Positions 1 to 64,000 of a stretch of DNA of 64,000 nt are shown piece after piece (position 1 is the first letter of the stretch; each line of letters starts with the position of its first letter). The notes beneath the pieces are model-generated. The model searched no databases. It worked only from the letters and a program-made list of their open reading frames with translations, and had not been told where the DNA came from. A program made the translations under genes and the position numbers. This stretch comes from Hemileia vastatrix (taxonomy: Eukaryota > Basidiomycota > Pucciniomycetes > Pucciniales > Zaghouaniaceae): positions 1,816,501 to 1,880,500 of the forward strand of contig JASXTE010000015.1 of NCBI GenBank assembly GCA_030280995.1, read 5' to 3'.

Positions 1-854
1 CTCCCTTGGGACTCAGCTGAGTTTCTCTGAGAACTGTCAATTTTACGGCAATTTTTTAACCACCCTGTCTACGAAAACCCAGATCAACCTCCAAAATTTC
101 CTTTCACATGGAAACATTCAGCACAGATTATACATCTAATCAGTCATTTAGAAATTTTCTTAAGGGGAGAAAGGGTGATAATTTGTCCCAAGGCTGTTAT
201 ATTTTCAGAATATGTGGACTTTTTGGAAATGTAAGGAATTCTATTAATTATCTCAATAACTTATTTTTAGCTTAAACAACATTTCAATATTCTATCCATT
301 GAAACAGTATAAAAAAGGCTTTATATGACCATAAAATTAGCTACACAGAGCTTGTAGGAAAGTTGAGCATGAAAAAAAGGGATGAAAATCTGGACAAATT
401 CAAAAATGATGGAAGATGTCAAGTTTTGCTTGGTACAATCAAGGCTGCAGGAGTTGGAATAGACTTGAGGTGTGCACAAAATGTATATATAATGGTAAGT
501 CAAAGAGTCTTATATTGAAATATAAAAGGTTGAAAAGATAATTTGTTTAAAATATTGAAACAGGAGCCTAATTGAAATCCAGAAGTTGATTGTCTGTATA
601 GAATAGGCCAACAAAAAGAAGTTCATGTACTAAATTATTTTTTAAGCAGAAGTTTTGGATTCAGCATTTATAAGATACAAAGAAAAAAGATTGAGCTATC
701 AATGTATGTGAAATTTTCTTTATATAAAGTTGCATCATAGCTAAAAATATTTATCTGTTCTAATTTTTTAAGGTTAGGTGTCCCAAACATTGGAAACAAG
801 GAATATGAGTCTGCTAGATTATTGATTAGGGAATTCATCAATAACTCACATTAG
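1..854 (+). pseudogene. SNF2-family ATPase, C-terminal part, copy A (decayed)
   Basis: The reading is open off the left edge and matches the 3' third of the SNF2 ATPase at 40280-42708 exon by exon. Visible parts are the region before motif IV (FNHPVYENP, then PKAVIFSEYVDF), motif V (LLGTIKAAGVGIDLRCAQNV) and a damaged motif VI (LYRIGQQKEVHVLNYF). Introns fall at the same places as in copy B, for instance a GT donor after the AQNVYIM codons. Lesions are a TGA at about 28-30 in the first exon, a TAG-like break after EPN, and a short deletion just before motif VI that removes residues present in copy B. Stop TAG is at 852-854. Family knowledge: SNF2 ATPases translocate on DNA and remodel chromatin, and this subtype resembles Rad5/HLTF without the RING insert. 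It cannot encode a working enzyme. Confidence 0.8.
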
Positions 855-1935
855 AATTTGAAATTTGTTCAAGTATGTAGGAAATGTTTATTGGGGCTTG
901 ACAATTAAGAAGTCTTATTTGTTGAGGATTAAGAGAAGCGAAATATAATGAAGAATAGCAGTCACTTGGCAAACCCCCGGGGACTGGAAAAGAATTAAAT
1001 TGAGTCTCGATTGAGGATACCAAATTTAATCTATCATATAATGCCAAGTTCTTAAGTATTTCACCTGAATAAGAGGAAGTTTCTAGGATTTGAATGTGTT
1101 TCTGGTCGAGATTTTGTGCAAGTTTTGAGAATTCCTCAGATCTCCATTTCAATAAAATCCACTTAAAAGAACCTTCATCATCAATTTTGGTGTCTGAGCA
1201 ACATTTGAAATTTTTGAAAAGATTCTCATAGGTTTCTCCACTTGGAAGTTTTTTAAGAAGGTGAGTTCGGTTAAATGAATTCTGAAAAAGATTGTCAAAT
1301 TTATATAAGCTTGTGTAAAGAAAAAAGATAAAAATATTAGTTCTTACTTTCTTTTTTATTTTATATTTATATTTTCTTATTTTAACTATTTCACGGAAAC
1401 TATCAGAATCTTTTCCGAGTTGTAATTTATCAGCATAACCTATAAACCAGCGGTGAAGAACACCCATTGATTTAGGTAGGAAATATAAGTAGAGTCCATT
1501 GAATAAGAAACCAAATAATTATTTTCCAAAGCTTTATCCCAGTGCTTAATGATAATTTTTTGCCAAAACTTGATTCCACTCGTGAAACCAATCAAGATTC
1601 CTAGCAAAAATTTTTCAAGGAAAGTTGCATTGATGAAGAAAGTGGATAAAAGCATTGTGGAATATAGCAGGGATTGGTTCAGAAACACAGTAATTTTGTT
1701 CAGGATATGGAAAATTAATATCAATGTTGAGAGAGCTTATATTGAACAATAAAAACCTATGTAGTTGTTCTTCAGTAAGGTTCAGCTTCCATTCATTAGG
1801 CTGAGATGAAATATTCAAAAGCACATGACAGAAATTGTAAATAGACCTTCAAAAATGAGAAGTTGATCAAGGGAGTATCTCATTGAATCTTTTATTAAGT
1901 ACACGGGTATTAGTAGGTATTTTACCTAAGAAAAT
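838..1935 (-). pseudogene. Family-X transposon-associated protein X1, copy A (decayed)
   Basis: This minus-strand gene lies tail to tail with the SNF2 gene; the last 17 bp of the two genes overlap. Three minus-strand reading frames join into one protein that matches 42692-43812: an N-terminal part (NEWKLNLTEEQLHRF), a middle part (IIIKHWDKALENN, then GVLHRWFIGYADKLQLGK) and a C-terminal part (KCCSDTKIDDEGS, then PGGLPSDCYSSLYFASL). The motif GLPxDCYSxLYxASLNPQQ near the C-terminus is the family signature, and gene X2 at 48957-50634 has a related version. Frameshifts near 1615 and 1440-1467 and stops upstream of 1830 break the frame. I know no function. It is probably an accessory protein of the same transposon as the neighbouring tnp2 gene. 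Confidence 0.6.
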
Positions 1936-3029
1936 AAGAACAACTAGAGCTCATCATATACATTATGAAAAGCAAAATGAACAAAAATATAAAATTTTGA
2001 AAGGATATGGCAACAAAAACACTACTATAATAATTTTTTTATTTTAAAAATCATTAATAATGAAGAGTTGAGTGGACGGACAGATGAGCTTTCTCATGAA
2101 TATCTTTCTCTATAAAATATGGATATCTATGTATGTTCATAATTAATTCAAAAGGAAATAAATCAGCTGTAATAGAAAATTATTGCATGATAAATGAGTA
2201 AAAATATAATGCAAAATCATTTTGATTTTCCAAATTATTTTAATAATATTTAAATGCAAATAATGACCTTATTTGAGCTTGTTGATTGGGCTGAAAAACT
2301 TATTTTAAAAATTTATGTTAACACCTTATTATTATGTATATATTTTATTTACCAAGATTACTCAGAAACCATACCAATTTTTCAGAGTTTGGAATAAGCA
2401 ACTTAATGTGTAAAATCTGTTTTTTGGATTCTGGAAGCTTTACTTCGATGACCTCTTAGATTTGAAAATTTTAAAATAATATATTTTGTTGAAAAAATAT
2501 TTATTTTTCAGACTGTAATTCTATATTGTGAAAAATAAATATTATAAATTTTTTTATATCTTATAGTGATTATTAGTGAAAACCTTTCTGTTATTTGGCA
2601 GAGTTTTATTAATGAAGGTGATTGCAAAAAAAAACGGCAACACTTAAATAACTTTATTATTATAAATTAAATGGTATTATTTTGATTCAAGTTATATCAT
2701 AGTTTCTCCTATATTTAAAAATGTGATCAATTTGTATTCTCTTATAGTATTATGCTTTGTGCAAAATAAGCTGTTTGATAAACATGTATGCAATATTGTA
2801 AAATGTAGCGAGTCTGAAACATTTTTCTGATACACAGTATGGATACCTACTTAATGCATTGTTGATCTGCATGAAACAAGAATTCAAAGAAATCCATGGT
2901 AACCAACTTGTTGAGAAACTTCTTTAGACGTAAAAATTAGCTTATTTTAGTAAGTGCTTCACAATAAATAAATAGCTTGTTCAATCGCTACCATCCAGTA
3001 ACATATTTCTTATATCCAGAAGTCTTAAA
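1936..3029. other. AT-rich spacer between X1 and tnp2, unit A
   Basis: About 1.1 kb without a supportable gene, very AT-rich with A and T runs. It corresponds in position to 43813-44887 in unit B. Because X1 (-) and tnp2 (+) diverge from here, it should hold both promoters, but I can define no site. Confidence 0.5.
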
Positions 3030-4435
3030 ATGCCACAATTTTTTTGCGTTTGTAAATGTGAAGAGCTTGGATGTTCATCAAGAAAGCATCAGACCTCATT
3101 GGGAAGCTTTGAAGTTGGTGTATATTTCAAAACATCTCAGTCATACTCCAAACATGAAGAGGAAAGAAATTGCAAAGCACAGATGGTTGGTACATCCAGC
3201 ACTTCACCTAACTTAGGGTCCAACATACAAGATCTTGTAAGACATCAATATTTGGTAATTAAAGAGAAATTATATTTAAATTAATCTCTATTTTTTTTCT
3301 TTGCTTAGGGGCATCCTGTTTTGGAAACAATTCAATCTCTACCACGGTCAAACAATTTGAATTTGGAAGAGCTTTATAGCCAAAAGATAATGTGGCAAGC
3401 AGCGAAACTTTCTCTTATCCATCATTTAAGCAAAGAAGGTTGTGCTGAGTTTTTGCATGATGAAGTCAACAAACTCAAACTTCTTAGTGACATAGGCAAA
3501 CTAGATGGTAGCAGAATCATCAGCCTAATTCCCCTTTCTATAGAGACAGTTTTTAGTCGATTGCAACTCAATCCATTATTTGTCACCAAGACATGCTGTG
3601 CTAAGTGGTTTGCTCTTTATGAGTATATCCCCAAACACCAACCATTGATCTTATCTTGTACTCAACCTTTTTATTCATCCTCAAAGCGCTATTTGAAAGA
3701 TTTAGGACAGAGAGAAGAAACTGTCAATTGTAATGAAAATTTGTATTTGGCTAAGTACAAACAAGAAGAAGCAATCCACCATGCTTGTAAAACATTTCTT
3801 CACAACAGTTTGGTTGAATGGCTTTCAGGAAAGGTTAAACTAATAAAATTTGAGATGCTGATTGAGAAATAAATTGATTTTCTAGAAAACATGGAAAGGG
3901 ATGTCATGAAAGATGTATATGATGGTTTTGTATGGAAAAATTTTCCAGATATTTCTACAACTCAAAATAGAAGTGTTGATGGATATACAAAAAAACGAGG
4001 TAATTTAATGTTTAGTTTATATGTTTACTGGTCTAGGCCAGGTGGCAATCTTATTGGAGGTCATCAGAAATCTGTGGGTAATATCTTGTTGGTGTGTATG
4101 AACTTGCCTACAAAAGATCAATACAAAACCAAAAATCTATTTTTGTATGATATTATTCCCAGTCCAACTGAGCCAACGAGTGAAAAAATAAAACATCTTC
4201 TGAAGCCTCTTGTTGATGAACTAAAGACTCTATGGGATGGCATATTTATTGAAAAAAAACCTCACTATCCACAAGGCCAAAAAATAAGGGCTGCATTATT
4301 CTCTTTAATAGGAGACATTCCAGAAATGCAAAAGATTGCTGGTTTTGCAAGTCACTCAGTCACTAAGCTCTGCTCTGTCTGTCATATTTCAAAAGATGAA
4401 ATTGGTGAGAATCAAGTCAAAAAATTTTCCTTACA
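3030..4435 (+). pseudogene. tnp2-type (CACTA/EnSpm) transposase, copy A, truncated
   Basis: Exon 1 (3030-3236) starts MPQFFCVCKCEELGC; a 72-bp intron (3237-3308, GTAAGA...TTAG) is followed by a frame starting GHPVLE. Cysteines resembling a zinc-binding site (KTCCAKWFALYEY...LSCTQ) follow; the unit B copy has CCPKC where this one has CCAKW. The catalytic-side domain starts near 4010 and shows tnp2 landmarks: LVCMNLP, then IIPSPTEPTSE, LLKPLVDELKTLWDG, and GFASHSVTKLCSVC. A TAA at about 3870 interrupts the frame. Homology to unit B stops at about 4435, at the left edge of gypsy 1, so the C-terminal half is missing. In this family the protein binds terminal inverted repeats and cuts and pastes the element. 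Identification is firm; the copy is dead. Confidence 0.8.
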
Positions 4436-4629
4436 TTGTAGACAATCCTATAGTACTAGCTATAGGCCTTGACCAAGGGAGTTGGAGAAAAACCAGAGAG
4501 AAAATCACCTGTCCCTTTAGAAAAATAGAGTGAGATTTACTTGCTAAAGTAAGTTGGTTCCTGTTTTGCTAAAGCTTCTGTTTAACACACTTGACTGCTT
4601 GATGAGCCAAGAAAGTAGTCCCCAGATAG

Positions 4630-4745
4630 ACTACCAGACCAAAGAACTGAAATGTAGAACAAAGTCCACACCAGAGACAGCAAAGATACTTGATGTAGGC
4701 TGAAAATCCACACCAGAGACAGAAATAATACTTGCTATAGCTTGC
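4630..4745. repeat. Short direct repeat in the 3' flank of gypsy 1
   Basis: Two adjacent copies share the words TCCACACCAGAGACAG followed by A-rich sequence and ATACTTG, about 45 bp apart. They are probably a local duplication inside LTR or untranslated sequence. No function is proposed. Confidence 0.6.
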
Positions 4746-5836
4746 AAGACTATAACAGAGAAAACAGTTTCCAAAGTTAAGTTAAATGAAGAACTTACTT
4801 GCAACAAACACAGCCAAATTGTGGCCAGAAAACAGTGAAACTGAGTGAGGAACAAGGATATCACCTCCGGATGGTTGTATGATGATTAAGGTTGCCCCAA
4901 ACTGTCTTATTCACTATGTACCACAGACCACTAACTAAGAGCCCATGCGCACCCACCAATCTGGCGCCTGTACCCGCCAAATTGCATAAAAAACCCTCCT
5001 GAAGCAATCCCCAACCTCCTAAAACAGAGGCGGGCGGGCCGCCTGAAGCTGCCCAGCCTCACTGAAGCCAGAAAACCAACAAAAACCACTAATCTACTTA
5101 GAAAAATTAGCTACAACTACTAAAACCTTTAAAACACGGAATTTCACTATAACAACATTGTGACATGAAATATAGAGAAATATTAGCTCTATCCAATGGT
5201 ACTAAGCACTTAACCCTAAGACTTAAGGTTAGCCCGTAAAACACGAAAAACAAAATTAAACAGCAATCTTTTATAAATGAAAAATGAGGAAATGACCCCT
5301 TAAAACTCAAAATATGAAAAATGTCTAAAGACATAAAATACAGAGAAAAACCAGGGCTATCAAATGATAGTACCCACATACCCGCAGACCCAATATCCAT
5401 GGAATAAAACCAGAAAAATACCCAATTCTTTAACAGATGTCAATTAAGACATGCACAAACAGTGCCAAATCACAAAACAAAGGCCCCTGCCAATGTTGGA
5501 AGACCACATCCTCCCTCCAATTGAGAATGTCCGCATTATTTCTTCATCCAACCACCATGTTTAACCTTCTTCCCAAATCTGCCTCTGAAATGGGTCCCTG
5601 CCAATACTGCATCAACAATAATTTAATCTACACCATGACACCACCTGTCCATCCATACAGAACTTCCTGAAATGTCTTCCAATTCAGAAAGAAGACCTGC
5701 CACAGACCTGGTCCACTTTCTTCCACAAAAGATTCATTTCCACTTCAACCTGGTCCTTCTTCTGCCAGCACCAAAAGATCTAGGCCATCCATCCTGATAC
5801 CCAGATTAATCAAAAAGCTCCACCCTTCTCAGAAGA
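4746..5836. other. Non-coding flank of gypsy 1 with a GC-rich patch
   Basis: I see no credible gene here. At 5020-5060 a GC-rich patch (GGCGGGCGGGCCGCCTG) stands out from the AT-rich surroundings. It recurs in inverted orientation at about 7328-7372 inside the plus-strand ORF set. The rest is A-rich sequence of LTR or untranslated character. Confidence 0.4.
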
Positions 5837-8477
5837 GTGCCACAACCCATAAAACAACTAGTTCAACCATCCCTGGTCCATCTGATAGTAAGATCATTCT
5901 TTTCTTCCTTCAACTTTAAAACTGATGACTTCTCAGTTCCTCCATCTTCTGATAGTGATGATAACAATGTAGGATCCATTGAACCACCAACACCAATGCA
6001 CTTGCTCACTATCAAGGCCAAGTTCCAACAACACACATCTCAACAGAAACAACTTCTGCTTCACTACTTCCAATCCACTCCTGCTAGAGATCCACAGGAC
6101 ATTGAGAACAGAAGACACCTCATTCACCAGTTCAAGGCTAATTCTGAACACTTTATTTCATCTCTTGATTCCCTCTGTAATTCCACTAGTACTTGAGTTT
6201 GATTCAGAAAGAAAAATTGACCACACCCTCTATAGGATGTAATCACAAAACAACCCTCAGTTTTAAGTCTTGGGGGACCATCCTCATTTTATAGTCTTGG
6301 GGGACTCAAAAACCTTCAGTTTAAAGTCTTGGGGGACTCAAAAACCTAAATCATAAACCCAGAAACAGAGATCAACCACATTAAGACACAGAGAAAAAAC
6401 TAACATTCTGGGGTAATTGTAAATAGAGCTGCCAGCCCATCAATTACCCCCAAACTTGCCTTTGCTAAATTCTGAGGCTCCCCCTGTGGATACCCTCCAC
6501 CAATCTTTCAAAACCGATTCCCAAAACAAAACTTTTCCCTCAGTTTATAGTCTTGGGGGACTTACAACCCTCAGTTTAAAGTCTTTGGGGACTAACACAG
6601 TGTTCAGTTTAAAGTCTTGACAGACTATCTTGAAAAAGTCTTGAAACCAGCCAGTTTAAAGTCTTGGAGGACTGACAGAAACCAGATTTCAGTTTAAAGT
6701 CTTGATGGACTGATCTTAATACCATAGCTTTTTCAGTTTAGAGTCTTGATGGACTGACGGAATTTCGCATAAAATAGACACAGCCAATTTCATGCAGAAC
6801 ACCTCTACAGCCAACCTGCTGAACTTCCACCTTCACTTCATCATCTACCCATCACTGACAAAAATCTCCTCCTATCCTTTTTCATCATCTTTTCTCACCA
6901 CAGCTCATGGCTGGATCTCCTGATGTTAACCTTTCTACTCTCCCTTGCTTCACTGCTCCCAAGGACTATGCCTGCAAACAGTGCATCCACATGTGCGGAC
7001 CTTTCACATTCACTCTATACCTCCTGAATCCAAATTCTACAACAGGGCTTGTGATTCTTGCTATTCCAAAAAGGAAAGATGTGACAGAGATTCCTACTAC
7101 CCTATTCCTCCTCCTTCACCTTCTCACAAATACATCTCTAGATCCCCTACTAGATCCCCAGAGCTTGGTCCTTCCTCTTCCTCTTTATCTTCAGCACCTT
7201 CCAGAAGGTCCAGAAGCTCCACTTCCAGAACTCTTCCCAAAAGACCAGCCTTAGCTTCCCAAGAAACTGCTTTTATCTCCACCAAATTAGCTCTAAAAGC
7301 TTCAAGATCAACTCCCAGGCTTCTATACCACGTTAAGGCGGCCCAGCCAACGTCAGGCGGCCTGCCCGCCTCACCAAACAGTGAAAATCAGGGCCAAAAC
7401 CTCCAAAAACGGCCAGAAAACAGCCAAATTCATCCAGACAACAACATTAACTCAACCCAACAACCTCTTACTGCTCCCAGAGCAATGCAACCCACCCTTC
7501 AAAAGTCCAAAAGCACCAAAATTTCCCAGATTTTTAAGAGACCTGCCAGAGAACCCCAAGAAGAAACCAGAACACCACACACTGCACCCCAACAACAACT
7601 TCGTCCCCAACTAAGACAAAGAAACTACACCTCTCCTCTGTCAGCCAACTACTCTTCTGACAGTTCCATCTCTTCAAAAGCTCCATCCAGAAGAGATCAA
7701 TCTGCTTCCAAATCCCCCTCTCCTGCTCCATCTTTTAACAACCCTAGTACTCTATCACCAGCACCTCCTCTAGCTGAATCCAACAGAAATAACAACCACA
7801 ACAACAAAAACAATCCCACTTCTCCAACTAAGGTCCAGGAACATCAACCTCCTAGTTCACCTTCTCAAAATCTTTCAGAGGAAGACCATGAGAATCCATA
7901 TCTTTCCCTAGTTGATCCACCCACTATGACCATTACATAATCTTCAGAGATCCAAATTCCAGCTGCTTAAAAATTTGATGAGCTTCCAATCTGTAAGTAC
8001 CAAATTAATTTATCCCATTTCTTCAACAAGAATAATTACTGATCCAATTCTTCTTGTGCAGTTGGCACCCCTCCTCCTGAATCTATTATTGGAGTTGGCC
8101 AACCACTTGAAACTTCTTTGACCCTGGATTATGAAGACATGAAGAAAAACCTAAGCACCATGTGTTCCAACATGCTAAAAGCCTTTGCCCTCCATGGACC
8201 TTTGAATGACTTTGAAAAATCCCTGAGAAAGCGCCTGTTGGACAACCACTGGAAAATGTCTAGGATCATTAAACACACCCTCCAGCACTCCATTCCTGCC
8301 TCTTCTTCTTCCTCCTCTGAACTTCCCTCTAATCCAATCCCTGAACATTACAATCCCTATAATCTCCCCAGCAGGCTGCACTTCAAAGAACACAGTGCTT
8401 CCCACAATCCCAACAAAAAACAAAAACGTCATCAAAATCCGGACCAGCCTCCAGAAGCTTCATCATCCAGACAATGA
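5837..8477 (+). CDS. Opposite-strand low-complexity ORF set of gypsy 1, unknown function
   Basis: Three plus-strand frames (5837-6196, 6945-7940, 8118-8477) lie on the strand opposite the gypsy 1 pol gene. The middle frame (331 codons) is rich in Ser, Pro, Arg and Asn and carries a cysteine cluster, RACDSCYSKKERCDRD, recalling one half of a Zn2Cys6 binuclear cluster. The outer frames are Gln/Ser-rich; 8118-8477 ends in a basic KKQKRH patch that could act as a nuclear localisation signal. Splicing could join them: a candidate acceptor region near 8055-8065 follows a T-rich stretch. It may be an accessory gene of this gypsy lineage or a captured fragment. I do not recognise it, and the low-complexity composition keeps confidence low. 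Confidence 0.35.
6250..6760. repeat. Cluster of about nine copies of a 22-bp repeat
   Basis: The word CAGTTTAAAGTCTTGGGG followed by GACT recurs with few changes at about 6257, 6282, 6316, 6540, 6572, 6605, 6650, 6690 and 6735. Two more copies (CAGTTTAAAGTCATAG, then GGACT) lie at about 9176 and 9440. Each copy contains a small inverted repeat, AGTC...GACT. Spacing is irregular, so this is not a simple microsatellite. It sits in the 3' flank of gypsy 1, where regulatory repeats or polypurine tracts might be expected. Confidence 0.75.
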
Positions 8478-9620
8478 GCTCCTACAAAAGATTAGAAACA
8501 TAATAATAATATAAAACAAATAATAAAAAAAATTTCAGATTTTTTTTTTTTTTTAACGTACTAATATATTAAAATTAAAAATTTATAAATAAAATGAAAT
8601 AAAATAAAATATAAAAAATAATACAAATGGTATCCCCTGCCAATTGATGAGCTGATCCCCTGATACCTTACCCACATCCAAGTGCACCTTGATGTGGATA
8701 CACAATTAATTCTTTTAAATGGTTAACAGAAAACAAAATTCAAAAAATTTAGAAATTCAGAAGATAATAAAAAATAGTGAAACACAGAAACACATGAAAT
8801 AAATAATAAATAAAAATAAAATAGCATTGCCCGGCCAATTGATGAGCCTTTCCCCACCAATGCTTGCCCACATCCAGGTGACCCTGATGTGGTAACACCC
8901 TATATTTTTTTTGATTTTATAATTATAAACAACCCCCATAAAAAAATTAAAAGAAAAAAAGAGAAAAAAAGAAAACAATCTAAAACTGCTATCTAGCAAA
9001 AACATAACTTCAAAATCAAAGACAGTCCAGCTCCATAGATGGTCCAATAAGGGAAAGTCCGTTCAATAGAAATGATCACTGGGTGGGCTCCCTCCAATAA
9101 GTAAAAATGATGGGAGACAACCAGTGATCCACCACCAATCTGAAAGAACCAAAGATAAAGAAGCCAGTCCCAAACCAGTTTAAAGTCATAGTGGACTTGA
9201 AACCTGAATAATAATCAACAGAACTAGAATTCAACTAGGAAAAACAAAAGACTTGAGACAGACATTCTGGGGTAACTGTTCTACAGAGCAGCCAGCTCAT
9301 CAATTACCCCCACACTTGCCAAAATAAAATCTAGAAGCCCCCCCTGGGTACCCTCTAACATAAAACACAACATCCTACACAAAAAAACAAAACCAATAAA
9401 CAGTGAAGAGTCAAGCACTTGAAAACCATAAGAAATTCCAGTTTAAAGTCATAGAGGACTAAAACCTGTGAAAAGAAACCAATACTAGGGTTCAACCAAA
9501 TTAAGAGAAAGGGTAGGAAACAGACAATATGGAGTAACTGTTGATAGAGCAGCCAGCCCATAAGTCACCGCTACACTTGCCAAGATCAAATCTAGAAGCC
9601 CCACCCATGGGTACCCTCTA
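6400..9620. repeat. Three copies of a ~100-bp repeat in the gypsy 1 3' flank
   Basis: A block with the words GGGGTAA, GAGC(T/A)GCCAGC, CATCAATTACCCCCA, ACTTGCC, AGAAGCCCC and GGGTACCCTC appears at about 6400-6510, 9265-9360 and 9525-9620. Within each copy GGGGTAA and TTACCCC are inverted, so each could fold. A 22-bp CAGTTTAAAGTC element lies close to each copy, so the pair probably forms a composite unit amplified together. Confidence 0.65.
8625..8905. repeat. Two-copy ~85-bp repeat
   Basis: Copies at about 8628-8700 and 8823-8900 share CCAATTGATGAGC, CC(C/A)CACC or CCCCTGA, TTGCCCACATCCA(A/G)GTG and CCTGATGTGG(T/A). They lie in an AT-rich spacer between the plus-strand ORF set and the end of integrase. 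No gene is present. Confidence 0.65.
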
Positions 9621-9707
9621 ACAAAAGTTTCCAACAAACAGATGCATAGCATCACCAAAAAAAAACCAAAATTAAAGAATGGTCCGTAGTTTATCCTCAT
9701 TGCGGAG

Positions 9708-11165
9708 TCAATCTTCTTCATGCCTAGTACCTCTGGGATAAAACCTCTTCACTTGGTCTTCAGCCACCCTCTTTTTCAAGACTGCACCATCCAACTCTTC
9801 CAGAACATAAGAACCTCCAGGCGCCTGAGATCTGACTCTGTAAGGTCCATTCCATCTGTCAGCAAACATTTTCCCCCACTGACTCTCCAAATTTCTATTA
9901 TACACCAAAACCAAACTAACAGGTTTCAAGGGATTCCTGAGTCTATGAGCCAACTTCTTGTCCCAGTATCTGACTGATTGATTCCTAATCTTCATCATTC
10001 TAGAGTATGCCTTCTCCTGAAATTCCTCTCTACATTCCAACTGTTGCATCCTGGCACAGAGAAAATCTTCTGTTGAGTGCACATCATCCCAATCAATTCC
10101 AAGATAAGAGACAGCTTCCAAGTCCACTGGTAGAACGGCTTTTTGACAAAACATTAACTCATAAGGAGAATAGCCAGTTGTCCTCTTCACAGTGACCCTA
10201 TCAGCAAATAAAACCAAGGGTAAATAATGCCTCCACTTTTCGGCACTATCTCCACACATCTTCACCAAAGCATTCTTGATAACTTGATGGCCTCTTTCAA
10301 CCATGCCTTCAGCTTCAGGATAATACGGTGTAGCCACTCTAACTTTAGAACCAACACTAGCCACCGCTTCTTTAAATTCAGCACCAAATTCTGGCTCCCC
10401 ATCAACAGTCACCAACTTCATCAACCCATACCTATAAATACACTCCTTGTTCAAAAACTCTGCTACATTCTTGGAAGTCAAATTAACCAGAGGCACTGCC
10501 TCAACCCAACCAGACAAATCATCCCTAGCAACAATCAAGTATTCATACCTGCCCTCTTTAATATGGACAGCATCCAGACTGACCCTTCCAAAAACAGTTG
10601 ATTCACCAGTAGCACGGCCCACATCTTTAGGTTTCAAGTGACTTCTTCATTGAAATTCTTCACAAGATTGAACCCAACCCTGCACAGCCAACTTCATACC
10701 TGGCCACCAAAATCTGTCTGCTACTCTTCTATAAGTCTTCCCAAAGCCTCTATGACCAAGGTCTTCATTCAAAGACTTCAAAACCAATTCTTGACCCTTC
10801 TTCTGAGTCACCACCACTTGAGGATTTGGATGTCTCCTCCTCATCAACTGCCTTCCTGACACATAAAATCCAGGACTCTTCTTCTTGATTTCAAACCAAG
10901 TATCAACATCACAACTATCTGGCCTCTCCAAGGTCAACAGATATTCCACAAAAACAAAATTAAACCCAGATTGACCCCAGGTCTCATCTTCAAAATCCAA
11001 CAAAACCACATCCAAGGTTACAATTCTGTCATAAAAATCACCTGTATGAACATGAGCCAATTGAGCAGCCCAACCAGGACACCAATCCTTAAATTTTGGC
11101 ACGTCCTTCTCTTTCCTTTGAACTTTTTGAGAATCCAGTTCTCTAACAAAAACACCCTTTTCCAA
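9708..11165 (-). pseudogene. Gypsy 1 integrase
   Basis: Two minus-strand frames, 11165-10647 and 10637-9708. The first has the integrase zinc-binding region (LGHRGFGKTYRRVADRFWWP, then SCEEF), with the last CxxC pair degraded. The second has the catalytic core: SLDAVHI (first D), TVDGEPEF (second D) and MVERGHQVIKNA (E), the D,D-35-E pattern of retroviral-type integrases. A C-terminal region (WNGPYRVRSQAPGGSYVLEELDG) follows. No chromodomain is visible, unlike gypsy 3. The core frame is open for 309 codons. The enzyme would join element cDNA to chromosomal DNA. Confidence 0.85.
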
Positions 11166-11276
11166 TTTTGAGATGTCCCAAACAACAACTCCATCTTCAT
11201 CAAAAAAAACATCCTGATCACCAGAATCAAGATCAGATCCAACCAGTTTAGCCTCTTGGGGGAGGTCAGAAAAATC

Positions 11277-12056
11277 TTAAGCACCCTTTGTGCTGGCCCT
11301 AACCATTGGAACATCCTCATCAAACTCTTCAGCCTCAGAATCTTCATCTGTAGGTGGCCTCCTTGATAATCCATCAGGCATAGTAAAAGTTTTACCTGGT
11401 TTGTGTACCAGGTCAAAAGAAAAATGTTGAATAAATGCCACCCACATAGTCATTGGAGAATTTGGAAGACTAGGTGTATTGATCATCTGAACCAAAGATT
11501 TTGCATCCACCTGCAGCTCAAAATGCTGCCCCCACAAAACCATTCGTAGCTTCTTTAAAATTTTAGCTACGATACACAATTTCAACTTAGGTTGAGAATA
11601 CCTAGATTCCACCTCATTAAACACCTCAGACTCATATCTTACTGGCCTGACCCTCCCAGTCTTATCCTCCTGAAACAAAACAGCACCAACAGCAATATAA
11701 CTTGAGTCCACTGCCAGATAAATTTTTCCAGCACCAACACCATAATCCAACTTGTGAAGAACAATACCTTCACCAACAACCTTTTTCAACTTCTGAAAAG
11801 CCTCTTCACACTCTTCAGTCCATTCCCAATCTGCATCTTTTCTGGTCAACCTCCTTAAAGTTGAATCCAACAAAGAAAAATCCTTAATAAAAATCCTGAC
11901 ATATACACATACACCCAAAAAACCCCTGACTTCAGTAGTATTTTTAGGCCTTGTCCATGACTGGATTTTATTAATCTTCTTCTTCGCCATAATCCTTCCC
12001 TCTTAACATACCACATGACCCAGAATTTCTAAAGCAGGAACACAACAACAGAATTT
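11277..12056 (-). pseudogene. Gypsy 1 RNase H region
   Basis: The frame 11990-11277 continues the polymerase: connection motif RGFLGVCVYVRIFIKDFS, RNase H signature IYLAVDSSYIAVGAVLFQ, ESRYSQPKLKLCIVAK and the tail DGLSRRPP. A stop separates it from the reverse transcriptase at about 11991-12056, just after ILGHVVC. In an intact element it would remove the RNA strand during cDNA synthesis. Confidence 0.85.
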
Positions 12057-13010
12057 TTACCCTGAAATGGTCAAACCAGCCTCTTCAATCCTGAACAACA
12101 CACTCTCTATAGTTATTGCATATTCCCATACAAACCTTCTTATGCCAGGGTTCTCCGCTAACACCTCATTACCATAATCAGTGGATGGTCCTTTAATTCC
12201 ACCATCATCAATATAAATATCAGCATGAGTAGGAACCTCATCCTGCAAAATCCAAGCCATCTGTGCTTGATAAACTGCCACTGAATTAGTTGCTCCTTGA
12301 GGAAACCTAGTGAGCTGAAATCTTCCCAAAGGAGTCTCAAAAGTTGTGAGAGGCCTTGAATCCTAAGTAGTTCCCTCTCATCATAACCACCCATAATATC
12401 AACCAAACCATAAAACATCCTTCCAGAAAAAACTTCCACCAAATCCTCTGCACTTGGTGGCATACCAGCATCCTTGATAGTGACTCTATTCAAGGCTCTA
12501 AGATCATGAACCAACCTTAAATTTCCATTCTGCTTTTTTACGCAGAAAACCAGACTTGAGTAGCTGGAAGTCAATTGTTCGTATAACCCAGTCCTGACTC
12601 TTTCTCAAACAATCTCTACAAAATCCTCTCTAATAGAGGCTGTAATCGGAATTGGTTTGATTTGCCAAGATTCATGGCAAACCACAGGAATCAAGTAAGG
12701 TTCCCCATAAGAGTGCTTCAACACACCCCTTTCCTCTTAAACAAATGCCACAGCTTTTTCTCTTAGCACAATAACATGCAACAACAACTTTTTTTCTTCT
12801 TCAGACAACCACCCATCAGGACCAAAATTAACAACTTTCAATCTTTCCACAGTCACCCTAGCTGTCTCTACAAATTCTAGAGGATTCTTCACCAAAGGAG
12901 TACAGTATGGATCTCTTGACAAAGGAGGTCTCTTCAAGGGCGGATTCAAACCCACAGGCATAGGCTCATTGACAGGCCTAATCTTCTCCACTACCTTCTT
13001 ATACTTTGCT
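12057..13010 (-). pseudogene. Gypsy 1 reverse transcriptase
   Basis: Three minus-strand pieces: an upstream linker (12991-12737, EKIRPVNEPMPV), the fingers (12574-12158, VKKQNGNLRLVHDLRALNRV) and the palm (12329-12057, FPQGATNSVAVYQAQM, then YIDDGGIKGP). The YIDD catalytic motif is intact. A stop in the linker and a frameshift between fingers and palm inactivate it. Confidence 0.85.
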
Positions 13011-13026
13011 GCTCCACCTTCAAATT

Positions 13027-13580
13027 TGTGGCCAAGGTAATGTTTTTGAAAGGTGTAGAAGAGACCCTAGCGGTGCACAATTGGGAGGACTTACTTTTAC
13101 ACCCCAATCTCACCACTCAAAAACTTTTCCGCAATTCCACATCTTCATCCTCAGTTTCAACTTCCAAACCTTCAAATCTTGATTCATTTTCTGAATCACA
13201 TCTTCTAAAATTGTGCAGTTTAACCTCATGCTGGAGGCCCAAAAATTGATCTTGATGATCTTCTCTCTTCAAAATTTTCTGCAGTTTAACCTCATGCTGT
13301 AGACCCTTAAATAGATCTTGACGATCTTCACAACAATATTTTGCATCTTCTTTCTTCATTATCTTCAGATTTTTTTCTTGATTTTCATGAAATATCTTGA
13401 AATTTTTATCTTCATTTCTTGAGTTTTCTTCAGACCTATAAAAATAACAAGGGGTTTCCCCAATGCTCACAGGTGTGGCCCAGGTAATGTTTTTGAAAGG
13501 TGTAGAAGAAACCCTAGCGGTGCACAATTGGGAGAACTTACTTTAAGACCCCAATCTCACCGCCCCAAAACTTTTCCGCA
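13027..13580. repeat. 107-bp direct repeats, 447 bp apart, inside gypsy 1
   Basis: 13027-13133 and 13474-13580 are nearly identical (GGTAATGTTTTTGAAAGG...CTTTTCCGCA). They bracket a segment with its own 66-bp internal repeat (at about 13216 and 13282), which on the minus strand encodes two copies of GLQHEVKL. The segment lies between protease and reverse transcriptase. A segmental duplication is the simplest reading. Confidence 0.75.
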
Positions 13581-13820
13581 TATCTTTCAATAAAGATATA
13601 TAACCAATATTCTTCCTTGAACTTGAATTAAAAATAATTAAGAATCTTGAGAAAGAACAGAGACTTTATAAAAAACTTGATGAATACTTGCAGAGAAGAG
13701 AAACATTAAAAAGAGGAAGTTGAAAATCCACTTGGTATATCTCCAAGGGATCTGACCTACTACAACCTGGGATTTCCTCATCTCGGGGAGAGGTTGTAGC
13801 ACTAAGGTGATCAGCCCTTA

Positions 13821-14930
13821 TTACTCTAAAAAAGACAGACTCTCAATAGAGCCTGAGCCGCACTCCAAAAAACCAGAGGCAGCACCCACTTCCTTCCTTC
13901 TCCTGCAGCAGTCCATGCACTGGCACATTGAAGATAAACCAGGCCTGGTCTCCCAACCATCCTCTCCAGGGGATGATAACCTCATGTGAAGTCTCCTTTC
14001 ATCTTCACCAGTCAACTCCAAACTGATTCCCAAATCAAATTGATAACCAATTCTTGCCTGAAAATCCATCAAGAATGGCCCACCCAAAACTGCTTTTACA
14101 TTACCTTTAGCAATGTAAAAATGAACCTTCCCTGAGGCTCCTCCAACATCTAACTTCACAAACTCTGAAGTTCCAACTAATTCAGTGAAATGGCCACCAA
14201 TCCCTCTCAAATTCCCACCAATACCAGTTTTGATGGGGAGGCCCATATGAGTTGCCTCAAACAAAGAAATCAGGTTTAGCTGAGAACCTGAATCCACCAA
14301 TGCCCTTGCCTTACTTCCATTCAGAGTGACATTGACATGTTCCAGAGGAGCAGAAAAATGAGTTTCCAACCCCTCACCAGACTTTTCAGCAGAATCACAA
14401 ATTTATTCTACCTCACCAGAAGAAACTCTTCTCCTGGTCAACAACTTTTTCTGCCTACCAGCCAACCCTGGACTGATAGCATACAATTCCCCATAAGATA
14501 GGGAAACCTGACCCTGATTCATCCTTTCCAGGACAGAGTCCATAAAATTAACTTGACCAGACACTACTGGCCTCTCAAAGTGAGCTCTTTGCTTCACCAC
14601 CTTGGTCCTAGAAGCTTCTTGAGGACCAGCACCACCAACAGATTTACCATTAAAAGGAACCAAACCAGATCCCTCACCAGAACCTCTGACTCCAGCAGGC
14701 TTTGGCAATGAAGCCAAAGGAACATCCTCCTCAGAATCAGAATCCACCTCCATCGGCATTGGCTCACCATTCAGGTCCAATGCGCCAAAACTAGGGGGAC
14801 CCATGTCAGCCATACCCTTCTGCATCTTGTACAGCTCCTCTTTTCTGTACCTCTTCCTAGCTGCACTCAGCTTAGGAACCACCTTTGAAGAATTTGGCTT
14901 TGGTTGGGCCTGAGAACTGCTCTTAGGCCT
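13821..14930 (-). pseudogene. Gypsy 1 gag C-terminus and aspartic protease
   Basis: Frame 14882-14403 starts near PKLSAARKRYRKEELYK and ends in a region typical of basidiomycete gypsy polyproteins before the protease (LSYGELYAISPGLAGRQKK). Frame 14369-13821 holds the retropepsin-like domain, with ALVDSGSQLNLISL as the D-S-G active site and LGGPFLMDFQARIGYQFD further on. A TAA separates the two frames at about 14401-14403. Upstream gag is absent because of the junction with gypsy 2. Confidence 0.75.
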
Positions 14931-17719
14931 TTTTTAGACAAATCTTTATCAGATGAATAATTTTCTAATATAGTCTGCATAAATTCTTCTTCTAAATCCA
15001 CTATATAAATCCCAAATATATGTATAACCTCATTTTCAGGTACATAAGCTGGGTTGTCAGCATCATTTAGCAAAGGACTTCTAGATAATAAATCCACATT
15101 AGAATGCAATGTTCCTTCTCTGTGAGTGATTTTCATTCTTCCTCTGTACTCTTGTACAGCTAGTTGCCATCTAAACATGTGTCTATTAGGTGTTTTCATG
15201 TTTAGCAATGATTTTACTGCACTGAAATCTGTTATAAGTTCAAACTTCTGGTTTTCCAGATAGTAATGATGCTTCTCCAAAGCCCACACCACGGCTAAAC
15301 ATTCTAACTGTGTGGCACCATACCTTAATTCAGTTTTTCTGAAGGTTCTGGATATATAACAGATAACTACTTCAGATAATTTTCCATTTATTATCTGTTT
15401 TTGCTGTAAAGAAGCACCTAAGCCTATGAAGCTTGCATCAGTGTACAAGATAAAAGGTAAGGTGAAATCAGGCAGTCCCAAAATTGGAGGTGTCATTAAA
15501 CATTCCTTTAATTTATTAAAGGCGTGTTGTCTTTCATTATTCCAAATGAAAGCCTCATTTTTCCTGATTAATGTTGTCAAAGGAGCTGCAATAGATTGGT
15601 AATTTTTTATATATTGTCTATAATATCCACACATACCTAAAAAACTTTGAATTTCTTTTACATTCTTAGGTATACCAATGTTTTTTATTGCTGCCACCTT
15701 ATTCTGGTCAACACAAATTTGTAATCCAGATACAACATGTCCAAGTACTTTCAAAGATTGGAATCCAAATTTACATTTCTTTAATGCAATTGTCATATTA
15801 ATTTCATCCATTCTTTGAAAGACTCTTTTCAGGTGATTTAAATGTTCATCATATGTTTTTGAAAACACTATGATGTCATCAATATAGCCCAATAGCCATC
15901 CTTCAACCATTTCCTGATGAAAAACACTATCCATCAATTTTTGGAAGACTGAAGGCGCATTCTTTGGGCCAAATGGCATTCTCACATACTTATATATACC
16001 CATATGTGTGGTTATTAATAAGTAATTTTGAGAATTTCTTTCCACAGGAATCTGGTGGTAACCTTTGTTTCCATCCAGACAGGAAATATATTTTGCTCCT
16101 TGTAAAGTAGCATGGATAGAAGCTATCCTTGGAAGAGGGTAAATATCATCTACTGTGTATGTATTCAGAGCTCTATAATCACCGCATAATCTTGCCTTAT
16201 CGTTTTCATAAGAGATCAATACTGGTGAAATGACACAATACTTAGGTTTTGTGTCCACTTTTTCAACAATACTCATTTCCAACAAAATTTTTATATTGTC
16301 TTCAATATCTTTCCTTTTTTCAGGAGATGCCAGGTAAGGTTTCTTTTTTAGGCTGCCAGGAATATTATCCAAATCACAGCTTAGAGAGATTTTCATCTCA
16401 TGGTCTTTGACCAACCCTAATTCATTTGAACCATGAGCAAATGCCATAGGATATGATTTAATCAATCTCAAAATATTTTCTTCTTCAATTTTTGAGAGTT
16501 GAGGACTGAAAGAGGCCTTTTGGATTTCATTTTCCAATTCACCCACTTCATTTTTGGTTCTTCCACCTTGTAGTTGTTCTTCTCTAGGAGAAATGGCATA
16601 CACTGAATTTTCAGAACATATCTTGAATTTTCTCTTACCATTCACTCCTATGGTGAAACAACTGTTTGCAGGATCTAGTTTAATTCCAAATTTTGTCAAA
16701 AAATCATTTCCAATAATAAACCAATTACTACAATTATTATTATCCATTACTACAAATTCACAAACTGCTCTTACATATCCATTATTATATTTAAAGAATA
16801 CAGCAGTTTTGTATTTGCCAATTGGATTTAATATTGAACCAAAACCCCTCCAGTTCTTTGTCTGAACAGGTTCTAGTTTTTCCTTATACTTACTGTCAAG
16901 TTTCATTAATGTATTAATAGAAACTACACTACCTGCAGCCCCAGTGTCAAGAATGGCATTCATTTCTCTTCCACATATAATAACAGGTGCTCTGATAGGT
17001 GTTATTTTGTAAGTATCATGAGATACATCTTTAATTATTTCTGCTTCTACAATGGAAGTTAAAGATGTATCTGTATGAGGTATAGCATCATTCAGGAACA
17101 TTATATCCTGTTCTAATACAAATATCTCATTCTCATCATCACTGTAAGATATGTTACTTTTACAATCCTCACTGGATTCCATATTTTCATCTTCATGATT
17201 ACTTGGTTCAGAATTCTGGGAGGTTTCAATAACATTTATTCTTTTCTTACACATGTGACCTTTAACCCAAGGTTCATTACATTTATAACAAGTGTTATTC
17301 TCTTGTCTTTTAGGGACAAGGGGAGCTGAAGGTTTTTTCTTCTCCACTGGTAATTTAATTGGAGTAGGTTTTACCACGTCAACACTTTGTCTGTAATTAA
17401 TATACTTGGTTTCATATTTGTGGTTTAATAATATTTCATTACATATATTAATGAACCCAGAGGTATCTCTGATGGTTTCAGTTCTAGCCACAATAATGTC
17501 TCTAACTGATATAGGTAACTTGTATATTATCTTTTCTTTCCACTCTTCATAATCCATTTTTGGATCCATGGCTTTCATGATTTTTATTAAATTCATTAAA
17601 AATACCATAGGTTTATCTCCAGCATTTGGATTATATCTGGCCTTTTCATACAATCTTTGTTGAGTGATTCTAAATTTTGGGCCACCAAATTGCCTTTCAA
17701 TTAGTGCCTTCCATTCATT
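14931..17719 (-). pseudogene. Gypsy 2 gag C-terminus, protease, reverse transcriptase and RNase H
   Basis: About 930 codons are open. Order: end of capsid (QFGGPKFRITQQR); zinc knuckle CYKCNEPWVKGHMC; protease with AILDTGAAGSVVS; reverse transcriptase with RLCGDYRALNTY, FGPKNAPSVFQK and YIDDIIVFSK; connection (GMCGYYRQYIKNY); RNase H (LYTDASFIGLGASLQQ, then ATQLECLAVVWAL). It is in the same frame as the upstream gag, separated only by the 17720 amber codon. At the low-coordinate end the element sequence ...DKDLSKK changes directly into gypsy 1 sequence. The loss of integrase makes it non-functional on its own. Confidence 0.85.
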
Positions 17720-19304
17720 CTAGGAGTAATTAATTCCCTCACTCAATACAGATTCAAACCATAATAAGGCCACATCTGTAAATAAAGATAATAACTTTGA
17801 AGTAATTTCTTCATCAGGTAATTTGTATGAAAATTTTAAGTTATCAATTCTTTGTATGAATTGCTGCCAATCAGATTTTGAATCTCTGTCAAAAGATGGG
17901 TACTGATCTAACTTAGGCCAGTTCTTTTGGCTAGTTTTTGCTTCCCTAACCTGAGGAATATTGAGTAATTCACTTACTTTAGAAAGATGATCATGTATTT
18001 CATCTTTTACTGATTTATTATTCTCAGAGCCCATGATACTATGTTCATGTTCCATCATTGGTGTTTCATTTGCATGTTTCATGAAAAAAGGTACTCTTGC
18101 TACATAAGAATCGTTATCTTTTATTCTTTCAGTATTTTTCAACATGTTTGCTACTTCCATTTCCACTCTTTGTAACCTATCTTGTATTACTGGTACATGA
18201 GTTAGGGTGTTATTTACATTTGAAAAAGATAATTCAACACCTCCCTCAATAGTAGCCATAACATTCTGAGAGTGTTCTAATTTATTTTCTAAATCTCTAA
18301 TCTCAGATTTCAAGCCCTTATTCTCATTTAATAATTCATTATTTGAATTTTCAATAATTTTTAATCTATTGGCCGTTGCACTCAATGATTGTGTTAGCTG
18401 TAATAATACCTTTTCTGTATTATTGTTTGAATCTTTTGAGAACTCTTCCAATTTTTCAATTCTCAATAATAATTTACTTATTATCTTTGATTCCATTGTA
18501 TTTTCTTTTAAAAAATATTCTATTTTTTCTGTGTTTAACTCAGAAGACTCATCATTTGATTCCATTTTAATATTAATAGCATTATCCTGGTGATCAATAA
18601 AACTATCTACATTGTCTTTGTTCAAAGACAAGTTTAACATATTTTTTTTCAAATGAATAATCCTTTAAATCATTATCAATTATATCCAATATTTCCTTAT
18701 CAATCTCATTACCTATAAGTAATTCATTGTTAGGTTGATGTAATTGATCATAAGAAGTTGGATGACTTACCAAGGTCTTACTCCATTTCCCCTGCCTCTC
18801 CTTGGCTTTCCCCTGTAAGGGTGACTGCTGGATCCTTGTTGAGGAGGATTGTTGTAATTTTGGGCGTACCATTCCCATTTCAATTTGCTTACTGTAATTT
18901 TTTGGTCCTCCTCTTGGGCTGGAGGTGTTGCTATGGAATTGTTGGATGCCACTGTTGGTGGTTGAGTCTTTATGTCCACTAGAGCTTGGTTGACTTCTAT
19001 GAAACCTTGAGCTTCTCTCTTTTCCAGATTGTTGATCTGGTCTACTATGTTGTTGACTCTTATTGTCAAGGTGTTCATTAGGGTGGATAGGGGGTGAACT
19101 TGTTCTTGTAATGTATTTTTTGACTTCTTTATTGAAACCTGCTTTAAAAGCTTTTCCCTTTCCTCCAGAGACATTGGCGGAGTGTTGTTGATTATGGGAG
19201 AGTCCTGGCCCTCCATTTGAATGTGCTGTAACAGGTCTTTCAGCTCTAGGTCTTAAGTTATAAGGTTTTGCCTTTTTACTTACAATGTCATTGTTGTCAC
19301 ACAT
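17720..19304 (-). pseudogene. Gypsy 2 gag
   Basis: Start ATG is at 19304 (MCDNNDIVSKKAKPYNLRPR). A second minus-strand frame (19216-18767, MEGQDSPIINNTPPMSLEER) overlaps it and looks more protein-like, with a coiled-coil stretch (NNIVDQINNLEKREAQGFIE), so a frameshift near 19216 is likely. A further frame change lies at a run of eight A (plus-strand T run 18642-18649). After it comes a 310-codon frame with another coiled coil (KIIENSNNELLNENKGLKSE) and the capsid-like part (WPKLDQYPSFDRDSKSDWQQ). A TAG at 17720-17722 ends this frame, and the same frame then continues into pol. Confidence 0.7.
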
Positions 19305-19895
19305 TTTCAGGTGGAATTTAAAGAATTTGAGAATTTAGATATAAAAACTTCAAAAAGGAGTTTTATCAGTATTTATCAATACCACTGAAGACAATTTTAT
19401 TGCTTACTTATTGGTATGAAGTGAATCTTTAAGTGCCAAAAGTCAAATATGCTTTTTATGTGGTCACTTAATTTAACTGGTCTACAATATGTAGCCGTGT
19501 TTTTATATTTAAAAGAAAACAACTGTTAGTAAGATTCTCTCTAAATATTTAATGAATATTACAAACCAATAAAAAAGAAAAGATTAAGAGTCCTGTTAAA
19601 AGAAAACAATTAATCAGTTTAATTGGTTTATTATCTGCAAAGATCACAAATTAAATTGGTCTATTGACAGACTCCCACTAATAACAATTTTTATGTTAAA
19701 TTAGTGGTAAAATTGTTGATTCAATATCACAATTTTATTATATAACAGGGCTTCTTTTTCTGAAATCACTATATAAGTGACCCCAACCTGTTGTAATTAT
19801 CCAAATATTTCTATAGGGATTTTATTTACGTGCACCTTCTTTTGAAAATTTCACTTACTGGATTATAACAGAATTCTTGAGGAAAGGCCCCCAAT

Positions 19896-21396
19896 TGTCA
19901 GGCTAAGGTCAAGTACAAGGACGTGAACTAGCTTGAATGGTCAGTTTTCTAGAAGATTTTAATGGTCCTATATGAATACTGTAATCTAAATCCAATAAGT
20001 AGTAAAATATAATCAAATATTTAGGTCTCAGTAATATAATTCTCACTATTTTTATATATGGCTTACAATCTTTGTAGTTGGTAGAAAAATAGATTTTATA
20101 ATTCAGATCCTATTCAAAAGTCTTATAAAATTACTAATTGATATGTATTGTAATTTATTTGGTTATATTGGTAAATTGTAAATGATAAAGAATGCAGAAA
20201 ACAAGACCAAAAACCCCCTCCTTTTATACACACTAAGTTCCCCAATAAACACCTTGATGTACCATCCAATACAATGTTAATGACTCCTTCAAACAAGTAA
20301 TAGACCTCTCCATCAACGCCCATAGTGACCAATAACATAATTAAACAAAAAACAACCACTAAAATCCTATTAATAATAAGGGAGATCCATCAAAATTAAA
20401 GAAAAGACAAAAAGAGAGTATATGCGTGGAAAACAATATTATAACAAGGTTAAAGGAGACTTTTTAAGGTTAATTATAGCTTAATAATAAGGGGGATCTA
20501 CAGTAGAAATGGAGGGGCTAATCCTGACATTATACTACGTGAAATTCCCATTCAAAAATAACCAAAATTGACTGAGAAACCACCCAAAAACTTAAAAAAG
20601 AGCGTGAGATGTGGGGTAACTACATGCAGTCCTTGGAAGATGCTTGCCCGGGTAAATCCTTGACTAAAATTAGGCGAATTCAAGCGTGGTGATGAAATAT
20701 GGTGCCAAGAGTGAGGTTATTAATGAAATTAGTGCATATAAACAAGGTCAATGCATTATTAATTAAGCTAGGACACTAAATAAGTGCCTGTCGCCTATTT
20801 TAGTATGTTTCCCCACAGTGGGCGTAGAATGTGGGGTAATTATAGTGTGAAAAAGCTAACTTTGCTAAAAATGAAGCTATTCACACGGGAAAAAAGCAGG
20901 CAGTATGTGGCCAGTACACAAAAGCCATTTCTGGCATAAAAAACACCAAATTTGAAAAGTGTTATTTTTATGCATTTAAATAGCCAAATAAATAGTTCTA
21001 AATGAGCCCAATTGATCTGTCAAAGCGCAATTTTGATATTCTCAATTTTATAGTGTATATAGTCAACTTTTAAGTGAAATAAAGCGCATTTCTTGTTTTT
21101 TGTGTAAAACAATGAATATAACAGCTTTAAGTGTACTTAGAAATTATGTAGCCTTATACTTAAGGTTATTAAGATTACCCTAACATATTCCAACTTAATA
21201 TTAAGTACATAAGACTTATAAAAGGTGGATATATGCGTGTATATAAGGTGTTATAATGGCATTTTTTGTGTATTATCATAATTTTACTTATGTATACTGT
21301 TTTTGTACTCTCATTTATTGTTCCCATGTATAGTTCATGTGTTTAACATAACTTATAAGCACTTTTTACTCAGTCTTGGGGATATACAGGCTGACA
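19896..21396. repeat. LTR region between head-to-head gypsies 2 and 3
   Basis: The segment starts TGTCAGGC (19896) and ends GGCTGACA (21396), an inverted terminal pair typical of LTR ends. Gypsy 2 gag leaves to the left and gypsy 3 gag to the right. The right end (TACTCAGTCTTGGGGATATACAGG...) matches the end of the gypsy 3 3' LTR at 34022-34051 (TACTCAGTGCTAAGGATATTTAGG). The left end shows no such match, so two different LTRs may be joined here. Short repeats (TTAATAATAAGGG(A/G)GATC at about 20368 and 20474; TGTGGGGTAA at about 20611 and 20831) mark possible joints. A TATA-like TATAAAAGG lies near 21217. Confidence 0.45.
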
Positions 21397-21423
21397 GTCT
21401 CTGATGAATTGTCTCATTACAAA

Positions 21424-22650
21424 GCAACCCATGAAAAGAAAGTTGCTTTATGGCAAAGTATAAAAAATGATTTGTCTAAACTAAAAGATACTGTATCTGC
21501 CTGTTGACAGGAGGTGGAGATAGATAAGATAAATCTGAAAAGATTGAATGACCATTTGTCATCTTTTCAAAATAAAAATCAGTTATCTTTTGCAACTATC
21601 AATGAGAGTTTATCTAGTCTTCCAAGAATGAAAACAAGACTAACAACCATTGAAGAAAAATTGAACTCATTGTTGAATGACCAGAAATATTTTGACATTT
21701 CTGTGAAGGAACATATAGTGCAGGATGCTCAAATAGTACCTGTGACTATTTCATCTAATGTAAAAATAGCTCCAGAAATACTTGTTGATCACACTGAGTT
21801 TCAATCAAAGACTGAGGATGCACCAGGAGCTGCAACAGAAGGATTAAACAATGAGATTTCAGCCCAATTAGAGAAATTACAGCTTCTTCTTACTCAGAAA
21901 CAAGCTAGTACTAAGGAGACTCCTTCAAATCAAAAGAATTGGCAAAAACCTGACCAATATCCTACATTTGATGGTGATTCTTTCTCTAATTGGCAACAAT
22001 TTATTTTCAGAATTGATAACTTAAAAAATTCTTACAAACTCCCAGATGAGGAAATTGTGTCCAAGTTAATTTCTTTGTTCACTAATGTTGCCCTAATGTG
22101 GTATGAATCTGTTCTCCTGGATGGGAATGAATACACATTGGAGTATTGGAAGAAATCAATTAAAGCACAATTTGGTGGCTCCAAGTTCAGAATGGCTCAA
22201 CAAAGACAGTATGAGGAAACTAGATATAGCTCTTCTACTGATACACCTATTGAGTTTTTAAAGAAGCTTGTAAAAATCTTAAGGGCAATGGACCCAAATA
22301 TGGAGTTTGATTTATGGAAGGACAGGATCCTTTATAAATTACCAATGTCTCTGAGAGACTTGATAGTGGCTAGGACTGAGTTCTCCAAAGAACCCTCTTC
22401 TTTCATTAATACTTGCAATGAGATACTTCTAAACAGTAAGTATGATGCCAGAAGATTCATTCCTAGGACCCCTTTAGAGAAACCCTCCACTTACCAACAG
22501 AAACCTCTGGAAAAGGTTGGTAAACCTTTTGCCTTTGTTGCACCAAAGAAGTATGCAACAAACACTTGCTTCAAGTGCAACAAGCCTTGGCAGAAAGGCC
22601 ATGTTAGTGACAAGAAGATAAATCTTGTGAACAAACAGAGGAGCATGCTG
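21424..22650 (+). pseudogene. Gypsy 3 gag
   Basis: The frame opens upstream of the TGA at about 21506-21508 and runs to about 22640. It aligns along its length with gypsy 2 gag: coiled-coil N-terminus (RMKTRLTTIEEKLNSLLNDQ), then capsid (WQKPDQYPTFDGDSFSNWQQ, LYKLPMSLRDLIVARTEF). The zinc knuckle CFKCNKPWQKGHVSDKK has lost the last cysteine seen in gypsy 2 (GHMCKK). A frameshift at about 22640 moves the reading into the next frame. Confidence 0.8.
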
Positions 22651-23340
22651 ATGACACAGTGGCACTGGATGATACATCAAGTGATTGTGCCAGCAATATT
22701 TCATATGAATCTCAACAAGAAATCTTGATGCTGGAAGAGGATATTCATTATTTAAATACTATTGATATTGATAATAATGCTTTATCTACAGTTGAGGATG
22801 CTGAGATCATAAAGAACATTGAGGATAACTCAATTGTTATTGCCCCTCTCAAGGCACCAGTCTTGATTAATGGAACCAGCATTGAAGTTGTTCTGGATTC
22901 TGGAGCTGGAGGAATTTTAGTTTCTGAAAGAGCACTTGCTTCAGTGGATCAAGACTATAAATCAAAACTGATTCCTATAATTTCTGAAAATTGGAGAGGT
23001 TATGGCTCTGTTTTGTCCCCCATTGGTAAGTACAAAGCCACAGTGTTTTTTAAATATAAACAAGGTTTTGTAAGAGCTATTTGTGATTTTTTTGTCATGA
23101 AGAATAACAACTTAAGCAATTGGTTTATTGTAGGGAATGATATTTTAACCAAGTATGGCATAAAATTGGATCCCTCAAATCAATGTTTCACAATGGGGAT
23201 GAATGGGAAGAGAAAATTTAAGATTTCCTCCCCGAAAAATTATTGAAACCAGAATTAAACACATGTAATTCTGTAGTTCAATGTAAAGGAAGATCTACAA
23301 AAGAGATGCATGCCCTTTTGTCTGAAATTGACAATGATTG
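22651..23340 (+). pseudogene. Gypsy 3 protease
   Basis: The frame resumes after the gag frameshift (ALDDTSSDCASNISY). The retropepsin active site is VVLDSGAGGILVS (D-S-G), followed by NWRGYGSVLSPIGKYKATVF and NWFIVGNDILTKYGIKLDP. It ends at a TGA at 23244-23246, shortly after NGKRKFK; gypsy 2 is open at the same place. Confidence 0.8.
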
Positions 23341-23759
23341 TTTTGGATAACAACTTTCTGGTGAGGATAAAGATTCCATCATTAACTTGATAAAGTCTTT
23401 TCCTATGGCCTTTGGTCATGGGTCACATGAACTGGGATTAGTTAAAGAGAAAATTAAACTTTCATTGTCTTTCCCATTAACTGATATACCACTTAGTTTA
23501 AAGAAGAAGCCTTATCCTGCTTCCCCCACAAAGAGAAAAGATATTGAAGACAATATCTCTACCCTTTTAAAAATGAATATTATTGAAAAGGTAGTTGAAA
23601 CACCTAAACATTGTGTTATCCCACCTGTCCTAATTTCTTATGAGAAAGATAAAGCCTGGTTATGTGGTGATTATCACCACGCAATATTTGGGGGGGACTT
23701 GCTAGCAAGTCCTCAACTTGAATTCAGATGGAATTCAGACTGAACTCAGACTGAACTCA

Positions 23760-26640
23760 GACTGAACTTTACTTTGAACTAATCTTGGGCTCTTAACCAA
23801 ACATGGATGAGTCTGTGCTTGAGTAATAGTGAAAGTTTAATAAATAATTTATAGAAATAATAACAAGGGAAGATTAATAATCTGATCCATTCACAGAATT
23901 TTTTTCACAAAACTCATTTTCATTTTCATTTTGAATTTCACCTGATCACTTAAAAGACTGAAAATTATACTATTTATTTCAAAAACATCACTTTTAACCT
24001 CTCTAATTATTTTATTCTATTTTTTTTGAAAAAATATAAAATAATATCAGTGGTTCTCTTTAATGATAACTCCTTTTAACCAAGAATTTGAAGCTTTTAT
24101 TTTTTAATTTAAACCATATTACCTGATATTTTTTTTTGTATTTTTATTATTTCTTATTATGCAATATAATTATTTTAAACTCAATGGAATTATTTAATAA
24201 AAATATTGAACCATAAAAATTCTCAAGTTTCTATTCTAGAATACTGTGAAAAGACTCATAATTAAGAAAAATAAAAGATAGAAATATGTTTTCATAATTT
24301 CTGTTTCAATGAAGTTCTCTAATATCTTCTTTACACTTAGCACTAATAATTGATAAATTGTTTAATTATATGTCTAGAAAGAAGTATAATTCTTATACAA
24401 GTGAATTTTAATCCAGTTTTTTCCATTTTTGTATGCAAGAAGATGATTAAAGTTAAAAGGAAATATCTTTTTGCTCTTTTTTTTTCAATCAAATATTCAA
24501 CTACTAAGAATTTTCACAATATTAATTTATTCAATGTAATACACATATGATTTTCTGGAACTCTTCATGATGTATTTCATCAAAATTCAATGTAAATATG
24601 GTTATTTGGTAGAGTAATCTCATGAGTTGAAATAATTAATCACTACTTAGTGAATTTTTCATATGAAAGACTGAAATTCAAGCTAGATGTAAAAATTTAA
24701 AGATAATTAAAACAAAGTAGTATAAATTTATTTAAACTTTAATTTTAGTACTTGATTTTGCTTCAATGCTGTATTGTGGGATAATTTCAGTGTCAACCTG
24801 GGAATAAGCACCATATAATTTGAAAAGTGATCTCATGTTAAAAAATGTGCTTCAGGTAGATATTTTGATTGTATTATTGTTCAAGAACTGAATTAAATAG
24901 GTAAAAGTGGTAATTTTTCATAATTCTATCAGTTTCAAATTAAAAAACTATTATATGATATTCATTTTGTAAAAAAGACACAATAGGTAATTTAGATTAT
25001 ACCCATGTAGAAAAGAAGCTGTAAAGGCAATCATCTTTTTATTAAAAATAATATTATTCCATGTTTTAAATGAAAAGAAAAAATATTTCAATTCTATGGT
25101 TTTGAAAAATAAATTAAATGAAACATTTCAGGTACGCTTTTTTAGTCATTAGAATCAAAGTTTTGATAGGAGTAATTCACAACTGAACACTTACACGCAA
25201 TTGTAAAATTATATATATGGGTTCAAGATTTATCAATGATTTATTGGAATTATGATATTTATGCTGATTGGTAGATCTTATATGATGTTTCTATTCAGTT
25301 TCTAAGTGTATGAAAAACAATCCCTTTGATATTTTATTTAAACAGAAGAATTTAAAAATTTTCTTGAAATTGGCCTTATCACAAAGCAATACTGTAATGG
25401 TTATATTGTTATAAAAATTAATTTAAATAGCAATATTTCAAATCTTCATAACAGATTTTAAACTAAACATAAATATTAAAATTTGACTTTTTATAAAAAT
25501 ATATATTGATTTAAAAGATATTTACTTATTTTTTTTTTTACAAAATGACCAATTTTATCCTGTGAGGCTTCCATTCAACTTAAATGTGTAAGTCTAAAAA
25601 ATTAATATGATGCTCTGAATACTCTATATAATGTGTACCTAAGGCAAAAATAATGTTTTTTTGAAGTACTTTAAATCTAAGCAGAAGAGCTGATATCTTT
25701 TTTATGTAATATAGTTGTATAAAATTGATTTTTAGGTAGTTTCGTAATACGTAATATGGAAAGAAATCATATCATAATAATATATAATCAACTTAAAACT
25801 TTTTTTAATATAATATTATCTAAAAATAATTCTTAATATGTACTTATTTTTAGAACTTCAAAGTGTTTAATAAAAATATTTTGATATAAAAATATAATTA
25901 TTTTTATATTTAAAAGTAATTAATAAAACTTCTAAAAAAGTATAAATTTTTTCATGGCTTAAATTATTATGAACCACACTTGGAAACAAGATTGCATTGA
26001 GAGTTCAATCTAAGTTCCACCAAAAACATGATAAATAATTTTTTTGAAAATGTATATAGTCATTGAAATGAAAAAAAATTAGTAAAAGAAAGGACTCAGA
26101 TATTTTATTCTGTTACTGAATAGATTATCATAAATATATTGAGGTAGATAACTTATTGAAGTTTTTTAAATTTGCAGTTATTACAGTCAATTATCCAGTT
26201 ATATATAGCAATCACAAAACAAGAAATAAGCCTAAATGGTTATATATGTGGATAAATCTTTTCCTCAACCTTTACCCTAATTATTTAATTTAATTCAAAG
26301 CTATTTTTAATCTAACCAACATATTTTACTATTACATTTAAAAATAAATACAATAAACTCAAAAAATACATAAGTTCAATAGTTTAAAATTTCTTTAAAT
26401 GTTTTATTCTAGTTTTTAACTTTTTGCTACAATTTTCCTATTATATTATTTATTTATATCATGTATAGTTATCAAAAGAATTCTGTGAATTATTGTGTAA
26501 AAAAGCAAAATAGTATTTCATTATCAATTATTTTACTATATTACTTTCTTAGTCTTAAAGTGCATTGTAAATCAAAAATATAAAATAAAGACGTATAAAC
26601 TATAGGTTTAAGTTAAAAAATATCAATAATAAATAATTAT
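23760..26640. other. AT-rich interior of the 4.6-kb element
   Basis: About 2.9 kb with no supportable gene, only short chance frames. Very high A+T with long T and A runs. Nothing resembles a tnp2 or gypsy protein. Confidence 0.6.
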
Positions 26641-26679
26641 CAATCATTTTCCATATCGGCAGAATAGAGCTGTAGATTG

Positions 26680-28020
26680 AGGGGGTGGACTCTGATGTTC
26701 GCCCGAAGAACAAAGTTCACACTCCATTTTTCACTACCTCAATGGACAACCTCTCAATCTCTCCACACAAATTTTTCTGCTTTTTCATTTCTGTTAATTC
26801 TATTACCACTCACTACCCTTTTATTGCCCTCCTGATACATTTGCTACACCCTTTAAGCTTCAAAATCTATGTTTAAGCCCTCCTCACTACTCCCCTCCAC
26901 TCTATTTTCACTTTTAACACAACTACACCCCTTTTTCAACCTCTCACTCACCTCCCATTCCCCTCACTCACCCCACTCACCTCCATTAGCCCTCACCAGC
27001 CTTTCTCTCACATTCTAAAACTATTACTCACCTCCCCAGTTTATTGTCCACATCCCCCAGCTCTCGCTTACCTCCCCTAGCCCTTTCTCACCTTCCCAAT
27101 CTTTCCAGCCCTTCACTCACCTCTTCCAGCCTCCCCCAGTCCCTTACTTTGGCTGGAGATGTGAGCGAGGTGCTGTAAAGACTAAGGAAGGCTGGGAGAA
27201 GTGAGTGAGAGGCTTTTATTACCTCCCACAGACTTTCAAAGCCCCTCGCTCACCTCCCCCAGCTTCCCAAGTCCCTTAATTTGGCTGGAGATGTGAACGA
27301 GGTGCTGTAAAGACTAAGTAGGGCTGTGAGTAGTAGGTGAGAGGCTTTTATCAACTCTCCTAGCCCTTTAAGGACCCTTGCTCACCTTTTCCAGCCTTCC
27401 CGAAGTGGGTTAGGGGATTTTATAACCTCTCCCAGCCCTGTAAAGCCCCTCTCTCACCTTCCCCAGCCTTCCCCAGTTCCTTTATTTTTCTGGGGGAGGT
27501 GAGCAATGAGATTGAAGAGGTGAAAAAAGTGTTGGGGAGGCATGCAAGGGCTTGGGAAGTAGCCAACTTTTTATAAACTTGAGAATAATTAATATGTATA
27601 AATTAGAAATAACAAGGAATAAAATTTTGAGGAATTATAACCCATTCCAAGTGGTAAATAATGTAACTAAATACATATTTCAGAATTTGAGTTGCTTGTG
27701 TTTACTAAAAAAATGTGGCCAATCGTTGAAAAAGGAAGATTTTTGTAGGGAAGAAACATGAAAAATGAAAAAAATACAAAGTAAAATAAAACTAAATAAT
27801 GACAGTGGGCTGGGAAAGGTGAGTGAGGGTCTGGGGGAGGTGTGAGAAATGAAGAGAAGAGAAGGGAGAGGGGGGGAAGGAGAGGAGAGTTGTTTTCTCA
27901 CTGTGAAGGAAAGGAATAGGGAAAATGGGTAAGTAGATGGCAAGTTTAGAAATGAGATAAGGGGGTAGGATAGGAAGTCAGATTGAAGATAAGGGAGAAT
28001 TAGGGGAGGGAGGCATCAGA
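26680..28020. repeat. CCTC/GAGG minisatellite zone with a 132-bp tandem unit
   Basis: 26800-27130 is strongly pyrimidine-rich on the plus strand (repeated CTCACCTCCCC and CCAGCC words); 27780-28020 is purine-rich (GGGGGAGGTG, GGGAGAGG). Between them a 132-bp unit is duplicated: CCCTTACTTTGGCTGGAGAT at 27141 and CCCTTAATTTGGCTGGAGAT at 27273, each followed by GAGGTGCTGTAAAGACTAAG. The strand switch makes the two flanks complementary in character, so long-range folding is possible. Confidence 0.7.
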
Positions 28021-29275
28021 TGGAAGTCCCACTTGTAATTCTACCAGGAATCAATTCAGGAAGCAAAAAAAAGCACTAGACATCTAGTGCACACTTTTTT
28101 CCTGCTGTGAATATTTTTTGAAATATTAATCAACTGTGGTTCAATGAAGGTTCAAATCAGTTTCAAGGTGTTTTCAAAGTAAATTCAATATTTCTTCATG
28201 ATTGTTTCATCACCACCTCAATGTGTGCTGAAAAAGATATGAATTAGGGTTCAAGGTTGCGGACTTGCTAGCAAGTCCGCCCCCCATATTGCGTGGTGTA
28301 TAGAGCACTAAATACTTATACTGTTGATGATATCTACCCTTTACCTATAATTAGCTCTATACATGCTACTTTACAGGGTGCTAAATATATCAGCTGTTTG
28401 GATGGTAACAAAGGATATCACCAGGTACCTGTTGAGAAAAATTCTCAGAACTTTCTGATGATTGCCACTCATATGGGTATTTATAAGTATATTAGGATGC
28501 CATTTGGCCCTAAAAATGCCCCTTCAGTTTTCCAAAAAGTCATGGATAACACATTCCATCAAGAGATAATTGAAGGATGGCTGATGGTTTATATTGATGA
28601 TATCATTATATTCTCAAAAACATTTGAGGACCATCTTAACCACCTGTGTAAAGTATTCCAGAAAATGGATGAAATAAATATGACACTTGCTTTGAAGAAA
28701 TGTAAATTTGGTTTCCATTCTTTAAAAGTTCTTGGTCATGTTGTTTCAGGCTTAGAGATATGTGTTGACCAGAACAAAGTGGCAGCCATACAACAGGTGA
28801 AGGCTCCTACTACAGTGAGAGACCTCCAAAGTTTTTTGGAAATGTGTGGATACTATAGACAGTATATTAAAAATTACCAAGTCATTGCTTTACCCCTTAC
28901 CCAATTAACTAGAAAGGATGTTGCTTTTGTCTGGAATAGTGAAAGACAAAGAGCCTTTGACACTATGAAACACTGTTTGATGTCAGCACCAATTCTTGCT
29001 TTACCTGACTTTAATCAACCATTTTTTTTGTACACTGATGCCAGTTTCATTGGTCTTGGTGCTGCCCTCCATCAAAAACAAGTGATAAATGATAAAGTTT
29101 CAGAAGTAGTAATTTGTTATATTTCAAGAACCTTGAGAAATAGTGAATTGAAATATGGTGCTACTCAATTAGAGTGTTTAGCTGTAGTATGGGCTCTAGA
29201 AAAGCTTCATTATTACCTAGATGACCAAAGTTTGAACTTGTCACTGACTGCAGTGCAGTTAAATCCCTTTTAAAC

Positions 29276-31030
29276 TTGAAAACACCTAACAGACATATGT
29301 TCAGATGGCAGTTGGCTGTTCAAGAATACAGAGGGAGAATGACAATTATTCATAGGGCTGGTATTGTTCACTCAAATGTGGATATGTTATCTAGGTTACC
29401 TTTACCAAATAATGACTCTAATCCTGCGTATGATCCTGAGGATGAAATTATTCATATACATGGGATATATGTGGTTGATATGGAGGAAGAGCTATAACAG
29501 CTTATTCTGGATACATATGATAAGGACACTGACTTGAAAAAGTTATGCACCATATTAAATGATCCAAAGAATGCTTCAATACAAGCATTAACTAAAACCC
29601 TTCCACCAAAGTACCAAAAAGCTTTGGAAAAAGGTAAATTTTCAATTGATGAAGGATATCTATATTATAGAAGAAAGTTGAGTAATGTCATTGTTATTCC
29701 TCCTTCTATGAAAGAAATCATCTTGAAAATTTGTCGTGATGACATATTAGCTGGACATTTTGATCTTGAAAAAACAATGATCAGAATGAAGATCACTGCT
29801 TGGTGGGTTAATATGTCTGAAGACACAAAATTATATGTTGAGTCTTGTGATTCTTGCTAAAAATAAAAAAGATTAACTGGTAAAAGAGCAGGATTAATGC
29901 AACATATTGAACCTCCTGATGCACCATGGCAAATAATAAACATGGATTTTGTAACAGGATTACCTATTGCTGGTAAAGACAGTTATAACTCTTGTTGGGT
30001 TATTGTGGACAGATTCACAAAAATGTGTAAATTTATCCCTACCCACAAGGATGTTTCCAATAAAGAATTAGCTTTCTTATGGTGGTCTCATATATTTAAT
30101 ACTGCTGGTTTTCCTAAAGCCATAATCTCTCACAGAGACCCTGAATTTACTTCTAAATTTTGGATGTCTCTGATGGATGTTTGTGGTTGTGATCTGAAAC
30201 TTTCTACTGCCCACCATCCACAGACTGATGGTTTAGCTGAAAGAATGATTCAGACTTTAGAGGACATGATTAGAAGGTATTGTGCCTTTGGCCTTGTGTA
30301 TAAAGATAATGAAAGATTCACTCATGATTGGGTTACCTTACTTCCTGGGTTGGAATTTGCTTATAATAGCACTGTTCATTTTGTTACTCAAAGAAAGCCT
30401 TTTGAGCTCTGGCTTGGATATTTTCCAAATACTCCTGCCCAAATTCTCAATAACAAAATACCTAAATTCGATATACATCCTGGTGTAAAATCTTTTCTTC
30501 AAATGCAACAACTATGCAGAAATCATGCTCAACAATGTATTGAAAAATCATTTGAATATGAGAAGAAGAGATGGGACAAATCCCATAAAGAATACACTTT
30601 TAAAAAGGGTGATGAAGTGTTGATTTCTACAGTCCACTTCAACTTACAAGGTAACAACAAATTGAAAGATCCATTTGTTGGTCCATTTGTTGTCAGAAGA
30701 ATGATTGGAGATAATGCAGTTGAGGTTATTTTGTATTCTCCATATGACAGAAAACATTTTTTTTTTCCAATATCTCTTTTGAAACCTTACACATCCAATA
30801 GTGATTTATTTCCAAAAAGGAGGGGAAGACCAAAGAAAACCCCAAATGAAATCACTGAAACAGCAGAAATTGAAAAAATTCTAAATTACAGAATAGTCAC
30901 TTCTGAAAAAGGTACAGAATACTTATTGAGATTCAAGAATAAATCATCTGAATATGACTCTTGGATACCTGGGAAGGAGATATCTAATCTTCCTACTCTA
31001 CTAAAAAAGTATAAAAAGAAAAAATCATAG
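29276..31030 (+). pseudogene. Gypsy 3 end of RNase H, integrase and chromodomain
   Basis: One frame holds 29276-29497, 29534-29860 and 29897-31030, separated only by in-frame stops (29495-29497; two stops around 29858-29866). The zinc-binding part ends VESCDSC. Core residues: MDFVTGLP (D), HRDPEFTSKFW (D; the usual S-D-R-D reads S-H-R-D) and LAERMIQTLEDM (E). The C-terminus has a basic KRRGRPKK AT-hook-like motif, then a chromodomain-like segment (EKILNYRIVTSEKGTEYLLR, then SEYDSWIPGKEI). In chromoviruses this tail directs integration to particular chromatin. Confidence 0.85.
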
Positions 31031-31063
31031 CATTTTTTTATTGTTTTTTTTAGAGTGAGGGAG

Positions 31064-34051
31064 TGTCAGCCAGGCTACTAGACTTAACTGGTAAAATAAT
31101 TAATTATTTTACTGAGTTGAAGCCACACCCCTTCTTCTTACTAATAATTAATTATCTACTTAAGTATTACTTACAATTAAATAGTTAAGTACATTAAGTA
31201 GTATAATTTATTAGTGTAAATAAAATGTCCCTTACAATTTTACTCCCTAACACCGTGCTCAATGGTATAAGTTGATGGAAATAGAATTTAATAATAAAAT
31301 TATAATAAAAAAGCTTTCAAACAATTATATTACCTCAGTGAGAGATCTGGAATCCCATGAAAGTAATATAATTAATTAATTATTGTGTAATTAATTGTGA
31401 CAGTCCAAGGAACTCAAACTTTATTGCTAGTAAATTTGATGTCCTTGTTGACGTACCAGTTTATTTAATTCTTGTTTCATATATATGTATTACTTTCAGT
31501 CATTCTTTTTCTCACATGCTTACAATATATAGTGTGAATTCCGTATATTTTATTCCCTCATGTTTTGCCTATAAAAGGCCTCTTACTTTGTGCTTTTCAA
31601 ATCATTCTTTTATTACTTACATTACTATTACACTTACAACAATACATTTATTCCTATATTTTATAACTTTAGTACTTACAATACCATAATTCTAATCTAT
31701 AATTTATATTGATATCTTATAACTACCTCTTTTATTTGAGTAAAACAATTATTTTGATTAAGAAATACGTACTATTCTTTGAGAGTTCAATAAAACCCTA
31801 AATTTCCTTGTATAAACCTCGAACCAAGCTTCTAGACCAAAAACACCCCTTGACAAAATTCAACACCATTTGCTTGAAATAAAATCCATGATTCTTTATA
31901 TTCTTCCAACAAAACGATATGTCATTTAAAAAACCCTAACCCTATTTCTGACATTTTATTTCTGACTTAAAAGAAAATCAAAAAAGGGTTATAAAATTTA
32001 AAGCCAGATATTATCAATGGTCTAAAAAGACATATTTTAGCTACCTATGTTTTTTATAAGTATTATATTTGTTTCAGAGTAATACCTACTTGAGAAGATT
32101 AAAATAAAGTTGATGGAATTTGAGCCAAGTGGATGATATATATCTCAAAAACCAGTGAGCCAAATCAGATGTTGTGTGGTGGATATGAGAGCTAGGATTC
32201 TGTAGAACCTTCTTAAAAGTGGAAATGGGTTTTGAGAAAACAAAAAAAGAAATAGAAACAATAACAAAAACGAATTCAGAAAAAGAACATCAGTTAAAAT
32301 TGAAAAAAAGATGGTGGGAGGATGACTTACCTGATGAGATGTCTTAAAAGATGTAAAAGGACCAGATAGAAGTTCAGGAAGTGATTGATAAACAAAATAG
32401 AAGAAGAGTTAAGGAAGTGAGAGAAGATGAATAAAAAGATATGAGGGATCATTGAAAAACAGAAAGAATGAAAAATTATGTAATTTCTGAAATATCCAAC
32501 TTCATGTTGAGATGATTAACCAAAATGAATCAGGAAGGGAAAAATTATGCCTTCAGTGAAAATTCAAAATCAAAGTCAATATGCAAAAAAAAAACTCAAG
32601 TGGAGAGTACATGCAACTTGATCATTTTGAGAGCATGAAAAAAGGATTTAAAAGGGTTGTGTTAAAAATTTTGTAGTGTTCTTGGCATGATGACTTAGTT
32701 TTGAGGATATAAATTTGTTCAGGAATTGTTGTTAAAGAAAGTAATGAAAAGCTCAAAATTTACTGGGGCACCATGTGTAAAAATTTGTATCAAAAAAGTG
32801 GGAGGGGAACGATGTGATGTGTGGTGAATTGGGAGGATCTGTAGATTTGTCAGCATAGTCTAGTATATAAGTATGATATAATAGTGTTTATTTATGGTCC
32901 TACTACTTATTGATAAATGATTTAGTGATTAAACCTCAGGGGAAGACTAATAAAATAGTTATACTCAAATAAAACTCACAATACTTGGATTTAAATGTGT
33001 GCTAGTGGTGGAAAATAGATGAATAAAATATAGTTATAGCTTATATAAAGATAATATCAATTTATAATGGCTTTATAATATATTTCTGAATGTTAATAAT
33101 TTTATTCTAGTGATTGTTTGAGTTGTATTAATTGAATGATGATAAATAACCGTCAAAATCTCTCCTTACTTATACCCAAATCCACTGGAGTGCACAGACC
33201 TTCAATCCAGATGATGTCACTGCTATCCACAGAAATTAAAGCACTGTGAGGGCCCATCACCTCCCCATGGCGTCCACTTCAAGCAGATTCAACACCCAGA
33301 CCTCCAGTAAGGACACTCCATCATTATTAATGATAACACAGATCTATACCACAAATAGAAAATCCAGATAAAAGCGGATATCATAAAGAAATAGGTAAAA
33401 TAAACAATCAAAAAGAGATTTAATGAAACCAAAAGCATATAAAGGAAACAAATAAAATGTCCAAGCCCCCAATAAAATCCCCAAGCATTCACATTAACCC
33501 AGAAATGACCTTCCAACCCATAAATCCGTGAATAACCATCCAAGGAAGTAAATTTAGTTGTCCAAACTGAGTGTATGCGCCTGATATAGATGTCTATGCT
33601 TCTGTAGGCGTAGTGAATCAACTGATTTCGTCCAGATGACCTAAAATAAGCAGAAAAACAAAGGTTAGAGGCTATTAAGGGGCTAAAACCCACTTATATA
33701 CCTAAATATACATAATATACTGCATATTTCACTGAATATGAGATTTATGTATACATATAAGCTTATTTATGTCAATAATTACTTCATATCACTTATGATA
33801 AGTGTATTATGACTCCATTAACACCTTAATAAATATTATTAGGCCATGGATAAGCTATTTAAACTATTATAAGTTATATAATAGAATAATAATTATATAT
33901 ATATATAATAGAATAATAATTATATATATATATAATAAAATAATATATATTATTATTTTAACCTTATTTTTAAGATATAAGCTTAATCTACTTAAGTTTA
34001 TCTTATTTTAAGCATAATAAATACTCAGTGCTAAGGATATTTAGGCTGACA
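31064..34051 (+). repeat. Putative 3' LTR of gypsy 3
   Basis: It starts TGTCAGCC directly after a polypurine tract and ends GGCTGACA. A TATAAAAGG box lies near 31571. The end resembles the 21396 LTR end. Its length of about 3 kb is unusual; sequence at 31800-33000 may be inserted material. An AT microsatellite-like duplication lies at about 33878-33960. The longest frame inside (33289-33693, minus) has no recognisable protein character. Confidence 0.4.
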
Positions 34052-35104
34052 AGATTGTTTGGCTGTGCTGTGGTTGGAAAATTCTCACTAAAGTAGGACA
34101 TATTTGACCCCATGTTTAAGATCTCATGTACCAAATAAGTCATGTTTCATGGTGTGTTTATGTGGTGGTTTTCAAATGAAATCCACCGGGAATATTTGTT
34201 CAAGTTTGAGACCCCCTATTAAAAATTAGATGGGTAGAGGAGGAGGAAGAGATCCTTAAGAAGATGAATAACATATTTCTTTAAAAAAATTTTACGGATA
34301 AATATTAAATTGAAATAAATTTTGTAAATATTTTTGTCATTATATTGGTTTCCACTTTTAAATGCAGTTACTACTTCACATGTACTCATACCAAAACTTG
34401 GGAAAGTGGTTTATATAAGCATTAAATATTTAAATTGGAAAACTTGCATATCAATTTCCATAACCATTCAAGTTATACCCTTTAAGGACCATTTTAATAT
34501 AAATATATATATAAATAAAAATTTTAGTTGAGTAACTGAAGATTTTATTTTCAATAGCCTGTAGGTCTTATATTTTAGGTAAAATTTAAAAAATTATACA
34601 AAATTCAGTTTTGCAAAGACTTGATAGATTAGAAGTGAGAAGTGACTATAACCTTTTTTGAAATTTGAAAATAGTAATGGCATTAGGTATTTCAATCCCT
34701 ATAGCTATTAATATTTGTGATCAAAAAATTTGCTAAATTTATCTATTGTTACAATTATGTAGTAAAAGATATTATTATTGTAAATTAAATATACTTTCAT
34801 AATTTTATGGTTTATCTTTTGAATGCAAAGTAATGATTAGGTATGTTAAGGAATAATTTTCTTCCTCTAAATTGATAATAATATTGTATATTCAAAAGCT
34901 TATGTTGGATCAATGTGTGCTCAATGTGTGCTCAATGAAGGATAAAATCATGGTTATAGTTGATCAACTTATGCATAACTTGAGATCAATTGAGGTTCAT
35001 TTTTGTATCAATCTGAGAATAAATGTAAATCTAGCTGTTATTTACTTATGTTTATAAAGTATTCATAAAACTGGCATAATTAAGGGAAACTCTAAATTTC
35101 AAGA
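34052..35104. other. AT-rich sequence inside a CACTA-type right end
   Basis: No gene is supportable. Near the right side the words TCAATGTGTGCTCAATGTGTGCTCAATG (about 34910-34937, given for its repeated 12-bp unit) resemble the subterminal TCAATGTGTG words of the MITEs and of the 4.6-kb element. This suggests it is subterminal sequence of the element ending at 35145. Confidence 0.4.
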
Positions 35105-35145
35105 GAGGGGATTTCTAGCAATTCACCCCTAGATTTCCTGTGGTG
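35105..35145. repeat. Right terminal inverted repeat of a second CACTA-type family
   Basis: The end reads GATTTCTAGCAATTC, then ACCCCTAGATTTCCTGTGGTG. Its reverse complement (CACCACAGGAAATCTAGGGG) aligns with the left terminus at 39385 (CACCACAGAAAATTTGGGGG). The internal palindrome around CTAG is partly decayed. The partner left end is not in the window; it may lie before position 1, which would place unit A inside this element. Confidence 0.6.
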
Positions 35146-36256
35146 TAATAGATTAGTTACTGTTTTACTAATGTAGCGCTAGAGTCAGCGCTGGAGATCC
35201 ACTAGGGAACTGTGTCTAGAGCTCTGGAAAAATATAAAGAGGGTATTGCATCTAGTAATAACAAAGAGGGGAGAAAAAAGATTGAAAAATAGTTAGTTAA
35301 CATAAAAGTAGTTAATAATTGTGAAGTCAAAGATATTAGATTTTATGCAATTAATAGTTTGAGAGTATATAGTGTCACACGCCATGTGACACTTGAGGCA
35401 AAAGCAGCTTATTAAATCAATAAAACAGAGGTCTAAATCCATACTCAAAGTGCAGAAAGCAATTATACCTAGCAACAATGACTTCCCTTTGTGTACTCAC
35501 TATTCGACTGCACTAATCTAAACTTTAAATCTAAATTAGTCAATTTCTCAAAAGTGTGTTTAGGCTTTTCTTCAATAAGCGATGCACAGCGCAATAGTCA
35601 ATGCAATATTCCGCTAAAAGGTTTAATAAGTATCTGTGGGTTATTAAAAGGGGTAGAGAGCATGGATGGGATGGTTAGTGGAGGATTAAAGGGTTAGCGG
35701 ATGTTAGTAAGGAGGATCCAGGTGTAAAGGGTGTAAATTTGGATGTCTGTGGTGTGTGGAATGATGGATGGGTATAAGTTCAATGCGAGGAGGAGTAATA
35801 GATATAAAAGGGGTTGGATTTTGGTTCGATGTTTCTTTAGAATTAAATTAAAAAACGTATTTATAGTTAATAGTGGTAAAGCTGCAAGTTAAATCATTGT
35901 TATTGTACGTTTCCTTATTTTCTCAATAATCATTTCAAAATCTAAATCTTTGATCATTGAGTTTATGACCCTTTGTGAGATCTTAAGAATATTAGTATCA
36001 CCTTAAATTATTTTAATATTCTTGTCAAACATATCTTGAAGCAGTAGCTCATTCTTTGAGTCATCTTCCAATCACTTCCTTGAACATTCCCTCTGTGCTT
36101 TGAAGAAGTTTCTAAGCTTTTCCCTTCATCTATTTTTCAGGAACACCCTCCACCTTGTGCGTAGGTCGTCCGGTGACAGTGTAATTTAATTCTCCGTAGT
36201 TCTCATTCTTTGCACTACTACGTCCTTTTTCAGGTGTTTCTAAATCCTTTTAAAAA
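35146..36256. other. LTR or 5' untranslated sequence of gypsy 4
   Basis: About 1.1 kb without a gene, between the CACTA-type right end and gypsy 4 gag. It contains a doubled AGCGCT near 35175 and a possible TATA (ATATAAAGAGGG near 35231). No clear LTR ends or primer-binding site could be fixed. Confidence 0.35.
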
Positions 36257-37440
36257 ATGGCACCTTTTCAACGCACTCCTACCATGGGTGCTACTACTAG
36301 GGCTCTTGCCAGAGGCAGGCCAACAGCTACATGGCCTGCTTCCCGCACTCACTCCCTGGAACCTCTCAACCATAGGGAACGGCAACACTCAGTCCAATCT
36401 GTAGAGGACATCCAACAAGATTTTGATGATTGTAGTTATAAGAAAGAAGGAGAGGATACTATGCAGGAGGCACCTTCTGCCCCTGCTACACACCCTTCTG
36501 GTCAAACTTCGGAACCTGGACCATCTAACTCCCTGGAAGACTTCATGAGACTTTACATGAAGACCCTTTCAAATCCAACATCTTCAGAGGGATCAAAATT
36601 CAAAACTCCTTCATTGAAATCTTCTGATAAATTAAATGGAGAACATCCAGACAGATTGCAACCTTTCTTGCAAACATGAAAGCTTCAGTTCCATAATGAC
36701 CCTCCAACCTTCAATAACGACTGATTGAAGGTTGTTTATGCTTCTTCATTCTTATACGGAAAGGAAGAAAGGTGGTTCAAACCTTATCTTCTCATGCTCT
36801 CTTTGAAAGAGACCCTCTTACTCATTAACAACTGGGAAAAGTTCAGAGACCAAATTTTTACATTTTTTGGTGACCCTAATGAAACTGACGACGCAGAAAT
36901 TGAACTGGACTTCCTCCGCATGAGTGATAATGGCAAAGCCTCTGAATATATCTCAAACTTCAGCGCACTTCAAACTCGAGTAGGTTGGAATGATGCTGCC
37001 CTCAAGTATCATTTCAAAAAGGGACTTCCTTCAAGGATTCTGGATCATATAAATCTTCATGGTCAGAAGATGACTACTTTAACGGATTTAATGGATAAAA
37101 CCCTTGAACTAAACGGTGTTTACCAAGGACTACTACAAGATCGTCAATACGCCAATAAATCTCAAGTCCCAAATTTTAAATTGGGACCTTCTTCACACCC
37201 ACGGCCAAGTCAATCCTCCTTGACTCAATACAGACCAAATAAGTGAAAGGACAAACCTCAACTAAAAAGCTTGACACCAGGTGATATCAGTAAGGTACTG
37301 AATCCAAAAGAAGAACTTAAAGAAGCTGAAAGGAAGATAAAAGCAGATAATGGGTTATGTATGTATTGTGGGGGTAAGCTAAAGCTTGAAGATTGTGTAA
37401 ATTTGAAGGAAAGAGAAGGTACTAGTTCAAGGTCAAAAAA
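36257..37440 (+). pseudogene. Gypsy 4 gag
   Basis: The first frame (36257-36679, MAPFQRTPTMGATTRALARG) is Ser/Pro-rich. After stops at about 36677 and 36721 the same polyprotein continues with the conserved gag core (KEERWFKPYLLMLSLKE, then NNWEKFRDQIFTFFGDPNET and ALKYHFKKGLPSRILDHI). This is the retrotrans_gag pattern. A knuckle-like remnant CMYCGGKLKLEDC follows near 37360, with the expected histidine missing. Confidence 0.8.
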
Positions 37441-37458
37441 CTAGTAGATAGTTTACTT

Positions 37459-38340
37459 GTGTGCAAAGCAAACTATCTTATCTCTCCCAGTGAACAGAAC
37501 TCCCATGTCATAAGGACTGGAGTTGCCTTAAATTGCTTGAGATTCATTCTTTATAAGGAGGATACCCCCTTCAGTTGTCTTATAGACTCTGGAGCTTCAA
37601 TTTCTTTTGTCAGTTTATCTTTTTCCAAGAAGTTACAACTGACATTTACAGAGATCAATCAAACTCCAATTTATTTGGTTGAATCAGAGGAACCCAAATA
37701 TTGGGTAAGTAAGAAAGTTTTATGGGTTTTTAACTTTCTGAACTTTCCCCCCTTCAAGTGAGAATTATCAGTCTTGGATGCCCCAAGAATGGACAATACC
37801 ATTCTTGGCCATTACTTCTTAACACATTGGAATCCTGAAATTGATTGGACACAGGGATTGATTACCCCACGCACTAAGTATATTTCTGATTCTTCAATGC
37901 AGGTCAATAGGGAGTTAAACAACCAGCCTGACAATGTCCGGCTAGAGGACAAATCTCTGCCAGATGACTTGCAAGAATCTGATCCTTCTTTAAATGAGCA
38001 ATTGGCTAGCCTTTCTAGCTTTACCACTTCACTTGAAGAGGATTTAAATTGCCTCAAAGAAGTTGAATTTTGCTCTCTCAATTCTGGTCTTCCCTCAACA
38101 GATTCTCTCGAAGATGATGAGGACGACCAAATCAACGTTGTAGCCATTAAATCAACTCTACCCAAAATCTATCACAATTTCCTCGATGTTTTCTCAATTC
38201 ACAAGGCCAATAAGTTACCACCTCATCTGCCCTACAACCATCAAATAGAGTTAATAGGTCCAGTACCTCCGGCAGGTCATGTCTATTTATTGTCAAAGAC
38301 AAATCTCAAGTTCTTCAAGACTAAATTGCAGAGAATGTAG
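37459..38340 (+). pseudogene. Gypsy 4 protease and linker
   Basis: The protease active site is SCLIDSGASISFVSLSFSKK (D-S-G). A stop at 37759-37761 is followed by the frame 37774-38340, which carries LGHYFLTHWNPEIDWTQGLI, a standard end-of-protease signature, then an acidic linker and the pre-RT region (YHNFLDVFSIHKANKLPPH). Confidence 0.8.
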
Positions 38341-39384
38341 CCAAAGGTTTCATCAGAGCCAGTAAATCTCCAACCGGCTCCCCTGTTCTTTTTGTAAAGA
38401 AAAAGGATGGTAGCCTTAGGTTGTTTGTTGACTATAGAAAGCTCAACACGGTCACTAAGAAGAATGCATATCCTGTTCCTCCTACGTCATTGCTTCTTAC
38501 CCTTCTCAATGGTGCTTATTTCTTTTCTAAAATTAATCTTAGAGGCGCTTATAATCTTATTTGCATTGGGGAAGGTCATGAACCACTGACTGCAATGGGC
38601 ACTAGATTTGGAAGTTTTGAATATTTAGTTATGCCTTTTGGATTGTGTAATGCACCATCTTCTTTTCAAACCTTTTTTAATGACATCTTTCAAGATGTTG
38701 TCAAACAATTTGTTGTCGTCTATTTAGAAAATATCTTAATTTTCTTGAAGACATTAGATGAACATATTCATCATGTTTGACAGGTTCTAAATTGCCTTCA
38801 AGATCACAGTCTCTACGCCAAGCACAAAAAATGCAAATTTTATCTTAAATCTATCAATTTTTTGGGTTTTACGTTGTCCACTGATGGTTTAGTCATGGAC
38901 AACAAAAAGGTCCAAAAATTCTTGGAATGGCCTGAGCCCAAAACCGTTAAATCCCCACAAGGATTTTTGGGTTTTGCCAATTTCTAAAGAAGATTTATTA
39001 AAGATTACTCTGAAACTATTTCCAATCTTACTTCTCTTCTTAGAAAAGATATTCCTTTTGTTTTAACTTCTACAGCACAAAAGGAATTCGAAGCATTGAG
39101 AACTGCATTCACGACAGCTCCAATTCTTTGTCATTTTGATCCTTCTGCTTCAACAATAGTCGAGACAGATGCTAGCAATTATGCTATTGCAGGGGTCATT
39201 TCTAAATTCAATCCTGAAACAAAATTGTTTCATCCAGTTGCTTTTGAGTCACGCAAACTCGTTGCGGCAGAATTAAATTATGAAATTCATGACAAAGAGC
39301 TTTAAGCTATTATTCATTGTCTTAAAAAATGGTGCTCTTTTCTACTCAGCCTAGATAGTCCTTTTCAGATCCTGACTGACCATA
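38341..39384 (+). pseudogene. Gypsy 4 reverse transcriptase and RNase H, cut by a CACTA-type insertion
   Basis: The frame shows [34 protein letters not shown] and the catalytic loop [13 protein letters not shown], where the usual YxDD has become YLEN. The connection (GFLGFANF) has an in-frame stop, as does the region after HIHHV. RNase H begins IVETDASNYAIAGVISKF. The sequence breaks at ...FQILTDH, exactly where CACCACAG begins at 39385. The remainder and integrase are not found in this window. Confidence 0.85.
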
Positions 39385-39424
39385 CACCACAGAAAATTTG
39401 GGGGGGTATTGCTAGCAATACCCC
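39385..39424. repeat. Left terminal inverted repeat with internal palindrome
   Basis: The terminus begins CACCACAG, then a G run, then the perfect 22-bp palindrome at 39403-39424 centred on GCTAGC. It is preceded by ATA, a candidate 3-bp target duplication whose second copy is not visible. Subterminal words GCTGTTGGAA repeat just inside (about 39450-39475). Confidence 0.75.
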
Positions 39425-40279
39425 TCATTTAAAAATGTTGGGAAGTGGTTGGAAAGCTGTTGGAAGGCTGTTGGGAGTTCATTGTGAAACCAGATTTAAA
39501 TTAATTGGACAAAGATTTGGTAATTGGTTAGACCTAGGTTCAACCAAACTCAATCACAGGTTTCTTGGAGCTTGGTGATTACTTTGATTTTGAGCTGAGC
39601 ACAGATTGAGCAAAGCTTGAACATATCACTTAACATATCATAATATTCACTTTCCCATCTTGTGGAAAGAAAAATTTGATATTCGTTCTAAGAATATCAA
39701 CATATATTTTCTTGCCAAGTTGGTAACAGAAGGTTAAACTGTAGTATCTCAATTATTACACTAGACTTCATAGATATTTGATAAAACATACAATTCAAAT
39801 CAATTTTAATATTATTGAGATCACCATAAGTGTCTGTCCAAAGACTTACAAAAAGTATGTTAGTATCAAGACATCGTTCTAGGTAGTAGTTTCAATTTGG
39901 ATTTTGAACTGACATCTAAAGCATTTTACTATTAGACAGAAACATAAATAAGTGTAATAAGAGTGAAATTATTCTATTTTGTGATTATAATGTAACAATA
40001 AAGCACATTTTTATTGAGAAAATTTTTCTTCCTCCACAAACCAAAATTTACTCTATAGGCTCAAGATTTATTTTTAAGCCATATTATTCATTTCAGTTAT
40101 CATTTATTTACTTCCAATATTTATTAAAAAGATAATAATAATACATGTGAAAGAATTATGAGCTTAGCATAGCATATTCTAAAAAGTTATTTTGTCGTTT
40201 TATTCAAAACTGATTCTCCATTTTTTGCTTCAATTCATCTTTTAACAACCACTATCTTCAGATACTATTCTTACTTAAT

Positions 40280-42708
40280 ATGTCAAGTCTCAGATGTGTT
40301 GGACAGTTCTCAATAACAATCGATAAAATTTATATGAATGTAATTTCAAGATTTCAAAACTTACCGACCCCCACAATTTTACAGCGAGGCCATTCGAATG
40401 TTCATATTTTTGGACTATTTGAAGAAAGAAAACCAACCCTTGTCGGTAATCTTTCTCAAGTGCAGAGTCAGCACATTGGACCACTATTGGGTGACATTGG
40501 CTCTGGATCTCACCATTTAAACCAAAGAAGTGCCTTGAATCCTATGAAGCCTTTCTATTTTCATGCTTACTTGGTTCCAGTTTTTGGTAATCAGTATCAA
40601 CTTTGGGGATGCCTCTTTTCTTCAAGTACACTAATCAGTCTTGCTAAAGAAGCATTTTCTTCTGCTCAAATCGATTTATGTCCAATCCTGAACTATGAAT
40701 TCACTATCTTTTTTAATATCCCGCATGTAATTTTTGAAGGCTCTTTCCAAATATCTCAGAGTACTCAAGATTGGAAAGCTGATCAACTTATCTGAGGAAT
40801 CAAAACAGTTCTCAAAACACATCAACTTCAAGCAATAAATTTTATGATTGACAATGAACGAATGTTAAAGGAAAAGTTGGATATCATGTGAAGGCACCAG
40901 GACAACCATTGGCTTAGAACTGGATTCGATGACTATAAAGATCAGTTTCCTAACAATCAATTAACGCCTGAAGGAAACGGGTCAATACTTGCTGATGATA
41001 TGGGTTTGGGAAAGACACTTTCAACTCTTTCTCTTATAAGTGCAACTCAAGGTGAAGCAAGACAATTCCAGGTATCATAAAATCAAGAAGGTATTAATCG
41101 GAGTTCAGCCACACTGATTATATGCCCCCTGGCAACACTATCGAATTGGATCAATGAAATAAGTGTGCACTTTGAAGATAATGCGCTTCCTTTCAAGGTT
41201 CTTTATGGGAAGGATTGTCAAAATACTAATGTCAATGAGCTACAGGACACTGCTATTGTTTTAACGACCTATGAAATAGCTAGCCCAACGATGTCAAAAA
41301 ATCAAAGCCAAAAAAAGATACCGGTGACTCAAATGCTCTTTTGGTATAGAGTTGTTTTAGATGAAGCTCAGTTAGTGCCCATTTCTATATCTAAAACTTA
41401 AAACTTAATTTTTATAATCAATTTTTATAAATATTCTTTTAGTTACATTAAAAATCCTTACTCGCAGAGGGCTCAAACAATATTTGACTTGGAATCCCAA
41501 CACCGACTATGCTTGACTGGAACTCCACTTCAGAACAGGCCCACTGACCTTCAAAGTCTCATATTTTTTCTTAGAATCAAAAAGTGGCAAGAAGACTGGT
41601 TATGGAAGAATTTCCTTTTTCCAGGTTTGCAAAAAGGAAAGGCTAATTCTATTAAATCAATCAATCACTTAATGAAAGTCATAAGCCTACGTAGAACAAA
41701 GGATGCAATTTTGTCTCTTCCAAAAAAGATTCAAAGGGGGATATCGGTTCAATTAGCAGATCCATGGAGGTCTAAACTTGATGTGCTTCAAGAAGGATTC
41801 ACTGAGCGATATGGGCCCTCCAGAAGCACTGACTTCCCTTGGGACTCATCTGAGTTTCTAAGAGAGCTGATGATTTTAAGAAAATTCTGCAACCATCCAA
41901 TCTACAAAAATCTGGATGAAACTACAACTTTTGATTTCACCTGGCAGCATTCCGCAAAGATTTGTCATCTTATAGGCCACTTAAAAAACTTTTTGTCTGG
42001 TGAAAGGGGTATAAATTTTCCAAAAGCTGTTATATTCTCCAACTTTGCAGACTTTTTGCAGATGTAAGTGATTCTATAATGAATTGTTTTACAAAATTGT
42101 GTTGGCTTATTAAAAACAATTTTCTAATATTTCAAAATAGAATAAAAATGGCTTTAGATGACCACAATATTAGGTATACCCAGCTTACGGGTGAACTCAG
42201 CAGGACAAAGCAAGACAAAAACATGCATGAATTCCATTTTAATAGAAATTGCCAAGTTTTAGTTGGAACGATTCAGGCTGCAGGAGTGGGTATAGATCTC
42301 AGGTGTGCTCAAAATGTATATATAATGGTGAGCTCAATGTCTTTTATTTCATATTAAGAACAAAAATATTAAATTTTTTATATGTTCAATGTTGAAATAG
42401 GAGCCAAATTGGAATCCAGCAGTTGAGCAACAGGCTGTTGATCAGCTGTATAGAATGGGGCAGAAAAATGAAGTAAATGTTTTGAATTATTTTGTACAAG
42501 GAAGTATAGAATTCAGCATGTATAAGATTAAAAGGAAAAAAATGGAGCTAACAATGTAAGCCAAATTTCATTTCTATAAATTTTAATGATAATAGTAATC
42601 ATTAAAATTATGTTTTTGTTTTCAAGGCTAAGTGTCCCAAACAGTGGAAATGAGGAGTATGAGTGTGCAAACCTATTATTAAGGGAGTTTGTCAATCACT
42701 CACATTAG
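40280..42708 (+). pseudogene. SNF2-family (Rad5/HLTF-like) DNA-dependent ATPase, copy B
   Basis: The full set of SNF2 motifs is visible. Motif I is ILADDMGLGKTL (Walker A). Ia is TLIICPLATLSNW. Motif II is split by a 72-bp intron (41371-41442) whose removal gives DEAH followed by YIKNP. III is LCLTGTPLQNR, IV KAVIFSNFADF, V VLVGTIQAAGVGIDLR and VI QLYRMGQKNEV. Further introns lie at 42064-42140, 42328-42400 and 42556-42626. The N-terminal 170 codons are unrecognised. Two TGA codons (about 40793 and 40887) and a possible break near 41078 interrupt the frame. No RING finger is found between motifs III and IV. Likely role: chromatin or DNA translocation for the transposon. Stop TAG 42706-42708 overlaps the convergent X1 gene. 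Confidence 0.85.
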
Positions 42709-43812
42709 AGGAACAAAGAATTTCAAGGAGAGCAGGTAAATTTATGGGATTTTGAGGATTTAAAAGTCTGAGTTGTTGAGGATTTAGAGATGCAAGATAT
42801 AAGGGAGAATAACAGTCATTCGGCAAACCCCGGGGGACATGAGAAGGATTAAGGTTAGGGGATAATGTTGAAACCAAACTGATTCTTTTGTACAAGGCCA
42901 AGTCCTTTAGCACACTTCCAGAGTAGGTTGAATTATCTCGAATATCAAAGTGTTGTTGGTCAAGATATTGTGCAACTTTAGAAAAATCTTCAGACCTCCA
43001 TTGCATTAAGATACGTCTTAACGATCCATCATTATCAATTTCGGTGTCTGAACAACACTTGATGTTTTTGAAAAGGTTGTGATAAGTTTCACAATGTGGA
43101 AGTTGTTTAAGAAGTTTAGTTCAGTTAACTGAATTCTAAGAATCTTTGTTATTTGAAATAAAGGTCATAAATAAAAACGGTTGAAAAAAAAGGGATTTTC
43201 ATACTTTTTTTTTATTCTTTATTTATGCTTTCTCACTTTGATTATTTCTTGAGAGCTATGAGAATCCTTCCCAAGTCTTAATCTATCAGCATGACCTAAA
43301 AACCAACGGTGAAGAACTCCTATTTGATTTGAGAAGCTAATTTGAGTTGAGTCAATTGGATATGCAATCAAATTATTGGTTTTTAAGGCATTGTCCCAGT
43401 GTTTAATGAGAATATTTGCCAAGACCTGGTTCCATTTGTCAAACCAATCTAGGTTCCAAGCAAAAGTTGATCCTGGGAAACCACACATGCGAAGGTGCTC
43501 AATAAAAGATTTACGGAAAATTGGTGGAAACTTTTCCGAAACCGCTGAATTTTATTCTGGATGAGGTAGTTCAAAGGCAATGTTGCAAGAATTCATGTCG
43601 AATGATGAAAATCTGTCTAATTGCTCTTCAGTAGGGTTTTGTTTCCATCCATTTGATTCTGGTGACATATCCAAAAGTGAATGACAAAAATTGTGTATAG
43701 ATCTACAAAAGTGAGAATTAAATGGAGGCAAAGTCTCATTAAAAATTCTATTAAGTGTTCTTGTGTTTGTGGGCAGGTTTCCATGAGGAAAGTAAGAGCT
43801 ACTAGGGTTCAT
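42692..43812 (-). pseudogene. Family-X transposon-associated protein X1, copy B
   Basis: Start ATG is at 43812 (MNPSSSYFPHGNLPTNTR). The first block ends at a TAA at 43552-43554 that copy A lacks. The next block (43488-43219) has TFAWNLDWFDKWNQVLANIL and GVLHRWFLGHADRLRLGK. An intron-like gap leads to 43006-42692 (WRSEDFSKVAQYLDQQH, then VPRGLPNDCYSPLYLASL). Two features also occur in X2: the aromatic FAWNLDW...WNQV segment and the GLPxDCYS motif. It overlaps the SNF2 3' end by 17 bp and diverges from the tnp2 gene. Function is unknown. Confidence 0.65.
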
Positions 43813-44887
43813 AAATAATTAGATTAAGAAAGTGTTCAATTAAATTAAATAAAGAGGAAGGATAAATTGTTGAGCTCCAAAACTTTATGATCAAAGTTGA
43901 TTTAAGGAGAAATATCACAAAAATTAAGAATAAGAAATATTTCAACTTTATGGAATTATAATATGCATAAATTATATTTTTATATGCAACTTGAACTCAA
44001 AAGGAATGGTATAAAATAAAGAGAATGATTATGTGATAAAAGCAGACTCATTTAAGAAACAGATTTTTTTTTCTTTTCAAAAAATTCTTCCACAAAAATA
44101 ATTTGTTAAATGTGAGGCTATGTTCATTTTTTGATTACCAAAAAATTATTTTTGGTCCAATATGATAGTAATACATATTATATTGAGTAATTTTTTTCAA
44201 CCTGAATAAATAGACTAGAGTGTCACTTCATCACATTTATGTATGAAAAGTTATACAAGGTTTCAGCTTTTATGTAATTCTTTAAGGTTTACACTTTTGT
44301 AGCATGTATTATTTGAGTATTTTTGATTTTTTCTTTATAGAAAATTCTACCTACTACAGACCAATTTTCAAATTGAAAGAAATATGTTTGTGATTGTTTT
44401 TTACAAAATATTAAACTTATTTTTGGGTTTAACTTTGATTTTTGGGGTAATTTTTTAAATAATTATGTTAAAAATATGGATTACTTTTCTTATAGTCCAT
44501 AACTAAGAATTTTTATCAAAATCAAATAATTATAGGGTAGTTAGATATAACTCAGAAGGCATTTGATAGAAAAATAATTAAGATGCTTGTGCGTACAACA
44601 GAATTTTTTCTATGATAGAAAATATTCTGATAAACATGCATGCATTGTTGTACAAATGCAGAGAGTATACAGAATACAAATAAAGTAGACTGCATAACTT
44701 TAAATTAATATATAATTTATCCAATTAAAAATTAAACATTTAAACTTAAATAATTTCAACACATATTCCATCATATTCTTTTGATAAAAAAATGTAGCTT
44801 ATATTAGCTAGTGCCTTTCAAAAAAAGGAATACCTTCAATCGGTAACTTCGAATAGCTAACTTATTCCTACAATTATCACAATTACA
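43813..44887. other. AT-rich divergent spacer between X1 and tnp2, unit B
   Basis: No gene. This is the counterpart of 1936-3029. It carries candidate promoters of X1 (-) and tnp2 (+). I can define no motif with confidence. Confidence 0.5.
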
Positions 44888-47800
44888 ATGCCTCCATTTT
44901 TTCATGTATTTCAATGTCAAGATCTTGGATGTGTCAATAGAAAGTATCAAACTTCTTCTGGGTCCTTTGAAGTTGGTATGGCTTTCAAAAGCTCTAATTC
45001 TTATGCAAAACATCAAGAGGAAAGAAATAGGAAGGCCCAGATGGTTATTTCTTCCAACAATCCACTTAACATTGGAAGTTCCCGCTCCACAGAAACAGCA
45101 AGCTGTATATCTATAGTTCAATGTGAGAATTAAAGTCTTTATGATGTTTCAATGATTTATTACATAGGGGCAGTTGCTATTGGGGGCAGAAGTATCTTCA
45201 ACAGTCTCTAGAAACTCAAATCTTGGGGAACGGTATAGCCAAATGATTATGTGGCAAGCAGCAAAGCTTTCTCTGATTCATAATTTGAGCAAAGAAGGTT
45301 GTACTCAATTTTTGGATGAAGAAATTAAGAAGCTCAAACTTCTAGGTGATAGTGGAATACTGGATTCTGATAGCATTGTCCGCCTGGTCCCACACTCAAT
45401 AGATACAGTTTTTAGTCGATTAAAGCTCAATCAATCATTTTTCACTAAAACATGCTGTCCTAAATGCTTTGCTCTTTATGAGTATAACTCTGAATCTCAA
45501 CCATCTATACTATGTTGCAATAAACCGTTTCTTTCATCATCAAAGCGCTATTTAAAAATGTTTGGAGCAGGACAAATTGCAGTTAAATGTGATGAAAGGC
45601 TGTATTTGATGGAGGAACATCAAGAACATGTAAAATACTTATCTCTTAAAAAATTTCATCACCATTCTTTTATTGACTGGCTTAAGGAGAAGATCAAACT
45701 GTTCAAATTTTAGCTTCTGATTGAGAAGAAAACCCCTGCGGCAGAACATGTAGAGTGTGATTTGATGAAGGATGTTTGTGATGGTTCAATTTGGAAAAAC
45801 TTTCCCATAACCACTCCAGCTCTGGATAGCAATGATGATGAATATACAATAACTTCAGGCAACACTACGCAATATAGGGGGTGGACTTGCTAGCAAGTCC
45901 TCAACCTGAACTCAGATGGAACTCAGATGGAACTCAGACTGAACTCAGACTGAACCCATACTGAACTCTACTTGAACACCCACCTAAAACTGTTCTGCTG
46001 AGTGGTGTTCATCCCTGATTGTATGGTTCCTTTATCAATAGCTCAATGTGTGTTCAATCTATGGTGAGTTTGGGTCCAAGGTTGCGGACTTGCTAGCAAG
46101 TCCGCCCCCCATATTGTGTGGTGCAACTTAATGTTTACTTTATATGTCGACTGGTTTAGGCCTGGTGGCAATAGGATTGGAGGTCATCAGAAGTCTGTAG
46201 GCAATATTATGATGGTGTGTATGAACCTACCTCAAGAAGATAGATACAAAATGGAAAATCTTTTTTTGTATGCTATTATACCCGGACCAACAGAACCCAC
46301 AAGTGAACAGCTTAATCACCTTCTAAAACCACTGGTTAATGATCTACAAACTCTATGGGATGGTATATTGATTGAAAAGACACATCTTTATCCACGAGGC
46401 CGGAAATTAAGAGTTGAATTGTTCTCTTTGATAGGTGACATTCCTGCAATACGAAAATTGGCTGGATTTTCGAGTCACTCTGCAAAAATGTTCTGCTCTT
46501 TCTGTAATATCTCTAAAGATGAAATTAGTGAAAAGAATGTGGGAAATTTTTCATTACGGAATCATGAGGATCATATGTGCTGGGCAACAAAGTGGAAAAA
46601 TTCTAAGTCACATTGGGAGCGTGTATCAATTGTTCAAAATCATGGGGTACGATGGAGTGAGCTGAATAACCTTGAATATTGGCGTCAAACTGAATATTGC
46701 TCAATTGATGTTATGCATTCACATATGCTTGGCAACCTAAAAGATCACAGTCTAAGCTATTTTCAAATCCAAAATGCAGCAAAAGATATAGAAAGAAAGC
46801 TGGAAAAGGATAAAAATTGGCATGTAAGAGAAGAAGATGATGATTTCTTCTCTGATACTTCACTGCACAAACATTCAAAAAAACGTAGAAGTAGCTTAAG
46901 CACCACGAATAATGATGATGATGATACAGGACACACAAGACAGCACAAGCGGCAAAAAGGTACGAGTTCAAGACAGTCATCAAGTCATCATGGACTAGAT
47001 AATGAAGGATTGGGAACAAATCAATCAAGAAGCCAGAGTAGGTCATCCAGCTCCAAATTTATTCCTCCATATAGAGATGTGGCCTCAATACAGTCTCACA
47101 GCAGTGACAGTAGGAATTCATTGTATAACTTAAGGCAAAGAAGCATTATCATATCACAGAGTGAAGGATCTCACTCATCAAATGAGACAGCTAGAGATGA
47201 AGAAAATAAAAGGAAAGGTAAGGAGAAAGAAAATGAAGGTAGTAGTAATCCACGAATCACAGCAGCAGAGCTACAGGTTGTATGGAAGATGATTGATCAA
47301 GTAAGAAGACCTTCCTTGCTAACACGAGTTCCAAAATCAGTAGGATCTAAAAAGGCAGGATCCCTCAAGGCAGCAGAATGGCACATGCTGTATACTCTCT
47401 ACTTCCCTTTGTCACTTATACCCCTTTGGTTTGAAAAATTTAAAGAATCTGAATCTTCAGCTTCCTCAGCTGATAAACCAAGAGAATATTATCTTCTCAA
47501 GTCACTTGTAACATTATGCTCAATCACCAATTTTTTGACATTAAAAAATATACAGAATAATGAGCTTAAAGATCTAGATCAATTTCTGTTAGATTATCGT
47601 GAGTGCCTTGAAGAGGGTTGGAAGAATATTAATGCAAAGCCAAATCTGCATATCACTCAACATTATCCTGAAATGATAAAGCGTCTTGGTCCACCATCAG
47701 GTACAGCTACTTGGTCTGGAGAGCGGGTGAATCATATATTATCTGAAATTCCAAACAATCACCATCCACGTATGTAATGTTTGTAAGCAATGATTTAAAA

Positions 47801-48530
47801 ACTCAGCTGTGCTAATTTATTAATATTTACCACAGGAGAGATACCGCTAACAATGCTCAAACATTGGTATCGGAAGTCTAGGGTATTAGATCTTGGTGAA
47901 GCTGAAGATAATGATCAATGTGAGACTAAAAAAATCCATATTGATCTCGATAAACAAAACAAATGGATCCATCTAAGTATGGCATTATTTACTAAATGGG
48001 TAAGGGCACGAATGGGAAAAGAAACTTCAAGATGGGCTTTGACACCATTGGAGAAAAGTGGGGATCGGGTAGTTGAAAATGTAGCAAGCATATTGATACA
48101 TGGAAAGAGGTTTACTAGTTACCATCGACACATTGCTAATTCAACAATTGAATTCTACTATGGAAAAGATAGCCAGTTTGGGCAAATTGATGATCTTTTC
48201 AGATCAAAGGAAGAGATTGATCAAATATATTTAATAGTAAGTCCTTTCAAAGAGCTCCGTCCAGAAGAAACATCAAAGGATCCCTATGAGCTTTTCCCAC
48301 AAGTGCATTGTCGGTTAGTAAGAGTAGCCAAAGCAACTCAAATTGTGATTAAGAAAGATGCAATAATTGGACATGCAGCTACTGTCGAGCACAAAAAAGG
48401 AATGTTTGGAATCAAAGACGAGGTTGTCACTGCCATTGGACTGCAGACAGTAGTGAGTGAAAAAATTAATCAAATTTATTTTCTGTTGACTAACATCTTT
48501 GTGTTAATTTGGGATTGGGGAAATTTGTAG
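44888..48530 (+). pseudogene. tnp2-type CACTA transposase, copy B (MITE-interrupted)
   Basis: Start ATG is at 44888 (MPPFFHVFQCQDLGC). Intron 1 is near 45105-45167. A zinc-binding-like CCPKC...CC follows, then a TAG at 45711-45713. A 261-bp MITE (45863-46123) then splits the gene. After it come the tnp2 landmarks: LYVDWFRPGGNRIGGHQKSV, MVCMNLPQEDRY, IIPGPTEPTSEQLNHLLKPL, FSSHSAKMFCSFCNISKDE and CSIDVMHSHMLGNL. A long Ser/Arg-rich linker follows, then a helical C-terminal domain (LGPPSGTATWSGERVNHIL). Intron 47770-47835 joins this to 47836-48530. The last exon may splice further, since GTGAGT follows GLQTV at about 48452. The enzyme would bind terminal repeats and move the element; this copy is inactive as it stands. 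Confidence 0.85.
45863..46123. mobile_element. 261-bp CACTA-type MITE inserted in tnp2
   Basis: Left end CACTACGCAATATAGGGGG, right end CCCCCCATATTGTGTGGTG. Each has the internal palindrome GGACTTGCTAGCAAGTCC (45883-45900; 46086-46103). The target duplication CAA is perfect. Unit A, which lacks the insertion, reads GGTAATTTAATGTTTA where unit B minus the MITE reads GGCAACTTAATGTTTA, so the empty site is directly observed. Inside the left end, four to six ACTCAGATGGA/ACTCAGACTGA words form subterminal repeats. Confidence 0.95.
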
Positions 48531-48956
48531 GATTGGTGATATTTGTAAATGGTGAAAGAAATAATTCAATGCTCGATTAAAAAATTCAATGCATCCAACT
48601 TACCTTATCATAAATCAGTGAACAATTACTTTGGTTGCTTTTATTGCGAGAGAACCCATGCTTTCAATGAGTCATTTTTATCTTAAATGTAAGAATGAAA
48701 GAAATAAAATCATGATAATGAGAAATATGATAAAATTTTTACTTAATGAATGATCTTCTTGCTCATTCATCTACTATAAATAGTTTGACCTTCCAACTTT
48801 AGCTGATAGCTATATATTATTCACTTTATTTTTCGACAAGAGAACATACACATTTACAAGACTATATACATAGTATCTTTTTTTACTTTAGCTTTGATAG
48901 GTATAAATTTTAACAACTGATTATTTTTATTTTATTTTATTTTATTACAGTTCATT
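48531..48956. other. Spacer between tnp2 and X2
   Basis: About 430 bp of AT-rich sequence ending in a TTTTATT-rich tract and TTACAG just before the X2 start. This could be a 3' splice site, so tnp2 and X2 could in principle be spliced together in frame (GLQTV to FIMDDN), or the tract may be an intron in the X2 5' leader. Confidence 0.4.
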
Positions 48957-50634
48957 ATGGATGATAATTTTGAAGGGATGTCTGTTGACCCAACCGATTC
49001 TGATTGTTTTCCGCCTCAACATACTAATACTGGAAATACTCCTCCACCACCCTCTGCTGATCCACCTCCAGATGCATCTCAATCTGTACCACCTAATCCT
49101 AACCCACCACCTAATCCCAATCCAGGCCAAGAGTCTCATTCAGAACCGAGAAATTTTAATCCCAATCATCCTTCTGCTTCTGAAAGTGCTGATCAGCAAG
49201 CTGATCAGCTAGGAAGAGATTGGGCTAGTGAAGTATTGAGGGAATTTTTCGGAGACCAATAATCATCTGCTCAGCCTAACCAAGGAGCAAGCACAACTGG
49301 AGCAGGTAAGTCAAATTTGTAGTGTATTCTTTTATTGAAAAATAACCAATTTAATTAACTTATTTGAATTGTTAGTAAATCCCTCAATCATTATGGGTAT
49401 CAGTGATTACCACAGACTCAATTCAGCAGAGTCTCATGAGCGAGAACGGGGGTTAAGGGCTGTAAGAGGCTTAGTTAGAAGGAATGATTTTCCCAGGAGC
49501 TCGGACAGTCTAAATAGAAATATTTACCACTTTCTGAAGTATTGTCTTGGGGGACCAACACAAATATCAAAATATCCTGCGAGCCCAACACCTTTGGAGA
49601 TTGAAAATTGGAAAGATTGGAACCAATTAAAACTAAAAACCATTCAAACTGTCCTAATCCAAGTCCAATCTTCTAACCTTGCCAATTCTGCAGCTGATCG
49701 ACAATTTCTGATAACCAATTCTATAGCCTTCTTGTAATCCAAAATTCGACTACCTGAATTTTTTCCAGCACCTGAGCCTCGAGGACTAAAAGGAGGAGCA
49801 CCAATCCCACTTTCTGTCAAAAGAAACTTAGAGCGTGAATTGCAAGAAAAAGGTTTTCGGAAATTCGCGTTTGATTGGACTTGCTGTGATTTTTCAGAAT
49901 CAACTTGGAATCAAGTCATGGGAAGCATAGTATGCGACCACTGTACCAGATGGCTCACCACCTTGAATACAATCAATCAGTCAAAGCTTCAGTTCACTCA
50001 ATGTGTTATTAAGAAATGGGTAGCTAATAAGGGGAAGGAGATAATAAGGTTGTTTGGGCAAGAAGAGGAAAGGGTAGCAAGAGAAAAGATTGAAAAGAGA
50101 GCAAGGGCACAAGTAAAACGTTATTGGACCAAGGTAAGTTTTTTATTTTACTTTGCTTTTTGTTATTATGAAGCTGATTTAGTTGGAATTCAGATTGCTA
50201 GTGCATGCTACAAGTTAGCAAGAGATCTCTGCAGTGATGTGCCAGGTTTTGTTGTGCTTTTTCATGATACTAGGTGCATCTCTGATATCGAGGAAGGCCC
50301 AGCACCAGCCCCAACTGCACCTATCCGAGATATTCCTGGATGGCAAAATCCTGAACTCAATGATTTGTTTAAAAAAATGGATAAGATGACAAAGGACTTA
50401 GCCCATACACCAGCTCAAAGAAAATCAGCATTAAAAACATATTCATGGTCATCAGAAAGGACAGTTGCACAAAATGGTATATTCAATGTTCCCAAATACC
50501 TCCCCAAGAATTGCTATTCAGCAACATTTTTGCAAGGATTATCTGTGAATGAACGTGAGTCACTTGGGGTTGGAGCTGATATTGATCTGGTAAAGATTCG
50601 AGAATCAATTAATAGAGAATCAACATCATCATAA
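48957..50634 (+). pseudogene. Family-X protein X2
   Basis: Exon 1 (48957-49262) starts MDDNFEGMSVDPTDSD and is Pro/Asn-rich, ending in a TAA. The second block (49369-49737, SIIMGISDYHRLNSAESHER) ends in a TAA. The third (49840-50634) has FAFDWTCCDFSESTWNQVMG, a basic stretch (EKIEKRARAQVKRYW), an optional 60-bp intron (about 50134-50193, GTAAGT...TTCAG) and the C-terminal signature VPKYLPKNCYSATFLQGLSV. The FAFDW...WNQV and LPxxCYSxxFLxxL segments match X1 by eye, so X1 and X2 look like diverged paralogues on either side of tnp2. Function is unknown. Confidence 0.65.
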
Positions 50635-50849
50635 CTTAGGTATAACGGTGGTCTTCTGTGTAATATAGCTATCTTATATTGAATTTTATGTATTCTGTTT
50701 TTTCTCAAAGCAGCTTGGTAAATGTTATAAAGTGATATTGAGAGAGAGTAACATTTTATTTAAGAAAAACAAATAATGTATGAGATATAAAAATGTATTT
50801 TCCACAAATTGATGGTCCATACCTCTTTATGTCACATTTATGTATCCAT

Positions 50850-52365
50850 ATTAATTTCAATCGAATTTAATGTTGACCAATACATAGTGAATACACGCTA
50901 TGCCACTTATACTTGCCAGGCATTGCTACCATTAAATATGCCAGTATCAAAAATTATTTTTGATCGAAATTAATGAGCATGATAATCATGAATTTCTGGA
51001 GTCAACTGCTTATTTTTATGCATGGTGCCTTGCCAACATTAATTTCGATCGAAATTACTTTTTATACTGGCATATTGCATGGTGTCTATTCCTGGAAAGT
51101 GTAAGTGGCATAGTGTGTATTCATTACGTATTGGTCAACATTAATTTCAATAGAATTTAATATTGACATTTTCATATTGAACCCAAACCAGCAAACGACC
51201 CAAAAAATTCTTCATAAAACTGCTCATTAATTTCGATCGAAATTAGTGAGCACCATATACATATTGAATGGTAGTTATATCTGGTGTGTGTAAGTTGTAA
51301 AGCTTGTGTTCAATGTTTATTGGTCAACATTAATTTTGATTGAAATTAATATTAATGTGTAAATGATATTTACATGCTCAATATGCATTGTAATGTGTTT
51401 ACTTAAGAATAGAGTGCCCTACTTTTCATCTTACATAAAAATGCTTGGTGGCATGTCAAATTCAATTTTTATTAAAATTAATGTTGACATGTTACCATGC
51501 ATAACAGTAAGCAACTGACTGAATAAATTGATGATAATCATGAACCTTAATTTCGATCAAAATTAATGTTGCCAAGTGCAGATTGAAAAAAAGCTATGCC
51601 ACTTACACTAGCCAGGCATATTTACTATTTATTATGTATTGGTCAACATTAATTTTTATAGAAATTAATATGGATATGTAAATTTTATATTTACCCTCAA
51701 CATGTATAGTAAATTTCAATACTTAAAAATACTTGCCGTCCTTTACATGTCATGCAAAAAAGCATTATATCATTTCAACATTAATTTTGATCAAAATTAA
51801 TGTTGGCATGCCATTATGCATTGAAACAACTAACTGACTGAAAAAGTTCATGATCAAAATGCTCATTAATTTTGATCAAAATTAATGTTGAACAATACAT
51901 ATTGAATATAAGTAATCTCCGCTTACTCAGACCAGATATAACTACCATTCAATATGTATATGGTCAGCCTTAATTTTGATCGAAATTAATGGGAAGTTTT
52001 ATGAAGAATCTTCTGGGTTGTTTTCTGGCTTGGGTTCAATATGCAAATGTCAACATTAAATTCGATCAAAATTAATGTTGACCAATACATAATGAATACA
52101 CACTATGCCACTTACACTTTCCAGGCATATATACATGCAATATGCCAGTATCAAAAGTAATTTCGATCGAAATTAATGTTGGCAAGGCACCATGCATAAA
52201 AATAAGCAGTTGACTCCAGAAATTCATGATTATCATGCTCATTAATTTCGATCGAAATTAATTTTTGATACTGGCATATTTAATGGTAGCTATGCCTGGC
52301 AAGTGTAAGTGGCATAGCATGTATTCATTATGTATTAGTCAACATTAATTTTGATCGAAATTAAT
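50850..52365. repeat. ~396-bp inverted repeat inside the palindrome array
   Basis: 50850-51245 and 51968-52365 are reverse complements of each other with scattered substitutions, separated by about 722 bp. For example, GCTATGCCACTTATACTTGC at about 50897 pairs with GCAAGTGTAAGTGGCATAGC at about 52299. Each arm contains several of the array palindromes. Confidence 0.85.
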
Positions 52366-52788
52366 ATGGACATGGACTATGCATAAAATTACTATAAGTA
52401 TAGGTAAGCTAAGCAGTTAGATAAACTGGTTTGATCAAGTACACCATATAAAAATTGATGTTTTAATGCCTTGGTTAATTTCGATCAAAATTAATTTTAA
52501 GCCATGCATGTTGAATTTTATCTATGTCTGTGTAGTCCATGTGAAATGGCTTGTATTCAATATGCAGGGGTCTATATTAATTTCGATCAAAATTATGAGG
52601 TTCATTGCCTCATAAATTTGATGGTTTCTGTCAGTGTTTCATGCATGGTGCCATATGATACTTGTTGATTCCTATCAAAAATTAATTTCAACACCAATAT
52701 ATTGAATACAAACCATGGCACTTACAGTACTTGGTCATAGCTAAAATTTAATATTCTAGTCTCAAAATTAATTTTGATAGAAATTAAT
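50850..52788. repeat. Array of ~20 GATC-centred palindromes, ~95-bp spacing
   Basis: A palindrome with consensus TTAATTTCGATCGAAATTAA recurs about 20 times, at roughly 50850, 50955, 51036, 51140, 51223, 51324, 51455, 51545, 51640, 51775, 51861, 51966, 52050, 52150, 52238, 52340, 52470, 52575, 52655 and 52767. Flanking words (GTTGACCAATACAT, GGCATGCC-like, GCCACTTACACT) also recur. Most variants change C to T or G to A in the central CGATCG (TGATCG, CGATCA, TGATCA). No gene lies here. Confidence 0.9.
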
Positions 52789-53818
52789 CAGGATCCATGA
52801 AGTTTATCAATAGTGTATGAGTTAAGTTTCAAGTCATATGTTTCATCATTTTATTGCACCCATTTCTAGGTTATCTCAACAATTTTTTTCAAGTTTTATT
52901 ATATTAATCAAAACTGTGGTAAGTTGTGAAAAATTAGCTAATCCAAATCTCAAATTGAATATTAATATTTTAATAATGTTGAATGTTGCTTAAGGTATTT
53001 CATTGGGTGATTCATAATAATATTTTATCAACTTAGTAGTCCTATAACTTTTGAAAAGTAACAATATTGGTATAGTTAGGGACAATAATTCAATATCTTG
53101 TGCAGACTAAGATATATTGCAAAATAAAACTATTCAATTTTTTTTTCCCTTATTTGTATCCAAGTTTATCAAAGGTTTGGTCATGGTGCCCACACCCTAG
53201 CCTGACACTCCTCCTGTCACTTAAAAAACAAATTCTTATCTTAAATTCTAATGTTACCAATTTTATATTTATAATTCATTTCTTGTTTGATGAGGCATAT
53301 CAGTATATATGTGAATCTCGCATTGTCATCTGAAAGTAAATTTAACAAATATTCATAAAGGATTATCCTTTTTTTCATATAATATACTAATTAAGTGTAT
53401 CTCCATTGTTTAGGAGTAAATTCTAATTTAAAAAATTTGTATTTACCCATGGCAATTTGCATATGGGATATACATTTGTTATTATTTGTTTTTCACACTA
53501 AAAGTCCCCAAAGAGTTACTAGTATTCTCTGTTAGCTACATCAAATTTCACTTCAATATAAACAGATTGTGATTTAGCATGTTACTCAGTTTACCCCACT
53601 ATGAATAATACATGTTAAAAAAGCTCAAATAATATAAAATCCCCCTCTTTATGTTTTCTGCTTCTTTCATCCTCACTTTAATTTTAATCTTATTCAATTT
53701 TTTATCCTATTAAATTATCAACTTCAATTTTCTAGAATAGAGTTTCTTATAATTATTCATCATATTACATCATAATTTTTTGATATCAAATACTTTTTTT
53801 TAATATTCATTAATCAAT
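52789..53818. other. AT-rich spacer before the unknown gene
   Basis: About 1 kb, no gene. The short frame at 53100-53333 has no protein character. A C-rich patch CCCACACCCTAGCCTGACAC lies near 53190. Confidence 0.5.
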
Positions 53819-56247
53819 ATGTCTAGTATACAAAATCCTACACCTCCACTTTGTATGTATATCATGTTCCTCTCTCTTAATTTATATATTTCACTTATGT
53901 TCTATATCTTTTTTTTTAAAAAATTTGATTTTACAGCACCCAAATGTGTTTCATCCCACTCTCTGATTGATACTTGCTTTGAAGCTTTTGAGCTTGCACC
54001 ATGTCTGCCACATGGCATGGCACCTAACCCTCCTGTACTTAGCAATGAGAGGCAGGAAATAACAAGAGTTCAGTATCGCAACTTACTTGAATTGGCTAGA
54101 GATAAAACAGAAGAGCTTGTCAAGATCCTTAACAATAATCCTTCTCCTTCATATTTATCTAACCCTTGTAATGACTTACTCCAATATGTGAAAAGCCTTG
54201 AAAAATGTATGTTCATCACCTTTTTTGTCTCCTTTTAAATTAGTAGATAAGATTATTAATATTTTTTTTCTTCATATATATTTGTAGCTTATGAGGAGGG
54301 TATGATTCCTCCTGATGAAATCATTGTCATTAGGGATGATGATGAGACAGATGAACCATCAGATTTAACTCATGCTTCAACTTCTAAGGAAAATCTTGAA
54401 ACACCTGTTATCCGCTCCAAGAAAAAGAGATTATCCCAAGGCTCCTCTTTTGTTTGACGTATTAAACCGGCTTCTGCTAATGAATTTTCTGATGTATCAA
54501 ATAATAAATCTCAAAAAAAAAGCAAAGGTTTTGATAATGAGTATATTCTTGTTTCCTTTTTTTTTATTGTTATTCTTTTATCTTTAAAATTCTATCATAT
54601 ATCTCTTTTATTGCTTACATATTGTACTTTTTATCTTTCTTTTGATATTTTGTACCAGAAACTCACCTGCTGTAGATTGTTCCATCCATAAACGCCCTCT
54701 CCCTGATGAAGATGATGAAAAGAGCGATGAAAATAGCAATGATCAACTGTCAGAATATGAAGCTATGCTTGTTCATCAAAAAAAGCAAAGTTTAAAATCT
54801 TCTTCAAGACATGTTGATATGTTTGATAAAGATGATGATTCAAACAGCTCATCACCGAATTCCTTCATTTTTAAGAAGCAATACCCATCACCTCCTAATT
54901 ACCTACTTTGACCTCTTTGAAAGCTTCTCTACCAATGAAATCAACTCCAATCAAGATATTGAAAAAACCTCTAACTTATTCACCCTCAGTTCTAAAAGAA
55001 TCTGATTTGCAGGAGGAATTCTGTAAAATTCATAATTTTTATAAAGGTAGAATCAGCACGGCAAGGGTCCTCAGGTCGTGGTTGGAAATTGTTACTCTCC
55101 TCGAATTACGCTCTTCTACTTCTTCCCAAGAACCCATGTCAAATATTCCAATGTTTACTTTTCATTGGGAAAAATCTTGTGGAGAAGATTGGCTTTCAAA
55201 ACTTACTGAGTTATGTAAGTTACCATAATTTTTAGTCTTGACTTTTGTTCTTTTACTTATTTTTTTTTTTCCATTTGTAGCAAATATTTTTTTAGAGATT
55301 GATAGCTCACAGCTATGGGTACTCAATAATATTGATTTCAAAAAAATGGAATATTTATGTGATCCTGATGGTTTAAATACTGAAATTCTTTCCTCAACAA
55401 AGAAAACAGATCACCCTGAATCCAATCTTATCCGAATGCTCATGAGATTAATGATCCCAAGTGACCACTGCCGTTCTTCATGGGTATCTCTTATATCATC
55501 TTCACTTTATCTGACCACACATGAATTCAGCCAGCTTCCATCACATCAAAACATTAACTCAGATTGTCCAATTGAACGTGGTCTTCAGCTTCTAGCTCAC
55601 CTTTCAAATCTGAAGAGTCCAATTTCTGATGGCTTAGAAGTTGGTCCCACTGCACTTCAAACCCGTGATATATCAATGTCAACTCTTCTTCAAATCAGCA
55701 ATATTATCATTGATATAATTATGTCAATTATCATTCTTAAATCAAAATATTGTGCTGCAACAATATCAAGTGGCAAGACTAGAGAAGCTCAACAATAAAG
55801 TGAGAAAAACGAAAATACTAAACTGACTATAATGAGAGAGAAACAAAAGGCTGCACTAAACAAAATAAATTCTGAATACTCCCACCACCAATATCAATCT
55901 TTCACATTCTATATAATCGATGGTGTCCGTGGTTTATTTCTGAGCTCTCAAGATCATAGATTGGCTTCACCAGCTGATTGCTTGGAGGTAATATCAGAAG
56001 TTAAGTTTCTTAATTTACATGAAAAAAAAATCATTTGATGGAAGAAATAATTTGGAAAAATTTAAATAACTATATTTTAACATTAATAAAAACTTTTATA
56101 GGCAAGTGTGATCCATTTCCTTTAAAATTTGATACCCCAAGTCCTCCGGGAATTGCTAGGGCTATTTCTGCAGATTTTCTTAATCACTGGAGCTCCATTC
56201 AGCCAGTATCACCTTTTTTTGCTAAACATAGCCTTTCAATAAATTAA
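53819..56247 (+). pseudogene. Unknown multi-exon cargo gene, probably decayed
   Basis: Start ATG is at 53819 (MSSIQNPTPPL). Intron 53853-53936 (GTATGT...TTACAG) joins to PKCVSSHSLIDTCFEAFELA and a helical stretch. A second intron at about 54209-54287 leads to an acidic region (DEIIVIRDDDETDE) with a basic SKKKRLS patch and then a TGA near 54456. Later blocks are Ser/Asp-rich (54640-54911). After a frameshift near 54905 comes a better conserved-looking part (IHNFYKGRISTARVLRSWLE, WEKSCGEDWLSKLTEL, then 55290-55797 with PSDHCRSSWVSLISSSLYLT), and the tail (MREKQKAALNKINSEYSHH, then GVRGLFLSSQDHRLASPADC). No family is recognised. It is convergent with the dioxygenase gene. Confidence 0.45.
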
Positions 56248-57045
56248 TATTCCGACATGTAAATAGATAAAGTTCTGTCTATATGATATATCTTGTATAA
56301 TTCAAGTTATTTTCCTTCAAATATGTCAAAAATGTGACCATCTTTGAAATTTATTAAGTAACCTTTGACATGATTTTCTAAATTAATTATTAAAAAAAAT
56401 TATTGTAAGTCCAGCAATAACAAAGATTTTAAAATCTACTTATATGATTTCAAATACTTGTATTAAATTCTTAAATATTTTATTGTTTATATAAAAATAT
56501 GATAACTGCTCTAGTTTTGTTACTTTACCTTTAATATTATATAATCTATTAATTATTACAAATATTTTCGTTGATTGTAACATTTTTAATCAGAAGTAGA
56601 ACAATTTAAATAATTAAATGAGTACATTCTTAAAAAAATACAATTTAATCTATTATTGATTCGAAATTCTTTCTTCAACTCTTTATTATTAACTTTTTTA
56701 TTAATAAGCCTGTTTGACCTAAAATACTATACAGTTAATTTGGTAGCATTAAAAGCACATTTTTATGGCTAATATATTTCAAATTCTTTATCATAGTTTT
56801 TTTTATTTTAGAACCTTTGCTACCAATTTAATAAAAATGACATTTAAAGATTTCACAACTTATATATTTCCTCAAAAGTAAATCAAATTTTCTTATAATA
56901 TTATGAAAAAAAATTATTTTATTTCACAAATAAAAAAATAGATAATACTATAATTATCAAAACTGCAAATGTTACAGCTACTCCCAGTATTTATTATGTT
57001 TAAATTTGCATTAAGTTGTGTATATATAATGTAAATTTTTAATAT
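56248..57045. other. AT-rich convergent spacer
   Basis: About 800 bp between the 3' ends of the unknown gene and the dioxygenase gene. AT-rich with no gene; it presumably holds both polyadenylation regions. Confidence 0.5.
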
Positions 57046-58254
57046 TTATATATCTAGATTTTTTAGATTTGTCTTAACATTAGATAAATAATACTTTGCT
57101 GATTCTATTTCTTCCTCTATTAAGTCATCTCTTTTCAAAAAAACTATCAAAGCACTAATCAAATATTCTAACCTAAATTTTTCTTTTTTAATTTCTAAGT
57201 ATACTGAAATATCAATATCAAAAACATTAAGCTTTTCTATAGCATGAAAAAGTCTAGTGCTTATTTGAATAGAAGAACCTATCCTAGTGAAGCCAGGAAT
57301 TTCATGACATCTTGAGGTAAAATGCCTTAGTTGATTGGCAGGCCATAATGTCACTGTTATTCCATTAGTTGCTTCAAAGTTGTTTTTACTTCGAATTTCG
57401 GGAAACATAAGTTCTCCACCTATTTGTCGTGGTTGGGTTTTATCATACTTCATATGAATGGTGTTTTTTTCTGTATCTTTAGGAAAAAATATTCCTAAAG
57501 TATACTCACTTGCATCCTTATCAAGATGAACCTCATTAGAGAACCCATTACCATTCCCTCCAGATGTCCAAGTTAAATTACTAGCAAACGGTACACCCTC
57601 TTCTTCACTAGAAACTTTTGAAAATCCAGGAATACCAAGTTTTGCGCAAAGATTAGTTGCCTCATTGTACTTTACATATGATATTTTTTTAAAAAAATAT
57701 TCAAAGTACATTGCAATCCTCTTCATTCGTTTTTTATATTCATCCGTTTTTACAATATCATCAGTGTATTCATCTGCAAAGAAAAGCATTCAAAAATTCA
57801 GTATTTAAATTAAAAAAAGTGATACTTACGAATATGTAAAGATTTCTTTCTATCTAAAATAAAGCCACCACCAAACATTTTTCCAAAACCACCAGCTCTT
57901 TGATGATAACCATTATTTTTAATTTCATGTTCGCAGTAAGAAAGATCCTTAATGCATTGCACCATAGCTTCTAACATATCTAGTTCTTTGAGCTCATGAA
58001 TTTCAAAAGTCTGCACAAGAACATTAGGTATTAAGACACCTTTTGGTTTATAAATACTACATCCAGGAAAAAAATTGTAATAATTATTGCAATCTGTCAT
58101 ATTATTTTCATAAGATTGTGCATAGAAATGTGGCTTCTTCCCATTTGTATCCATTCCAAGAGCGTTTACAAGTTTCATTCCAGTAGCAATGTCTTTTGCC
58201 CACCTATTGTTAGAGTTCTTCCCTGGTCGTTTTTTTTTTCAAATCGTTACTCAT
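57046..58254 (-). pseudogene. TET/JBP-like 2-oxoglutarate/Fe(II) dioxygenase
   Basis: Exon 1 can start at ATG 58254. The frame is then broken by a run of ten A (plus-strand T run 58230-58239), after which RWAKDIATGMKLVNALGMD is in frame. A 56-bp intron (57774-57829, GTAAGT...TTGCAG) leads to exon 2, ending at 57046. The double-stranded beta-helix shows NEVHLDKDASEYTLGIFFP (H-x-D metal pair, about 57520-57528), GGELMFPEIRSKNNF, LRHFTS (distal histidine, about 57322) and GFTRIGSSIQIS (probable 2-oxoglutarate arginine). This layout matches fungal TET/JBP proteins, which oxidise 5-methylcytosine or thymine-type bases. Apart from the A run the gene is open and may still be functional. Another member of the dioxygenase superfamily is the alternative. 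Confidence 0.72.
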
Positions 58255-58503
58255 TGATGGTTCAATCCTAAGAGAATTCAATTTTGATTTAAAATAGAAA
58301 AAAATCAAAAATTAGAAAATAGTAACATAATTTCAATTATCAGTCAATGATACCTTTAACTTTATCATATCTTCAATATTAGAAATACAAAAGTTAGCAT
58401 ATCTACATATTAGTAAATTTATATACTTTTTCTTTATTTTAAATATTAAGAAAGCGTTTCAAAGGTATACTTTATTAAATTATACATATAAAGAGTATAG
58501 CTT

Positions 58504-59110
58504 TATCCTGTATGCATTCAGCAAGTACGAGATTTGGCTCTACACTTAATATTAATAATATAATGAAAGTATAACTCCAATACACTAGTAATATTAAAAA
58601 ACTTACAGAATTATGATATCCACATATATAAAATGAAAAATCTTGCTCTGATCAATATATTGACTTAGAAAGTTATCACTACGCAATATAGGGGGTGGAC
58701 TTGCTAGCAAGTCCTCAACCTGAACTGAGATGGAACTCAGATGGAACTCAGACTGAACTCATACTGAACCCAAACTGAACTCTACTTGAACACCCACCTA
58801 AAACTGTTCTGCTGAGTGGTGTTCATTCCTGATTGTATGGTTCCTTTATCAATAGCTCAATGTGTGTTCAATCTGTTGTGAGTTTGGGTCCAAGGTTGCG
58901 GACTCACTAGCAAGTCCGCCCCCCATATTGTGTGGTGTATACTTCAATAAATTATTAATTTTTAAATTGTAGCATTGTCCTGTATGCTTTCAGCAAAAAC
59001 GAGACTTTGAAACAACTTAAAAATCAATAAATTAAAGGTAAAGTACAAACAATCTAATTATTATTATGAAAAGCAAAACATTATCCTGTATGCTTTCAGC
59101 AAGTACGAGA
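58504..59110. repeat. Three direct copies of a 29-bp motif upstream of the dioxygenase gene
   Basis: TCCTGTATGCTTTCAGCAAG (within a 29-bp match ending ACGAGA) occurs at 58504-58532 (with a T-to-A change, GCATTC), 58976-59004 and 59082-59110, all in the same orientation. The first and third are followed by TATTAATAATATAATG. A MITE (58677-58937) splits the group. All lie 250-860 bp 5' of the minus-strand dioxygenase start, so they may be promoter elements. Confidence 0.8.
58677..58937. mobile_element. 261-bp CACTA-type MITE upstream of the dioxygenase gene
   Basis: Same family and the same length (261 bp) as 45863-46123. The left end is CACTACGCAATATAGGGGG. The right end is CCCCCCATATTGTGTGGTG, with its palindrome partly decayed (GGACTCACTAGCAAGTCC). 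The target duplication TAT is perfect. Subterminal ACTCAGA(T/C)-type words are conserved. Confidence 0.95.
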
Positions 59111-60264
59111 TGATGTTTTACTTTTCATATTAATAATATAATGGTTGAGAAAGTATTAAAGAAATATAGAAAAATGATAAGCAAAACATGAAATTACATG
59201 TCTATAAAATCTTCTTCCATTTGTAGCTGATTGATCAAAATTAATTATAAAGTTTATTTTATAATCACTGTTTTAAAAAATAAATGGTTAGATAAATAAA
59301 TTGAACATTTTTGATAAGGAATAAAGAAAAGTAAATTGACAAACAAATAAAAAAACTTTAAGTTAACTGAAAAAGAATTATTTTATAATTAATCGAAAGG
59401 GTACAGTAAAAGATACCATAAAAATAAATTCAGAATTAGAATCATTAGATTAACTTGTCTAAAGTGTAAAAAAGTGTAACAAACCAAAATGATATGAAAT
59501 GCAATAGCAAGAAAAATTTGCTTACCGGTAATCAGATAAGGTCAAGAAAATAGTACCAATAATTCAAAATGATAAAGCAAAAATATGATTGATAATTTTT
59601 GAAAAAGTTAAGTGAGAAAGAGAAAGGAAAAATAAATTGGGTGGCAAACAGATGTATATATCATGAATTTTCACTGATCACATTTTCAAAAAAATGCAGC
59701 TCTCCAAGTCATATGATAAACTTCATCTAAATTCCAAGAATGATGTTGCCAAGGCACTGTACACAGCATGATCATTTTTTCCTATGCATATACTAATTCC
59801 AGCTAGAATTCACTTGGCTGCATGTTGTACAGATGCACATTTGTGGAACACTGAATTTCACATCTAAAAAAAATTGACGCCACATAACTCTAGCTACCAT
59901 GTTTCACGTAGCTAAAAAGCATACACTCATCACATTTAAATTTACATTGCGCCAAAATTAATTCATTTTTGAATTTTTTTAAAGGGAACTATAATGTGCA
60001 CCACCTATTTCTAAAATATGAACCTCCGCACCATATTAAATTGGGAGACTTTTAATTATGCAATTTTTTTGCCGTGACCTTTTTCCTGATCTTACTTGGT
60101 TCAAAATATTGAAACATGGCCAATGTTGATGAAAGAAACATTTGATTTTGTTTCTATGTGTAAAAATGGAAGGCTGTTTCTTACTGGCTGAAGAGTGTTG
60201 TATATTTTATTTGAACAAATTTTTATTTTTTTATGTATTTTATTTAAAAAATTTACTTTTTATT
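59111..60264. other. AT-rich sequence without a gene
   Basis: No supportable gene or repeat family. It may still belong to the large CACTA-type element, but no terminus is seen. Confidence 0.5.
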
Positions 60265-60483
60265 GCAGCCAGATTTATACTGGCTGCTTTTTAGAAACCT
60301 TAATTTATGACCCAAGCCTTTGAAATTGGCTTGGGTCCCTTACATTGCAATTTAGTACTTCCAGCCAGGGGAAACCTGGCTGGAAGTGTCTCTTTCAAGC
60401 AATCGAAATCTCTAAAAGCGACTTCGATTGCTTGCTGTAATGTTTGCCACCCTCCCAGCTAATTTACTAGGCTGGGAGGTGGC
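60265..60483. repeat. Cluster of five stem-loops
   Basis: Five successive inverted repeats have different sequences: 60265-60287 (stem GCAGCCAG, 8 bp, loop 7); 60309-60337 (GACCCAAGCC, 10 bp, loop 9); 60357-60387 (ACTTCCAGCCAGG, 13 bp, loop 5); 60396-60434 (CAAGCAATCGAA, 12 bp, loop 15); 60446-60483 (GCCACC-CTCCCAGC, 13 bp with one bulged C, loop 11). The first four stems are perfect. The cluster is more GC-rich than its flanks and ends 18 bp before the LTR of gypsy 5. Hairpins 1 and 3 share CAGCCAG. Confidence 0.9.
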
Positions 60484-60501
60484 CAAAGCAGTGTGCAACG
60501 C

Positions 60502-61610
60502 TGTGGTAGCCTAAAGTTTAGTATGGCACCTAAGTACGTAAATGGAGTTATTACGGCGTGCAAGATTGGCGTTATTATTTTTTATAAAAGGGTTTTATTT
60601 AATTTATTGGAGTTTAAAATATGAAGAAATTGGTCACGAGCGAATGCCTACACAAATACAATTTATTTTACGGAGAAAGCTTATTATTATGGTCTGAAAA
60701 ATTTATAAGTATCAAGTCAAGTCACTCAAGAACCTTGGGAAATTTTCCCAGAATTTTTACTATTTTTCTTATATTTTTAAATGAATTTTAAAGTTTTATA
60801 GAAATATTTACGTTTTCAAAAATTACTTAACTTTGATGAATTTTCACGGGGTAATTAGAGCTGAGCAGACTACGAAAATTAGTTTGGTATGTAAAGGGGA
60901 AGTAGCTCTATTATGTGTAATTTTTCTAGATTTTTTATTATAGTTTTAAGGTTCTAATTGAGTCAGGAAGTCCAGACGGACTCCGTAAGGACTCCGTACG
61001 GACTCCGTATGGGCTCCGGATTGACTCTGGAAGAGCTCTGGAGGGGAAAACTTAGGCACGTGACTAGGAATACTTAAGCGCTTCTCAAACTCGAAATTGA
61101 GAGGGGGGACACAACATACAGCTTAATCATTAACAACCATGGTCTCATTTTTTTATTACTCAACAAATTAAATAAATTGTAATACCCTTATAACTTTATA
61201 TTTTATATATAACATTTTAGAAATACTACTCAACAATTTAAATCACACTTCATATAGGGTATCTTTAGAAAGGTCTTCATCACTGGGACTTGATTATTGC
61301 TGTCTCATAAAAATTCAAATTATTATAAAAACATAAAAGTCAATCTTTTCAGATCTTTCACTGGTACACCTTAATTGTTGTTATCAGTATTTCATTTTTC
61401 AACAGCTACAATCATTAAATCTCAATAAGCGTTAAATATTTTAGAGTTTCATTATTTTTATCAATCAGATCCAAGTAGACTGGTTAGCTTAGTGATTTAG
61501 AATTCCCAATTTGTTATTTTTTATTGGAAGGAGGGGGTTTTCAGCTAAATCCACATATCTCCTCCGGATTCTGCTTACAGCAAGGCGACTTAAAGAGTTT
61601 ACCTTACCAT
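60502..61610 (+). repeat. Gypsy 5 LTR, copy 1 (1109 bp)
   Basis: It starts TGTGGTAGCC and ends TTACCA. A TATAAAAGGG box lies near 60582. A GGACTCCGTA-type 12-bp unit is repeated about four times at 60970-61020. The primer-binding-site-like sequence TTGGCGCCCAACATGGGG follows at 61614. It is nearly the same length as the second LTR (1111 bp). Confidence 0.9.
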
Positions 61611-62275
61611 AGTTGGCGCCCAACATGGGGTTCGATTTCTCTAGCTTTCTTTAAAGACTTACTTGGATCAAGAACGTTATTAGCCTGCAAGAGGCTTATT
61701 TTCTGGAAGTCTAATTGGATTTTTGTTATTGGCCTGCAAGAGGCTTGTTATTTTATTGATTGTTAACGCTTTTCATTACTTATTGGGATGTCTTCTTCTG
61801 CTGTTGCTTCTGGATCTTCTAACCCTCTTACTCCCTCAGTTAGAATTGTTTCTTGGGATGGCCCAAAGTTTGATGGGGAGGAGGTTAAATGGTTCATTAG
61901 CAGGTATGAAGCTGCTGCTGCTGTTGATGGTGCTTCTCATGTGGATATGGTGAAGCAAGTTAGGTTTTTTATTGCTGATAGGGAGGTGGAAAAAGAGGTT
62001 ATTGCTATGCAGGCATTCAAGGACAAGGATTGGGTTAAGCTTTCTAAAGCTATGGTTGATAGATGGGGTGTTAGGTTTACTATGATAGACCTCAATAAAA
62101 TCGTTGGAGACTGGCAAGAAAAAGGTGGAGTTTCTTCTATGGCTGACTTCAAAAAGCTCTGTGTTCAGTTTGATGAAGTGGTGGAATATCTCATACTGGT
62201 GGACGAGTTAGTGCATGAGAACCAAGCAAAAGATTTGTTTTGGACAGCATGCAGCAGGGATATTCGAATGGACGT
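61611..62275 (+). pseudogene. Gypsy 5 gag, first copy, truncated by the second LTR
   Basis: After the primer-binding site and a short leader, ATG at 61788 opens MSSSAVASGSSNPLTPSVRI, then the gag-like body (VSWDGPKFDGEEVKWFISRY, VDRWGVRFTMIDLNKIVGDW, FDEVVEYLILVDELVHENQA). It ends in DIRMDV at 62275, where LTR copy 2 begins; codons beyond that belong to the LTR. Confidence 0.85.
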
Positions 62276-63386
62276 TGTGGTAGCCTAAAGTTTAGTACGG
62301 CACCTAAATATGTAAATGGAGTTATCACGGCATGCAAGATTGGCGTTATTATTTTTTTATATAAAAGGGTTTTATTTAATTTATTGGAGTTTTAAATATG
62401 AAGAAATTGGTCACGAGCAAATGCCTACACGAAAACAATTTATTTTGCGGAGAAAACTTATTTTTACGGTTTGAAAAATTTATAAGTATCAAGTCGAGTC
62501 ACTCAAGAACCTTGGGAAATTTTCCCAGAATTTTTACTATTTTTCTTATATTTTTAAATGAATTTTAAAGTTTTATAGAAATATTTACGTTTTTCAAAAA
62601 TTACTTAACTTTGATGAATTTTCACGGGGTAATTAGAGCTGCGCAGACTACGAAAATTAGTTTGGTAGGTAAAGGGGAAGTAGCTCTATTATGTGTAATT
62701 TTTCTAGATTTTTTATTATGGTTTTAAGGTTCTAAATTGAGTCCGGAAGTCCGGACGGACTCCGTTTCGACTCCGTACGGACTCTGTACGGGCTCCGGAT
62801 TGACTCTGGAAGAGCTCTGGAGGGGAAAACTTAGGCACGTGACTAGGAATACTTAAGCGCTTCTCAAACTCGAAATTGAGAAGGGGGACACAACATACAG
62901 CTTAATCATTAACTACCACAGTCTCATTTTTTATTACTCAACAAATTAAAATAACTTGTAATACCCTTATAACATTATTATTTTTACATAACATTTTAGA
63001 AATACAATTCAACAGTTTAAATAACACTTCATACAGGGTATCTTTAGAAAGGTCTTCATCACTGGGACTTGATTATTGCTGTCTCATATAAATTTAAAAT
63101 ATTATAAAAACATAAAAGTCAATCTTTTCAGATCTTTCACTGGTACACCTTAATTGTTGTTATCAGTATTTCTTTATCAACAGCCACTTTTTTTAAATCT
63201 CAATAAGCGTTAATTATTTTAGAGTTTCATTATTTTTATCAATCAGATCTAAGTAGATTGGTTAGCTTAGTGATTTAGAACACCTACTTTGTTAATTTTA
63301 TTGGAAGGACGGGGTTTTCAGCTAAATCCACATATCTCCTCCGGATTCTGCTTACAGCAAGGCGACTGTAAGAGTTTACCTTACCA
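62276..63386 (+). repeat. Gypsy 5 LTR, copy 2 (1111 bp)
   Basis: It starts TGTGGTAGCC inside the first gag and ends TTACCA before a second primer-binding site (TTGGCGCCCAACGTGGGG, 63390). Compared with copy 1 the differences I checked near the start are all transitions (C/T or G/A). Confidence 0.9.
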
Positions 63387-64000
63387 TAGTTGGCGCCCAA
63401 CGTGGGGTTCGAATTTCTCTAGCTTTCTTTAAAAGACTTACTTGGATCAAGAACGTTATTAGCCTGCAAGAGGCTTATTTTCTGGAACTCTAATTGGATT
63501 TTTGTTATTGGCCTGCAAGAGGCTTGTTATTTTATCGATTGTTAACGCTTTTCATTACTTATTGGGATGTCTTCTTCTGCTGTTGCTTCTGGATCTTCTA
63601 ACCCTCTTACTCCCTCAGTTAGAATTGTTTCTTGGGATGGCCCAAAGTTTGATGGGGAGGAGGTTAAATGGTTCATTAGCAGGTATGAAGCTGCTGCTGC
63701 TGTTGATGGTGCTTCCCATGTGGATATGGTGAAGCAAGTTAGGTTTTTTATTGCTGATAGGGAGGTGGAAAAAGAGGTTATTGCTATGCAGGCATTTAAG
63801 GACAAGGATTGGGTTAAGCTTTCTAAAGCTATGGTTGATAGATGGGGTGTTAGGTTTACTATGATGGACCTCAACAAAATTGTAGGTGACTGGCAAGCTA
63901 AAGGTGGTGTTTCTTCAATGGTGGACTTCAAAAAACTTTGTGTTCAGTTTGATGAAGTGGTAGAATATCTTATATTGGTGGATGAATTAGTGCATGAAAA
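63387..64000 (+). CDS. Gypsy 5 gag, second copy, runs off the window
   Basis: ATG is at 63567, with the same N-terminus as the first copy and few changes (SSMVDFKK for SSMADFKK). It is open to the window end. A leader of about 180 bp separates it from the LTR. Whether the element is complete cannot be told here. Confidence 0.8.

What the first reader, a model, noticed from the sequence alone, without database searches (positions are those of the whole stretch)
39385..60264. CACTA-type transposon unit carrying an SNF2 ATPase, paired family-X genes and a TET/JBP-like dioxygenase
Seen: a CACTA-type terminus followed by SNF2, X1, tnp2, X2, a palindrome array, an unknown gene and a TET/JBP-like gene; SNF2-X1-tnp2 is repeated as a block in unit A. 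Known: fungal TET/JBP genes have been reported as expanded and associated with transposons (KDZ type), and plant CACTA elements are regulated by methylation of their subterminal repeats. Inference: the element encodes its own chromatin opener and 5-methylcytosine oxidase to stay active. The tnp2-SNF2-TET combination may be a distinct architecture.
Basis: partly seen in the sequence, partly recalled or inferred. Interest (0 to 1): 0.87.

Follow-up and report, generated by a model that had tools for sequence, protein, structure and literature searches.

The report
Giant transposon carrying anti-silencing toolkit
A 27,000-letter jumping DNA element with many recent copies in what is likely a rust-fungus genome carries, beside its own jumping enzyme, a gene for an SNF2-type motor protein and one for a TET-like enzyme predicted to strip methyl marks from DNA, which would help the element escape the host's silencing.

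Summary
The unit is real and is one transposon. A complete copy elsewhere in the genome is 26,909 bp, bounded by 40-bp inverted termini (CACCACAG...CTGTGGTG, 38 of 40 matching). All 4 copies in which both ends were seen have 3-bp target duplications (AGT, TCT, AAA, CTT). Order inside: SNF2 (+), X1 (-), tnp2 (+), X2 (+), palindrome array, orphan gene (+), TET-like (-), hairpin array, AT-rich arm. The window copy is broken: it stops matching the family at 60501, MITEs sit in its tnp2 and beside its TET gene, and its SNF2 has in-frame stops. One other copy is open in every coding part sampled. Of 32 TET copies that could be checked, 25 have an exact left terminus 17-20 kb away in the right orientation (controls 0-1). 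Copies differ from consensus by about 0.5%, and C-to-T at TCG is about 30 times that at other C, the expected trace of cytosine methylation. TET-bearing EnSpm elements of rusts are published (Kojima 2025); a Rad5-like SNF2 gene in one is not in that paper's main text. SNF2 falls in a rust-only clade and shows purifying selection. That SNF2 and TET act together against silencing is inferred.

The parts
39385..39424 (+). Left terminal inverted repeat CACCACAGAAAATTTGGGGGGG plus the palindrome GGGGTATTGCTAGCAATACCCC; inserted in a Ty3/gypsy-like pol fragment (read by eye)
   Evidence: 38 of 40 bp match the right end of the complete copy
39436..39474 (+). 11-bp subterminal tandem repeat (TGTTGGAAAGC)
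40280..42708 (+). SNF2 ATPase gene, 5 exons (splice sites read by eye), 711 aa in open copies; the window copy has in-frame stops
   Evidence: Pfam PF00176/PF00271; copy comparison
42695..43818 (-). X1, family-X gene
   Evidence: X1 vs X2 BLASTP
44870..48527 (+). tnp2 (Transposase_21) gene; pieces of 90, 781 and 243 aa open in the C67 copy; interrupted here by a MITE
45863..46123 (.). CACTA MITE inserted in tnp2, TSD CAA; absent from the copies at C84, C26 and C67
48957..50634 (+). X2, second family-X gene; no Pfam domain above cut-off and no homolog found
50851..52787 (.). Palindrome array: 19 TTAATTTCGATCGAAATTAA-type palindromes here, 20 in the complete copy, spaced mostly 85/102/132 bp
53819..56244 (+). 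Orphan multi-exon gene; no Pfam domain and no homolog found
57046..58260 (-). TET-like 2OG-Fe(II) dioxygenase gene (PF20515), two exons; exact start not settled
58677..58937 (.). CACTA MITE, TSD TAT; the site is uninterrupted in 28 of 29 other TET loci (the 29th stops matching at 58493)
60264..60501 (.). Start of a second, mixed hairpin array; the window copy stops matching the family at 60501, next to an LTR/gag repeat
1..4469 (+). Unit A: older relative with the same SNF2(+)-X1(-)-tnp2(+) block, cut off within tnp2 (its upstream part lies before the window)

Best explanation
This is a 26.9-kb CACTA (EnSpm) DNA transposon family whose copies carry a tnp2 transposase, an SNF2 ATPase, two related X proteins, an orphan protein and a TET-like dioxygenase, and it likely uses the dioxygenase and the ATPase together to undo the cytosine-methylation silencing that its host is predicted to place on it. 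Shown: one bounded unit with matched termini, 3-bp duplications, many young copies, open reading frames in some copies, low dN/dS of SNF2 and tnp2, and strong CpG decay of copies. Inferred: CpG decay reflects 5-methylcytosine; the TET-like protein oxidises it at the element's own palindrome array and termini; the Rad5-like SNF2 motor strips bound proteins or nucleosomes so that the dioxygenase and the transposase reach the DNA; X1/X2 take the place of the TNPA-type DNA-binding protein of plant En/Spm. A copy transposes while it is unmethylated, is later methylated, decays at CpG and dies, as the window copy has.
For: Complete copy with termini and TSD AGT. Of 10 further TET copies sampled, 8 have the SNF2 end at the expected distance, 7 have right-end sequence, and the 3 with both termini seen have TSDs TCT, AAA and CTT. 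25 of 32 checkable TET copies have an exact left terminus 17.35-19.8 kb away in the right orientation; 7 shifted controls gave 0,0,0,0,1,0,0. 2,177 terminus matches in the genome, 0 for the reversed pattern. The C67 copy is open in tnp2 (three pieces), X1, X2, the TET exon, and SNF2 except 168 unsampled nt; C26 is the same but for a stop in its last tnp2 exon. dN/dS against unit A: SNF2 0.32 and 0.13, tnp2 0.26. C-to-T at TCG 7.9% against 0.22% at non-CpG C in 31 copies, and 9.5% against 0.34% in 13. In a rust, young TEs carry CG methylation linked to silencing (PMC8444563 passages). Rust TET+ EnSpm elements are published (PMC12730594).
Against: CpG decay in this TET-bearing element is not lower than in neighbouring repeats: the CpG/other transition ratio is 9.8-15.0 in four element pairs against 2.5 in the LTR/gag pair and 0 of 6 CpG sites in the MITE pair, so no protection is visible. 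The SNF2 protein is closest to Rad5, not to remodellers, and Rad5-type enzymes also act at forks and in repair (recalled). Most SNF2 frames seen are broken: 2 of the 11 copies with SNF2 sequence show no in-frame stop before the end, and neither is sampled in full. No expression, methylation or enzyme data were available. The TET catalytic residues were read by eye only. The copies come from a list ranked by TET identity, so its open frame is a biased sample and copies without TET would be missed. The AlphaFold model of the TET exon is worthless (pLDDT 34.6).
Confidence: 0.5

Rival explanations
1. The SNF2 protein serves transposition itself rather than anti-silencing: a Rad5-like translocase that helps excise, resolve or repair a 27-kb element or couples transposition to replication, while TET alone counters silencing.
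For: Best solved-structure match is Rad5. SNF2 sits next to tnp2 in both this element and unit A; unit A is cut off after tnp2, so it says nothing about TET.
Against: No RING or HIRAN match and a branch apart from the Rad5/HLTF proteins sampled, so Rad5's own role need not carry over. Classical CACTA elements transpose without such an ATPase (recalled).
Confidence: 0.3
2. SNF2, X, orphan and TET genes are passengers captured by the element and give it no advantage.
For: Many copies carry broken frames; DNA transposons often carry captured gene pieces (recalled).
Against: dN/dS of SNF2 well below 1 between two element lineages; open SNF2 and tnp2 in copies chosen by their TET gene; TET+ elements recur in seven rust transposon lineages (PMC12730594).
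Confidence: 0.12
3. The dioxygenase writes an oxidised or other modified base as a self-mark that keeps element DNA recognisable or accessible, instead of leading back to plain cytosine.
For: Oxidised methylcytosine builds up around TET-linked transposons in mushrooms, as summarised in PMC12730594; C-to-T decay continues in TET-bearing copies.
Against: No base-modification data for this genome.
Confidence: 0.2
4. The apparent unit is a chance nest of independent repeats (an old CACTA fragment plus a separate TET element).
For: The window copy is broken and holds two MITEs; SNF2 has stops here while the TET exon is open.
Against: The whole span is collinear at about 98% in an independent copy between matched termini with a TSD, and TET-terminus spacing is nearly constant.
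Confidence: 0.02

Closest known systems
TET+ EnSpm elements of rust fungi (Kojima 2025, PMC12730594)
   Same: EnSpm-type transposase, CAC..GTG termini, 3-bp TSDs, TET/JBP gene inside, rust host
   Different: The main text reports no SNF2 gene (0 occurrences), and the sections I read give no 27-kb size or palindrome array for them; its supplementary tables could not be read here
Large EnSpm elements of Chondrus crispus (16-20 kb, 4-5 ORFs; passage in PMC6431247)
   Same: Oversized CACTA elements with extra ORFs
   Different: Red-alga host; shorter; whether they hold a TET or SNF2 gene was not tested
Plant En/Spm (CACTA)
   Same: tnp2-type transposase, CAC.. termini, 3-bp TSD; regulation by methylation (recalled)
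   Different: No dioxygenase or SNF2 gene (recalled); the two ends here share a TIR and palindrome but no clear common subterminal repeat
Rad5/HLTF-type SNF2 proteins
   Same: SNF2 core and helicase C domain; best PDB match Rad5
   Different: No RING or HIRAN match at E up to 0.1; rust-only branch in a tree of 28 proteins
AcademH transposons that encode a helicase
   Same: A DNA transposon with its own helicase
   Different: Different superfamily; known here only from its title in a reference list

Membership tests
CACTA/EnSpm superfamily | Terminal inverted repeats beginning CAC and ending GTG | tested here: met
   Complete copy: CACCACAG...CTGTGGTG, 38 of 40 bp matched
CACTA/EnSpm superfamily | 3-bp target site duplication | tested here: met
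   4 of 4 copies with both ends seen: AGT, TCT, AAA, CTT
CACTA/EnSpm superfamily | tnp2-type transposase (PF02992) | tested here: met
   56.2 bits against cut-off 28.6 in an open copy; 49 bits in the window
CACTA/EnSpm superfamily | Subterminal repeats shared by both ends | tested here: inconclusive
   11-bp tandem repeat on the left; no clear repeat shared by both ends beyond the TIR and palindrome
CACTA/EnSpm superfamily | DDE plus C(2)C/H(3-4)H catalytic motifs | not tested
   No alignment with reference transposases was made
TET+ EnSpm of rusts (Kojima 2025) | TET/JBP gene inside complete EnSpm termini | tested here: met
TET+ EnSpm of rusts (Kojima 2025) | PU-type conserved residues and transposase branch | not testable with these tools
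   Reference sequences are in the supplement and Repbase; supplement look-ups are capped at 0 here
TET/JBP dioxygenases | Tet-like 2OG-Fe(II) oxygenase domain | tested here: met
   PF20515, 78.7 bits against cut-off 27, profile 18-208 of 211, spliced window protein
TET/JBP dioxygenases | HxD...H iron triad | tested here: inconclusive
   HLD and a downstream H are present in the translation, read by eye, not aligned
TET/JBP dioxygenases | Oxidation of 5-methylcytosine | not testable with these tools
   needs an assay
Rad5/HLTF SNF2 subfamily | SNF2 core with RING finger and HIRAN domain (recalled definition) | tested here: not met
   Only PF00176 and PF00271 reach their cut-offs; no RING or HIRAN match

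The most novel reading that the evidence does not exclude
A CACTA transposon carries a self-contained anti-silencing module: its own SNF2 motor clears the DNA, its own TET-like enzyme erases methylation at a built-in array of CpG palindromes, and this let a 27-kb element burst through a genome that methylates and mutates it.
Probability: 0.35. Interest if true: 0.85.

Novelty: new variant of a known kind. Interest (0 to 1): 0.62.

Why it matters
Transposons are usually seen as passive targets of DNA methylation. An element that brings both a candidate methyl-eraser and an ATP-driven DNA motor, and that multiplied recently despite clear CpG attack, offers a natural test of how mobile DNA defeats silencing and why rust genomes grow so large. 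It also suggests that the multi-copy short SNF2 proteins annotated as hypothetical or uncharacterized proteins in Puccinia may be transposon genes (inferred, no context seen).

Tried and rejected
Rejected: a separate young TET element nested in an old CACTA fragment. I favoured this after (98% identical TET copies beside broken tnp2), but collinearity with a complete copy and near-constant spacing rule it out. Rejected: the SNF2 stops are a family-wide loss; other copies lack them. Led nowhere: homologs of X2 and of the orphan gene (none); AlphaFold of the TET exon (pLDDT 34.6, not used); TET against solved structures by sequence (no meaningful match). Not done: separate counts of left ends, right ends and internal genes, because the genome server stayed busy. 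The 2,177 terminus matches allow 3 mismatches and therefore include right ends (2 mismatches), so they suggest about a thousand elements, deletion derivatives included; that is an estimate. In the spacing test the script counted 25 of 31; I add one TET copy on contig C11, for which no exact terminus was listed, as a miss (25 of 32). Two of the misses have a terminus at about 37 kb. The other 118 of the 150 TET hits lie on contigs or stretches beyond the printed terminus list and were not tested; two printed termini on C18 were not entered because no TET hit lies there. dN/dS of X1 (0.06) rests on a saturated pS and is not used.
Full report
What was checked. The window is C67:1816501-1880500 of an unnamed 747.6-Mb, 791-contig genome. 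A CACTA-type terminus lies at 39385. SNF2-related, Transposase_21 and Tet-like 2OG-Fe(II) domains score above Pfam cut-offs. X1 (minus strand, 42695-43818) and X2 (48957-50634) are distant relatives of each other (26% identity, E 1e-6). Nineteen palindromes of the type TTAATTTCGATCGAAATTAA stand at 50851-52787 with spacings mostly near 85, 102 and 132 bp. An orphan gene at 53819-56244 has no Pfam match and no homolog.

One element, not a nest. Loci around TET copies were compared with the window. The copy at C84 matches the window from 39385 to 60501 at 97.6-98.4%, apart from the two MITEs, and continues about 6.35 kb to a right terminus; the element is 26,909 bp, flanked by AGT on both sides. 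Its ends match over 38 of 40 bp. I then sampled 10 other TET copies at the predicted end positions. The left end with the SNF2 start was present in 8 of 10 and right-end sequence in 7 of 10. Both exact termini were seen in 3, with duplications TCT, AAA and CTT. The other two left regions held other parts of the element and the other three right regions did not match, so those copies are rearranged, interrupted or cut. In another copy (C260) one element sits in reverse inside a second one, with its edge exactly at the base called terminus in the window. As a wider test, TET hits on contigs whose terminus hits were printed were checked for an exact left terminus 15-25 kb away in the right orientation: 25 of 32 had one, at 17.35-19.8 kb, against 0,0,0,0,1,0,0 in shifted controls (plus one C11 copy counted as a miss). 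All these copies were found through their TET gene, so the share of element copies without TET is unknown, and the 150 tnp2 hits were not followed up.

Copy number and age. The terminus pattern with up to 3 mismatches occurs 2,177 times and its reversed control never. Because the right end differs from the left by 2 bases, this includes both ends, so about a thousand elements is a rough estimate. This list is ranked by similarity to the window's TET exon and is therefore biased towards intact copies. Mean divergence from the majority base was 0.40% in 31 copies of the TET region and 0.57% in 13 copies of the left end. Two copies differ by 0.26% over 9.1 kb. The burst is recent.

Intactness. 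The window copy is dead: a MITE sits in tnp2 (duplication CAA), SNF2 carries in-frame stops, and nothing homologous to the right arm was found in the window or the next 20 kb. A second MITE lies beside TET (duplication TAT); in 28 of 29 other TET loci the site is uninterrupted, and the 29th matches only up to 58493. The C67 copy has tnp2 pieces of 90, 781 and 243 aa, the X1 and X2 pieces, the TET exon, and SNF2 to its final stop all open, with 168 of 2,136 nt of SNF2 not sampled; C26 is the same except for a stop in its last tnp2 exon. The other copies with SNF2 sequence, the window's included, show stops or frame breaks in it, most of them also only partly sampled. The orphan gene was not read in C67 or C26.

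SNF2. Spliced by eye, it is 711 aa with the usual motifs (ADDMGLGKT, DEAH, LTGTPLQN) and no RING or HIRAN match. The best solved structure is Rad5 (E 4.9e-44). The nearest proteins are short Puccinia SNF2 proteins, up to 53% identical. In a tree of 28 proteins (the query, 15 of the 24 Puccinia proteins listed, and 12 others picked by hand) the Puccinia set and the query form one side of a 100/100 branch; the tool warned of long branches, the query's among them. Against unit A, dN/dS is 0.32 and 0.13 for two SNF2 parts and 0.26 for tnp2, which fits SNF2 being kept functional as these element lineages separated; synonymous change is high (pS 0.53-0.68), so the values are rough. Unit A is itself decayed, which pushes them up.

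Attack on the element. C-to-T change at TCG was 7.9% of sites x copies against 0.22% at non-CpG C in the TET region, and 9.5% against 0.34% at the left end; other CpG gave 3.6% and 4.6%. TCG-biased hypermutation of repeats is described for Pucciniomycotina in the discussion of PMC12730594, and CG methylation marks young TEs and goes with silencing in a rust (PMC8444563, passages). The palindrome array is built around TCGATCGA cores, many of them changed to TpG or CpA forms in the two copies read, so it is a cluster of likely methylation targets. Against a simple protection model, the element's CpG/other transition ratio (9.8-15.0 in four pairs) is higher than that of an LTR/gag pair in the same window (2.5), and the MITE pair shows none at 6 CpG sites. 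These comparisons are small and the ages differ.

How it most likely works. Shown: a mobile unit with these genes, recent spread, CpG decay, low dN/dS of SNF2 and tnp2. Inferred: the TET-like enzyme removes or alters 5mC on the element, the SNF2 motor gives access, and X1/X2 act as DNA-binding helpers. The main rival is that SNF2 serves the mechanics of transposition.

Known and new. Kojima (PMC12730594; I read the abstract, introduction, start of the methods, sections 3.1 and 3.4, the first of two parts of the discussion, the figure legends of the last section, and a term search) describes TET+ EnSpm elements with CAC..GTG ends and 3-bp TSDs in Puccinia and proposes escape from silencing. SNF2 does not occur in its main text; its supplement could not be read. 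My searches for a transposon-encoded SNF2 ATPase listed no report of one in a CACTA element, judging by the titles and starts of abstracts shown; the library lacks most subscription papers, and I did not look for the 2014 fungal TET/JBP study that Kojima builds on. The element is therefore a new variant of a known kind: a TET+ EnSpm with an added SNF2 gene, unusual size and palindrome arrays.

Noticed in passing
window 23675-28298: A 4.6-kb CACTA-like element (CACCACGCAATATTTGGGGGG left end, 11-bp TGAACTCAGAC repeats near it, a 132-bp tandem repeat inside) inserted in a Ty3/gypsy pol; a related gypsy copy 3' of the C84 element reads through the site without it.
   Followed up: partly
window 45863-46123, 58677-58937; also about -19.0 kb, -16.0 kb and -4.5 kb upstream (L011/L012): Family of CACTA MITEs sharing the TTGCTAGCAA palindrome next to the TIR with the giant element, perhaps mobilised by related transposases.
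   Followed up: partly
C84 copy 20.0-21.4 kb from its left end (in the window from 60264): A second array of 12 different hairpins (stems of 9 bp or more; 0 in each of 5 shuffles) inside the element, unlike the uniform first array; function unknown.
   Followed up: partly
right 5.8 kb of the C84 copy: AT-rich (19-24% GC) arm without ORFs of 90 aa or more.
   Followed up: no
window 60572-63728: Tandem LTR/gag-like repeat with a spacing of about 1,779 bp directly after the break of the element.
   Followed up: no
window 9.7-17.7 kb, 28.3-31.0 kb, 38.3-39.4 kb: Ty3/gypsy fragments, one with a chromodomain beside an integrase match (the fragment at 38.3-39.4 kb read by eye).
   Followed up: partly
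L043/L044 (G000:C260): One giant element inserted in reverse into the orphan gene of another copy.
   Followed up: yes
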